DNA of 64,000 nucleotides from Hericium rajendrae (taxonomy: Eukaryota; Basidiomycota; Agaricomycetes; Russulales; Hericiaceae): NCBI GenBank assembly GCA_033439255.1, contig CM065878.1:1984001-2048000 (forward strand). Direction: 5' to 3'. The stretch's first letter is position 1, and each line of letters begins with the position of its first letter. The translations under genes were made by a program, and so were the position numbers. The notes under the pieces are model-generated. The model had not been told where the DNA came from. It saw only the letters and a list, made by a program, of their open reading frames with translations, and searched no databases. Positions 1-64,000 of the stretch are shown one piece after another.

Positions 1-358
1 TTGTCGATGGATTGCTTAAGCTGGGAAATGAAAGTGTAGAACACGGATGTAGATGTCGTATTCCTGAACAGCGAGGAGTCGAACAGGTCGCGGCCCTTCA
101 GCACCACGTCTGGGTATTGTTTCTTTACGAGTGCATACAAACCATCACCAGATCGGAAATCCTGAATTAACAGTGATCAGCATTAAACACGTCACGCGAA
201 ACAAAGCAGCCTACGGGGATGCCACATGAACAAGATATGCCAGCACCCGTGACGACAACGATGCGCTTGCTCTTCGCCACAGCCAGCGAGAGGCTGGATA
301 GGGTCCTACGAGTGGCAGCGTCGTAGGTCAACGCCTCTAGGTCTAATTTGGCGACCAT
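1..358 (-). CDS. Sirtuin (NAD-dependent protein deacetylase, Hst3/Hst4-like), 5' part
   Basis: Only the first two exons are inside the window; the gene runs off the left edge. Exon 1 starts at the ATG at 358-356 and ends with the NAD-binding signature VVVTGAGISCSCGIP. An intron (about 214-162) separates it from exon 2, which resumes with DFRSGDGLYALVKKQYPD, so the spliced GAGIS...GIPDFRS motif of class I sirtuins is intact. Sirtuins of this type remove acetyl groups from histone H3 K56 in the nucleus; assignment to the Hst3/Hst4 branch is an inference from the SCSCGIPDFR form of the motif. The catalytic His and zinc-binding cysteines are outside the window. No ATG was found further upstream in frame, so the start is fairly secure. 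Confidence 0.85.
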
Positions 359-809
359 GGCGTTATAAAATGATCGGAGTGGCGGTTGTATCGGCGACCC
401 AGCCCTGCAGCGTGAGGGACGGAGGAGGGGCTGGTCCAAGTCAGGGTGGTTGGAACCGAACAAGTTCTCGCTAAAGGACGCAGCACCGTCAACGGGCTCG
501 CGTCGCGTTCTTGCTCACGTGCGCTTTGTTGACTGCCCGCTCGCGTCTCGTGGTTTCCGGCGCGTACGCGTGTCGAGCGCGTTTTCTATCCTTGTGTCGA
601 ATGCGTGGCGAGCTGGTGTTCGAGTCCACGTCGAGAAAGTTAGTGGAGGTTATAAGCCAGCTGCGTAATGTTCTAACGTTTCAAGCACAAGGATTGTGGT
701 TTCCGAGATGGCTCCACCACAATGACATGATCATCGGTCGGGCTGTACGTGTAAATTTTACAACAGCCACACCACAGCAAGGGTACATGATGCATGTTAT
801 ACAGTAACA
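359..809. other. Intergenic, no gene seen
   Basis: This stretch separates the sirtuin start codon from the stop codon of the RNase T2 gene. It must contain the sirtuin promoter and the RNase T2 3' end. No conserved coding frame, RNA gene or repeat was recognised. Confidence 0.5.
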
Positions 810-1988
810 CTACAACTCATCGCGAACCTCTCGAACCGACTTCGGCGAACGCTCATAGTAATGGATGCCAGTCGCATTGCAAGAGCTCTTCGTAGTCGAA
901 TCCAAGGGCTTGAAGCGACCGAATTGCTCCTACGCCCAACATGAGCATAGTATCAAACACTGTATGCACATGAACGCGTACCGTGCCAGAGACGTGGTTA
1001 AAGTACCAGACCTCCTGAAGAATGGTGCCGTTGTGGCCGCAGCCGAGGTAAGGGATCGCGCCGCTCTGTGCTTTCAGAGCCGTTTGGAATTGGCTCAGGT
1101 TGTAGGTCGTCTTGTTTGATGGAGTGATGCCAGAGCTACGATCGTTATGTGAGGAAACGGGGAAAAGAATCATATCGACGACATACGCAGCGAGCATAGT
1201 CCAGGTGGGGAACATGTGGAAAGCACGGACGACAGCATCGTAGAAATCAACGACGTCCTGATGTTTCTTGTAGCCAGGACCGTAGCAAGCGACGTCAAAG
1301 GTCGAGGTGCATGTTGCATGCTTCGAAAACTGTGAAACGTCCGCTCAGAACATTGCCTGAATTACGAATTGTCAACGACGTTACCTCGTGGGCCCAGAAG
1401 GAAGCACTTGGTGAACCCTGGCTGACCCAGTACTTGTTCACTGTGAATACAATTTTAGTCAGGTACCGGAGCAAATGAAGGAGGTGTTGTACTGAAGTCC
1501 AGAAGATCCCTGCGTCCAAACTTTTTGATGAAAGTGTCCACACCAGGACCATGATAGGCGGGCACCGTTTTGTCATCGGGAGCGGGGTCATACTGCCTTG
1601 ACAAGTCACAGTACTGCTCGAAAGAACTGACAGAGACAGCAATGTCAATCGGACTAGTTGGAAAGATCTATATAGGGTCGACGTACCCATCGCAGTTGTC
1701 AGGCCACAAGCCATGGATCGTCCAACTGTCTTTCGGCAGAAGCTGGCCTTTCTTCTCAAAACCGGTGTAGGTATCCCAGAACTGAGTCTGCAGAACAAGC
1801 CCTCCTGGAGTCGGCGAACAGCAAGTGTTCTTGATTGTCGTGGTGTTCTCGCACGAATACTCCAGAGGCTGGTCGACACAGGCGGCGATGTTCGGGAAAG
1901 TGTTGGGCAGTCCGCGAACTGGAGGTGCCCAGCCAGCGTAGACAGTGGAAGCTACAGCGAGAACGACGATGGAGTAGACGGCGACCAT
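810..1988 (-). CDS. Secreted ribonuclease T2
   Basis: Endoribonuclease of the RNase T2 family, which cleaves single-stranded RNA through a 2',3'-cyclic phosphate. The protein begins with a hydrophobic signal peptide (MVAVYSIVVLAVASTVYAG). Both catalytic segments are present: CAS1 as TIHGLWPDNCDG, and CAS2 as WAHE-FSKHATC, which is joined across an intron (about 1384-1332). The C-terminal part includes IPYLGCGHNGTILQEVWYFNHV and, after another intron, EQFGRFKPLDSTTKSSCNATGIHYYER. Cysteines expected for the disulphides are present. Stop is the TAG at 812-810. The enzyme is probably extracellular or vacuolar and intact. A TATA box lies about 90 bp upstream of the ATG. Confidence 0.93.
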
Positions 1989-2076
1989 TCTGAAGCTTGT
2001 CTACGGAACTGCTGGCGTGCCAGGGGAGAAGAAGCTTCATCCACGACGCTGTCGTCGGGGCCAACTCCATGTTGCC

Positions 2077-2083
2077 TTTTTAT
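2077..2083 (-). promoter_or_regulatory. TATA box of the RNase T2 gene
   Basis: Perfect TATAAAA on the minus strand, 89-95 bp upstream of the RNase T2 ATG at 1988, which is the expected distance for a strongly transcribed fungal gene. Confidence 0.7.
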
Positions 2084-2089
2084 ACTCGG

Positions 2090-2798
2090 GGTGAGTTTTT
2101 GGACCATGCGATCTGCAAACTTGTCGAAAAGCGCCATCAAAGAATCAATCGGCAGGCCCTGAGCGTTGTCACCCAGAGGAGATAACGCGGCAAGATAATT
2201 GGCAGCTTGCCACGGCCAGACATCGACTGCTGTCACGGTCCACGCACGTTCTCAATAAATTCGGGGAGGTGAGACGACACCGATCTATGCGCCCCTTTGG
2301 ATGAAAATCTTGTCCACGTTGCGGTCTTATCGGCGAAGAACATGTGCAATCGACGACAGAGATTGCAATTTAAGTGTGAGACGTCCGAGGGCAAAATTAG
2401 CGTGAACAGACGTCACAAAAGCAAGCACAAGTTCTGACATCCACGTGGTCGAGCGTCGGGATCCAAGTCGGAAGTGAGTAGCCAAATTGACCGTGCAGGT
2501 TGTACCTCATGGAATCATCGCCATGGGCATGATGATACTGATATGAGCCGAATACAATAAGGCTGTGCAGTCGTCGCACTCGATGCGGAGACCTCTGCTC
2601 ACTTGTTTCTGCACTGCATATGCGACTAACACCGGGAACATATAAGAGCTCCTTGGGACCGCAGTAACTATCTCCCCTCAATGAATGGTCCTGATACAGC
2701 GACGGCGAAGCTTATAGGCAAGTACACATACGAAGCTAGCGATATACATCGTCGGAAGCAATTCCACGCGCACCTTCCATCTCCCCTTCATCATCCAC
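2090..2798. other. Intergenic, no gene seen
   Basis: About 700 bp between the RNase T2 promoter and the 3' end of the EthD-like gene. Short open frames exist but none shows a recognisable domain or plausible splice structure. Confidence 0.45.
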
Positions 2799-3509
2799 TT
2801 AGTTCGCCCTCTCCCAACGCTTGTAGAGCTTGAATGCCCTCCTTTCGTAGCCGGTCACCCAGTTCTCTACCACCTTCGTCCTCCAGGGCGTATTCAATGC
2901 CGCCTTGTACTCCTCGTTCTCCGGCAACCCTTCGACGGAGACCCATTCATGCACAGCCAGGTACTTGTGTGCCGGCTTCTTCGGTGCCTCCGTCCCAAGG
3001 CTCCCCGAGTCCTTGAGCACGAACCTCCGGCTTCTGATCCACCCCTTGGCCTTGGCCAGCAGCGGTATGTGCTCCTCGTCGTACCACCGATTGAAATCCT
3101 CCTCGCCCTCCGGCTTGACATCGATCGACACAATGACGATCTCCGGCGCTGTCTTGCTGGGATCGTAAAGGGCGGATGGTGGGTAGGTGGCATTCCCGGT
3201 GTACACCTCGTATGTCCTGCGGTCGAGGGTCTGCAGCCTCGACAGGATATCTTTCTCCCGATCGCTCCGTGTCTCCGCGAGTTGACTGTATGGTGGGACG
3301 AGTGTCGCCTCGTAAGACTCGAGATCGTAGGTCGCTCCCCACGTGGGCTTTAGTCCGTCAACTTGCTCCCATCGGGCCCACGATGAGAATGCTGGGGTGT
3401 TGACTCGTAGAGGGACATGCTCGTTGTCGTACCAATCATGGAACGCTGCCTCGGGGACAGCAGGTCCAGGTTCTGAGACAACGTAGAGGAAGGCTTTGGG
3501 ATCTGCCAT
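2799..3509 (-). CDS. EthD-like dimeric alpha/beta-barrel protein with two repeats
   Basis: Single-exon gene of 236 codons from ATG 3509 to TAA 2799. The protein has two tandem ferredoxin-like halves, each carrying the family signature: FHDWYDNEHVPLR near residue 23 and FNRWYDEEHIPLL near residue 138. This duplicated W-Y-(N/E)-E-H-(V/I)-P pattern is typical of fungal EthD/dabb-type proteins, which form dimeric barrels and often act in breakdown or modification of small aromatic compounds. No catalytic function can be assigned from sequence. There is no signal peptide, so it is probably cytosolic. A TATA-like site lies about 65 bp upstream. The reading frame is intact. Confidence 0.85.
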   Translation of the reverse strand: MADPKAFLYVVSEPGPAVPEAAFHDWYDNEHVPLRVNTPAFSSWARWEQVDGLKPTWGATYDLESYEATLVPPYSQLAETRSDREKDILSRLQTLDRRTYEVYTGNATYPPSALYDPSKTAPEIVIVSIDVKPEGEEDFNRWYDEEHIPLLAKAKGWIRSRRFVLKDSGSLGTEAPKKPAHKYLAVHEWVSVEGLPENEEYKAALNTPWRTKVVENWVTGYERRAFKLYKRWERAN

Positions 3510-3571
3510 GACTGATCAGACTGAGGCTGGTTGTGAGAGTCGATCTTTAGCAAGACGGTTATCCAATCCCG

Positions 3572-3581
3572 TATAATTATA
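3572..3581 (-). promoter_or_regulatory. TATA-like site upstream of the EthD-like gene
   Basis: The AT-rich palindromic string TATAATTATA lies 63-72 bp upstream of the EthD-like ATG at 3509. It is a plausible core promoter element. Confidence 0.4.
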
Positions 3582-4037
3582 TCACATCGTCGCGGGAGCG
3601 GATTGCGTCGAGACGACGCACCAATCACATGTTGGAAGTATGTAGGAACGCCTCACGCGTTTCTTACAGATGTAAGCATCAGCTGAGTTGTCGGGAACAG
3701 AGCTAATCACGCAATGCAATCCCGTGGGGACAGTGACGGGCCGCAGAATGATACAGTTGAAAGCAAGTTGAACGCATATTTCAATGAAGTCTTCGATTGG
3801 TTCAAAAAACAGTGCGTGTCTGATCATTAAACTAAAGGCTACGTGAGTATTTCGTGAGTGACAGAGCAAAGGACCAAGGCCAGACATCGGGGAACTCAGA
3901 AGCAGGAAGTGAGATGGAAAGATGGAGCCAGAGCACAGCTGGAGCATGAGGAGATCAACACAGTTCAGGACACTAGACGGCAAGAGAGACTTCGATGGCC
4001 AGCGATAGAGGAGATGGGAAAGCGAAGCAAGAAAGCA

Positions 4038-6085
4038 TCAAACGTCAGCCCAGCCTCCCTCGTCGAGTTTATAGGATGCCTCTGATTCTGGCTTGTCGGG
4101 GCTGTCCACGAGCTTGGCGACACGTTCCTCGGCACGACCTGGATGAATACATCAAAGATCAATGTCTTGGATGGACAAACGCGGTGCCGAGTCCTAGAAG
4201 CGGCAAGGTCCTGTGGTCACCTTTGCGAAGGAACATCCGAGTTGCGGACGCATGAGATAATATGTGACCACCGATGGGCTTCAGTGCACCGCCAGCAACG
4301 AAAGTCATCGTTGCACCGGGATCCGCTGAGGATGGTATCAAAGACGTTAGCTCGCCGCAGATACAACCAAACTGAAGAAAACCTGCATTGGACTTGATTG
4401 GTCATCAGGATGGCAATCTAGACGAGCAATTGATCTCAATATTAGCTCTTGGAAAGGGAAGATACGAGACAAACATTGAACTCTTCAGATAATTTGGAGA
4501 GTTTAGAAAGCATCTGAAGGTAAGCAAGTTCGGGGGTGATAAGAGAACAATCTTCTAAGCGACGCAGCGACGTACTTGGCCAAGCTTGGGAGAACAGTTC
4601 GTAAAAGAATACAGATTCATAAGATAGAGTTCCTACCTTTTGCTGCCGTTCGCTCAGTTCACCACGTCCAGAGAAGTCCACACGGAAGAGCGCCATAATA
4701 CTATCAACGATCTGGTTGGAGGGTCAGATATGAGATTTAAGAGAACGCTCAATCCTGGGGCCGAATGCCTAACACTGACCAGTAGCCGGAAATCCTTGTC
4801 TTCAGCAAACCTCATCGAGCACTCGTTGATGAGCTCCATCTGATCACTTATCAGCCAGAAAAACAGTGATGACCTGTACCATATTGCCGACCTGATGTTC
4901 GCTATTGTGAGCACGAGCTGAACAGATCCGGCTATGGTCAACGTCTGAGATATTCAGCAAAGAAGACCGACCGTAGAGAATGTTTTCCAATGCCATGTCG
5001 GAATTAACCCCAAAGCGCTCCGCAATGGACTTAATGCGGTCTGGGCGGAACGTTCCTGCGAGGAAAATCAGAGCAATGTACGGATTGGGGGTCCCTGCCT
5101 ACCTTCGGTATCAATGTACGCCACCTAGCAGCAGGTATATTCGTTAAATCGACAAAGGAAGAACAGTAACGCATATAGCTACCTTTCCAGAAGCCCCACC
5201 GAGTTCTGCAGGCAATTGAGCGACAACGCTCATTGTATGCGCCAGCTGTGTTTTTCCAGTCCGGTATTCGCCGTAGACTGAGGGAAATTGTAAAACAAAA
5301 GGAGGATTTTTGATGACGGCAACAGACCTTCTGTGATGGACTGCGACATAAGTCCACCTAAGGGAGGTTCTCTGAGCTAACGCGGATAAGCGTGAAGGTG
5401 AAACTCTCATACCGCCGAGCATAGCATCCACCGATTTACTGCCGGTGCTGATATTTATAACTCGCTTGCGCTTGTCCTGCATTTCGAGGCCGGTAGCAAA
5501 TGACGATCCCTAGAAGACAGTCAAAATTCGGATTAGGCGTAGACTTCGTAGCTCGAGCCAGACTGACAAGAATTTTGTGGGCCGCTTCCTATCAAACACG
5601 TCAAATCGGATTCGACACGTACTGTCTCAGACGGGCGCACTTTAATTTTCTCTACCTTTGCCTCCGACATTCCCTTCAAAAATGGTGATCAACGACCATA
5701 CGTATCATGAGATATGAGTACATACTTTGATCTTCAACATCTGCCTTCTTGTCGTCATGTTAACGCCAGAAACTGTGTTGATCGCAGAGGCCTGATTTTC
5801 ACTCATCAGCTTAGGCATATACCGTCACCATGCTAAATCTCACCTTAAGCTTGAGGATGTCTTGCACGTTGATCCCCTGCACTCGTGTCAGAATGAGATA
5901 ATGAGCGCATATATGCGCCTTCTGGATGAAAACATACATGCTGCTGAAGCTCGTCAACTGAGTCAAAGTATGGCGCCTGCCGCAATCAGCAAAGTCAGCT
6001 CCTGGATATCTAACATTGCCGGTTGAGCAATCACATCGTCGAACTCGTCTGCAGGTGGACTCGCTGGTCGAGAGGGGGGCGCCAT
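4038..6085 (-). CDS. DMC1: Meiotic recombinase DMC1 (RecA/Rad51 family)
   Basis: ATPase that forms filaments on single-stranded DNA and carries out strand exchange between homologues in meiosis. About 19 exons can be joined by eye. In order they give an acidic N-terminus ([17 protein letters not shown]), the helix-hairpin-helix region ([18 protein letters not shown]), [16 protein letters not shown], Walker A in [28 protein letters not shown], Walker B in [28 protein letters not shown], and [27 protein letters not shown]. The protein ends EGGWADV. The SVVAQLP and [30 protein letters not shown] segments are DMC1-type rather than RAD51-type. Unusual features are a 30-nt exon (5328-5357), a 9-nt exon (4576-4584) and one probable GC-AG intron. 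The gene appears intact, and expression is probably restricted to meiosis. The 0.5 kb after its stop holds no recognisable gene. Confidence 0.93.
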
Positions 6086-6346
6086 GCTCTGAGAAGGCGT
6101 GCGGCGGACCATAGCTGTTGTTGAGTACAAGTAAGACCAAGAGTAGATGTAACTTGTAGTACTGAGTGGGCTCTTATTTGCCTTGCACTGTGCTGTCTGT
6201 CGAGATGGTGGTAAGGTGGAGAGAATCTTCCCATTCTAGCGAATGGGTTCTGTGGAGGAATCTTGAACGGCTCGTCACGTGAGGCTCCGCCACAGGTGCC
6301 GTCTATAGTAATAATTGCCATATGGGTTAAACAAGCTGTCTTTGGA

Positions 6347-6384
6347 GAAATTTCGAGAACTTTCTAGAACTTTCTAGAATTTTC
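6347..6384. promoter_or_regulatory. Eight-unit heat-shock element (HSF binding site)
   Basis: Eight alternating GAA and TTC triplets with exactly two bases between each: GAA at 6347, 6357, 6367 and 6377, and TTC at 6352, 6362, 6372 and 6382. HSF1 trimers bind inverted nGAAn units, and three are enough. The site lies 262 bp upstream of the DMC1 start and about 180 bp before the SET5-like segment, so its target gene is uncertain. Confidence 0.85.
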
Positions 6385-6561
6385 TACGGACGCCAGTTCG
6401 CCTCCCCGACAACGCGCGCGCCGACGTTCCCTCTCCGACTGCGACATGCTCCAGCCTTGCACCAGCGCGTCAGCGCGACGCGTAGGTCTTACATCCGATA
6501 TCGGGTTCGGAACGCGCCGTAGGGTTCTCGAGATCCGGGACGGGGAGGGTTTGCCCAGTGT

Positions 6562-7272
6562 TTGCCAACCCTCAAAGAAGCCAGCCCCGCCCTCGGCATC
6601 CCCAAGCTGCACGCCCTCGGCATCCCCAAGCTGCACGCCCTCGTCCTCGCCGAGCACCCCGCCTGGTCCGTCTCCGAAAACCGCGTAAAGCGCATCCTCC
6701 AGGGGGCAGGCCTCGTCCTCGCCCCGCCGTCCTCCAAATCCCCCACCCCCGACGCGCCCCATCCTTCCTCGCAGCTCATCCCGCACCTCGACGTCATCAA
6801 ATGGTCATCCAAAGTCGCCGTCAAGTACTTCAACAAAACCAAGGGCAAGGGCCTCGTCGCGACCGCGCCCATCGCCGAGGGCGAGGTCCTCTGGAAAGAA
6901 GACCTCTTCGTCGTCGCCGCCGAATGGTACACCCATCCCCGCTCCCCCAGCTTCACGCACGCACCCCCGCAGGGAGATCTTCGACCTGCAGCAGGCCGCG
7001 CGCGCCTGCGCCTTCTGCACGACGCCGCTGGCCGACTCGCCGCTCGTCGTGCGCTGCGCAGCCGGCGGCGCGTGCTCCGCGCGCTTCTGCACGCGCCCGT
7101 GCCTCGCGCGGTCTGCGCGCGAGTACCCGCTGCTCTGCGCGGCGGCGAACCCCGCGGCGGGCCCGCTCTTCGCGTTCGCGCGCCGCAGCGAGTGGGTGGC
7201 GCTGCACGCCGCGGCGCGCGTCGCCGCACGGCTGCTGCTCGCGGCGCAGAGCGCGTCCAGCACGCAGTTTGA
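6562..7272 (+). pseudogene. Truncated SET5-like (SET/zinc-binding) protein-lysine methyltransferase fragment
   Basis: The frame opens at LKEASPALGIPKLHA, has a 24-bp in-frame tandem duplication (6591-6614 and 6615-6638, giving LGIPKLHA twice), then LAEHPAWSVSENRVKRIL and the start of a SET domain (AVKYFNKTKGKGLVATAPIAEGE). A 46-bp intron (6927-6972) leads to a cysteine-rich SET-inserted zinc region (CAFC...CSARFCTRPC) and an alanine-rich helix ending at RLLLAAQS. The catalytic second half of the SET domain, with its NHxC and Y residues, is missing; the frame runs into unrelated codons and stops at 7381. There is no in-frame ATG at the 5' end. DNA is very GC-rich compared with its neighbours. 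I read it as a rearranged, non-functional gene. Confidence 0.7.
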
Positions 7273-7365
7273 CGAGGACTTGACGAGGGCGGCCTTGAGG
7301 TCATCCTCGGACGGCGAGGTCGTTGTCGACATCGTTGCCTCCGATGGCGGGATGGTGCTCGACAT
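7272..7365 (-). pseudogene. Inverted N-terminal fragment of the SET5-like gene
   Basis: On the strand opposite to the SET5-like block, an ATG at 7365 opens MSSTIPPSEATMSTTTSPSE, followed by DDLKAALVK. This resembles the start of fungal Set5-like proteins, which normally runs straight into LKExxPxLGIPKLHALL. That continuation is exactly what begins without a start codon at 6562 on the other strand. The block is therefore probably the original 5' end, separated by an inversion. The match is short and rests on memory of the family, so confidence is moderate. Confidence 0.45.
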
Positions 7366-7428
7366 CGTCTGCGAAATCTGAACATCTCATCGTCCGCCAC
7401 TGTGCTTTTGGCAACTGTTGCCTTTTTC

Positions 7429-9520
7429 ATGGACACCGCGTGCCGACCTGCGTGTATCCTGCCCTAATCTCAGTGCAGTGCTTACTAGCTATGCCCAAAG
7501 CTTCCAGCTCGACGTTGAGCGCAAGCAAGCTCGAGCCATTCACCATCAAGCACTTGACCCGCACTATCTTAGTGCCCCGGCCCAGGACGTACCAGACATG
7601 TCTATCGTGAGACGGCCACCTGGTTGCTATTGAATAGAAGGTCTGCCAGGCAGCAGTTGCCCTAGTCCACAAGCACTTTGCGCTTCTCAGGTACAAGCCG
7701 CTTTGCTTCCAGACGACGCAGGTTGACATCACGGCAGGGAATGCGGTCGAGCTGACTGACGATGCTTGGGAGGGTATAGTGGACTCGATCACGTCTGTGG
7801 AGGTTTTGAAAGCAGAGGAGGGAGAAAACTCTGAATTGTTTCGGTTTCCTCCCCCATATCGCTGCATGGAAGAGTCCAAGACGCGCTCGGAATGTCTCCC
7901 ATCGCCGTCACCGCGCCCCGGCGATCCATTTCTAGACGGTACGGACGATACTTTCCTCCTTCATGGTCCCATTGACAAGCCAGTACGGATAGAATTTTAT
8001 GTTGCATTTCGGGTGCGAGGCTTTATGGCAGGATCCACCGACGTTATCGTCAAGGCGAGGCCGACCGATAAATGGCATAGGTTAGTCAAGGACTGGTGCT
8101 CGGTGAACCACTTCAAGGACGCGCACACTCTCTATGTCGTCCTGAAGGGCTCAAGCAAACTGCTTGAAGAAGAAATAGGACTTGAACACGAAGATACATT
8201 TGACGGGCGGCTGGTGGAACTCCATAAGCAGCAGAACTGTCCAGAACCCGCAGCGAAGACGGCGGATTCGGAATCGCGATACGAATCGGAGACCGAGACC
8301 CCCTCCGAGCATCTTCCATCGCCCTCCCCACCACCTCTGGATCCGACAGGTATGAACTCCAGTACTCATAAGTCGTGCACATGTTATATATACCAACTGG
8401 ATGGCCGCAAACAGGTGGTTGCATCGCCACTTTCTTAGTGTGGGCACCTGTCGACGGGACCAACAGCGTGACTGTTAAAGCCAAGCCGAGCGATACATGG
8501 GCAAGGTTGGTCAAGGCGTGGTGCTGGACTAACCATTACAAACGTGGAGACGCACTCCGTATAAGTCACGACGGAAACCCTCTGTCACGCCATGCTAAAA
8601 TCGGGTGGGATCCTATTTTCACGGAGGAGACACAAGACATCGTGCTCTTGCCGGAGCAGAAGGGCGATAAGCCCGTCATCTACATCTGGACGCCCCAGCC
8701 CCAGGTGGTGAGCGTCGACCTGCAGCTGAGTTGCCAATGACGATTTTCTGCTGTGTATCCCGTCACGTCCATCGAACCTGAGAAGATGGGTCCTGCCACA
8801 GTCAGCGAAAGCGTGCGATGGGACATTCAGATGTGCTCAGATGGAAATCTCGTCGACAAGAAAACAGGTCTGGAGGTGAACTCGCTGTTCTGGGAGGCTG
8901 CGTGCGTGCGTTTTCACTTTGTTGTTAGCATTCTAATGCTCGAACATCCGCAGAACAACACCATCGGTACTTCACCGTCTGAACACTCCGCCTTTGTCAA
9001 GGCCGGGGATGCCCGGGGATGAAAATGCCTTCAACCCCACGACGGCAAACTTGACAGACCAAGACTCGGTCCTGCTGCACGTATCCGACATAACAGAATA
9101 TCTCGATGCCTGCTTGCGGGCACTAGGCCTGCACACCGAGGCCAGAACGTCGTTCATAACGTGTGTGCTGCTCGTCTTCGGTCGCTTACATGCAGTAACA
9201 TAAGTGATCCACCCTCTAGATACTGGCTTCCGTCCTTCATGCAGCACGAATACGTCGCCCTGCGCTTCGTCCTGCAAGCATTGTACGCCTCAGCGGCGCG
9301 CCTCACTCTCGCTCCCATGCCGGATGTCGTCACCCATATATTCATGCTCTTTAAAGGCATCACCCCAGATGCGCTGGGCGCGTGGATGCAGGCTGCGGCG
9401 CGTGCCCGCGAGGATGTTGTGTTTTGGCGAGAGGTGGTTGGCCTGGGGAATGCCATGCAGATGCGCGACCGGTCTCTGTTCCGCATCCTGGAGTGGGGCG
9501 GGATGGAGGTCTTGATATAG
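7429..9520 (+). pseudogene. Uncharacterised basidiomycete family protein with ubiquitin-like repeats, interrupted by TGA
   Basis: Multi-exon gene resembling a family found widely in Agaricomycetes. A probable ATG is at 7429. The exon around 7490-7610 gives SFQLDVERKQARAIHHQALDP, followed by LVHKHFALLRYKPLCFQTTQVD. Two similar beta-grasp-like repeats follow (VIVKARPTDKWHRLVKDWCS near 8045 and VTVKAKPSDTWARLVKAWCW near 8470). The C-terminal region has SAVYPVTSIEP, LVDKKTGLEVNSLFWEA, LGLHTEARTSFITYWLPSFMQHEYVALRF and LFRILEWGGMEV. Function of the family is unknown. Between LQLSCQ and RFSAVYPV an in-frame TGA (8738-8740) stands where relatives have a tryptophan, and no intron could remove it. The rest of the frame is preserved, so inactivation would be recent. 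Confidence 0.6.
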
Positions 9521-10239
9521 AGGCGAGGCGAGGCTACCCTCGATATTGTGCTGGATATCAAGTCTGTATACTGTTGATGTGATTCTGAGTCTTGGGTTGT
9601 CTGTCCGATTCGCGAGATTAGAGCATCTTGCCTCAGCCACCGCTTCTGGCAAGCATTACGTCTTCGGCTACATGCACTTCGATGCGCCAGGTATTCGCCA
9701 TGCAATCACTGCGCATGCTCTTATGCTTTACTTCCCGCGGCACCAGCGATGACAAAAACCAACACATCCAAGGTCTGGAGAGCTGCTCACGCAGCAAAGA
9801 TGAAGATCGACCAGGCCGAAAAGGTGATTAAGGTGGCCCAGGCAGCGAAGGCGAAGGCAGCAGAGATGAAGAAAGTTCAGGTCCTCCGGTAGGGTTTGGG
9901 AAGGGACTGATAGACTGGTGCGTTTTCAGCTGTACTTTGTGTGCTATTTGTTGTCAATGATACCCTGCTCCTGGCCATCTCCAGGCATTCACCTGATATT
10001 TAAAATTTTGCTCACCATTAGTCCTTTGCTTGCTCATTACATGGCTCTATAGAGGAATTTTTGAAGGATTGTGTTTCACATACTTACCAGTGAGTACCAT
10101 CACCAACTGTCGATCTGGGGTTCCTGCTGAAGGACAGCAACCTGGTGTCACAATGCTCCATCTCGTTCCCCGAGGATGTCTCTGATGATGCTGATGTCGA
10201 GCCTCATGGCCATGGCAATGAGATTTGACTGAATGCTGA
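9521..10239. other. Intergenic, low information
   Basis: Past the family-protein stop, only a short Ala/Lys-rich open frame (listed separately) was noticed. The remainder leads into the degenerate repeat region without a recognisable gene. Confidence 0.4.
9749..9892 (+). CDS. Possible small Ala/Lys-rich peptide
   Basis: ATG at 9749 to TAG at 9890-9892 encodes 47 residues with a regular Ala/Lys helix-like pattern (VIKVAQAAKAKAAEMKK). There is no known family and no clear promoter or splice site. It could be a small gene, the last exon of a decayed gene, or chance. Confidence 0.2.
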   Translation: MTKTNTSKVWRAAHAAKMKIDQAEKVIKVAQAAKAKAAEMKKVQVLR

Positions 10240-10494
10240 ATGTTGTTCGATTCAGGTGCTACCTCCCACCTCCACTGCGACACCCATGTGCAGGCTCCCA
10301 CTCCCACCCTTGTTCCCGCTTTCAGCGCATGCATGTGCATGTCCAGCATGCATGCATGGGGTCCTGCTTGCATGCATGGGGTCCCACTTGCATGTGTGGG
10401 GCTGTGTGCGCCAGTGACTCTGTGCGCAATGTGCATGGCCGATGTCGTGGCGAAAGCTGTGAAGTATGGTGTTAGGGAACACTGGTTGGGTTGA
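10240..10494 (+). mobile_element. Copia-type retrotransposon protease relic
   Basis: The frame contains LFDSGATSHLHCD, matching the Ty1/Copia aspartic protease signature (D-S-G-A-T-S-H). A TGA lies immediately upstream in the same frame. Downstream the sequence dissolves into CATGCATG-rich low-complexity DNA (about 10,320-10,440). No integrase or reverse transcriptase was found nearby, so this is at most a fragment. Confidence 0.5.
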
Positions 10495-10670
10495 GTATTC
10501 ACAGTTTCCTAGGTACTATCAGGTTTTCCACTTTCCCAGATGTATCTAGTTGTTCGGGAGGATTCTTGTTCCTCAAATAGGCTTATTTGATTCCCAAATC
10601 AAAGTTACTGTAAGTGATGTACTGGAAGGTTAGAGGTTTGTACAATGAGAACAGAGGATGGAGAAGGAGG

Positions 10671-11012
10671 TGACAGAGGGATTGCTGATGATGACGAAGG
10701 GACTACTGATGATGACGAAGGGACTACTGACAGTGATGAAGGGCATCAGGAACCCTTACAACTTTCTGAATGTCTGATTCTATCTGAGTCTAATCTGAGT
10801 CTAATCTGATTGAATCTGATTGAATCTGACTGAATCTGATTGATCTGTAATCTTTTTACAGATAAATCAGATTTCAATCAGATTTTATCAGATTCAATCA
10901 GATTAAAATCAGACCATCAGAAAGTTGTAAGGGTTCCTGATGGGGCTACTGACGGTGACAAAGGGACTACTGACGGTGACAAAGGGACTACTGACGGTGA
11001 CAAAGGGACTAC
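10671..11012. repeat. 21-bp minisatellite interrupted by a foldback element
   Basis: Units of 21 bp of the form TGAYRRTGAYRAAGGGACTAC occur at 10686-10706 and 10707-10727 with partial units on each side. After the interruption they resume at 10950-10970, 10971-10991 and 10992-11012. Left and right units are in the same orientation and phase, as expected if one array was split by an insertion. Confidence 0.75.
10744..10942. mobile_element. Hairpin-forming foldback (MITE-like) element
   Basis: Perfect 26-bp terminal inverted repeats (10744-10769 and 10917-10942) enclose 147 bp made of repeated AATCTGATT-like words whose orientation flips near 10,850 (CTGTAATC...TACAG), so the whole 199 bp can fold into one long hairpin. 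It splits the 21-bp minisatellite and is flanked by GGG on both sides, compatible with a short target duplication. There is no coding capacity. Confidence 0.7.
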
Positions 11013-13078
11013 TTAATGACAATAATGACAAATAACTATTTAGCAGACAGAGAGGCTGATTCTTACAGCCATAAGCTAATTCTGGACTTGCAAGCAGAGT
11101 GAGTCTATACTGAGACTGCACTTAAGTTGCCCTGACACAGAAAAGCAGAGAAGGAGAGAGAAGAGAGAGAGAAAGGAGATGAAAGTTGAGTTCAAGGGGT
11201 ACTTTTCTGAATTCCCTTTTACAGAACAGAGTCCAAATCCTTATATACCCCTAAGGGTTGTGGGAAAGACCTGCTTAATGTGTACATGACTATCTACTGC
11301 TGTGCTAAATTAACTAAGGCTGTACTACTAAGATACAATTCTAAATTTAATAAGTTACTTTCTATTCACCTTTTTGAGACTGCTCTGCTTATAAATCTGC
11401 TTGCTGTGCTTCTATTAATACACTTTCAGGCTTACCAATGCCTTCAGTAATATTTTCCTATTTATCCTGAATTATCCATTGAGATGTGCATTGCTTTTAG
11501 GGCTGTGCATTCTAGTGAGGCTATGCTAGGCTGTGCTTGCATTGCATCAGGGCTGTGTCTGCATTGCATCAGGGCTGTGTCTGCATTGCATCAGGGCTGT
11601 GTCTGCATTGTCTTGCTTCATAGCCCTTAATGTGGGTGAGGCTGTGACAAATTATCACCAGGGAATAAGTTGAGATTTTTCCTTAAATGAATATTTTTCT
11701 CCAGGTCACTCTAGTCAGGCCATCAAGTGTATGCATTACAAGCTGCATCAAATACTCTATCCCAAGCTCTGCATGATGTATAGTATGTGCATTACCTTGC
11801 TTGTCAAGGTGTCTCGCACCCCCGTAATTATTAGCGCCCGACTCACATCGTCAACAGTGACAAACAAAGGTGCCTCAAGCGGCACATTCTTCGTCTGACA
11901 CTCCAGACATGTTCCGGAACCCCTTTTTTCATCGTTTATGATCGTTTATTAGCTTTATAATACGATTCGTTGCCCTTCCTTGTCTTAGAATTAGATGGGC
12001 AAGAACTTAGAGCTTGAAGAGCCGACATTGTGACTGGTCACAGATTTGGTGACTTAAGTCACACCATCCTATTCCTCGACCGTCGGCACGTACTAACATT
12101 AAATAATTTATCAGTAGCTTCTTTAGTACCCTTCAGAACCACCCAGCATGAGAAAGGCTACTTCTCGTATGTTTTTTGTCCAGAGTCAGCGAGTGGCATA
12201 TGGTCACCAAGGGTGTGACATCACAGAAAGCGCGCGCGTGAGTTCTCCGAGTCACCGCCATCCTTGGAAGTGAGTCCCATGCCGCACCTCCCAATGCAGG
12301 ACATCTGCTCATTCTCACCAGTCGACCAAGGTAGATATCGACTGTTCCACACTAGTATCTTATTCATTGGTTGTTTTAGATGAAGTCATACGCTATGTCA
12401 CGGCTTATATTCAGCGCACAGCCCTGCCTTGCAGACCACCCCCACCCGTGTGTCGGTACGACACTTGTTGGAATGCCTCTATGACCCCTCGCCATGTGCA
12501 GAAGCATTCGAGAATCTGTCGGTGCTCACTTTCCATCGCCGACTGTCGCTAATGTTTGCATCGAATAGTGCGTGCACCTGTGAATCTTCCTGACCGACTC
12601 TTCGCCATGTACATGAGGCGTGTCGACCTCGTCCGCAGAGCGCATGTTTATGGCCCAAGATTTTTTATTTGGATGCAGCCTGTAGTGGCCCCTTATGCGA
12701 CTTCCAGCTTCACAGCCAATATACACGCTTGCGACGCTGCCATCTACAACTTGACGCATCTCATCCACATCTCGGCTGCTCATGCTCCTGGTGGTTCCGC
12801 CTTCGTGTTGTGAGCCGTGTCTGTTCGTGGTAAGTGCTGTCATGCATTTGTTATATGTGATTCACACCATTGGCAGTTCTCCATGCTCTACATGTCCATG
12901 ACTTCTGCACCATACAAACAGCAACGCAGACCTTGTTCTTTTCGTCATCAGCACACGTGTTGCATGTATCTTAATGTGTCTGCGTGTATCATGTCCGCTC
13001 AAATTACAATTTGTTATCGAACGCGCATCGCGTCTTCGCTCACCAAATTTAACATAGATGATAGCGGTAAGTATGTAT
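11013..13078. other. AT-rich intergenic region, probably degenerate repeats
   Basis: About 2 kb with no recognisable gene. It contains AG-rich tracts (about 11,140-11,190), a 22-bp tandem repeat (listed separately) and sequence of LTR-like character, but no matching LTR pair or primer-binding site was identified. The right part (12-13 kb) may include the 3' end of the Helitron; its CTRR terminus and hairpin were not located. Confidence 0.4.
11539..11610. repeat. 22-bp tandem repeat, three copies
   Basis: The unit GCATTGCATCAGGGCTGTGTCT is repeated exactly at 11539-11560, 11561-11582 and 11583-11604, with a partial fourth copy. It lies in non-coding DNA. Confidence 0.85.
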
Positions 13079-13892
13079 CTATGCTGATGTTCCATGCTGT
13101 TCCATCTTTGACCACCATTCTTTTGTCTTTATGTCAAGCTCTAATAGCCGGTCATCCTCCTCGGCAAGCTCTGGTGTATGAGAGGTGAGGAACATGCGAT
13201 CATCAAAGTCGCGTAGTAATCTAATCGTCTCTCTTCCTGAACTCCTCGACAACGCAACATACAGATTGAAGAGACTCAATTTTCCAGATGGCGGTGACGC
13301 GATGTCAATGACAATGTGAGGAATAGTTTGACCCTGAGACCGGTAGTCTGTAAACGAGTAGGCCGCCGTCATCGGGAACTGTTGACGATGAACATGGCAG
13401 GTCATCGTCTTCTTGTTGTCTGGTATCTTGATCTGAAATGTTCGCATGTCAGGCTCAATAGGTATTACTGACTCCTCAAGGCCTGGAAGACGTGTTGCTC
13501 GTGTTCGCTGCATCTTAACAAGGATGTAGAGCGGCAAATGTTGTAAATGTACGATAGGTTCGTCTCCGTATGATGGTTTGTCCGGGTGAAGAATGATGTT
13601 AATGATCTCGCCGCGCGCTCCATTTGTGACGTCTAGATCAGTCTGCACATTCATTGTAACCATGACCTTCATCCCAACACAGAGCTCAACAGTTTCCGGT
13701 AAGTCAGGGTGTTTTTTCTTCTTTTTCCCTTCTTGTCGTGTTGAATGAATTACTACGCCATAGCGTTCAGCCAGGGTCAACGCACGGTAAGAGCGGTCCT
13801 TCACAGTGTCATCTGCGGTACAAATGAAAAGACGACTACCCTTTTGCTGGCAGTGCTTCCGGATTGCTGCATCGTTCCAATGCTTTCGGACT
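13079..13892 (-). pseudogene. Helitron Pif1-like helicase, C-terminal part
   Basis: Continuation of the helicase: HAVRKHW, then LCVGMKVMVTMNVQTDLDVTNGARGEI, motif V-like FTDYRSQGQTIPHIVIDI and motif VI LYVALSRSSGRETIRLLRDFD, ending MEQHGTSA at TAG 13079-13081. The open frame extends upstream into the inserted element by chance. Confidence 0.88.
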
Positions 13893-13901
13893 GCGTGGCG
13901 T

Positions 13902-14921
13902 TGATGTGTGGACCCTGGGAATGGAGGCGGCAGCCAAAACCAAAACCAACAGAGTACCGGGGGGTGCGAGGGGACCAAGTATCTCAAGAGGGGAGCGCCG
14001 AGACGTGTAGCTGACGGGTGATCGTACTACGGGTAGGGGAGCAAGGCCGCGGAGGGCGAGCTTGCTGCGCGCGGGCGACTTCTGACGCGGCTCTGCTAGG
14101 GACGATGACGGTACGACAAGACTCACGGGTCTTAGATGATATGGCTTGTAGATAACGGTGCAGCGACGAGTACGACGAATACGATGAGCGACACGAGAAA
14201 GTGAGAAGAGCTACATCTGAGACGTGCTTAGAGGCTGGGGTGAGAACGTCAAACGGCGGGCTTTGTGAGATCTGAGCTCTGAGGGGAAAAAGGCAGATTC
14301 CGTTCTGATTCTCTAAGTCAGTAGCTACGGTACAAATGAGCAAGGCCGCCTCAGGCGGCCCGGCGCGACTTCCTACGACAACCTCCCGCTGACCGACCCA
14401 ATCTCCAATTCCTTCCTGATCCTGCCTGCTCCGGGTCCCTTGGCGAGTGGAGTCGTTGCGGCTTGGCCCGTGCAGGGCAGAGGGCGTGCACGTGGTACGA
14501 ACGAATCAAAGGTGCCGCCTTACAACGTCGCCTGGGGCGTGCGTCGGGAACGGCGGGCGCGTCGAGCTGGAATGGCTGGGATGACGTCAGTAGCACACTG
14601 TCACGGGCGCCGCTCGTGATCCGGGGGCGTGTGGGCGTTCAAGGGTGCATTGATTGAGCCGGCTGGTTCTCTGGGCGCGCTTCTGTTCCTGTGCCGCTGA
14701 CTCGTCCGGCTGGTTGATCTCTGGCCCGTTCGGTGCATCGGACCACGGGACACCGGCTTTAGTCCGACCCGGTCGGTCCCGAACCCGTGGGGGCGCTTGT
14801 CCTGTGCGGGGAGCAACGTTGCGGTGGGCGGACTTGGTGCGGCTGAGGTGAAGTGAAGCGGGACGGGCAAGGAGGCAGGGAGTGGGCAATGCCGTTGCAA
14901 GGCGCGCTAAAGGGCGCATCA
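13902..14921. mobile_element. 1,020-bp non-autonomous element inserted in the Helitron helicase
   Basis: Flanked by a perfect 9-bp direct repeat, GCGTGGCGT, at 13893-13901 and 14922-14930. Removing the element and one repeat rejoins the helicase frame exactly (VTPR-HAVRK). The ends are TGATGTGTGG and, on the other strand, TGATGCGCCC, so the inverted terminal match is only TGATG(Y)G. A 9-bp target duplication is usual for Mutator-like elements; the short inverted repeat makes this tentative. The interior is GC-rich and shows no transposase. Confidence 0.75.
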
Positions 14922-14930
14922 GCGTGGCGT

Positions 14931-16502
14931 AACAAGAGCTGCAGTACTCCAAGGCAATGATGTGAAGTCGGTCTCGGGGCATGTCGGGTGGGATATGATC
15001 AAGTTTCGGAGCATGTCAAGATCATCCTGTTGTACTTGTCCAAATCGTAGATTCTGTAGGAATGTTCTCCATCTTGGATCTGTGACCCGCATCTGCTGTT
15101 TCAAAATGATCATGTCCTTGAATTCCTCATAGATTCCTCGCCCAACTTGAGATTCAATGCTGTCTCGAGCAACATTCGGTGGCCAATACAAAGCTTCGCT
15201 CACAGCCACAGCGACGGGTGGAAATTGATGGAAATCACCGCACAAGATGACGTTTATGCCTCCAAAGGACTGGGATGCATTCGAAGCGCCGGGCTTCTGC
15301 TTGCCAATTCCAATATTGCGCGATAATTTGGCCAAGAAGGTTTTTGATAGCATAGAGCATTCATCGAGAATCAGGTACTCGAACAGCTCCCAGAACTGAC
15401 TCAACTTTGCCTTCGTTTCGTCGCTCAACCCGTCTCCATACTGAGAGATCATGCCAATGGTATGCATGGTCTTGCCATCGATCAATGATGCTGCGACGCC
15501 AGTATATGCGGCCTTCAGTAACTTGTGTTCGACGTGGCGCTTGATAAAATATTGCGTGATGGTCTGTATGACTTTTGACTTGCCTGTCCCGCCCTCACCG
15601 TGGATCAGTAAGCAGAGTGGAGGAACTGGTTTTTCTGCAAGTGTCTGCTCCAAGTGCCAGGTAACCATCTCATAAGCACGCCGTTGATCGACCTTTAGTT
15701 CTGATGGTGCCGCAGGAAGTAGCGACTCCTCTGTGAGCACATGCATGGAAACCACAGCTGGCTCACTATCGTCATCATCATTGTCGAGGTTATCGATATC
15801 ATCACTTGAAAGCTGAGAAACACCAGGACCGTGGTTATTTCTAGGCGGCGGCGGTGGTGGCGGCAATGGTAATGGATTATTGTTACGCGTGTTTTGCATG
15901 GTCACATCTAGATCCATCTGTGCTTTCCATCGTAAAAGCTGTTCAATATCCTCTGACTGAGCATGTGTGACCCCTGCATGAGACACGGCAGAATGACTCG
16001 TCCAAGACCCTTGGTCGACCGCACGGGCAGAAAAAATACCAGCATGGATGGCGTATTGAACAGCAGCTCGTGCATGAAGCTCCTCTTGTGGCACGACCTG
16101 ACTGGCCTTGAGAGCAGCGAGACCCTCTTCAGTGAAGGCATGGGGTGCAACTCCCTGCGCAACATCTTCTCCAAGGGCGAGATCATCTTCATCCCCCGAA
16201 GGGTTCACTGTTCGTCGAGAGGATCTCTGACCATGACGATCACGAGTTGCAGCTGAGACACATTCATGATAGTACTGGATGCCGCTTAGGATCTTCACGA
16301 TATCGAGAGGCGCACTGTCCATAAATCCACGAAAGGCTGTCTCCCAAGTTTCTTCAGAAAGCCTCAAGTCGGAGAGATTGCGCCAGGGCTTGAGCAATAC
16401 TAGCATACAAGTGCAGTAGAATGCAAATATTTCTGGATCATCATTGCGAGGGAAGGCACGGCCAATAAAGTTAGGAAGGGTATTATGACCGTGGCTGCGC
16501 AT
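14931..16502 (-). pseudogene. Helitron Pif1-like helicase, N-terminal part
   Basis: Superfamily 1 helicase with Walker A HGEGGTGKSKVIQTI, motif Ia KAAYTGVAASLIDGKTMH, Walker B LILDECSMLS, and motif III NVILCGDFHQFPP. The frame is open back through 16,502 to the TGA at 16605-16607 and ends where a foreign element begins, at ALVTPR. The helicase continues beyond the insertion at 13,892 with HAVRKHWNDAAIRKHCQQKG. Confidence 0.88.
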
Positions 16503-17223
16503 GATGCGAAGAGACTTGTTGTGCTTTGGGTGCTGATGTCGATACCGTACTCGCTCGTTCCGTGGGCGCCCAGGACGACGATGGCCATCGCCTTCAGGTT
16601 CTTGTCAATCTCGAGGCATAATGTCTGATTCGTACATATTGATGAAATAGTCAAGCACGGATAGATCACCGAGCTCATCGCCACGCAGCTGATAGTCAAC
16701 GACCTGGCACTTTGTAAACAGGTGACCTTGGGAATCAGACTCGAGCATCAAGATCTCGTTTCCATCCTTGAAGGAAGACAAGAGTTAGCTTCCTTCAAAC
16801 ATAATGGTATTATAGATCGTACCTCAGCATCCTGGACATCACGTTCAGCACGCATTTGAATTTGATCCTCAACATTCGGCGCTTCTTCTTCCGTCTCAAC
16901 TGTGGGCGGTGGCCTCGGTGTGACTTCCACCTCTGAATTATCTGATTGATGGCTACATGGAATAGTGGCAAGAACATTAGCGGGCTGCCACGCACAAAGA
17001 TAATGCATCTATTACTCACCGCACTCCGAGCTTCAACTCAGGGAAAGCCTTAAGCAATGCACCTACAAACGATGACCAGAATATTGCAGTATAATGGTGG
17101 GATTTGAACGTGTCGCCCCAGCCCATGAGATAAGAAATGACCATTGGTGCAGCGAGCTCTTGCTCGCGGTTGATTCTTTGAAGGACTCGAATCAAAAGCT
17201 TACGCTGGCTATCGTGCAGGCCG

Positions 17224-18693
17224 TCAAGATAATCTGTATGCTCCAAGTGAAATGCATGTCCCTTCGTTCGCCATGAGAGCGGACATATTATGGTTCTTGC
17301 CTTGCTTCTTCGCGGAGTAACCTGTCACGTAGAAGGTCACATTCTTCGTGTCAGGATCATGTGTCAACAGCTTGCAGTCGTTGTTGCACCGTACACAGAC
17401 TGCGATTGATGGATTCCAACCGTTAAGAAATTCGTACAACCGCTTTGGACACCACTGACCCAACTCATCGATATAAGTTTCTTCCGCAAGCTCGAAGGGT
17501 GCTCCACGCTTGCATCGGAGACCTCCACGTCCATCGGCGATCAAGCAGCGACAAATTTTGCAGGTGTGCAACTGTTTTGCCCGCACAACACGACGCTCAA
17601 AATCTTCGATCTTGTCTTTGTAGCCAGGCAAATTGGGATCGGGAGGACGGGAATATGCAATCTCGACTTCATTCGGAACAGACTTCACGTTCTTCTCTGA
17701 ATCGAGGCCAGGGAGGTGAGCGCGCATGTTCTGATCGATATATGCCTTGACACGTTGACGAAACTCTTCAGTTTTCAGTAGATCTTGTACCTCGTCAGGC
17801 GACGGGCAGTCTTCAAGCCAGACCAGCATATGTAGATGGAGCATTCCACGGCCTTGTGATTCGACCGTACCAAAATACACAGACACGCGACCAAAGATAC
17901 CCATACCGTTGACAGTGCGCCCGCCACCTGTAACCTTGACCTGAAGCAATGTCTCAAGGATGATCTGGATCATAAAGTGGAAGAATTTGGCAGCAGCGTA
18001 AGGGTCAGAAGCAATGTTTTCTGCTCGTTGATGCTTGTCCGGTCCTAATGTAGACATGAACGCGTCCAAGTCAATCTTCTCGCCTGCAAAAATTTGTGCG
18101 ATAGGATCATGGAGGTCGCAGGGATTGATAGTCAACCAAATCCAAGGTGGGCCTTTTACTGCTGTCGTTGACCAAATCTGACTGCGAAGCTGATAGCGAG
18201 ATTGGTCTGAACCTACGACACGGCCACCTGTAGCATGGATATGCTGCCGAAGTAGACGAATTGCTGGATCCGAGATAGGTTGGTTTTGTTCTTCTTCCTT
18301 TGCAGCCCTCTCTAATCTCTCCTTGGTGATCGTAGACAAGATACGTGCATCGCTGGCAAAAGTCTTCCTTCGCATTTGGATTCGTGCCGAGTTGAGAACC
18401 TGTCGACACTGTTCAATGCCGAACACGACAAAGGGAAAAGATTCATGTCGCCGGAAGCGACGATCATGATAAAGAATTGCCCATCGGACGTGCTCCATGA
18501 ATGACACTGGGACTTCCCGATCAGCCTCAATACCACCCCGGCCATATGGGAACAGAAACGGGTACGCCTTCTCAAAGAAGTTGGTCCGATTTGCATCGTA
18601 CGGTCGCTCTTCGCCTTTACGTGGCCGACCAAAGTCATTCACAGGTTGCTTCCCATGTCGCACAGCATAGCCGCCCTCTGCCCCTTCTTCTCA
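17224..18693 (-). pseudogene. Helitron Rep (HUH endonuclease) domain
   Basis: Contains the Helitron-like N-domain (RHGKQPVNDFGRP, FEKAYPFLFPYGRGG, WIWLTINPCDLHDPIAQIFAG) and the two-histidine HUH motif in RGMLHLHMLVWLE. The tyrosine region NVTFYVTGYSAKKQGKNHNMSA includes the Y-x3-Y spacing. Rep nicks DNA to start rolling-circle transposition. A TGA at 18691-18693 precedes it in frame (upstream reads TASELMAYGLANL). At its 3' end a CGAA duplication at about 17262-17269 throws the frame off; removing it restores AKGHAFHLEHTDYLDGL, which continues to 17,016. Confidence 0.88.
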
Positions 18694-19172
18694 CAAATTT
18701 GCAAGGCCGTACGCCATCAGCTCGCTTGCCGTAACGTTGCTCAGGTCTGTATCAATTACTCCCGAGACTTGTAAGGGTATAACGTCAGGTTCTTCTACAG
18801 ATACATCAGTGTCCGTCACCAGCGCAGTGCTTTAGAGTCCTTACCTTCACCGTTCGTAGCTGACTGCTCAGCAGTACCTCCACTTTGCTCATTATCTTCT
18901 GTCCCTATAATATAGATTCAGCTAGAGTCTACTAATGATTGACGACATGCACCAGCACCCTGATCTGGCTCCTCATCTTCTCGAGGAACATAGCCAGAAT
19001 GTTCTTCATCTAGAATACCAACATCGGACGACTGATGAACATTAGCTAGGATTTCTTCTGGTACGTCGTCCTCTGGTAGTTGCTCCATGCATTCATCGCT
19101 GATCTCGATTCCACCATAGTACTTGGGATTATGCTCCTTCAACCAGATCAATGCATCACGGACAGCGCTGCG

Positions 19173-20210
19173 TCAGACTCGAAAGGTCGAGTACATCCAG
19201 TCCTTCGGTAACGTGCCAAGTCCGACGAAGGTCACGGACATGATAGATGCTAGAATTGCTGGAGGACATGGCATGAGACGTCCCTGTGTCATAGCAGCAA
19301 TCCCTTCGATGTCTTGTTCATATGTACTGACGTTCCCTCGCATTCCTCGCTGCAGCCCTGCTTGATCACGGCATCCCCAGGTCTTCTTTGTCAACAGCTT
19401 GAAGATGTAGACACGTGGATAAAGGAGAGAGATGAGCAGTTGCTCTGAGAAGGTGAGCCTGCGTAGCTCTGTAGGAATCTCGCCGATCCAGAGGTTGTTC
19501 GCCAATGAGAATCTTGGTGGCTTTGCTGACCGCTTGTCCTTTAATGCAGTTAAGCATTGGTGGCAAATTGAAACTGACGGCGACGGGCTAGCAGTGTCCA
19601 TTCTATGCTCATTGAGCAGCATTCCGTCGACTAGGTGCTGTGCCGGATGAAGTATGTCGGGTTTAGGATGTAGGCGTGAGGGATTGGGAATATCACAGAT
19701 GGGGATTTTCTCGATATTGTCATCTGTAATGCTGCACTCACGAGCGCATACACCACAGATCTCCATAGCTATAGCAGCAGCTGATGTGGATTCGAAGAAC
19801 TGCCGATAACAAGCCTGCAGCTCATCATCCGACGGTAAAGACAGGAATGAACTGGTGACAGCAGAGGGAGGTTCAGGATCATCAGTGGTAGGAGGAGGTT
19901 CGGGATCGTCAGTGATGCGTGGGGCAAGACGGCGTGATGGCTCCTGGTCCTCTGTATGCTTTTGTTTTGCAGAGACCTTCTCCTGAGCTTTATTTGACCA
20001 TTTCTCTCTTCCTAGTGCATGGAGAAAGGAGATCTCCTCCGCAGATGCACGAGCAAGTATGCCTTCAATCAACAACTCCTTTTGTTTACACTCTGCACGG
20101 GATACTGAAATGCGGATGACCTTTAAACGAGCCATGATTTCTCTCACAGTAAGTAAGTCTAACTCATCTGTAGCTGCCGACACTGATTCCAATGGAGATA
20201 CAGAGGCCAT
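19173..20210 (-). pseudogene. Helitron N-terminal region (DUF6570-like)
   Basis: Frame from ATG 20210 gives an N-terminal segment (LTVREIMARLKVIRISVSRAE), a charged linker with TTDDPEPP repeats, then the conserved ICGVCARECS...IPNPSRL...LVDGMLLNE, SICHQCLTALKDKRSAKPPRFSLANNLWIGEIPTELRRLTFSEQLLISLLYPRV. This is the Cys-rich block seen at the front of fungal Helitron helicases. It stops at TGA 19173-19175, where relatives continue; the frame immediately beyond reads RSAVRDALIWLKEHNPKYY, so the stop is a point mutation, probably CGA to TGA. Confidence 0.85.
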
Positions 20211-20375
20211 AGAGGAGAGGAGACAAGTTGGAATATGAGGAAGATAGTGATAAGACTTCAGCTATCCTTAGATCTGATATCAGTTTGCATCCGCTGAACC
20301 CGACACCTGCTCCCGCATCTGCATGCAAAAAGCCTGCCCTAAACTCTAGCCGCACATTCAGCCACTCACAAAAAG

Positions 20376-20382
20376 TATAAAA
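20376..20382 (+). promoter_or_regulatory. TATA box of the orphan gene at 20,470
   Basis: Perfect TATAAAA, 88-94 bp upstream of ATG 20470, followed by a CT-rich tract typical of basidiomycete promoters near the transcription start. The Helitron 5' end should lie just left of this site. Confidence 0.65.
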
Positions 20383-20469
20383 GGTATGCCTCTCTCTCTC
20401 ATTCCCCTCTATCATCTCTTCATTTCTTGTCTCCTTCTCTCTCGCTCAATCAGTAATTAACTCTTCACA

Positions 20470-21852
20470 ATGGCATCTCCCACTACACCTCCGCGTCCCA
20501 CTATTTCTCTTCCTGTTCCTTCCACCCCACGTACACCCTGTCACCATGACATCATCGACTCATCACGTCTGCCTCCTACGCCTTCTCCGCATCGTCCCCC
20601 TCGTCCCCAGAAGCTGGAGATTGCTCGTCAGCGCCTCCTCGACAAAAGCCTTTACCTCGGTGATCGTGCAGTTCGGGAACGGGTTATGTGGCAGAGGATT
20701 GGTTATGCGGATAAGCTTGTTCTCCGCCCTGTGAACCCTCCTGTCGCTGACAACGCCACCGACACATCTGAGGAACCGTCCGAGGCTGATGCCAAGGATC
20801 TGGAACCTGTGTTGGCGCACTTGTCGGTGGTCGCCAGAGTCAACTCGAAGGATTTCTACCTAACGGCGGACGGCGGCTACAGCGGTCCAACGGAGTTCAC
20901 TCCTACCTTCGCTCATGTCAAGCCGTCCTTCTTGATCAAGGCTCCGTCTGAGATCCCATTTAACGACGACTTCAGCGAGGCAATGCGCAACATTCAGTTC
21001 CTGCAGGGCAACACTGCTAACAATGGGTATGATAAGCGTGGCATGTTTGTGGATAACGATCGTTGTCTTAAACTTCGCCATGTTCTTTTTGATGTAAGAG
21101 ATTCTACCTCATCTTCATTATCTTGGCACTACTGACAAACTTTATTCTAGACCCTTTCCGACCCCGAGCGCACGCAACGCCAGGAGGATATCAAAAAGGC
21201 GGTGAGTCGTAACTTTGCTTTTCTTTAACATGGCTTACTGACTGAATGGGCCGGTTTATCTAGCATCTCCTGTACAAGGAAGCTATCGAGAAAGGCGACT
21301 TGAAGGCCCAGCTCAAACTTCCTGGTACGTGATGACTCTACTAACTATTATTTCCATGCTGATATCTGTTATTCTAGATGCCAACCAAGATCTTGGAGTA
21401 TGGTACACCGCAAACAAGTGGCCCACCAGGAACGACTCTGTTAAATCGGAGCTTCTCAGTCTGATGGATACCCACCGCATTGTGCCCATTCCCGCATATG
21501 ACATGCACGGCGACTTGATATTGCCGTCGCAATACCGCCTTCGACTTGAAGATGCCCTCGTTCAAGTCCATTTTACGATGTCCCACTATGGTATCTCTTC
21601 GAAGCGCAGCTCATCGCAGAAGGGTGTCGACGTCTACGTGGCAGACATTGAAGCTATACGTGTGCTTGTACCCCTGCCTGGTAAGATATTTCACAGTGGT
21701 CTTCAATGTCTTTGTGCTAATCTTGTCTAGGTCGCATTGTCACGCCGCGCAAGCGCAAAGTTTCTGCAATGGATCCGAGGATGGATGAGGACTACTCGCC
21801 GAAGCGACAGCGCCTCTTCACTCTCGAGCCCGGCCAGATCGGCATCTGCTAA
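20470..21852 (+). CDS. Orphan hypothetical protein, five exons
   Basis: Exons fit 20470-21093, 21151-21201, 21264-21324, 21378-21680 and 21731-21852 with GT/AG borders and consistent phase. The N-terminus is Pro/Ser/Thr-rich. The middle contains VARVNSKDFYLTADGGYSGP, NDDRCLKLRHVLFD-type sequence and DVYVADIEAIRVLVPLPG. The C-terminus has PRKRKVSAMDPRMDEDYSPKRQR, a likely nuclear localisation signal. No known domain was recognised. It lies between a Helitron and other accessory DNA, so it may be transposon-associated or captured. The clean intron pattern argues that it is a real expressed gene. Confidence 0.65.
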
Positions 21853-22652
21853 AGTGCTAGGTGAGTTGTTTCTGTGGAACTCAATGCAAAAGTTGACATC
21901 TTCCTGCTATAGCAATTGGCACTATCCCCGATATACCCAAAAAATGAACTGTTTGTCCCCGCGCTCGTTACACTTTCCTATCATCCTCTTCAACGTCACT
22001 CATTCACTACTTTGTTATGACTCTGCACATACCTTTTAGAGCTACTCGTGATTAATTTCCATATCGTACATATATCTACAGCTCTTAGTATTTTGGTGCT
22101 CAGTATTTTGCTATCTTGCATGTATATACCGCGCTGTCGACGCCGAAAGTGATGTTTCATACACCAATCATATTCTTCAGACCGTAACAATTTATGTAAG
22201 CAGTACAGTACAGCTGCATCAAGTCCGACTTCCTCAAGACAAGCAAGGTCTATGCTGACGCAGTCGGCACTTCCCTAGTGTGAATCATAGCCGAAGTATC
22301 ATAGTAGTATGTTCATGGATGTGAAGTAAGGGAGACATGGACACTTGTAAACTACCTGTATCTGTCAACAAAATGGCATAGACTGAACATGGGCAAAGAC
22401 GAATGAAATGGAAATTGAGTGTGCAGAGGGAGGAAATAGCTTGTGCACGAAGATCGACGAGTTGGGAAGGAGAGTGGGGATAATGGCATGATACGATGGT
22501 GATGTGACAGAGATATGACAAACGAGTGACAACGATGTGATAGCAGGGGAGAGGTCATAAGGGCATAATGTGAATGAAGGAAAAAGAGTCCATGTCCCCA
22601 CACACCTAATGAGCATGCTTCACATTCCTGGTGAAGCTGCTAATCCTACTCT
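21853..22652. other. Intergenic, no gene seen
   Basis: Convergent 3' regions of the two orphan genes. AT-rich on the left; no RNA gene, repeat or coding frame was recognised. Confidence 0.45.
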
Positions 22653-23492
22653 TCAGAGATGATACTTCTGTCTTCCTGTTAAAATCCCAATCCTGGAAGC
22701 CCAACGGCATAGCTCAAGTATCTTCTCATAATCCTTGGGATCAACATGGGCAGGGAGATCGAACTGGTGACCATAGATCTGCTTGTCACCCAATGGATCG
22801 AAGGACTCATGAAGATCAAGGATGGAGCGACGAAGGAAGAAGGAGGTGATGGGATGGTACCAAGGCAGTTGGCTCCAGATGAGTGGGACGACGAGCTGTA
22901 TGTTCTTCAACTCATGATCAAAAGCATCCTCACGCTCTGCCCAGAAATGAACCCAGGTCATCCCAACATGGTAGATGCCACTGATACAGGCACATGCAAT
23001 CAGGGTTCCTTCTGGGTGCTTGAGCACCAGCTCGATGAGGAGCCCCTTACAGACTAGGAATGGAGGGCGTTGAGTAATGAACCAGTTGGTCGAATAGGCT
23101 GGATAGTAAGCATCCACTGGCAAGTGCCTGTATAGGGTGGGAAAGGAGAATTCATCCTTGTCGTCAAGGTTGTTGATAATTTGGAGGAGGGATGAGGGAC
23201 GAGGGGATGGGGTGCGAGGGGGGAGGGCATGTTCATCCAGTGGAACTGCATTGCCCAACTGCTGCCACGAGGCTGGGCACACAGCGCTGGCAGAGGCATC
23301 ACTGGCGATTGATATTCTTGGAACAAGCTGAACGGGCTGTGCATCTGAGGGGTTCAAATTGGGAAAGGAATCACATGTGTATTCTCGTGTCACCCAGACC
23401 TCTGCTGGTTTTTCTTCAAAGACATGGCTGAGTAGCGGGGAGTATGTGTGAGGATTGAGGGAGGAGCGGCGAGGACGAAGGTAGCTGAACAT
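22653..23492 (-). CDS. Orphan hypothetical protein, single exon
   Basis: Uninterrupted frame of 279 codons from ATG 23492. It has a low-complexity N-terminal third, a PRTPSPRPSSL linker, and a C-terminal region rich in aromatic residues (HLPVDAYYPAYSTNWFITQRPPFLVCKGLLIELVLKHPEGTLI is split here only by description; key features are repeated W, Y, H and P). No signal peptide or known domain was recognised. Length and composition favour a real gene, possibly lineage-specific or carried by a transposon. Confidence 0.5.
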   Translation of the reverse strand: MFSYLRPRRSSLNPHTYSPLLSHVFEEKPAEVWVTREYTCDSFPNLNPSDAQPVQLVPRISIASDASASAVCPASWQQLGNAVPLDEHALPPRTPSPRPSSLLQIINNLDDKDEFSFPTLYRHLPVDAYYPAYSTNWFITQRPPFLVCKGLLIELVLKHPEGTLIACACISGIYHVGMTWVHFWAEREDAFDHELKNIQLVVPLIWSQLPWYHPITSFFLRRSILDLHESFDPLGDKQIYGHQFDLPAHVDPKDYEKILELCRWASRIGILTGRQKYHL

Positions 23493-23699
23493 GGTTGCAG
23501 CAAGGGTGCTACTTTGGCAAGTGTTCTTCTAATATTGCTCTCGCTTCCAGTTTTTGTAAGTGTTTTTCCCTGGATCTCAGATTGGGCACCTATGGTAAGT
23601 TAATGGCAATCAGATTCTCAGACTCGTGCTAAGACCTGTACTCAATATTATACTCACTCTCAACGTAACAGCTCATGGGATGTCAAAATGGGTCTGCTG

Positions 23700-24046
23700 C
23701 TAGATGTATCATGTCATTGTCCAAACCAAGTTTGGGCACGACACCATGGATGACTGCCAGTGCTCCTGTGCATGTGCGGGCTGTCATGCACAGCCCCATC
23801 TTGCCCGCGCAGGGCTGCAGATGACTGCACCAGCATGTGGATGCACACATGCACACCATTTTGCTAGTGTGCAGACTGCCATGAGCAGACCCATCTGCTC
23901 GCATGGGGCCTCTCATGCCTGTAATGCACATGCACAACCATGCACAACCACACATGACTGCCAGCACAAGCAAGCATGCAGCTGCTGTGTGTTGGCAGCT
24001 GCAACATCCCCACCAATTGTGCCGCCAAAGAACATGTTTGCACTGG
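23700..24046. repeat. GTGCATG-rich low-complexity sequence
   Basis: Repeated CATGCAC, GCATGTG and CATGCACAGCCCC words resemble those beside the Copia relic near 10.3 kb, suggesting the same degenerate repeat family. The outer hAT element inserted at its right edge. Confidence 0.35.
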
Positions 24047-24521
24047 TAGGGACCGACACGAGTGGACTCGCGGGTGACCCGGATCCGAACCCGCGAGTCT
24101 CCAGCCTGGCCAGAGACCAGACCTGGATCCGCGCGGGTTCGCGCCACCGAGTCACCCGGAGCCGCGGGTCGGGTACCCGCGACAGGACGAGTCACCTGCG
24201 GGTCTTGCTACTGTACAGAGAAACATGAGGATGGCCTTGGAGATGCTGGACTGCTCGCTGGCGTAGCGCGTCGCACCGCGCGCACCCTTGTACACCACCT
24301 TCAGCGACACGAGCACCTTCGCCTTGTCGAACTTCTGGCGCTTCAATGCGCGGGTTGTCTATGATCTTTGAGCGGTGCAGCGTCAGGCCGTGGTTCCTGA
24401 GGATTGCGCGCGTGAGCGAGCGCAGGCCCTCCGCATTTCTGTCGCCGACGTCAGGGCTGCAGGCGGGCGTCAGCATTATACAGCATACTTGCAAGAGAAG
24501 GAAAGCGCACCGAGCAGCGGC

Positions 24522-25558
24522 CTAAGTAGCCTCGTACTCCGCCTTCTTCGCCTCATTGCGCGCCGTCTTCACTTCTTCACGAGCGAATGGTACTGAAAGG
24601 ATCAGAACAGAGCTTTAATTTGCAGGCAGATTTATTTACATACCTTTGGTACCGCAGACTTCGGTGAGGCCCAGTAAGACTCCCTCTTGAGAAGACTCGC
24701 GTGATAACTGTAGAAAGATGTATAATCAATAGATTATCCTCCACGGAATCATCACCTGGTTGAGATGCATGCCGAGCGATTCGGCCACATTTGCCAGAGG
24801 GAACACAGGGAGGATTTCCTTGAGTACAATGATGGCATTGCAGACATGCATGAATTCGCCGGTCTGAATACACTCCGCGAGCGACTGTAGAAGGAGAATC
24901 AAAACGTTAGTAACGAAAACACGCTGAAATACAGCCGATACGAACTTTGAAAAGCTTGCGATGCCATTTGCGCATAATTTGCTGGAAATTCGTCCAAGAC
25001 AGGACCACAGACGGCTCCACAGCGTCGATCTGAGGAGCGATCCGCTTGCACGTACTTGGTGTCCTCTTGGCGGCTCAGAGCACGGAGATTGGCTCCTTCC
25101 TCGTCGTATTTGGAGCTTGGCGGTGCGAGATCGTAAGTCGATAGTTGCCAGAACGTCATGTAGAATCCAGGGCTGCATCATCGCCGTCAGAAGGAACAAG
25201 AAGATACAATAAACATGACACGTACCCAACGATGTCATAAGCTTCCTTAGGTGCAACCTTTGTGCAACCTTTTTCAAGTCATCAAACAAGGCCTCGATTT
25301 CCGGCACCCAAGGACTCTGCGGCGAAAACATAAGTACGAAAAGAGATGAATCAAGGATATAAGACGCACCTCAGACTGCGGAGGTGTGGTGACAACTGCA
25401 TTCTCCATCACGACGTCTTCCAAAGGCTTGGGCTCTTGTGTAGCAGGCTTAGCGTCCCCATTTGGATCGGACGTGGGGGGCTCTGCTGAACCGGGCGACG
25501 CTGTCCTTCTCCCCGCTCGTCCTCCTGTGCCTGAAAGAGATGCGCGTTCTCTCAGCAC
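24522..25558 (-). pseudogene. THO2-like gene fragment carried by the outer hAT
   Basis: Mirror copy of the fragment in the inner element, with the same 11-bp duplication and the same internal deletion. The lesions therefore predate the duplication of the transposon. Neighbouring DNA in both copies (about 24,200-24,480 and 25,570-25,940) also has coding-like, GC-rich composition, for example a Cys-rich ECEACRECEACRVRE string, and may be further captured sequence. Confidence 0.75.
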
Positions 25559-26986
25559 ATATCTGAGCGAGCGTGCTTCGTCAGCAGAGCACGCGTTGCG
25601 ACTGCGCGCAGCGTAGGGCGAGTGAGCAGAGCGCGCGGCCTCGCGCCTCCGGCTCCGCTATCCAAGTCCTCGCCATCCAGCCCCAACCCCCGCACGACCG
25701 CCTCGCGTACGCGACATGCCTCGCACTCGCGACACGCCTCACACTCAAGCCGCCGCTCGCGGTACGGAACGTCATCGTCGTCGCCAACCGCGCTCGTGCC
25801 CGCGATCTGCGCAGGCTCTTCTTGCGAGTCGTCTTGTCCGCCGCGTCCGCCGCGCTGCCATCCTTGTGCCTTCGGAGTATTTGATGCCCCATGAGCACCA
25901 ACACGGTGAAACTGATATACAACTCACTGGAGAGCTTTACCCCACCTGACCGCTTGTCGTTCGCTCAAAGCGCGTGAGACGATGGGAGTCGATATTGATG
26001 GGAGGTGCGTCGTCTGAGGAACGGTTTAGGAAGCCCCAAGCGTGAATTTACAATAAAGCAATGAATCGTTAATCATGACTCGCCAGAAGAAAACACAACT
26101 ATCACAGCAGGAGCACCATTGCATGTCACTGAGACCCAAGTTTGTGGATGTTTAAAGATCGAGAGTCGAAATAATTGAATGTCCGAGCAATGGCCGGCGG
26201 CTCGGCTTGGGTCGCGGCCTTGTTAGCATGTTCCGTGCTGCCCTCTCGAAGGTGAGTTCTGAAATTTGAAGCAAGCCACGCACCATGTGTGGGAGTATTT
26301 TATCAGTAGGAAAAAACACAAGGCAGATACAGAAAAAAAAACAAGTGAAATCTATCGTACCGTGGTTACTCTGTAATACGTTCTCTGCAGAGGGAGTCGA
26401 GCGCCCAGGCTATTGGGGTCTGTCAACGCGGAGCGCCCACTAAGTACCTAAGCTAACGCCTCATTTCAACACTACTATTCGAACTCTCGTCTCCAGTCAC
26501 CATGAGCGTACGATTGTACTTGCTCTCGGTAGTTGTGTCCAGGTGAGCAATAAATTCGTATGTATGGTACTGCCGATAATTGAGCGTCATTATAGCTGTA
26601 GCAGTTTGGGCCATAGCACAACCGATTCCCCGCTTCGATGCCTGACGTTAGACAGCAAGATCATTGCTAGTACATTCCATCTCCCGCTCTCTCTCGCCTC
26701 ACTTGAAGAGCCTTGTGTTCCGGTATCATGCCAGCATTCGTGTTATGATATTCAAGCTGCCCTGGTTTGCAACTGTCGATTCCTCACAAGGTATCTTTTC
26801 TCTAAACCCGTTATACTACTAGGGCTCCACTCACACGAAGTGGACGTGCTCGATCTGTTCAATGACACAATGGCATCGCGATGGCCATTGAGCCGAGCTG
26901 TCAGTGCCGTGTAACTTTGATCGATCGCGACGGTGTATTGTCCACAAGATCTCTAGACTTGTGAACTAATCAATTCCCATAAAATC

Positions 26987-27333
26987 ATGGCAACTAACGG
27001 CTCCGTCTTCTCTAGATTTTCCACCCCCTCTTCCTCCTGGCTGCACTCTATCATCTACTCTATCCCAATGGTTCGCAAGCGTGCTCGCTCGCCGTCTTCA
27101 GAGCCGAGCATCCGTGAATCCAGTCTTCCACCTTCAAGTGTCGCGCCTTCAGACGTAGCGTCTCCGGATCCGCCAGCAAAGAAGCTGAAGGCGTTATTCA
27201 ATGCCCGCTATGAGACGTCAGTCAAGACCAATGAAGAGGTCCTTGGTACGTTTCGAAGCCAGTGCATCTCTTACTGATCTTACCATTCGTCTTTCGTAGA
27301 AATGCAACGGAAGCGGTGGAAATCTGTTGTATA
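26987..27333 (+). pseudogene. hAT transposase of the outer copy, 5' fragment
   Basis: Exon 1 is identical to that of the inner copy (MATNGSVF...NEEVL), followed by an intron and EMQRKRWKSVVY. The inner hAT then interrupts the second exon. The rest of the gene resumes at 33,409. Confidence 0.9.
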
Positions 27334-27562
27334 TAGGGTCCGACACGAGTCAGAGTCACCCGCGGGTCAAGACAGGTAAACCCGTGGGAATTACCTGCAG
27401 GTCTCTGACTCACGGATCCGGATCACCCGGTGGCTGAGACCTGTGAGGATCCAGGTCACAATTTCGCTAAAATGCAATGACCCGCAGGTTACCTGCAATG
27501 ACCCGTGGTCTAGAATATATTTCAAGTTCAAAAAGGGACATATGAATTATCTAGTCTAAACA

Positions 27563-30460
27563 TCAATCTTCCTGCTCTGTGATATCAATGCTATCTACTG
27601 CATCCTTTGGCCTCCTGCACTTCTCCTTGAAAATGCGGGTGATATCTTGCTCCGGTATCAATCCATCTATCCTTGCCCAAGAATTGAGAACTGTTGATGC
27701 ACGTGTTGATTCGTCAGAGAGATTGTGACGGAGTTTTGTCACTGTGAGGCCACCACGAGAGAAGCCTCGTTCGACATCTGTACCTGCAGCTAAACATGAC
27801 TTTAGAGACGAGTATCACAAAAGGTTTGGCCACTTACCAGGTGCAGATAAGAAGTCGACAGCCATGCGTGCAAGGGGACTGCCAGCGCGGTCCCACCAAG
27901 AGATCGGGTCCTCCACGTTGCTGATAGGCGGCGAATTCAGGTAGTCTTCCAGTTCGTCACCACCGCTCTTGCCAAACTCATCAATATCTGCAAATGCATC
28001 TTGATCCTCGGACACAGACTGAAAAAGCTAATTAGTATACGAAAGACGGCTCAAGGACGCATTACTTACAGTGCCATCAGACGCTGATGTAGGCTGCTCG
28101 GATGGCTTGTAGAAGGTAGCCCACTGCTCTCGAAGGATGTCCTTTGCAGTCTCGATCCAATTGTCAGGCCACTTTTTTTTGACGAAGTATGCAGTCTTGT
28201 AGCGTGGGTGAAGAACTAGTATGTAGAGGTAAGTACTAATGTACAGGTGCAGGGACGAAAAAACCATACCCATGGCACACCGATACATGATAGAGTCATC
28301 AGTCTTACTGTAGTACTTGTTGAGAATGGCCACGCCCTTTGCTGCCGCTGCACGGACAGCAGGAAATAAAGTCGCCTTGTTAGATGCATTTTCAAGGGTT
28401 TCGGTCAGAACGTCAATGACAGGAATCACTTCGTGCAAGAGTGGAATCTTGCTGCGCGACATGCGTTCGGTTGCAAGAAGAAACTTCTAAAGGCAAGGTT
28501 AGTCTTGAATAGAAAGCCCAAAAAAGCCACTCACGGTCAATATGGGCTCGAGCTGCGCTAGCAGATCCCATTCGTCTCGAGAGAGTCGATATCTCTTGAG
28601 TTTTGCTCGACCAGATTTGTTGTGACGGTCGATAAGTACTAACTTGTCCAATGCAGGCCGAAGGTATAGGGCTGACTTCACCATCTCTGCGACTGAATTC
28701 CACCGTGTCGAAACGGAGCGCTTGACTTTCTTTGGCTCGATTTTCGCCTTCTCACAGCATTCTTGAAGGTCGTCTGTCAGTGACGTCGAATGATGAATGC
28801 GGGATGCCAGTTTTGTTATCTAGACAGTAAGAGTTAGTAAATGTAATGAGTAATGCAAACGGACCAATACCTTGGTAACTGCAGTGCAGCCAAGGTCAAT
28901 GTCATGTTGCAACAGACGTCGCTCAGCCTCCACCTCCAGAGCAACGCTATGGATCTCTGTCGTCACTGGCCAATCTATCTTGATCTACCTCCTCGGCAGC
29001 TTCACGATCTTCTTCATCCAGCTCGAGCTCTTCATCCTCGTCATCACTATCCTCCGATGAGACAACCACTGTCTCCTTCTTCGACTTCGCAAATTGAGAC
29101 AATATCGCCTGTCTCACTGGTCAATCAGGAAATCAAAACAAATGGGCGAGGCATACCTTGACCGCAAGATTGAGGATGTGACATATACAACGGATGCGGG
29201 TATGTACACCGCTCATGCCACCGTCTGGCATACGCAACTCCAACTCGGATGTAGCTGTATCGTTGTTGGATGCGTTGTCATAGACCTGGCCCAAAAGCTC
29301 GTTGATCATCAGCACCATTCTATCGAGAGAAACATAGTATATAAACTTACCATATGTGCAATTCCGAAGCTATCTAAACACTTATATATCTCCTCGGCCA
29401 AGTTTTCCCCGGTGTGGGCCTTCGTCATTCTACTTAAGTTGTTAGCCGATTAATTGGCATCACGAAATAAAAGACCAACCTAATGAAGTCCAAAATGAGG
29501 GATAACATCTGGCCGTTTTGGACCAGAAACACAATGATACCAAGGAAGGAGTACAGGTTAGGTGATGACCACCCATCAACTCCAATATGCAGCTTTCCTG
29601 TGTGTCGCTGAAACGACTCAGTTGCAGAAATGAGTCGCATCCATGAAAACGTACCTGCAGCATGTTTCCGACATTCTTTTTCGATATGGCAAATATCTCC
29701 TTAACGTCGCGGGAGATCGTCTTGTCTGACGGTAGCTCGACCTTTGCATACAGCATGCGGAACATGCGCTGAAGGTAAGGGTCGTTGATGATGTTGAAAG
29801 GCCTGTGGCTACTTGCACACCACAAGCTCGCCAACATCCGGAACTCTTCCTTTGAATAGAGCGTCCCGTTGGCGAACATTGTAATTTGCTGTTGTTGTTC
29901 TGCCACTATGCCTTCACAGCTCTTGGTGTGTCGTTGGAGATTGCTGGTGCTGTCGTCGCTACGTTCACGTGTGACGCTCGTGCTCGGATGCCTATCCAGT
30001 CATGAAAAGAGCCTAGAGGTGAGAATGCGACTAGTACATACTTTTTGCAGATGAATTTGTACTTGATGACCCCTTTCTCAACGACGATCAACGGCGGCAT
30101 CTTGAAGTGTTCATATACAACAGATTTCCACCGCTTCCGTTGCATTTCTACGAAAGACGAATGGTAAGATCAGTAAGAGATGCACTGGCTTCGAAACGTA
30201 CCAAGGACCTCTTCATTGGTCTTGACTGACGTCTCATAGCGGGCATTGAATAACGCCTTCAGCTTCTTTGCTGGCGGATCCGGAGACGCTACGTCTGAAG
30301 GCGCGACACTTGAAGGTGGAAGACTGGATTCACGGATGCTCGGCTCTGAAGACGGCGAGCGAGCACGCTTGCGAACCATTGGGATAGAGTAGATGATAGA
30401 GTGCAGCCAGGAGGAAGAGGGGGTGGAAAATCTAGAGAAGACGGAGCCGTTAGTTGCCAT
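27563..30460 (-). pseudogene. hAT transposase of the inner copy (2-bp frameshift)
   Basis: Exon 1 from ATG 30460 (MATNGSVFSRFST... NEEVL) splices to EMQRKRWKSVVYEHFKMPPLIVV and a BED-type zinc finger (FICK-HPSTS...STSNLQRHTKSC). The catalytic core follows (HIGVDGWSSPNLYSFLG, DNASNNDTATSELE, CICHILNLAVK, an acidic insert, RSVSTRWNSVAEM). The protein ends in the hATC dimerisation domain (DPISWWDRAGSPLARMAVDFL, ERGFSRGGLTVTKLRHNLSDES). Compared with the outer copy it lacks 2 bp in the acidic insert (between 28959 and 28960), which shifts the frame. Otherwise it is complete with several short introns. The transposase would cut at the terminal repeats and reinsert DNA. Confidence 0.88.
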
Positions 30461-31888
30461 GATTTTATGGGAATTGATTAGTTCACAAGTCTAGAGATCT
30501 TGTGGACAATACACCGTCGCGATCGATCAAAGTTACACGGCACTGACAGCTCGGCTCAATGGCCATCGCGATGCCATTGTGTCATTGAACAGATCGAGCA
30601 CGTCCACTTCGTGTGAGTGGAGCCCTAGTAGTATAACGGGTTTAGAGAAAAGATACCTTGTGAGGAATCGACAGTTGCAAACCAGGGCAGCTTGAATATC
30701 ATAACACGAATGCTGGCATGATACCGGAACACAAGGCTCTTCAAGTGAGGCGAGAGAGAGCGGGAGATGGAATGTACTAGCAATGATCTTGCTGTCTAAC
30801 GTCAGGCATCGAAGCGGGGAATCGGTTGTGCTATGGCCCAAACTGCTACAGCTATAATGACGCTCAATTATCGGCAGTACCATACATACGAATTTATTGC
30901 TCACCTGGACACAACTACCGAGAGCAAGTACAATCGTACGCTCATGGTGACTGGAGACGAGAGTTCGAATAGTAGTGTTGAAATGAGGCGTTAGCTTAGG
31001 TACTTAGTGGGCGCTCCGCGTTGACAGACCCCAATAGCCTGGGCGCTCGACTCCCTCTGCAGAGAACGTATTACAGAGTAACCACGGTACGATAGATTTC
31101 ACTTGTTTTTTTTTCTGTATCTGCCTTGTGTTTTTTCCTACTGATAAAATACTCCCACACATGGTGCGTGGCTTGCTTCAAATTTCAGAACTCACCTTCG
31201 AGAGGGCAGCACGGAACATGCTAACAAGGCCGCGACCCAAGCCGAGCCGCCGGCCATTGCTCGGACATTCAATTATTTCGACTCTCGATCTTTAAACATC
31301 CACAAACTTGGGTCTCAGTGACATGCAATGGTGCTCCTGCTGTGATAGTTGTGTTTTCTTCTGGCGAGTCATGATTAACGATTCATTGCTTTATTGTAAA
31401 TTCACGCTTGGGGCTTCCTAAACCGTTCCTCAGACGACGCACCTCCCATCAATATCGACTCCCATCGTCTCACGCGCTTTGAGCGAACGACAAGCGGTCA
31501 GGTGGGGTAAAGCTCTCCAGTGAGTTGTATATCAGTTTCACCGTGTTGGTGCTCATGGGGCATCAAATACTCCGAAGGCACAAGGATGGCAGCGCGGCGG
31601 ACGCGGCGGACAAGACGACTCGCAAGAAGAGCCTGCGCAGATCGCGGGCACGAGCGCGGTTGGCGACGACGATGACGTTCCGTACCGCGAGCGGCGGCTT
31701 GAGTGTGAGGCGTGTCGCGAGTGCGAGGCATGTCGCGTACGCGAGGCGGTCGTGCGGGGGTTGGGGCTGGATGGCGAGGACTTGGATAGCGGAGCCGGAG
31801 GCGCGAGGCCGCGCGCTCTGCTCACTCGCCCTACGCTGCGCGCAGTCGCAACGCGTGCTCTGCTGACGAAGCACGCTCGCTCAGATAT

Positions 31889-32925
31889 GTGCTGAGAGAA
31901 CGCGCATCTCTTTCAGGCACAGGAGGACGAGCGGGGAGAAGGACAGCGTCGCCCGGTTCAGCAGAGCCCCCCACGTCCGATCCAAATGGGGACGCTAAGC
32001 CTGCTACACAAGAGCCCAAGCCTTTGGAAGACGTCGTGATGGAGAATGCAGTTGTCACCACACCTCCGCAGTCTGAGGTGCGTCTTATATCCTTGATTCA
32101 TCTCTTTTCGTACTTATGTTTTCGCCGCAGAGTCCTTGGGTGCCGGAAATCGAGGCCTTGTTTGATGACTTGAAAAAGGTTGCACAAAGGTTGCACCTAA
32201 GGAAGCTTATGACATCGTTGGGTACGTGTCATGTTTATTGTATCTTCTTGTTCCTTCTGACGGCGATGATGCAGCCCTGGATTCTACATGACGTTCTGGC
32301 AACTATCGACTTACGATCTCGCACCGCCAAGCTCCAAATACGACGAGGAAGGAGCCAATCTCCGTGCTCTGAGCCGCCAAGAGGACACCAAGTACGTGCA
32401 AGCGGATCGCTCCTCAGATCGACGCTGTGGAGCCGTCTGTGGTCCTGTCTTGGACGAATTTCCAGCAAATTATGCGCAAATGGCATCGCAAGCTTTTCAA
32501 AGTTCGTATCGGCTGTATTTCAGCGTGTTTTCGTTACTAACGTTTTGATTCTCCTTCTACAGTCGCTCGCGGAGTGTATTCAGACCGGCGAATTCATGCA
32601 TGTCTGCAATGCCATCATTGTACTCAAGGAAATCCTCCCTGTGTTCCCTCTGGCAAATGTGGCCGAATCGCTCGGCATGCATCTCAACCAGGTGATGATT
32701 CCGTGGAGGATAATCTATTGATTATACATCTTTCTACAGTTATCACGCGAGTCTTCTCAAGAGGGAGTCTTACTGGGCCTCACCGAAGTCTGCGGTACCA
32801 AAGGTATGTAAATAAATCTGCCTGCAAATTAAAGCTCTGTTCTGATCCTTTCAGTACCATTCGCTCGTGAAGAAGTGAAGACGGCGCGCAATGAGGCGAA
32901 GAAGGCGGAGTACGAGGCTACTTAG
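31889..32925 (+). pseudogene. THO2-like gene fragment carried by the inner hAT
   Basis: Spliced segments read PWVPEIEALFDDLKKVA, KEAYDIVGPGFYMTFWQLSTYDLAPPSSKYDEE, SRQEDTKYVQADRSSDR, then WTNFQQIMRKWHRKLFK and SLAECIQTGEFMHVCNAIIVLKEILPVFPLANVAESLG. This matches the conserved core of THO2/THOC2, a subunit of the THO mRNA-export complex. The protein is far too short and lacks the stretch normally between ADRSSDR and the RKWHRKL block. An 11-bp tandem duplication (AAAGGTTGCAC, about 32175-32196) shifts frame. It lies antisense to the transposase, between the 5' terminal repeat and exon 1. I infer capture of a host fragment. Confidence 0.75.
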
Positions 32926-33408
32926 GCCGCTGCTCGGTGCGCTTTCCTTCTCTTGCAAGTATGCTGTATAATGCTGACGCCCGCCTGCAGCCCTGACGTC
33001 GGCGACAGAAATGCGGAGGGCCTGCGCTCGCTCACGCGCGCAATCCTCAGGAACCACGGCCTGACGCTGCACCGCTCAAAGATCATAGACAACCCGCGCA
33101 TTGAAGCGCCAGAAGTTCGACAAGGCGAAGGTGCTCGTGTCGCTGAAGGTGGTGTACAAGGGTGCGCGCGGTGCGACGCGCTACGCCAGCGAGCAGTCCA
33201 GCATCTCCAAGGCCATCCTCATGTTTCTCTGTACAGTAGCAAGACCCGCAGGTGACTCGTCCTGTCGCGGGTACCCGACCCGCGGCTCCGGGTGACTCGG
33301 TGGCGCGAACCCGCGCGGATCCAGGTCTGGTCTCTGGCCAGGCTGGAGACTCGCGGGTTCGGATCCGGGTCACCCGCGAGTCCACTCGTGTCGGTCCCTA
33401 GTTGTATA

Positions 33409-35960
33409 TGAACACTTCAAGATGCCGCCGTTGATCGTCGTTGAGAAAGGGGTCATCAAGTACAAATTCATCTGCAAAAAGTATGTACTAGTCGCATTCT
33501 CACCTCTAGGCTCTTTTCATGACTGGATAGGCATCCGAGCACGAGCGTCACACGTGAACGTAGCGACGACAGCACCAGCAATCTCCAACGACACACCAAG
33601 AGCTGTGAAGGCATAGTGGCAGAACAACAACAGCAAATTACAATGTTCGCCAACGGGACGCTCTATTCAAAGGAAGAGTTCCGGATGTTGGCGAGCTTGT
33701 GGTGTGCAAGTAGCCACAGGCCTTTCAACATCATCAACGACCCTTACCTTCAGCGCATGTTCCGCATGCTGTATGCAAAGGTCGAGCTACCGTCAGACAA
33801 GACGATCTCCCGCGACGTTAAGGAGATATTTGCCATATCGAAAAAGAATGTCGGAAACATGCTGCAGGTACGTTTTCATGGATGCGACTCATTTCTGCAA
33901 CTGAGTCGTTTCAGCGACACACAGGAAAGCTGCATATTGGAGTTGATGGGTGGTCATCACCTAACCTGTACTCCTTCCTTGGTATCATTGTGTTTCTGGT
34001 CCAAAACGGCCAGATGTTATCCCTCATTTTGGACTTCATTAGGTTGGTCTTTTATTTCGTGATGCCAATTAATCGGCTAACAACTTAAGTAGAATGACGA
34101 AGGCCCACACCGGGGAAAACTTGGCCGAGGAGATATATAAGTGTTTAGATAGCTTCGGAATTGCACATATGGTAAGTTTATATACTATGTTTCTCTCGAT
34201 AGAATGGTGCTGATGATCAACGAGCTTTTGGGCCAGGTCTATGACAACGCATCCAACAACGATACAGCTACATCCGAGTTGGAGTTGCGTATGCCAGACG
34301 GTGGCATGAGCGGTGTACATACCCGCATCCGTTGTATATGTCACATCCTCAATCTTGCGGTCAAGGTATGCCTCGCCCATTTGTTTTGATTTCCTGATTG
34401 ACCAGTGAGACAGGCGATATTGTCTCAATTTGCGAAGTCGAAGAAGGAGACGGTGGTTGTCTCATCGGAGGATAGTGATGACGAGGATGAAGAGCTCGAG
34501 CTGGATGAAGAAGATCGTGAAGCTGCCGAGGAGGTAGATCAAGATAGATTGGCCAGTGACGAAGCAGAGATCCATAGCGTTGCTCTGGAGGTGGAGGCTG
34601 AGCGACGTCTGTTGCAACATGACATTGACCTTGGCTGCACTGCAGTTACCAAGGTATTGGTCCGTTTGCATTACTCATTACATTTACTAACTCTTACTGT
34701 CTAGATAACAAAACTGGCATCCCGCATTCATCATTCGACGTCACTGACAGACGACCTTCAAGAATGCTGTGAGAAGGCGAAAATCGAGCCAAAGAAAGTC
34801 AAGCGCTCCGTTTCGACACGGTGGAATTCAGTCGCAGAGATGGTGAAGTCAGCCCTATACCTTCGGCCTGCATTGGACAAGTTAGTACTTATCGACCGTC
34901 ACAACAAATCTGGTCGAGCAAAACTCAAGAGATATCGACTCTCTCGAGACGAATGGGATCTGCTAGCGCAGCTCGAGCCCATATTGACCGTGAGTGGCTT
35001 TTTTGGGCTTTCTATTCAAGACTAACCTTGCCTTTAGAAGTTTCTTCTTGCAACCGAACGCATGTCGCGCAGCAAGATTCCACTCTTGCACGAAGTGATT
35101 CCTGTCATTGACGTTCTGACCGAAACCCTTGAAAATGCATCTAACAAGGCGACTTTATTTCCTGCTGTCCGTGCAGCGGCAGCAAAGGGCGTGGCCATTC
35201 TCAACAAGTACTACAGTAAGACTGATGACTCTATCATGTATCGGTGTGCCATGGGTATGGTTTTTCGTCCCTGCACCTGTACATTAGTACTTACCTCTAC
35301 ATACTAGTTCTTCACCCACGCTACAAGACTGCATACTTCGTCAAAAAAAAGTGGCCTGACAATTGGATCGAGACTGCAAAGGACATCCTTCGAGAGCAGT
35401 GGGCTACCTTCTACAAGCCATCCGAGCAGCCTACATCAGCGTCTGATGGCACTGTAAGTAATGCGTCCTTGAGCCGTCTTTCGTATACTAATTAGCTTTT
35501 TCAGTCTGTGTCCGAGGATCAAGATGCATTTGCAGATATTGATGAGTTTGGCAAGAGCGGTGGTGACGAACTGGAAGACTACCTGAATTCGCCGCCTATC
35601 AGCAACGTGGAGGACCCGATCTCTTGGTGGGACCGCGCTGGCAGTCCCCTTGCACGCATGGCTGTCGACTTCTTATCTGCACCTGGTAAGTGGCCAAACC
35701 TTTTGTGATACTCGTCTCTAAAGTCATGTTTAGCTGCAGGTACAGATGTCGAACGAGGCTTCTCTCGTGGTGGCCTCACAGTGACAAAACTCCGTCACAA
35801 TCTCTCTGACGAATCAACACGTGCATCAACAGTTCTCAATTCTTGGGCAAGGATAGATGGATTGATACCGGAGCAAGATATCACCCGCATTTTCAAGGAG
35901 AAGTGCAGGAGGCCAAAGGATGCAGTAGATAGCATTGATATCACAGAGCAGGAAGATTGA
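33409..35960 (+). pseudogene. hAT transposase of the outer copy, 3' part
   Basis: Continues from the 5' fragment with EHFKMPPLIVVEKGVIKYKF and runs through the BED finger, catalytic core and hATC domain to TGA 35958-35960 (ending DITEQED). In this copy the acidic stretch (SEDSDDEDEELELDEEDRE and DQDRLASDEAEIHS) is in frame, so this half looks functional apart from lacking a contiguous 5' end. A 1-nt homopolymer difference from the inner copy at about 35,265 falls in an intron. Confidence 0.9.
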
Positions 35961-36197
35961 TGTTTAGACTAGATAATTCATATGTCCCTTTTTGAACTTG
36001 AAATATATTCTAGACCACGGGTCATTGCAGGTAACCTGCGGGTCATTGCATTTTAGCGAAATTGTGACCTGGATCCTCACAGGTCTCAGCCACCGGGTGA
36101 TCCGGATCCGTGAGTCAGAGACCTGCAGGTAATTCCCACGGGTTTACCTGTCTTGACCCGCGGGTGACTCTGACTCGTGTCGGACCCTATGCACTGG

Positions 36198-36850
36198 CAG
36201 TCTGTCTCAGCAATAATGGACTCCAACAGCAATGGAGACAACATGTACCATGGGTCGCTGGTGCCAATGCTCATGCAGTACCACAATTATTGTGGTAGTA
36301 ATTACTGAATGCTGCTATGTTATGGTGTTATGATGTTAGCTTGTCTGCCTCCATGACTAGAATCTAGAGAGGCCCTGTATCCTAGTTTACTCTTTTCTTA
36401 TGGATATACACAATCATCTACAAGCCACATGCTCTACATCTACATGCATCCGGTCTGATGCTAGCTCTTGAAAATGAAGTTGCTTCACTACCTCCCTGTT
36501 CTGCTCCTTTGCTCTGCTAAGTTGTCTTTTAGTTGCACTGCGACAGCTTTCAGGTTCAAAGACAGTGCTTTTGCATGCATAGATTACTTGAGTTCCTACC
36601 ACAAATTATGGTGCCCCACAGGAAGTTTGTGCACTAGAATGGGAACGGTGCTCGCCGCCGCTACGATTTTGACAAGGATCGCAACAAGCGCTAAACGCGA
36701 TCCCGTGATCCACACTTAACTCTGTCCTCGCTCAGGGTCATTGCCTCTCATTTTCATTTCCTTGAACAAAGCTTCTTGGCCCCAAAGATCCAAGCTCCCC
36801 TTGCATGACTGCTGACCCTCACCCAATGCAGCGTTGTGGGTGAAAAAAAA
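36198..36850. other. Flank of the hAT element, no gene seen
   Basis: Unique or degenerate repeat sequence between the right target duplication and the tRNA terminator. No recognisable coding frame. Confidence 0.4.
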
Positions 36851-36859
36851 AAATTGTTT

Positions 36860-36869
36860 AAAAAAAAAA
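36860..36869 (-). terminator. RNA polymerase III terminator of tRNA-Phe
   Basis: A run of ten T on the minus strand starting 15 nt past the tRNA 3' end; a second longer run lies at about 36,843-36,853. Pol III ends transcription at such runs. Confidence 0.75.
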
Positions 36870-36883
36870 CACCAAACCGTATA

Positions 36884-36966
36884 TGCCAAGAGCGTGGATT
36901 GAACACGCGACCTCCAGAATGCTTGTTCTCTTCAGTCTGTTGCTCTCCCAGCTGAGCTATCTCGGC
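36884..36966 (-). tRNA. tRNA-Phe(GAA) with a short intron
   Basis: The minus strand gives a 7-bp acceptor stem (GCCGAGA with TCTTGGC, one G-T pair), D arm GCTCAGCTGGGAGAGC, anticodon loop CTGAAG with anticodon GAA (complement of 36931-36933), and T arm GCGTG-TTCAATC-CACGC ending in discriminator A. Between the anticodon loop and the 3' stem half TCTGG are about 10 extra bases, in the canonical intron position one base after the anticodon. The first pair of the anticodon stem is weak (A opposite G). Confidence 0.92.
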
Positions 36967-37128
36967 TACGCTTATTTCCACGTTGCAATATATATCAGCC
37001 TGAAACGGCCCCAGAAACATACAGCACGCAAGCAAATGTGTTCTTAACGCATATATCACACAAACGACGAAGCTGAACGACAACTTGCAATGGAAAATTG
37101 GACATCACTACAAAACCGTAAACCTGCC

Positions 37129-39345
37129 TCAATCCCAGTCCCCATCTATTGTGCCCAAAACCTCAACGTCTACGTCCTCCTTTTTCTTCCGCGCTTGCTT
37201 CTTGCGAAGTTCGGGGCTTATGGGGCGCTCAACAGCAGAAGCAGCAGAATCCGAGGGGCCAGGACCTGGTGTGCGACTTTGTTTTCGAACGGCATTCGGC
37301 GATCGGGTCTCTCCACCAGCTTGGCCATCCAGTTGACCCATATTTGGTGGTGTACGAGCACGGATAATGGGCACTGGTCCAGAAAAGTCTTTCCCAGTCA
37401 TTCGGGAGAGTGCTTGCATGTCTTTTGGACAACAAAACGGTTAGAATTGTTTCATCACCGAACAATTAGACGACTGTACCATATGGAGTGCGATTTTTGA
37501 GACAGTAGTCGATTCGACTTGGGTTTTTCTTATCTTCAATCTTAAACTTATTCTTGCAGGACTTGCGATCGCGGCCAGGGAGAACATACGAAATCAGCTC
37601 ATAGTTTTCCCCGAATTGCGAGAGAGCCTGTAAAGTAAGAGTGAGTAAGGTATAGTATTCAGACACAATGACGCAACGCACATCGAAGAACAGTTCAGTC
37701 TCCTCCGCGCTCCAACGCGAACCTCTAAACTTCTTGCCGTAAGTTGCAGAGTTAACAAATTTCGTTGTATCTGACTCTTCGATGTGAGTGTAATGCTCGG
37801 TCTCATGTTCTTCCACGCGGTCCACGAAGAGCGATTCTTCATCAACTATAGTCTCTCCACTGGGCCCTATACGAATCTGCACATTGAAGCGACTGGTCGC
37901 GACAGACTCGGTGTAGTCAAAGCCATCACGGGTCCTTTCTGCGCTGACGTCGCCAGCTTGAATCTGAGCTACTAACGGAAGCGATGGTGACACCGCCGGA
38001 GATGGGGTTGTCGAGGGTCCTGGCGCGACTGTCTCAGGGAGAGCAGGTTGAGACAAGACGGCCTTTATCTACATCCTCTTCATTGCGACCATATTTCTTT
38101 GCTTCCATGAGTATTCGCATGCGTGCACGTTTTTCTCTATTCGTCTTCTTCCATGCGGCATGATTGCTGAGGATCTGTGCTGCCTTGCTGCTGATACGAC
38201 CCTGTCCAGTGTCATCACAAAGCGTGGCCATTGTCACCACGGTAGGATCCAATTCTTCTCCCGGATCGGCATCTGGGTCAAAAACGGGAACAGACGGTGC
38301 ACGCGACCGACGAGGCATCTTGGACTTGCGCTTCCGCTTGGAGCTTGTGTCGGATGTCTCGTCGTCCAGCTCAGAGTCATCCGCCGGAGTCGTTTGTTTT
38401 CGCCTCCTCTTCGGAACGTTCCCTGAGGATGGACCAAGGTCTTGACTAAATTTAACAGCTCCGTCGGCGGCTCGCTTCCTTGTTACGCGTTTCGGTCGCC
38501 CAGTCTCTGCTGCATGAGCCAAGCCGTCCTGTCCCAGTGCACGTATCTCTTCAACAGTCGTTCTTTGAGATTGAGAGGGTGTTATGAGGTTTCCGGGCTG
38601 TGGGTGGAGCGACAGAGAAGAATCCATCGGCATGGTATTAGACCCACTAGATATAGATGCTAAGCCAGCTTGGACTCCCTGCCCAACAATGGCCGAAAAA
38701 TCAAAGGGGATATGATCATCGCTGTTTGCGGTCGGAGAGCAGGCCGAAACGGCGGACTTGACGAGGGCGCATGGACGTCGGTTGAGACAGACGTCGATCC
38801 TGCCATGGCTCGGATTGGGGCAACGTCACGCGGAGCAGCGATTGGAACAGTGGACGCGCTGACATTGCGGGTAGCGGATGAGATTACAGTTGACAAGGTT
38901 GCCTGAGATGGCTGTGGAATGATCGGGGGCAGCACAGAGGCCAATTGTGTGGACAAAGTTTCAGTGCGGACAGACGGCGGGAGGGCTCCAGCTCTCGAGG
39001 GCTTAATCACATTGGACACAACAGGGGAGCTTTGGGACGAGCGCGAGGCTGGTACTCCGTCCTGAGAGGCGGCCGGTTGGCTTGGTGGACGTAGGATAGG
39101 TACTGGAGGCGGGGGCATTACTGATGAAGGCGGGGCAGGTGTGAGAGTCCCTCTGGCCCTGTCAGAAGGTCCCGATGAATTCTGTGCATCTGGCGTCGCT
39201 GATACTCTTCTGGCAGAGTCGGTCGCAGGACGGGACCTAGCTTTCGCCACAGGCTTGAAGATAGTACCTCCTTTCTCTGTTCGTGACTTTTAGCTGGTGG
39301 GTTGGCTGTGATAAGATTTATATACTCACGAACGCGTGTAGACAT
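37129..39345 (-). CDS. BDP1: TFIIIB subunit B'' (BDP1)
   Basis: Subunit of TFIIIB that holds TBP and BRF1 on DNA and recruits RNA polymerase III. The protein starts MSTR and, after a short intron, SRTEKGGTIFKPVAKARSRP. It has long Pro/Ser-rich and basic regions (KRVTRKRAADGAVKF, PKRRRKQTTPADD), then NHAAWKKTNREKRARMR...KKYGRNEE. The defining SANT domain is GSRWSAEETELFFD, an intron, ALSQFGENYELISYVLPGRDRKSCKNKFKIEDKKNPSRID. The tail ends EVLGTIDGDWD. The frame changes near 38,050 and the exon border there is unresolved; a weak-donor intron is likely. The gene ends 163 bp before the tRNA-Phe gene on the same strand. Confidence 0.88.
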
Positions 39346-39772
39346 GCTGTAAACGTCTTGACAGGACTGTCTTGACCTGCAGATATCACGACGTACCTAA
39401 ATCGAATAGCACGAAGAGGCGCCGAAGCGGACAAAGCTTTTGAGCAAACAGCCGTAAACAACCTAAAGAGTCTTACCCGTCCTGTCTTCCTACTACTTAC
39501 ACAAAATTGATTCGATTATCTTTCAATGCTCCGAGCGCAGGATTTGCCTGTAGGACCGAAACCAGGATGGGAGTTAGAAGTTGAGCAGACTGATGAAGAC
39601 GATGCGTCTGAGCCGAAGAGCATAGCGGATAGGTACGCCTGCTTACATCCTGCGTAGCTAAGCAGAGACTGAACCCCATGATTCAGTTTGGTCATTGCGA
39701 ATTCTTTGAAGCAATGTGTGCCATATACATTGATGTACCATAAATTTGAATGTTGACACCACGAATTTATAG

Positions 39773-41630
39773 CGCGCCTGAACTGGCTTTCGTCCACGTT
39801 CCCAAAGTTCTCGAGCAAGGCTAGGGGAGGAAAGACGTCTGACGTAAGTCCCCCTCCTCACACTATCCGTACACTGGGCAAATGTGATCTAGTGATTGGC
39901 CCACACGTTTTTATTGGGACTACTTTGCACGAAGTGCATTACTTGCCTGCTGTGCCTCAGACTCCTGTTCGACCAGTTGCTGCCACCCCGGCAACGGCTC
40001 CTAGTACGTGGTCGGCGCCGGCGCCAGCGCCCTACGGTAGCAGTGCATACGGACCTTATGGCCAGTATTCCTATGGCAACCCTCCTTTACCCGCCTCTTC
40101 GCCTATCGATAAGCCGAAGATTCCAAGTCCTCCATCCGCATTCTCACCTGCCTTTGGGGACGCCGCGATCTCTCAGGAACTCATCGCTCAAGTTAATACG
40201 GCGGCCGTCTCAAATCCCATCCTTGCAAGGCACCTTCAGCTGGCTGCCGCAGGCGCGGCCACCCCAGAGCAGTTGAAGACTCTGGGCGTGCTCATTCAAT
40301 CTTTGGCGGCAGGACCCAGTGTCGTTCCACCGCCCCAGCCCAGCGCGCCCAGCGTGCCTGCGAGTTCGTCTTATGCAACGCCATCGAAGCCAGCCACCCA
40401 ACCTCAGAGCTCTCAGCCCTCCAGGCCGCAATCCTCAACGCCATCGGCTTCTGCCACACCAGGACCGCACCCAAATTACTCCTATCAAGCCTATAATTAT
40501 GCACCCGCGCAAGGTTACATCGCACAGCCTCCGACGTTCCCAACCAGAGACTTCGATATTATCCTAGAGTTTCCCGAGAAACCGCATGATCGCTGGCTCA
40601 TCCCTCGGGGAACTGTAGTCTTAGAAAGGGTGCCGGAGACTGGCACTATCAGTGAGATCTGCCTCTCAAGTGCTATGCCCTTCCCGAAAGTCGATTACCT
40701 ATCTTCCGGAAAACAATCCACGCAAGAAGTGGGCTCAGTTCTTCCGAAAGAGGGCGGAGAGACTGCAGCTCCACAGGAGGTCGTAACTTTACGATTCACC
40801 AAGGCCCATCCGACAATTTGGGACAGCTTGTTACGTTGGGTAGGCGGCGGAGAGAAAATAGAAGAGAATAGAAAAAAGCTTAGCGAAATTGTGAGTGCTC
40901 CCTGTGCGTCTATAGATACTTTATTAATCACTTTCTACAGAAAGCACCTGATCGAGTATTTCTGCAATACCAAGTGGCGGACAGCGACCTACTTGCACAA
41001 CTCAAGGCCGTAAGTTAATGTTTTAGTTATCATAGTGGAGTGTATCTCATGCCTGCGCCAGGCTGCCGCACTTCCCTACAGTATGAAATCCATCAAGCCG
41101 GCATACGGCGACAAGCCAAAACCGAAACGCAGAGCGCCACGCAAGGCCCCCGCGCCAGCAGAAGAAGCACCTCAACCGAAACGAAGGAAATCAAACCAGG
41201 CGAAGATGAAGAACGCCGTTCCTCCAAGGAAGATTGCGTGCCTGACTTGCGGGCAAACGGATGTCCCCCTTATGCTGGGAGGCCGTAAGTCCATACTCTG
41301 ATCATCGCTTTTGTCGACGTATTTACAAAGCGAACGTCCTCAGGATTCTGTCGCTCATGCGTTGACGCTGGCAAGACGCAAGGCATCACTTACACAACCA
41401 ATGGCAGCGCAGACCTCAATAGCGCAGGTCCTTCTGTTAATACCTTCATCCCTCCAGCACCCCCACAGACCTCTGTATCACAAGCAGCTTCGCATGTGCC
41501 GAACGAGAAGCCTTCTCCTTCGCAGCCTTCTCCCTCGCAGCCTGCGACTTTGACGAAGTCAGCAGATGCTCTTGGACTTTCGATACTATCCCAGCCTCCC
41601 CCCGAGGCGGAAACCAATGAAACCACGTGA
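39773..41630 (+). CDS. Hypothetical nuclear protein with a C-terminal CxxC...CxxC zinc finger
   Basis: A probable exon (39773-39843: RLNWLSSTFPKFSSKARGG) splices to 39961, opening a Pro/Ser/Gln-rich region (TPVRPVAATPATAP... and several SSQPSRPQSS-like runs). A conserved-looking block follows: FDIILEFPEKPHDRWLIPRGTVVLERVP and LRFTKAHPTIWDSLLRWVGGG. Next are a basic stretch (KPKPKRRAPRKAP) and a GATA-like zinc finger, CLTCGQTDVPLMLGG, an intron, RFCRSCVDAGK. It ends at TGA 41628-41630. Composition suggests a chromatin or transcription protein. I do not recognise the family, and the start codon upstream of 39,773 was not found. Confidence 0.6.
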
Positions 41631-41737
41631 ACTATATCATTAGTCCCCAGATTGGAGTAAAATGTATATGAAATAATGATAATAGTGTGAGATGAGCAAG
41701 GGAGTGTGCGAAAGCGGATATGAGATTATATATACAA

Positions 41738-44700
41738 TCAGTGAACGATCTTCACGGTCCAACCTACCCACCACCCTACTACCAACAGCTGGGTAATCAC
41801 GATACATAGCTCGATAAGCACGGCAAACCATTGTGCAATGGCTGCAGCGGAGAAAAAAGGAAAGATGAACCACCATAGTCCACTATTCGCGAAGAAGCGT
41901 AGTCTATACAAAGAGCAGAAAAAGGTGGCCGCGCGGAATTGCAGAACGAGAACGGCCACCGTGGTAAAGTAAAACACAAGAAGGCCAACCCAGTGGCGAA
42001 AAGAGCGTCTTGGTAAGGACTTGATAGGATACCAATCATCCTCGCCCGTGAATTCGTTTCGATACCAGGGTACGATGAGGAAATCTTGGACGTCGATACC
42101 GATGACTTTGCCGTAGATCCTCCAGACAGGCGTCACTGTATCCAATATGAAAGTCAATGCGTCCATTCCGAACTCCCACAACTGTTGGTAATGGTCCTTA
42201 TAGCTCTCTTCCAGAGCGACAATTTGTGAGAGCTTCCGATCGAGGTCATTTAGCTGATGAGTATGATCACAGTGAAGTCACCCACCTCGGGATAGACTGA
42301 GGATACATGGCCTAATGTCTCGTTGAATTGTGCCTTTACAGATGCGTGCGTTGTCTTGACTTTGTTCAGTCTTTCCTCAACCATTGCAGCTTTACTTGCC
42401 AGCTCCGCGCGGCGATCCTCTAGAGCGTCAAGGCTTCGCATAAGGACTGAAATCGGATTGTCCAACAGACTACGCTGGGGCGGAAGCTCGCTGTCTTCCG
42501 AGACTTTGAGCAAAAACGATTGAACTGTCTCCACCTGGCTTTGAATATGTTCATGGATATTTTCGACAGCCCGCCAGCCCCTCAGCCAACGTGTTGAACC
42601 TGTCACCACGGCAGGATCGTGCGAGAAGGCGTCGAGTAGATCTGCAGGTAGCGAGACATAGGAATGTCCCAGAGCCTTGGCCATACGTCCCTGGACAGCT
42701 TCGTACTCTTTGACACCGGCGGCAATGCGTTGCAACAGCTGTCGATTTCGCTGATTCTGCGCAATTGTATTCTCAAGAAGCCTGATTGACGATACATCGT
42801 ATCAGATTAAATATAGAACGGTGAGCTGTGATGCACTTACTCGACCTTTCGATCATACTCTTCCTCTTCTCTGCGTTCGTCGGCCTGCGTGAGGCGCTGG
42901 CCTTCCTCTTTAAGTGATGACCTTTCTGACGATGGAAGTGATGTTCTGAAGCCGCGTAAACGATGAACCACAGCTGCATGTCCAGCAGGAGAAGCTGTGG
43001 TAGTTCGTGAAGCCAGATCTGACGTTGACGTCACCTTTGCGGTCAAAGGATCGTCACTGGCGCTGGGGGACTTGGATATGCCCATGGGGTCAGGAAGCAG
43101 ATCTCCGCTGTCGTCCACCATCGATCCGCTCGCCATCGCCTCGTTTGCCTCGTTTGCCCTGGCGAACAGATCCAACTCGGGCGGGCGGAAATGGTATCTT
43201 CGCTTCTTGCTCTTGGTTCCACCATCGTCCGAGCGATTCTGATCCTCCGACATAGAGCCTTCTTGGTGGGATGACGATGCGTCGTCACTATCATTGCCAT
43301 GTCGCCGAACTCTTCGCGATACAATGTCACGAAGGTGCCTACGGCTGCTGGAAGGAGATGCTCCGCCGGGGGGATGACTGTAGTTCGAACCACCGAAGAT
43401 GCTCGAGTAGATCGAACTCCTTGGAGAGTCGACAGCATTCTGCGCATTTTTCCAGCCTCGGGCTGCATCAAGGCTTGGACCGGAATCACCGCCTAATGAA
43501 CGCCGACCAGACGGCTCGAATGAGACATGCTCCTCTAGAGATCTACGCCGTGAAAGCGATGCTTCTAGTCGGTTTTCTGACGTATTGTCAAGGCTGGGCA
43601 TGTAAGAGGGCACTCCTCTTGTAGAGGGAGATGAGGCTTGAGATGAAAGCACAACGGCAGTGGATGAAGATGGATCCTCAGGTATAGTTTCCATAGTATC
43701 CCGGCGAGCTTGATTCTTGACATATTCCTCAACTATGAGAGCTGTCAGATACCAAGGCGAGCGTAGACGAGTCTTGCCACGGCGGCGGTCTCGAAGGTGT
43801 TTGAGCCAAGTCATGGGCTCCGCCTGGTCTACAGACCGTTGCATGATCGGATCAATGGATGCAGACCAACGAACAACACGAAGGGAGTTCAAAGGTTGGG
43901 ATTTCGACTGCCAGTAAGTATCAAGCTGGGCGTAGCGCCTGCGAAGTTGTTCCCTTGTAATCTGTGCCTTCTTCAATGTCTGTGGCTTCGCAGAAACCTT
44001 GATATCCTTGAGCCGGTCTGCGCGCCAGTCTGTGAGCATTTGATAACTGAGACAATTGAAAATACGGACCAAGCCATGCAGACTCCTGATGTTCGAGCTC
44101 TTCCCTAGTGAGTCCGCCTAACACGGTGTCTTTCTCTTTATCCTTGTCTTTGGCCTTTCGCTTCGAAATCGACAAGGACCACTTCCTGCTGTCTTCTTTC
44201 TCTTCCTCAGCCGAGGCTCCACGCCAGTCCAGTGTCGCTCCGTCGTGGAGCAAGACAGGCACAGGGTGTGTGAGATCAATACCGACTGATGGGCTGAAGT
44301 CGACTTCGGACTCGATGCTTGGTCTGAACATACGAGGATTCGTCGGAGCAGCCGAACCGGGGACGGAACGAGATATGGATGAGCCAGAAGAGTAAGGGGA
44401 CCCGCTTGCTCTCATAGCTTGAACACGTGCTTCTCGGCGCACCTTCAGCTTTAACGCTCTCTGTACATCTTCGAGAAGTTGCGGGTCTAGAGCGGACGCT
44501 GGTATGAACTCAGAGTGTTAATGTAATTACACCATACTCACCCTCATGCGCTGTGGTATCAAACTTAGGACGTGATCATATGGAAGGAGACGGGACAAAG
44601 CGCACCTAGCTCATACTCATCGGAGAATGCATCAAAGCTCGAATCATCTGCGGATGACCCCCTGAAAGCTTCGTTACGGACTCCCCTCTCCAAACGAGCC

Positions 44701-45056
44701 GCCTTGCTTGGGGGCGCTCCTGTCATGGTCCTCTTGCGAAGGCCGGTCGAACCCGAGACGACGCCTCTCTGCGCGGGATGAGAGCCTGCAAGCCCGCCGT
44801 TAGTTACATGGGCAGATCGAACGCGGCGCCTTCCGTGTTCATGGCGGGTAGGAATGTGGTCATCGTTGGCAGAAGATCGCCTGAGATGGGGAGGAGGACC
44901 GAGACCAATCAACGAAGGCTTGCTGGATCCCTCAGCATCGGATGTACCATACGCATCTTGCTCTTCGGCAGGAAAGTAGACACGAGAAGGGCCTGGGCTC
45001 AGAGTTTGTTCACCGACGACGCTGGATTTTGATGTTGATGGCTCTCCCGATGCCAT
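41738..45056 (-). CDS. Conserved hypothetical membrane protein with coiled coil
   Basis: Large multi-exon gene from ATG 45056 (MASGEPSTSKSS) to the stop at 41738. The N-terminal third is Ser/Arg-rich and disordered. The middle has SASIDPIMQRSVDQAEPMTW, RSPWYLTALIVEEYVKNQ and several low-complexity acidic and SS-rich runs. A predicted coiled coil follows (AALEDRRAELASKAAMVEER type, from about 42,730), then WEFGMDALTFILDTVTPVWRIYGKVIGIDVQDFLIVPWYRNEFTG. The C-terminal end has two or three hydrophobic segments (GLLVFYFTTVAVLVLQF, LWWFIFPFFSAAAIAQWF, LIELCIVITQLLVVGWWVGW). Domains were not recognised. It may anchor to an internal membrane. The 3' end is convergent with the zinc-finger gene, about 107 bp away. 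Confidence 0.65.
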
Positions 45057-45441
45057 GTAAAGAGCAGTGCCAGTGTGACCACTGCACCCGAGAATAGAGG
45101 GAGAGAACGACGGCAGGAGAAGACGGGACCTCGAACTAGGCGCCCACTACTGCTGAGCGACTTGCGCAAGGCGGCAACACCCACTAGCTGCACGTGTCTT
45201 CATATAACGGTCACGAGCAGTACGCGTCGAATAAACTGCCTCGTCCTGGGGTCGATTAAAAGCACTCTCCGACAGTCTCTGACCCTCAGGCTCATATGAA
45301 ATACATTACAGTTGAATATGCGAGGTTCTAATTACAGCGGCCGATTCAATGTATAAATACAGACATACATACAATAAAATTGACTGCTAACAGAATTTGG
45401 ACAAGAGATCACAGGAACGCATTTTTAACCGTAGACTCTCT

Positions 45442-46410
45442 CTATGTCCTCGTCGGGGTGATCGATGGGCTTGACTTCCTTCGAGGGCGGTCAATTTCCT
45501 CGTCGTCAAAATGTGACACCGTTGCCATCTTCGATCTGCTCTCCTCGATAACAGAGGACAGAGATTCCGAACGAGCACGTATGAACGGGGAATAACGTGA
45601 CAAGGGGGCAAGGCGTTTGGCGGAAGCAGGTGCCGATGAAGTGGATGATCTAGCACTCCCCCGACGCGAGATCGACTTCGTCAACGACTGCAAGAGCAAC
45701 GATGAACGTGACCGGCTAGGACGAGCGGGTGTCGTTAAAGATGCGAATGAACTGCTGCCGCTCATTGTCGCTCGCCAGTCTCTAGTGTCGTCAGGGAGGC
45801 CTGTTTCGACTCGTTAATAAGAGAATGAGATGCGAAAAACGAGTCAAACAAACCTGGAGACGTCGCTTCGCCGTAGAAAGCGATAGCGGAAGCAGAGGGG
45901 CTCTCATTACAGAACGAGTCGGTGGATGGGAAATGATGGCCAGTGACAGGAGTAGCGGGGGTGCTCGACCCGCTGCTGTGTGGCGACGGATCTCTGGAAG
46001 ATGATTCGACGAGAGAAGGGGTTGAATGCAATGAGGTAGAAGTATCGGTGCCAGATTGGCGGCGGTTTCGACGCGTTTGCACGCGAAGTGCTCGTTCAAC
46101 ATCAGCCCACATGGGTGCCGTAGCTAGAAGGAAATATAAGAGAGAAGAGAGAAAAGGAACGAGGTCGCCACACACCTTCGGCATCTCTACGATATCGACT
46201 GTTCCCAGATGATGCATCCCACTCCGGACTCATCAGGTCCTCAGAAACCAACAATTCTGATATCCTGGCGGGCTTCAAATTCGCGCTATTGAAGGAGACC
46301 GATCCCGTCTTCCTCAATCTTGGTACAGAACGATGCACCTGGGATGCGCTCGATCGTACTCTTGTACGATAGGCAGGGCGGGAGAGGTAGGGTGAAGACG
46401 AAGACGACAT
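45442..46410 (-). CDS. Hypothetical Ser-rich protein
   Basis: Exon 1 from ATG 46410 (MSSSSSPYLSRPAYRTRVRS) includes RISELLVSEDLMSPEWDASS, followed by an intron and MWADVERALRVQTRRNRRQS, a Ser/Thr-rich linker, and after a further intron SSSFASLTTPARPSRSRSSLLLQSL. It ends at TAG 45444-45442. Mostly disordered and basic; no known domain. Probably a real gene because splice sites and frame agree, but function is unknown. Confidence 0.5.
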
Positions 46411-46755
46411 GCTGGTAAACGGAGTGTTACACAAGGAATGAAGGCGATTGCGCGTGAAGAAAACTCGCAACCAGAGAGGTGCGGGTTGGCCTTGAGAGGA
46501 GCGGGGCACGCCGAATATAAACTTCAGAGCAAATCAGATCTGCCGCGTTGTCGAGAACAATGCAACTCCCCGGAAAAAAGGTACCGCACGGATTGGACGC
46601 GGGTGGCTTACCGGCGCGTGGAAGTGAGACATGACATCGCATTGTCCATTATCTGTTGTGTGTGACAACACGTGTAGCTTGTCCGGAGCAGGTTGTCGGA
46701 ATGCCAATACCGAGCCCCTACCTATTTGTGGCTGAGAACACAGATAAGCCAGGAC

Positions 46756-46938
46756 CTACATCTTGGATGAAGTTTCCGATTCCCCCTTGAAGAAGCTCGA
46801 GAAGTTCACTGCAATGTGAGACAAACCTTTTGCAAACGAAGTCATCGAATGCTGTACGTCACCATGCAAGCTCATTGGAGGCGCGTAACCAACAGTAACA
46901 GGTTTAAACTTTTTCTGCGAGAAATCGACCAAGGTCAA
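46756..46938 (-). CDS. Possible small protein downstream of SURF1
   Basis: Open frame reading LVDFSQKKFKPVTVGYAPP, MSLHGDVQHSMTSFAKGLSH and SSFFKGESETSSKM before a TAG. It begins almost directly after the SURF1 stop. The first ATG in frame is internal (MSLHGDV), so either a small gene starts there or an upstream exon is missed. No family recognised. Confidence 0.3.
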   Translation of the reverse strand: MTLVDFSQKKFKPVTVGYAPPMSLHGDVQHSMTSFAKGLSHIAVNFSSFFKGESETSSKM

Positions 46939-46969
46939 TGAGGGGTGATAATAGTTCTTGCTGGTCCAT

Positions 46970-47993
46970 TTAGCGCGGGAGTCGGGAAACTTCCCTTCGC
47001 CTCTTCAACAATAGACGTATGAACATGACTGCCGTAAATGCTGACAAGGAATACCTGAATGACATCAGAAAACATTTGTGTTAGGTCTCGCGAAGAACTC
47101 ACCATGTAACCACATACGAAGCATGTGCGTTTCGTATATCAATTTCTGGTGACCTACCGATTGGAATCCCTCGGGATAGACGCGAATTAGCGTCCCCAGC
47201 ATGTCCCTCTGATTCATGTAAGTCCCGAATTCTCACTATCCGTCGTTATGCTCACCAAACATCTCTTCGACTAACACCGGCTGAACATTCGCCGCACCTC
47301 CGCCAGCATGGTCTGCCATCGCATTGACATCGGCCCAGTACCATTCGCCTTTCTCTGGGTGGTTGTCTGGCGTGAAGGAATTTCGCCGCTGAGAGTCGCG
47401 CAACATGCCACAGACCTCTACCTCTCCTTCATCTCGAGGTCCCGAATGAGCGCGTTCCTTAGGTACGAAGCCCCGATCCACGAGAATAGTAGTGCCATTT
47501 TCTCGAACGAGCGGCGTAACAAGGTGGTAACCCTGAATACCGTCTCGTACACGTGGTCCAAGGAGGACGGAATGGTCATGATCCCAGTGACCGCGAAGGA
47601 TGACTTTGCGATAGACGAAGTCCGGCAGGGCTGATAGACTATCGGAGACTTTCTCGGTCTGCGCTCACAGGAAAAGACAATTAATGCGACGTACTTCACT
47701 TTACTTGGCAGAGATATGGGTTCTCGATCTAGCTTTTCTCTCAGCTCGTCGACGAGATTGATTTTCCACTTCAGACGATCGACTTGCCAAGTTCCAAGGG
47801 CAAATGCAGCGATTGGGATGATACCTAGGATGACCAGAGTGGGATTAACGGTGGATCGTCTTTGGGTGGCATATTTGGGCAGAGCGGTTTCCTCGCTGTG
47901 CTGAGATCGAATGTGGGGCTTCAGTCTTGTTGTCCTTCTAGAAGGAATTGACAAGAAATTAGGGCGTAAACGAGTTCTTAAACTTGCAAACAT
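46970..47993 (-). CDS. SHY1: Cytochrome c oxidase assembly protein SURF1/SHY1
   Basis: Inner mitochondrial membrane protein that helps haem and Cox1 assembly into complex IV. ATG at 47993 is the first in frame. The N-terminus is Arg-rich without acids (MFASLRTRLRPNFLSIPSRR), a mitochondrial presequence. TM1 is PTLVILGIIPIAAFALGTWQVDRLKWK with the conserved GTWQ-RLxWK signature. Later exons give LLGPRVRDGIQGYHLVTPL, ILVDRGFVPKE, RGIPIGRSPEIDIRNAHASYVVTW and TM2 WYSLSAFTAVMFIRLL, ending at TAA 46972-46970. All conserved blocks are present. It is divergent from SLA2, with 169 bp between start codons. Confidence 0.93.
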
Positions 47994-48162
47994 GCTGAAG
48001 GGGGACACAATCTTGGGGAGGTCCAGCAGAACGGCCGTCAGCCCGACTGCGTAATTGGACAAGCTTCCCACGCAGACGTTCCGGAAGACACAGCCGTCAG
48101 GCTACGACCTCCACCTACAGTAACACTTTGCACCATCGACCCCCCTCACCCTCCTTTATACC
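47994..48162. promoter_or_regulatory. Shared divergent promoter of SURF1 and SLA2
   Basis: Only 169 bp separate the two start codons, so the core promoters and 5' leaders of both genes must share this space. A TTTATA string at about 48,154 is too close to the SLA2 ATG to be a usual TATA box. Confidence 0.5.
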
Positions 48163-51100
48163 ATGTGAGTCTTGGGTCCTGATCACCTATAGGTTTGCGG
48201 ATGTTGTGCTTAATGCATGGTTGAACCAGGTTCTCATCGGGTCAACGGTCGCGTCAGACCAATTATGACATCGACGGGGACGAAGTCCACTACCCTACTC
48301 GACCAGTTGATAAGGATAAGGCTGAGAACGAGCTTGTCGTGAACATCAAGAAGGCCACAAGTCCGGAAGAGACTGCTCCGAAGCAGAAGCACGTCCGGAG
48401 TGCGTCTACCTTTGATTCATATCGCGTGCGATGGAGCCCCCTGACCGACTTTCCAGAATGCATCGTGTATACTTGGGACTACCACTCATCCATCTCCTTC
48501 TGGTCTGGGCTCCGAGTCCAGCCTATTCTTTCCGACGAAGTACAGACATTCAAGGCACTCATTACTGTTCATAAAGTGTTGCAAGAAGGACATCCAGTTG
48601 TACGCTTTCTACTCTACGTCTGATCTCAATCTCGTAGCTGAATGGCTTGGCCATCAGACCATTAAGGAAGCTCAGAGTCAAACCGGCTGGCTCGAGACAT
48701 GCGCAAGGACAGTCGGCCAGGATAGTGGCAGAGGTAAGCTTTCTTGCATACATTGGTATTCGAATGCGCGTTGACGCTGAACGTAACGAGGCTATGGGTC
48801 TCTCATCAGGACGTACGTCCAATTCCTCCTCGCAAAGCTTCGATTCCATCGTCTTCGGCCGGAGTTCAACGGACTCTTTGAATATGAGGAATATGTGACA
48901 CTGAAGGGGATTGATGATCCTAATGAAGGGTAAGGCGTTGTTGTTTTCGCATCGTTGCCAGCTGACCGTGCAATCAGATATGAGACCATTTCCGATCTCA
49001 TGGCTTTGCAGGATCAAATTGAATCCTTCCAGAAAATGGTCTTCTCTCATTTCGGCATTCAACGAATAACGAATGCCGTATCTCATCGTTGGTGCCATTG
49101 GTCAAGAGAGCTGGGGCATCTATCGGTTTATCACAAGCATGCTGCGCGCTATGCACCGACGTTTGTCTCCTTTCTATGACGGGAAATATGGGTCAGCGGC
49201 TCATCGGCATCACAGGAACAAATGACATCGAGGCTCTTGAACCGTTGCGACAACGCTATAACTCTCAGCACTATAGCCTTCGAAAGTTTCTACTACGAGT
49301 GCTCGAACTTGAAATACCTTACTGGTCTCATCAATGTGCCCAAACTTGGCCAGGTGCGCGTTGCCATTCATGAGTATGACATTTAGGCTCATCGGCTGCA
49401 GGAACCTCCGAACCTTCTGGACAGTGGGAACGCCCCGGACTTACCGGCGCGTCCGACGACCACAGCTCCAAAGTCTCCTTCGCCACCTCCGAGTGCACCG
49501 TCTCCTTCTGCAGACATCGGTGAGCAGGCTCGTATGCTGAAGCAATATGAAGACCAGCAAGCCGCACTTCAAGCACAACGGGAAGCGGAGGAACGTCGCC
49601 GCCTGGCGATGGAGCAACAGCAGGCGCTTGAATTCGAGCAACGACAGAGGGAGCAGGCTGAGCAGCAGCGCTTGGCTCAGGAGGCCTTGGCTCAGCAGCA
49701 GATGCAACAACAGATGCAGCAGTACAGCAACCAGGCTGCGCAACATATGAATGATCTCGAACGAGAGCTTTTGGGAATGCGGGGACAGTACGAGCGGGAC
49801 CAGCTGTTGCTTGAGCAGTATGACAGGGTACGTGTCACCGATGCATTCTAGTTGGTGGGATACTCATGAGCCTCCGTAGCGGGTCAAAGCATTGGAAGGC
49901 GAGCTGAGCAACGTCTCGATGAATGTCAACTCTCAAATGTCATCAAAAGACGAGCTCATCAAGCAGCTGCAAGACCAAGTTACTCTGTGGCGCAACAAGT
50001 ACGAGGCGCTCGCCAAGCTGTATAGTCAACTTCGCACGGAGCATCTCGACATGTTGTCCAAGTTTAAGCAAATGCAGCTCAAGGCTAATTCGGCACAGGA
50101 GGCCATTGACCGCATGGAGCGTATGGAGCGGGACCTGAAGGCCAAGAACCTCGAGCTTGCTGATATGATCCGTGAGCGGGACCGTGCCCGCTTCGATGTT
50201 GACAGGCAGAAGTCATCGCATAAGGATGAGCTTGACCGCATTCGCCGCGAACTCAACTTCGCCAACGAGCGGGCGGAAGATGCATCCCGATCAAAGAGCT
50301 CTGAAGTGTCTGGTGTCTTGGCTAAGTACAACAGACAGATGAATGAACTCGAAGACTCGCTCCGAGTAAGTCTTCAGTAGTTTGTTTGCAATTTGTCATT
50401 GACACAGCTTCGTCAGGCCAAACAAATTCAGATTGACGACCTGCTCGCGAAGATGGATTCTTCTTCCGCCGACTTTGAACGCCTGCGTGAGGAGAAGGAC
50501 CAGGAGATCATGATCTTACAGGCCGGCATGGACAGTACTATCCAGCGCCTGTCAGAAACACAACAGGTGACCCCATTGTTTCTGCTTCTGCATATTCTTC
50601 TAAACTTCGTGTACAGAACCAAGGCATCGCTGACGAAGCTACTAACGCTCAAATCGATACGCTGATTTTGGACAACAGGAATAAGCTCAACCAGATCATC
50701 GGTGAGTAGCTAATTCACGGGCGAGACATCATATTGACCAAATTACCGTAGATTCGATCCTGCAAGCGTGCGTCCAGAAGGTTGACGATGCGATCTACGA
50801 GTTGGAATCGCCCACACAAGCCGGCAACCTGAACTCAACACCAGAGTACACGCTCTCCATGATCGAGAAGTCGCTCAGCAACGCCACCGATTTCGCAACT
50901 GTCTTCAATCTCTACATTGACAATCAGCCCGGCGGTGACCACGTCGACGTCATCAAAGGCGCAAACGAGTTTGCCCAGTCCCTTGCTGACACCCTTGTGA
51001 ACGTCAAGGGCATCACCCGCCTGACCGATGACGATGATGCGTCCGACAAGCTCGTCGGCATCGCGAAGACAGCCGGCGACGTCGGTCTCCGCTTCTTCCT

Positions 51101-51989
51101 CAACCTGCAGTCCTACAAGCTCGAGCTCGTCGATCGCAAGCAAAGACACACCGTTGCCATGCGCAACAACAGCGAAGTCCGCACCGCGCTCACCAAACTT
51201 TCGGAATCTGTCGATGCGATGGTGCCGAAGGGCGCCAAGTCGGACGCACTCGCACGCGCGAATGGCGACATCGGCGACATTGTCGAGCAGGAGATGCTCG
51301 GCGCCGCGCAGGCCATCGAAGCCGCGACGCAGCGCCTGCAGGAGCTCATGGCGCGCCCGCGCGACACGGGCCGCTACAGCGCCATCGACCTCCAGGTGCA
51401 CGACTCGATCCTGGCCGCGGCGATGGCGATCACGAGCGCGATCGCGCGGCTCATCCAGGCGGCGACCGAGTCGCAGCAGGAGATCGTCGCGCAGGGCAAG
51501 GGCTCGTCGACGACGCAGCAGTTCTACAAGCGCAACAATCGCTGGACGGAGGGCCTCATCTCCGCGGCGCGCGCCGTCGCGTTCGCGACGGGCCTGCTGA
51601 TCGAGAGCGCGGACGGCGTGCTGAGCGGGACGCACTCGCTCGAGCAGCTCATCGTCGCGTCGAACGAGGTCGCGGCGAGCACGGCGCAGCTCGTTGCGGC
51701 CTCGCGCGTGAAGGCGAACCTGATGAGCAAGACGCAGGAGCATCTCGAGCTCGCGGCCAAGGCGGTCACGGAGGCGTGCAAGGCGCTCGTGAAGCAGGTG
51801 CGCGCGATCTCCGCGAAGCAGATGCAGGAGGAGGACGTCGACTACAAGAGCATGGCGACGCTCGAGTTCAAGAAGCGCGAGATGGAGCAGCAGGTCGAGA
51901 TCCTGCGCCTCGAGAAGGACCTCGGCGCCGCGCGGCACCGGCTCGGCGCGATGCGGCGCGCCGGGTACCACACAGACGAGACGGATTGA
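48163..51989 (+). CDS. SLA2: SLA2 / HIP1R-like endocytic adaptor (ANTH + coiled coil + I/LWEQ)
   Basis: Links clathrin-coat membranes to actin during endocytosis. The N-terminal ANTH domain reads VVNIKKATSPEETAPKQKHVR, CIVYTWDYHSSISFWSGLRVQPILSDE, FQKMVFSHF and RFITSMLRAMHRRL. The central region is a Gln-rich coiled coil (about 49,530-50,600) with LERELLGMRGQYERDQLLLEQYDR. The C-terminal talin-like I/LWEQ domain reads ILAAAMAITSAIARLIQAATESQQEIVAQGKGS, FYKRNNRWTEGLISAARAVA, KSMATLEFKKREMEQQVEILRLEKDL. It ends at TGA 51987-51989. The start codon appears split by an intron: AT at 48163-48164 and G at 48230. The last exon is very GC-rich, which creates long antisense open frames. Confidence 0.93.
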
Positions 51990-52372
51990 GCGGGAGGATG
52001 GGCGGATGGTTTGTCGCGGAATCTATCATTTTGAACTCACAATTGCACTCGTTCTCATTCCTTTTTTGATACATGTAACTTTCTCTATTTCAGGACATCC
52101 TAATACCATGTGTTCAGATATACTGCAAAGGAGTGCTATATGTGAAGTGTGCGGGTAAGTACTGTGTTGTGAATTAAACAAACAAAAAAATGTGGCCAAC
52201 AACCAAAATGAACAACGAAGGGCCGAGATACTACGCCGAAGGGTCTATATAGCACATGGAAGGAATTAAAAAGGGTTAGCGACAAAGAGCGGAGGCAATA
52301 TGGAATAGCTGAATAAGATAGAAAAGATTGTGGGATATATGGCAGCATGCACGGTCAGATGTACAACACAAC
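51990..52372. other. Intergenic, convergent 3' ends
   Basis: Contains only the 3' regions of SLA2 and the following minus-strand gene; AT-rich, with no feature recognised. Confidence 0.5.
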
Positions 52373-55085
52373 TCAGTGATGGTGTCCGCGGCCGTCCTCC
52401 TCCTCCTCCTCGCTGCGCACCGTGTCGATTGAGTTCTTCCGCAAATCCAGGAAGCTGTCCTCGATGGGTCTCGTCGCCCGCGGGCTCTCGTCCTCGATCT
52501 CGAGAAAGGACGGCTTCTTCATGATCGAGCGCCGCTGCAGGATCTGCTCGACTGTGCCCGTCCGCCGCGTGCTCTTCCATGCGGGTGGCGGCGACAGCGG
52601 CGAGATCATCACCGCGCTCTGGCGGTTGCCTGCGCCGCTGCCCGCCCCGGTCGCAGTGGATGGCCGGGGCCGCGGACGCGGTGGTGGCGGCAGGCCGAGG
52701 CTATTGGGTTGCGGGAAGAACGAGCGCGAGGGCGAAGTCTGCGACCCCACGTCGGGTTGAGCGGTGGACGGGCGGTCGTGCGTCTGCATGGGCGCGCTCA
52801 GGGTCCGCGTCATCAGCGACATTGGCCGGTTTGAAGCCCGCTGCTGGGACCGCCCGCCTGGCTGAGCGAGAGCATGGAATTGCCGGATCGAGGGCGGCGG
52901 CCCGAGCGTCGACGATACGGTGTCCTGGGATGCCCAATCTGATGGCCCATGCGACCCCGACGTGGATATGGACAGTGCGGTAGACATGGATGTCGAGACC
53001 GATGTAAACGACTGGCCGCGATTCCGCCCTGGCCCGTTCGATTTTGCCTCTGCCTCCTGCTCCAAAAGCTGCTCCACACGCAACATCTCTGCTGGAGACA
53101 AGATCTGTTGCGGTACATAGTCATTGAGCTGCTGCGGATGCTGCGGACTCATCGGCGCCTCGGATTCATCCCAGAACGATGGCGACGTTGCATCAGAGCG
53201 GGTGCCGTTGCTCGCAATGCTTCCAGAATGTATGTACTCGTCGCCATGCGAGCTAAACATGGAGTGTCCGTCGTCCTCTCCCGACTGCGCCTGCGAAGAC
53301 AACGAGCGCCGCGCACTGCTCCCGGAGAACAGTCGCTTCCGGACCGCCGCTGGACTCTGCATGTTACCAAATAGGGAATTGGCACTTCCTCTGCGCTGAT
53401 CGACGACGAAAGGCGGCTCTTCGTGGGTGGAGGATGACGGCGAAGAATGCCAGAGCGAGGTCGGCATCGGTGGAAGAGGTATTCGGGAATGGTGGAACGA
53501 TCGTTGCTTCTTCAAAGCCTTATTGTCGTCAGGAGATGTCGGCACAGAAGTTGTACTGGGCGTGCCAGATGAGCGCTTGGGCAAGCTCTGTTGGGAGACA
53601 GCCTTTTTCAGGGTCCGTGTGGGGCTGAAGTCGCCGCGAAAAGGCAGAGTGGCGGAGGATGACATGGAGTCTCCAGGCGTCCTTCCTCTACTTGATTCAC
53701 TGAGTTGGGGTTCTTCACCTGTCCATCCGCTGTGTGCCTCTTCTCGACTTTGCCACGAGAATCACGCGGGGACGCTTGTCCCTGGGGTTGGCTGTGACGA
53801 GAAGACGAACTTGACGACGCGAAGGAAAGGCTTGACGAGGAGTTGGTCGAGGCTGGTGATGGCTGCCGTGTCTGATCAGGAAAGAGGGTCCGGCTCATTC
53901 CACGTGGGCTAGCGGAGGGGGAGGAGGTAATCCGGCGGTAGGTGGCGCAGAAGGAGGATACAGAGGCTGGAGTCGGTTCAGTGACGGTTGTCTGATAATG
54001 ACACGGGGTTGAAGGTCCACGGCACTTGATGAGTATGCAGACGGCGACGACCTGGTATCTGAAGATGACAATGGTCCTCTCCGGGTGGATTGACCGATAT
54101 CTGTCATGCCCCTTGGTCGAACCTTAATAGGCGGAACGGCCGGAGTATCTAGAGTCGTAGGTTTCCGTTTGTCTGTCAAAGTGGTGGACGACGCGGATGA
54201 GCGGATACGCTGCTTTGCATCTGGAGGACCGTCGTCCGTGACGGGCGGCGATGTTGGCGACAACTGGGGTGGAAAGAACGGCGGCTCTCGACGTACGATT
54301 TTCTCACTCTCGACGGTCAATCTGGGTCGGAGGTCAATTAATGACTACGACGATCAATCCGGAAGTACACACCGAGAGAACCGCCATTTGTCATCCGTGG
54401 CGGACATGAGCCTTGATGATCCTGGAGCACAGTCTGTCGAAACATCACCTCTTTGATGTGAATGGGACGAAGATGATGCATATGACATTCTGTTGTAGGA
54501 CGAGCTGTCCCCTCTCTTCCCATGATCCGAGGCTGATGAGTCGGAGAAACGGACAGGCGGGCATGGTCGTTGCCTGGGGTTGGCATTGCGACGTAGCGCG
54601 ATGCGAAGGGATCCATGTCGGACATTGTCATGACAGATCTGGCGTAGACGGATCTGTCTTTGCTGGGCTCGGACGGCGTGAGAGGCTCGGGCAAGTCGTC
54701 CCACGAGCGAACGGTGGAAACGGACTTGGCAGGGGGACGGGTGCTGAAAGTGAGAGGAGGGGGTTCATCATCGGGAGTGTGGAGGGGAAGTGTGGGGGAG
54801 GGCGGGTCCTGGATCGCAATGGAGTGCTTCTTCGGCTTCAAACCGATGGCAGTCGCGAGGGTGTTGAACTTTTTGGAGCTGCCCTGCTTTGGGGAAGGGA
54901 GGAGGATGACTTGTCACTGGGGGAAGAAAATGACACGGTACGAGCAGAGGTCAGTAAGAACGGGCGCTCGGACGGACGAAGTCCAAAATTAATGGAACAC
55001 ACTTATTAAGGCTTTTGGACGAGTGCGAGCGAGACCACCACGGACGAGCAGGATTTGACTGGGAGGGGGAGAGGGTGGAGGACAT
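52373..55085 (-). CDS. Hypothetical Ser/Pro-rich protein
   Basis: Long gene starting at ATG 55085 (MSSTLSPSQSNPARPWWSRS) with several introns. A conserved-looking start includes SSKKFNTLATAIGLKPKKHSIAIQDPPSPTL and SVYARSVMTMSDMDPFASRY. Most of the remainder is disordered (Ser, Pro, Arg). The 430-codon last exon contains PQQILSPAEMLRVEQLLEQEAEAKS and RRTGTVEQILQRRSIMKKPSFLEIEDESPRATRPIEDSFLDL, and it ends EDGRGHHH. Internal exon borders between 53.6 and 54.4 kb are uncertain. No catalytic domain was seen; composition suggests a scaffold or phosphoregulated protein. Function unknown. Confidence 0.55.
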
Positions 55086-57130
55086 GGACAGAGGAAGGAG
55101 ATATGATGGAGATGCTGGGGAAAAGAATGACAGGTGGTCGATACAGAGCTGGGAAAGGACGGTGTACAGGATGGTCAATCACCCCGGAAGAAGCCAGGGA
55201 CGGAGGATTGGAGCGGAGGAGGCAGGGCGTTCAGGACATGGGAGGAGGAGGTGGCAAAGAGGAACGAGCGTCCAATCTACCAAGCCTGACCTTCGCAAAA
55301 CCGGCGAAGACCGTCGGCTCTAAGAACCTGATCTCCTTGATCCCCCCTCAAATTCTAGATCCCCTCAGATCTCTAGCTTTCGCTCCGCCTAACTTCCATG
55401 TGCTCCTTTCATACGTCTCGAGCAATTGCCATTCCCTCTGCGCGCAAGTGCGTCGATTTGGTTCTTTCGCTCTCCCAGGCTGCAACAGATCTCGATCAGC
55501 TGGCGTAAATTGCTTCTTAATCAGGCTCTCATTAGTCCAACTCAATACCATTTTATTCACCCATTTTATTTGTCCTCCCTGACGACGAAGCAGTGATAGG
55601 CGACGAAGCGAGTCGCTTATGCAGGTGGAGATCGAGATTGCTGCGTGCTCCCTCTGACGATATCGAGAGCGGAACGTCTCCGATTTTCGAGTTTTGACCG
55701 CCAATTCAACACAGGAGCCATGTAGAACATTCTATGTCACTTGAGCTGATCCTCGTGGCGTAATCCAAGCTCATCCAGAGAAGAGAGCAACATCTGTGTC
55801 GGATCTGAAGATCGGCCTACTTTCGCGTATCAATCCAGCTCGCTTTTGCCGACGTCCCTGACGAAATAAAATGGGCGAAATAAAATGGTATTGAGTTGGG
55901 CTATTGGACGCTGAGCGCTGAAGCTCTGATCCAGCGTTCGTCTGAAGCACATTCCATCACTGCATGATCCTCCTACATCACCCTGTCAACTATCCTTGGA
56001 CTCCGTTCCAATCCATTAGCAACCGCGTTGCCGACGCCCGCACGTTGCAAGTCCAAACTTTCAATTTTCGTTGTGTCGCATGCAAAACTATCCTCCCTCG
56101 TTGCCATCTGTACTGTGCCTGAAAGGTAACCTTTTGCGGGGGCCGACACTGGGCCGCCCGGCTCTAGCGCGTCGCGTGGCCGCGCCGATCCGCGTATGAC
56201 TACAAAATCTTGCCGCTCCAAAGCATTTCTGCGTGTGACGGAGACTCAGCGATGCGACTGGCATGTCGTCAGAGCGAGATAAAAAAGGAATCCGGGCATT
56301 GCCCATGAACGTGCATGAACAGACAGACGCCAAATTGCCGAGACGTTGTTGCGTCAAAAAGTTGAAACAGCTGAGCGTTTCATAACCACCCATCGGTGCC
56401 GATTGATTTGCCTCCGCTGCCGACCAGTACTAGTGCTCGGGTGACTGTGAAATATCGCTAAGATTGGAAGGCTATTGCCTCCATCCCCCACGCGAGCGAG
56501 CCAGCAACGGGACCATTCTTCGCTCAACCCCATAACTGACATGGCCTATCGCAGTTTACCGGAGGCTTTGCATGGAGCGCGCTCGAGCTGGAGCCTGAGA
56601 ACCTTCTCACGCGCAGGAACCAGACTGTAATAAGGAAGGCATCTACCTTTAGAGGCGTATCGCTAATTGACTCGGATGAGGCTCAACTCGCCGATCTTCC
56701 ATGCGTGCGGAACTTCTGACACAATGCCACACACGACACACAGCCACCAACACGGCAGAGAAGGCACCATATAAGTCTCTGCGTCGATGCCATCGACAAT
56801 CCTTCCAAACGTTAAGCTTGACTGAGAAGAAGACATACCAGAAGGTGAGCAATGGCTCGCAGACAGAGTGACAGACAGCTCTACGCCTTCTACGCTGACA
56901 TGTTATCCGCTACGATTAGCCACGAGACGCCCGCGGCGCTGGAACGGAGGAGTTCATAGAAGCACGTTTAACCCAGGCAAGGGGCGTCGGCCACGAGGCT
57001 TGAGCAGAAGCTCAGATCCGTTCTGCGGGCTTCCCGTGGACGCGAAGAGCAATAATTAGATGCAATTACCGAAACATAGTCAGCAAACCAAACAAACCAA
57101 ACTCGAACTCCGTGCGCCTAGATAGACACT
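55086..57130. other. 2-kb gap without a convincing gene
   Basis: Holds the promoter side of the Ser/Pro-rich gene on the left, an inverted-repeat element (55537-55899, listed separately), and about 1.2 kb of sequence in which only short unsupported open frames occur. Confidence 0.45.
55537..55899. mobile_element. 363-bp MITE-like inverted-repeat element
   Basis: An imperfect inverted repeat of about 39 bp (55537-55575 and 55860-55899) shares CCAACTCAATACCATTTTATT followed by CCCATTTTATTT. The interior (about 285 bp) has no coding potential. Size and structure fit a non-autonomous DNA transposon. The exact ends and target duplication could not be fixed: the repeat outside CCAACTC is broken, with GTCCAATAGCCC on one side and AGTCC on the other. 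Confidence 0.6.
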
Positions 57131-58097
57131 TCAGCCCAGCTCCGCCCACACGTCGTCCTCGTCACGGTCGTCGACCGCCTGCGCCGCGCGCGGCATATCC
57201 GACATCGTGCGCGGCGGTGGTCGCTGCTCCGCGCGCGCATCAAAGATGACGGCCGGGCGGGCCTGCGGCGCGCGAATGTCGTCGCCCTCGTCGTCCGGGA
57301 CGTCGAGGTCCATATCGAGGCTGTAGCCCGCTCGGCGTGCAGCCGACAAGTCTATGGGCTTCGGCTGCGTGAATATCGACTGGCCCGATCTGGAACGGAC
57401 GCGGTGAGAATTCAAGGTACGAGGGCTGAATTGAGAAGCGGGACTTACTGCCGCACTACGGCAGCGAGACGCCCGAACTGGAGGACGTTCCGCGCGACGA
57501 GGAGGAGCGTGTCTAGGATCTCCTCTTCCTTGCTCGCGGCGCCACATCCGGCGAAGACGATCACGAGAAGCGTCAGCGCGCAGAAGGTGGTCACAATAAG
57601 GTCGAATATGTTGAATGGGTATTTCCAGAATTGCTGTTGCGGCGCCGTGAGATCACACGGACGAGCGATGGAAGGGCTGGACTCACTCGACCAAAGGCAA
57701 GGAACCGGATGACCACTTCGCCTATCATCGTTGTGTTGATAATGACTTCGAGCACGTAAAACGCAAGGCCTGGACATCCGTCCTTCAGGCTGAGCACGAC
57801 CGTGGTAATGGAGAGCGCTGCCATCACGAGATAGAGCACAATGTATATTCGCGAGTGCACAAAGCGGTTCGCGATACCACGAGTGATCTCCCCTCTTGTT
57901 AAAGCATAGATCGACCGAGTAGGCCTATAGGGAGAGCCAATGCATCCATGTTAAACACCCGAGTATACATGGGAGGGAGTAAGGGGTGCGCGCCTGGCAT
58001 TAGTCTGCGGGGACTCATCGTGCTCGGCGAAATGATGCAGCGGATCCCGCTCACCGCTCTCTATGTCGTCTAGCGGCTCATCCTCATGAGCAGACAT
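57131..58097 (-). CDS. Voltage-sensor-like integral membrane protein
   Basis: ATG at 58097 opens an acidic N-terminus (MSAHEDEPLDDIESGERDPL). After an intron come four hydrophobic segments: IYIVLYLVMAALSITTVVLSL, LAFYVLEVIINTTMIGEVVIRFLAFG, an intron, FWKYPFNIFDLIVTTFCALTLLVIVFAG and a helix ILDTLLLVARNVLQFGRLAAVVRQ. The spacing of Glu/Asp in the second and third helices and the R-x-x-L-Q-x-x-R-L pattern in the last resemble the S1-S4 voltage-sensor fold of ion channels, without a pore domain. The C-terminus is IFTQPKPIDLSAARRAGYSLDMDLDVPDDEG and ends WAELG. It is probably a fungal voltage-sensor-only protein; this is an inference. It is divergent from CWC25. Confidence 0.65.
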
Positions 58098-58381
58098 GTT
58101 TGGTGGGAAAGGAGGGGGTAAGGGCGCAGCTGTTGCTACTCAGGCTGACGGAGTGACGTTGGTGAGAGCGGCCCGGCGTTTGCCGAGATATGCCGGCAGT
58201 TGCCGACAGATGGGTATTTCCGTACACACGGACAAACAACGTGCTTACGTGCTCCTTGTCCCTGACCAACTCGTTCGGTTTTGCCACACTCATCTCAGCT
58301 TGCGTTTGCCGCTCTCACTAACAACCCTTTCGCTCTCACTACATAACCCTTTCGCTCTCTTAGTCGCTAGTATCATTCAAG

Positions 58382-59794
58382 ATGGGAGGTGGAGATTTGA
58401 ACATGAAGAAGTCGTGGCATCCGCTCCTGTTGAAGAACCAGGAGCGGGTGTGGTTGGAGGAGAAGAAAGCGGTACGTTTGTCTCATTATCTTGGGATCTT
58501 CTTTATACTCATACTTGTTTGATTTCAGCTCGAGGAGAAAAAGAAGCTTGACCAGCTGCGCAAGGAGAAGGAGGAAGAGCGGCAGCTTCAGGAGCTCCAG
58601 CGTATGCAAGAAGTGCAGACTGGAAGGAAAAGAACAGAGAAACTAGAGTGGATGTATACCACTCCAGCCACAGGGAGTAGTCAGAATCCGAACGATCTCG
58701 AGGACTATCTGCTTGGTAAGAAACGGGTCGACAAGATTTTGGTGGGCGACGAGCACGAGAAGGTACGTTTCATATGACTCATCGTAACGATGTTCTTTTA
58801 CTAACTCTCATTTCAGTTGGGTGCAGCGCACAAGAACTTCATTGCCGTCCAGAATGCCAATACTGCGCGTGACACAGCCGCGAAGATTCGCGAGGATCCC
58901 CTCTTCGCGATTAAGCAGCAGGAGGCAGCAGCTTACGAAGCCTTGATGTCCAATCCCCTCCGCCTGCGCGAGATGCAGGAGCGCAACGGCATCAAGCCCA
59001 AGAAGGAGAAGAAAAAAGAGAAAAAGGAGAAGCGCAGAAGGGAGCGTGATGACCGGTCTCTTTCGCCTGCTTCAGACTATGACCGCCGACGTCGCTCCCG
59101 ACGCTCCATGAGCCCTCGCGACCGCCGATCTCCTGCGCCCTACCGTTCACGCTACGGCGACGACTTCCGCCGCCGTGAGGATGACTATGCGCCGCATCGT
59201 GGTCGCAGCCGAGACCGCAGTCCCGAATCCCATCCCCGCCGTACATACCCCAGCCCTTCCCACGAGCGGAGGCGCAGCTACGCCGACGACACACGCCACG
59301 GAGCACTGTGGCCGCGTTCTGACGAGTCTGAAAGCCCAGACGAGTATACCCATGGCCGCAGCCAACCACAACCCAGAAGCGTTGAGCGCCACGGCCGCTA
59401 TGAGGATGACCGCCATAAGCGTCTTCGCAGCCGCAGTCCTGTAGATCGGGAGCCTTCCTATTCAAAGCGTGTACGCATGAGTCCCCCACCCCCACGGCAT
59501 TTGTCATCACGCCCATCTCATGGATCCAATGCGTCAGTTGCCGACGATCGCGCCGCTCGCCTGGCTGCGATGACGTCCAACGCATCCAGCCTCGACAACG
59601 AGCGGAAGGAGCGGCTGACCGCGCTGCTGGAGAAGGAGAAGGCCGAGCTCGAGGCGGAAGAGCGCCGTCGGGCAAAGTCGAAGGGGATGGGCAGCTTCCT
59701 GAGCCACGAGCAGAAGAAGGTCTTCGGTGGGTCTGGTGGCCTCGAGGAACGCCTACGGAGAGGGCGAGCTGGACTGGTGGCCGAGGGCGACTGA
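58382..59794 (+). CDS. CWC25: Pre-mRNA-splicing factor CWC25
   Basis: Spliceosomal protein required for the first transesterification step. Exon 1 (58382-58471) carries the Cir_N motif [30 protein letters not shown] in outline. Exon 2 (58529-58762) continues [53 protein letters not shown]. Exon 3 (58817-59794) has [41 protein letters not shown], a basic KKEK run, an Arg/Ser-rich region, and the C-terminal [21 protein letters not shown]. The three exons give 433 codons with a continuous frame. All family landmarks are present, in the expected order. Confidence 0.92.
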
Positions 59795-59978
59795 TTCTGT
59801 GGACTGATTGTGTACTTTACCGCTGTAAGATATCATGTCATTTCATCATATCATATCTCAATCGCATTGCATCCTGTCAGTGTCTCGTTAGGAACATGAA
59901 CCATTGGTGTGAATGGATGCCAATGGGATCTCAGCTGAATGAATGGCGATGGAAGCACGCCCGTCTAGGTCTCGCGGT

Positions 59979-60670
59979 TCAAACGCCCCCATCAGATTTC
60001 AGAACTCCTCTGATGCACCCCAGGGTATGTACATGAATGAACGCATCGTGCCCGCTATTCCGCCCGCGCAGCATCGAGTCCCGCTCCGAGTCCTGCTCCG
60101 ACGAGTCCGATGATGACGCGGAGTTGGTGGGCGTGACGATAAGCGAGGGCACCTCGAGGTCCAGCGCGGGGTCGTATGACGATGCGAAGCCCGCCGCGCG
60201 ACTCGACCCCGTCCGCTGCTCGAGGCCGGCGGGCGCTTCGTCCGCTGGTTTGGCGGGGGTCAGGACGCGCAGGAACGTGAAGAAGAGCCCCCGTTTCGCA
60301 ACGGCCTGGAAGGACTGTCAGATAAAGCGGGATAAGTTCGTCGCCGGGTGCACGCGTCGTACCTGGCGCCCCGGCGCGGCGGGGAAGTCTGCCAAGGCGA
60401 GTGAGCTCGTTCGTCTCCGTATCTGGGGAGGCCACGGCGCGCTGCCCCCAGTAGAGATCTTCGGACGTCTGCCTGTCGCTCGTGCTGACGTCTGAGTCTT
60501 TGCATTGGGCGACTTTTGGATAATCGAGGCCCTGGTAATGAAGTGGTGAGATCGTGCGCTCGAGGCTTGTGAACGCTGCGGCCACTCACTCTTCTTTGGC
60601 GGTCGGCAGGGGGCTTCGCCAGCTCAGCTGGGAAGTGAACGTGGGGCGCTTGGATAGTGGCAGACGACAT
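59979..60670 (-). CDS. Hypothetical protein, three exons
   Basis: ATG at 60670 starts MSSATIQAPHVHFPAELAKP. After an intron the frame gives SPNAKTQTSARATGRRPKIS and APWPPQIRRTSSLALADFP, and after a second intron SFQAVAKRGLFFTFLRVLTPAKPADE, SSYDPALDLEVPSLIVTPTNSASSSDSS and SERDSMLRGRNSG, stopping at TGA 59981-59979. The splice phases agree only in this combination. Basic and Ser-rich; no domain known. Confidence 0.5.
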
Positions 60671-61022
60671 GGTTTGAGATCAACTGGAGAAAGCATGGCG
60701 GGGAAGGCTCATCGTTTGGGTGGCTGCCGTGTAGCTGTTCGGACCGCGTCAGCCCAGGCTCGCCCGCTGGTTGCGGGCGAGTCGAGGCTGTCGAGGCTAG
60801 CAGGCGGCGCGGTCTCCAAAGAAATAGTCAGGTTTCGTATTCAACCGGGCGATAAGTAGATACATTGTGAGTCCGTAAATTAGGCGGGATATAAACTCGA
60901 ATGAAACTTTGACTTGTACTCAGCTGAACGTGTCCGTCAAGAAATATACTGTAAATGCTGTCGATGAGGTACGAGATAAGGGAGTGAGTAGGTAGGTATG
61001 TTCCGGGATGCGGGGGGCATGT
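60671..61022. other. Intergenic, no gene seen
   Basis: About 350 bp between two minus-strand genes; it should contain the promoter of the gene ending at 59,979 and the 3' region of the gene at 61,023. Nothing else recognised. Confidence 0.5.
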
Positions 61023-61561
61023 TCAACGCCTTGCATGGAGTTTGGCCTTGTGGAACTTGCGGCGCATCGCGAGGGCAAAGTCCTGAAAACAGTGAGAAAA
61101 AGCTAGCGATGATGGAGCGAGCACTCACGACGACGAGATCTACGAATGCACGACGGCGGCTCCTGTAAAGCCTGTTTTCCTCCAGCCCTACAACCACGGC
61201 GTCGAGGTTGATGAAATCTTCGTCGTTCTCCTCTGTGATGACCGACTGCCACCGCAGTCATCAGCAGTGACGAAAATGAATCAGATTCAGATACGGAGAA
61301 ATGTACCAGAGCAAAGCTCGGTCTGCCGTTGGAGGGCAGACCAGAATCGTCGTCGTAGGGGCTGATGTATACGGTTTGCTGAGATGCCGAGTCAGTCATT
61401 TCCAACGGCGGTCCAGGTAAAACACTCACCATCGGATCAAACGCCCTAGGAACGCAGTTACGTCCACTACTAGGGTAGGGATGAAACCTCTCCTGGTGAA
61501 GCGACCGGTAGCTAGGCAGTCTCAGAGGATACTGAGGAAGGCTATTGTTGGGAGAAAACAT
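61023..61561 (-). CDS. Small hypothetical basic protein, four exons
   Basis: Spliced frame from ATG 61561: MFSPNNSLPQYPLRLPSYRS...CVPRAFDPM, QTVYISPYDDDSGLPSNGRPSFAL, SVITEENDEDFINLDAVVVGLEENRLYRSRRRAFVDLVV, and DFALAMRRKFHKAKLHARR ending at TGA 61025-61023. All three introns have GT/AG ends and keep frame, giving a protein of roughly 128 residues. The C-terminal half looks like an amphipathic, Arg/Lys-rich helix. No family is known to me. Confidence 0.6.
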
Positions 61562-64000
61562 CGCAGGGATGGGGAAAATCAGGGAGGGAGACGTTCTCTG
61601 GTCAAGCAGGCTCGAAAGCATGGAAATAAGGAAGAAGAGATATGAAAGAACGGGTACTCGGAAATGGATGTGTCTGCTTGAAAATTTCAAGGCGTAGATG
61701 TATAGATTCTTCGGGAATACCCATCGGGCTGGTGAAACGTGTGAATGGGTACGAACAAGCAAAGTGAAGCCTAAATAGACGCCGTGAGACGTGGATGGAG
61801 GCGACAACTGTCTTCATCCTCTAGCCGAGATATATGCAGCCCACTCGATGTGGATATGCTGTGTCCTAGACGGTGAATGCAAGGATCCGTATCCCCAGCG
61901 GCTAGAATTAACGTCCTTCTACTCCACTGTGTTCTTTCGGCTTGCGCACGTTTGCCTTGACGAACTTTTCCCTGCATATACATCCTGGTGCGATGGATTG
62001 CGCGTTACGGTGCCTGGAGCCTGATTTGCACGGACTTTGCTCAGTCAAAGAGACACAGGAGTCAGTACCTTGCGTCTAGTGGGTTAAACACGGTAGAATC
62101 AGCCCATTGAGCCATAATTTGCTGATGCGCCCGGCAGTTGATAGGCTAGCACGTCCGCGATGGCGATTCGTCTTGCTCGCCTGCTCGAAAACTGCTTGAT
62201 GCTCGAGGCATACCTGGCCGAAATACGGTCCCCAGATACTTCAGAGCTGCGCATTCGCTGTCTACACACTGGGAGCATGAGAACTATCTTCCAACCAATG
62301 AGATTCATCGTTCGATGTCCAGAGGTTTGTCACGTGGTCTGAGGATAAGTGGTAATAAGGACGTGCTCACTTAGGTCAAAGGGCTGGCAGATTTACATCA
62401 AGAAACACCATGCAATCGCCTCGCTGGCTAAAGCCGGATGTTTGAAAGTGATGAACAGCCCATCAGAATACAACGCTCGTCCTGCTTGCGTGTTAGTCGC
62501 GACCCCGACCATGTTGTTCTCAACCAGAGCCCACCTGGAAGCGTCTTTTGAAGTCATCGTTTTACGACAAGACGGTACTCGGCGACTCAAAGTCTCCACA
62601 ATGTCGACGCCATCTTGCACATATGGCCTAGGAACGATATATATGCGATGCTTGGAGTCAACTTGGAAGTGGAATATCTGGACCTGTTTTCGCCGCAGTT
62701 CAACGTAACCAGTTGCAGACTTGCGTCAGATGGCAAGTATCGAGCAGGCGTTTAGAAAAGCATCTGTCTCTTCTGTTCATTAATTTCGGGCCCAAGTTCC
62801 ACCTCTGAGACTGAACTCACGATATGTAGATATGCCCGCCTGCCGGCCCGGTCGTCCAAGCGACCAAGCGCAAAACGAGCGCTCCAATGGTAAAGATCCA
62901 AAGGTAGAGAGAACACGGCGCATATGCTGGATAGAAGTATGCAGACGCGTTGAACACGCCGAAGCTTGAAAATCCAGGGACGGAAAGTTTGATGGGTATG
63001 TTTGAGGCTGCCGCTGAGAAACAGCCATTTCAATTGTGACGACCTCGGTGACGGCGACCTAATCGATCGACGGGACCGGTCTTTCGCTCTTGGTCTACCA
63101 CGAGCCCCGCACACGGAACCTTGGCCACATCCGTGACAATGCACTTTCGGCTGGCTCTTCTCGCCATCGGCCACGCCTAAAACAATCGCTGCATACGAAT
63201 AACTCAGAAGCCAATGCCGTCCCCCTGGCCCCCCACTAGTTATGACATTCACCGCTCCGCGATGAAGATCAGCGATGACCATCGCTGCGTTTTCCGGTTC
63301 CTACGACTCCTCGATTCCCACTGCTGATTCACGATCCTCGATCCGTAACGCTACAGAGGCAAATATCTGGGTCAAGAGGCCTGTCCCACCCTTTCACAAG
63401 CTCCATCTCTGTCTCTCTCAAGCATCTTTCGTCGCGACGGGCTCTCGATTCGTATAGTGGTTTTGATGGAAGAGTGTACCAGGGGGATCGAAGATGCAGA
63501 CTAGTGGTTGCTTGAGATCGAGGAGCGCTCTGCGTCCGGTTTGTCGTCCTATCCATACCCTCCGAAATTCCCCTCTGCGCCGCAAGCCTTCTCTCTGCTT
63601 GTTGGCTAGCCAACTTTCGTTCCTCAACATCCGTTTACGAGGCCCACTGTCTAGGCTTCCGAGCTTTCATCCGCTTTCTGTATCCTTTTCTCTGCAAACG
63701 TTTACATATCTGCGGGTATTGCTATACTTCCCAAAGCTAGTTCTTTCTATATGTGTTCCGGGAAGCCAGCATTACGAGGCCTATGGATTGCGTCCGCTTT
63801 CATGCAGCGGCTGAGTACTATGATCGATGTCCGGTGACGGTCGACGTCATATGCATCCGACGGCGGCATATGGATTCCTCTTTGCGGTTAACATCAATTC
63901 CTTATAACTTCATCGAGCCGTCGAGCTTGAGCTGGAACGTTGACCACCCTTAGTCTAAACCACATCATGGCACAGAAAGCTGTTCAGAAAGTCGTTCTTT
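61562..64000. other. Right end of window, no convincing gene
   Basis: Several open frames of 60-176 codons overlap on both strands here, but none has a recognisable motif or a splice structure that extends it. The region may be promoter and intergenic DNA for a gene beyond the window. Confidence 0.4.
62752..63282 (-). CDS. Weak candidate ORF, 176 codons
   Basis: Uninterrupted frame from ATG 63282, with a hydrophobic stretch (RVCILLSSICAVFSLPLDLY) and a basic region (RPRAKDRSRRSIRSPSPRSS). It lacks a known domain and could be chance in non-coding DNA. Confidence 0.2.
   Translation of the reverse strand: MVIADLHRGAVNVITSGGPGGRHWLLSYSYAAIVLGVADGEKSQPKVHCHGCGQGSVCGARGRPRAKDRSRRSIRSPSPRSSQLKWLFLSGSLKHTHQTFRPWIFKLRRVQRVCILLSSICAVFSLPLDLYHWSARFALGRLDDRAGRRAYLHIVSSVSEVELGPEINEQKRQMLF

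Follow-up and report, generated by a model that had tools for sequence, protein, structure and literature searches.

A hAT transposon nested, inverted, in its own near-identical copy: a probable fungal counterpart of the maize double Ds

The double Ds of maize consists of one Ds element inverted within an identical Ds. According to the account in PMC3260210, every chromosome-breaking Ds of maize has multiple ends and nested Ds elements break chromosomes; the same account considers nested Ds to be counter-selected, and reports that no chromosome-breaking double Ds was found in maize B73. Natural structures of the double-Ds type seem rare. The formation of dicentric chromosomes is described as typical of alternative transposition between Ac/Ds elements that lie close together (PMC4270019). 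Among the titles and abstract openings listed in our literature searches, we found no fungal hAT element nested in itself. Here we describe such an arrangement in an agaricomycete genome (46.77 Mb searched, 19 contigs), within a window, the whole stretch of DNA analysed, of 64,000 nucleotides (C1:1984001-2048000). A protein search with one host reading frame listed 120 of 139 relatives, 27-70% identical to it; those that bear names come from Agaricomycetes, Lactarius and Armillaria among them, which marks the host as a mushroom-type fungus. A hAT-type DNA transposon of 6.07 kb holds a near-identical, inverted copy of itself and is broken after element position 3287 (Table 1), so that the feature by which a double-Ds-type structure is recognized, one copy inverted within a near-identical one, is present. 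A true self-insertion of a hAT element, the fungal counterpart of the maize double Ds, is in our view the best explanation overall, with a probability of roughly 80%. In the surroundings of the nest, a Helitron lies 4 kb to the left (window 13079-20210, minus strand), with open reading frames that contain Helitron_like_N, PIF1 helicase and DUF6570 domains. Some 0.7 kb separate the right end of the outer copy from a tRNA gene (window 36884-36966, minus strand; Rfam 52.4 bits), beside which lies a minus-strand reading frame (37466-38056) whose Myb domains belong to the Myb_DNA-bind_7 family.

Table 1. Parts of the nested element and of its host-derived cargo, in window positions.
Feature	Position	Strand	Remarks
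Outer target duplication, left	24039..24046	.	TGCACTGG, perfect 8 bp
Outer copy, part 1 (X; element 1-3287): left end, cargo, start of transposase gene	24047..27333	+	
Captured SAS10 fragment, piece 1 (element 189-542)	24235..24588	-	~82% to C3:1113516-1113875
Captured THO2 fragment (element ~546-1457)	24592..25503	-	C6:1760171-1761757; 3 pieces, 97%, 96%, 89%; introns kept
Captured SAS10 fragment, piece 2 (element 1672-1809)	25718..25855	-	~66-67% match
Inner target duplication, left	27326..27333	.	GTTGTATA, perfect 8 bp, within transposase codons
Inner copy, entire, inverted	27334..33400	-	6067 nt; transposase gene with 2-bp frameshift
Inner target duplication, right	33401..33408	.	GTTGTATA
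Outer copy, part 2 (Y): remaining hAT transposase gene and right end	33409..36189	+	
Outer target duplication, right	36190..36197	.	TGCACTGG

The inverted nesting proposed in the preliminary description holds to the base in its arms, ends and duplications. Both copies have complete ends, TAGGG(A/T)CCGACACGAGT, with terminal inverted repeats alike at 16 of 17 nt, and the bounds that had been given for the inner (27334-33400) and outer (24047-36189) copies each coincide with an 8-bp duplication, GTTGTATA and TGCACTGG, respectively. The inverted arms are exact (100%) over 3288, 1162, 930 and 701 nt; exact arms of kilobase length cannot be due to chance when each junction also bears a target duplication. 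The order of the parts, originally written X-Y-X'-Y', is to be corrected to X-Y'-X'-Y. Once the inner copy is removed, the outer copy measures 6068 nt against 6067 nt for the inner, and pairwise alignment of the two reveals a single substitution, at element 4331, a difference of 2 bp at outer 4442-4443 and, within a T run, a one-base difference at inner 5138. The copies were said to differ by small indels only, which overlooks the substitution; the claim of very recent activity stands, at one substitution per ~6.07 kb. Polishing of so long a repeat might have introduced both indels, one of them in the T run, in error. The target sequence stands unoccupied in the inner copy itself, which carries an unbroken GTTGTATATGAAC and in this way provides a paralogous empty site.

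The assignment to the hAT superfamily is borne out by the encoded protein. Open pieces in element 3022-5835 can be read as an intron-containing transposase, and the hand-spliced product matches the Pfam family Dimer_Tnp_hAT (PF05699) with an E value of 1e-6 and 28.8 bits, above the cut-off of 21.4, as well as Hermes in the PDB (E 1.4e-4). No Pfam match to an N-terminal BED zinc finger was obtained up to E 1; a putative one was read by eye. In addition to the hAT dimerisation region, the element has the short terminal inverted repeats and the 8-bp target duplication of the superfamily, the latter in both copies and in several relatives. A protein search returned 39 proteins that pass E 1e-10 among 7991 scored candidates; the best of them has 56% identity, the next ones with names come from Agaricomycetes (40-46%), and behind these stand rust fungi, ascomycetes and a single plant, none above 35%. 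The inner target does fall within the transposase gene of the outer copy, as had been suggested, where, in an early exon, the insertion splits the codons for SVVYEH. The transposase gene of the inner copy is 2 bp short in one of its later exons, which introduces stops where the outer copy is open, and the T-run difference between the copies lies in an apparent intron. As assembled, neither copy encodes an intact transposase, each through a different lesion, so that moving again would require the transposase of a relative.

With 1354 bases of the cargo half as query, the genome search recovered two full copies, both in the nest, and otherwise the two host genes alone (all 4 candidates scored). 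With 1401 bases of the transposase half, it recovered two near-identical copies, again both in the nest, and the next match stood at 70% (all 9 candidates scored). A third near-identical copy was not found by these two queries in the 46.8-Mb genome, and the near-identical copies recovered genome-wide are accordingly the two in the nest. A whole-element query (39 of 228 candidates scored) missed even the two nest copies and was excluded from the copy count, so searches of its kind may miss copies. Of the 85 left-type ends, 2 have precisely the left-end sequence of the element, and all zero-mismatch matches to its right-end sequence fall at two places; in each case these lie within the nest. The computed chance that a random insertion strikes a single sister copy is 1.3e-4, which favors a short-range event without proving one. 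The sequence shows that one copy entered the early transposase exon of the sister copy in inverted orientation and created the GTTGTATA duplication. In the self-insertion that we prefer, the donor would have been excised after replication and then inserted into its twin. Because no further near-identical copy was found, the sister chromatid's copy of this element, or a closely linked element, is the most likely donor. Earlier near-identical copies may have been lost since. With a recent nest, a small fungal genome and no other near-identical copy found, the self-hit and its aftermath are open to testing.

The foremost alternative is a chance self-hit, in which several near-identical copies once existed, the target was random or insertion-tolerant, and the other copies were lost later. 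We consider this unlikely, though the wider family lends it some weight. With at most two mismatches, the whole genome contains 158 right-type against 85 left-type family ends, an excess of right ends. When all 85 left ends were set against 126 right ends (drawn from 100 of 158 and 100 of 109 matches, plus three right ends on C14), 67 of the left ends paired with a right end and three pairs were nested. The two nests besides the one described here, at C1:1247581-1251015 and C3:1710044-1713059, each join different sub-families, which have little in common beyond their ends, where they are 80-84% alike. The inner copies of these nests are bounded by clean duplications (GTATGCAG and CCATGGGT); the flanks of the outer C3 copy are alike at 7 of 8 bases, and the 8 bases flanking the outer C1 copy, to which the nearest-pair rule had assigned a different right end, showed no match. 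Three nests in total compare with 0.24 expected (P 0.002; 66 pairs entered in this computation, against 67 from the pairing), or with P 0.02 where merely 40% of the genome accepts insertions. The two further nests indicate that nesting in tolerant regions occurs, but the lack of a third near-identical copy in our searches speaks against the chance reading. A general tendency of the family to nest in itself is not supported, as both other nests are of sub-families alike mainly at their ends. The pairing also brought out equal-length element pairs in mirror positions at C5:1356585-1391581 and C6:17854-34668, a pattern suggestive of large duplications in inverted orientation, or of assembly joins made the wrong way round, at these places.

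Both copies carry host-derived cargo, in which a fragment of THO2 sits within a more diverged fragment of SAS10. The element's own cargo reading frame encodes a Tho2 domain (E 2.5e-9); at the source locus on C6, THO2 domains (THOC2_N, Thoc2 and Tho2) were detected in three of the five reading frames tested, and the source gene on C3 encodes a Sas10 domain (E 8.1e-9), the domain search of two other reading frames at the C3 locus having given none. The cargo lacks two stretches of the THO2 gene, of ~65 and 622 bp. The ~65-bp gap, at which the flanking matches overlap by 3 bases, initially resembled an intron; capture of a spliced THO2 copy was nevertheless rejected, since other introns are kept and the gap lies in an open frame with the Tho2 domain. 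The introns retained in both the THO2 and SAS10 portions identify genomic DNA as the source, and the cargo was probably copied out of it during the repair of a break. Relatives of the element at 68-70% bear different DNA. Copies on C14 contain a stretch 95% identical to C16:163749-164183; the frame across this stretch encodes a Sugar_tr domain (E 5.6e-29), and an open frame at the C16 locus encodes nearly the same sugar-transporter protein. The same copies are also 81-91% alike to C8:2173783-2174935, and a relative on C10 resembles places on C3 (67-69%) and a short stretch of C9 (85%), so that a clear host-gene fragment is present in one of the two relative families examined. The THO2 fragment within SAS10, together with the sugar-transporter fragment of a relative, indicates that host DNA has been taken up more than once by transposase-bearing hAT elements of one basidiomycete.

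A further reading, which can be compatible with self-insertion, regards the nest as a silencing locus, where read-through of the inverted repeat would give a hairpin RNA that acts on the captured THO2 stretch as well as on the hAT family. The exact arms, 3.3 kb long, would suit such a role, as would 11 runs of 21 nt or longer that match the THO2 locus exactly (longest 105 nt, total 525 nt) and the Myb-domain reading frame at 37466-38056 (minus strand), which is directed at the element. A parallel is Mu killer of maize, a partial inverted duplication proposed as a source of hairpin RNA in the description given in PMC3440606. The SAS10 portions fit poorly, however, with no exact 21-nt run to the host gene in element 186-545 and a single exact run, of 22 nt, in element 1458-1900, and we regard this reading as improbable. 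Slightly less probable again is the extended version in which self-insertion acts as the element's own off-switch, with read-through from a neighbor yielding a hairpin RNA that would silence the hAT family and, by way of the captured stretch, lower THO2, a general RNA-export factor in the host. The junctions are those of the assembly, and the chance of assembly error was judged by internal signs. That a single element was falsely joined to its own reverse complement, as an artefact of assembly or duplication, is very improbable: long exact inverted arms are difficult to assemble, but two different 8-bp duplications stand precisely at the ends of both copies, the inner copy retains an unoccupied site, and the copies are unlike at three places.

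The preliminary description had also named the inverted arms as a likely source of rearrangement. The ends of the nest follow one another as left, inverted right, inverted left and right, an order that places adjacent left and right ends in direct orientation. Given a transposase, these multiple ends may break chromosomes, as in maize. Sequence signs of rearrangement come from the relatives at C14:510267-557428, a rearranged cluster of three related 6.1-kb copies, 99.5-99.7% alike, and a left-end piece; one of the copies is without its first 606 bp. In this cluster, CCAAACAT adjoins one copy at its left end and another at its right end, and GGTCTTGG adjoins the third copy at its right end and the further piece at its left end. 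This further piece and the second copy may together be a single element that holds an insert of 16 kb. Where the two halves of a target duplication lie at different copies, recombination or alternative transposition has taken place between these, so that the family does rearrange chromosomes. Rearrangement is thus supported for the C14 relatives and not for the nest.

Each ingredient of the nest has a precedent, in the double Ds, in transduplication by fungal hAT elements and in Mu killer. The double Ds of the maize Ac/Ds system is likewise a hAT element within its own kind, with surplus transposon ends, but Ds is without a transposase, whereas both copies in the nest have a (broken) transposase gene and host cargo. 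The transduplication of histone H3 in Pyrenophora and Pseudocercospora, as described in PMC3538342 and PMC6710886, similarly involves a fungal hAT in which transposase sequence accompanies a captured host gene; in those descriptions an intronless transcript was captured and amplified, whereas the nest holds intron-bearing genomic DNA, a gene within a gene, in two copies. Intron-bearing genomic host fragments between hAT ends are also described for Ds2 and Ds-l4 of maize and for Pack-hAT elements (PMC3260210, PMC8903248), from which, by these descriptions, the transposase is absent, whereas the nested element has a transposase gene as well as cargo. It has captured coding DNA between its ends, as Pack-TYPE elements do, but it is not classed with them because a transposase gene is present, though broken in both copies. 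Mu killer, of the maize Mutator system, is likewise described as an inverted duplication with transposase sequence and element ends (PMC3440606); it belongs to another superfamily, and the likeness of the nest to it is one of structure, with silencing putative. The nest is a fungal example of a maize-type structure, and the seeming absence of further copies and a cargo drawn from two host genes add to its interest.
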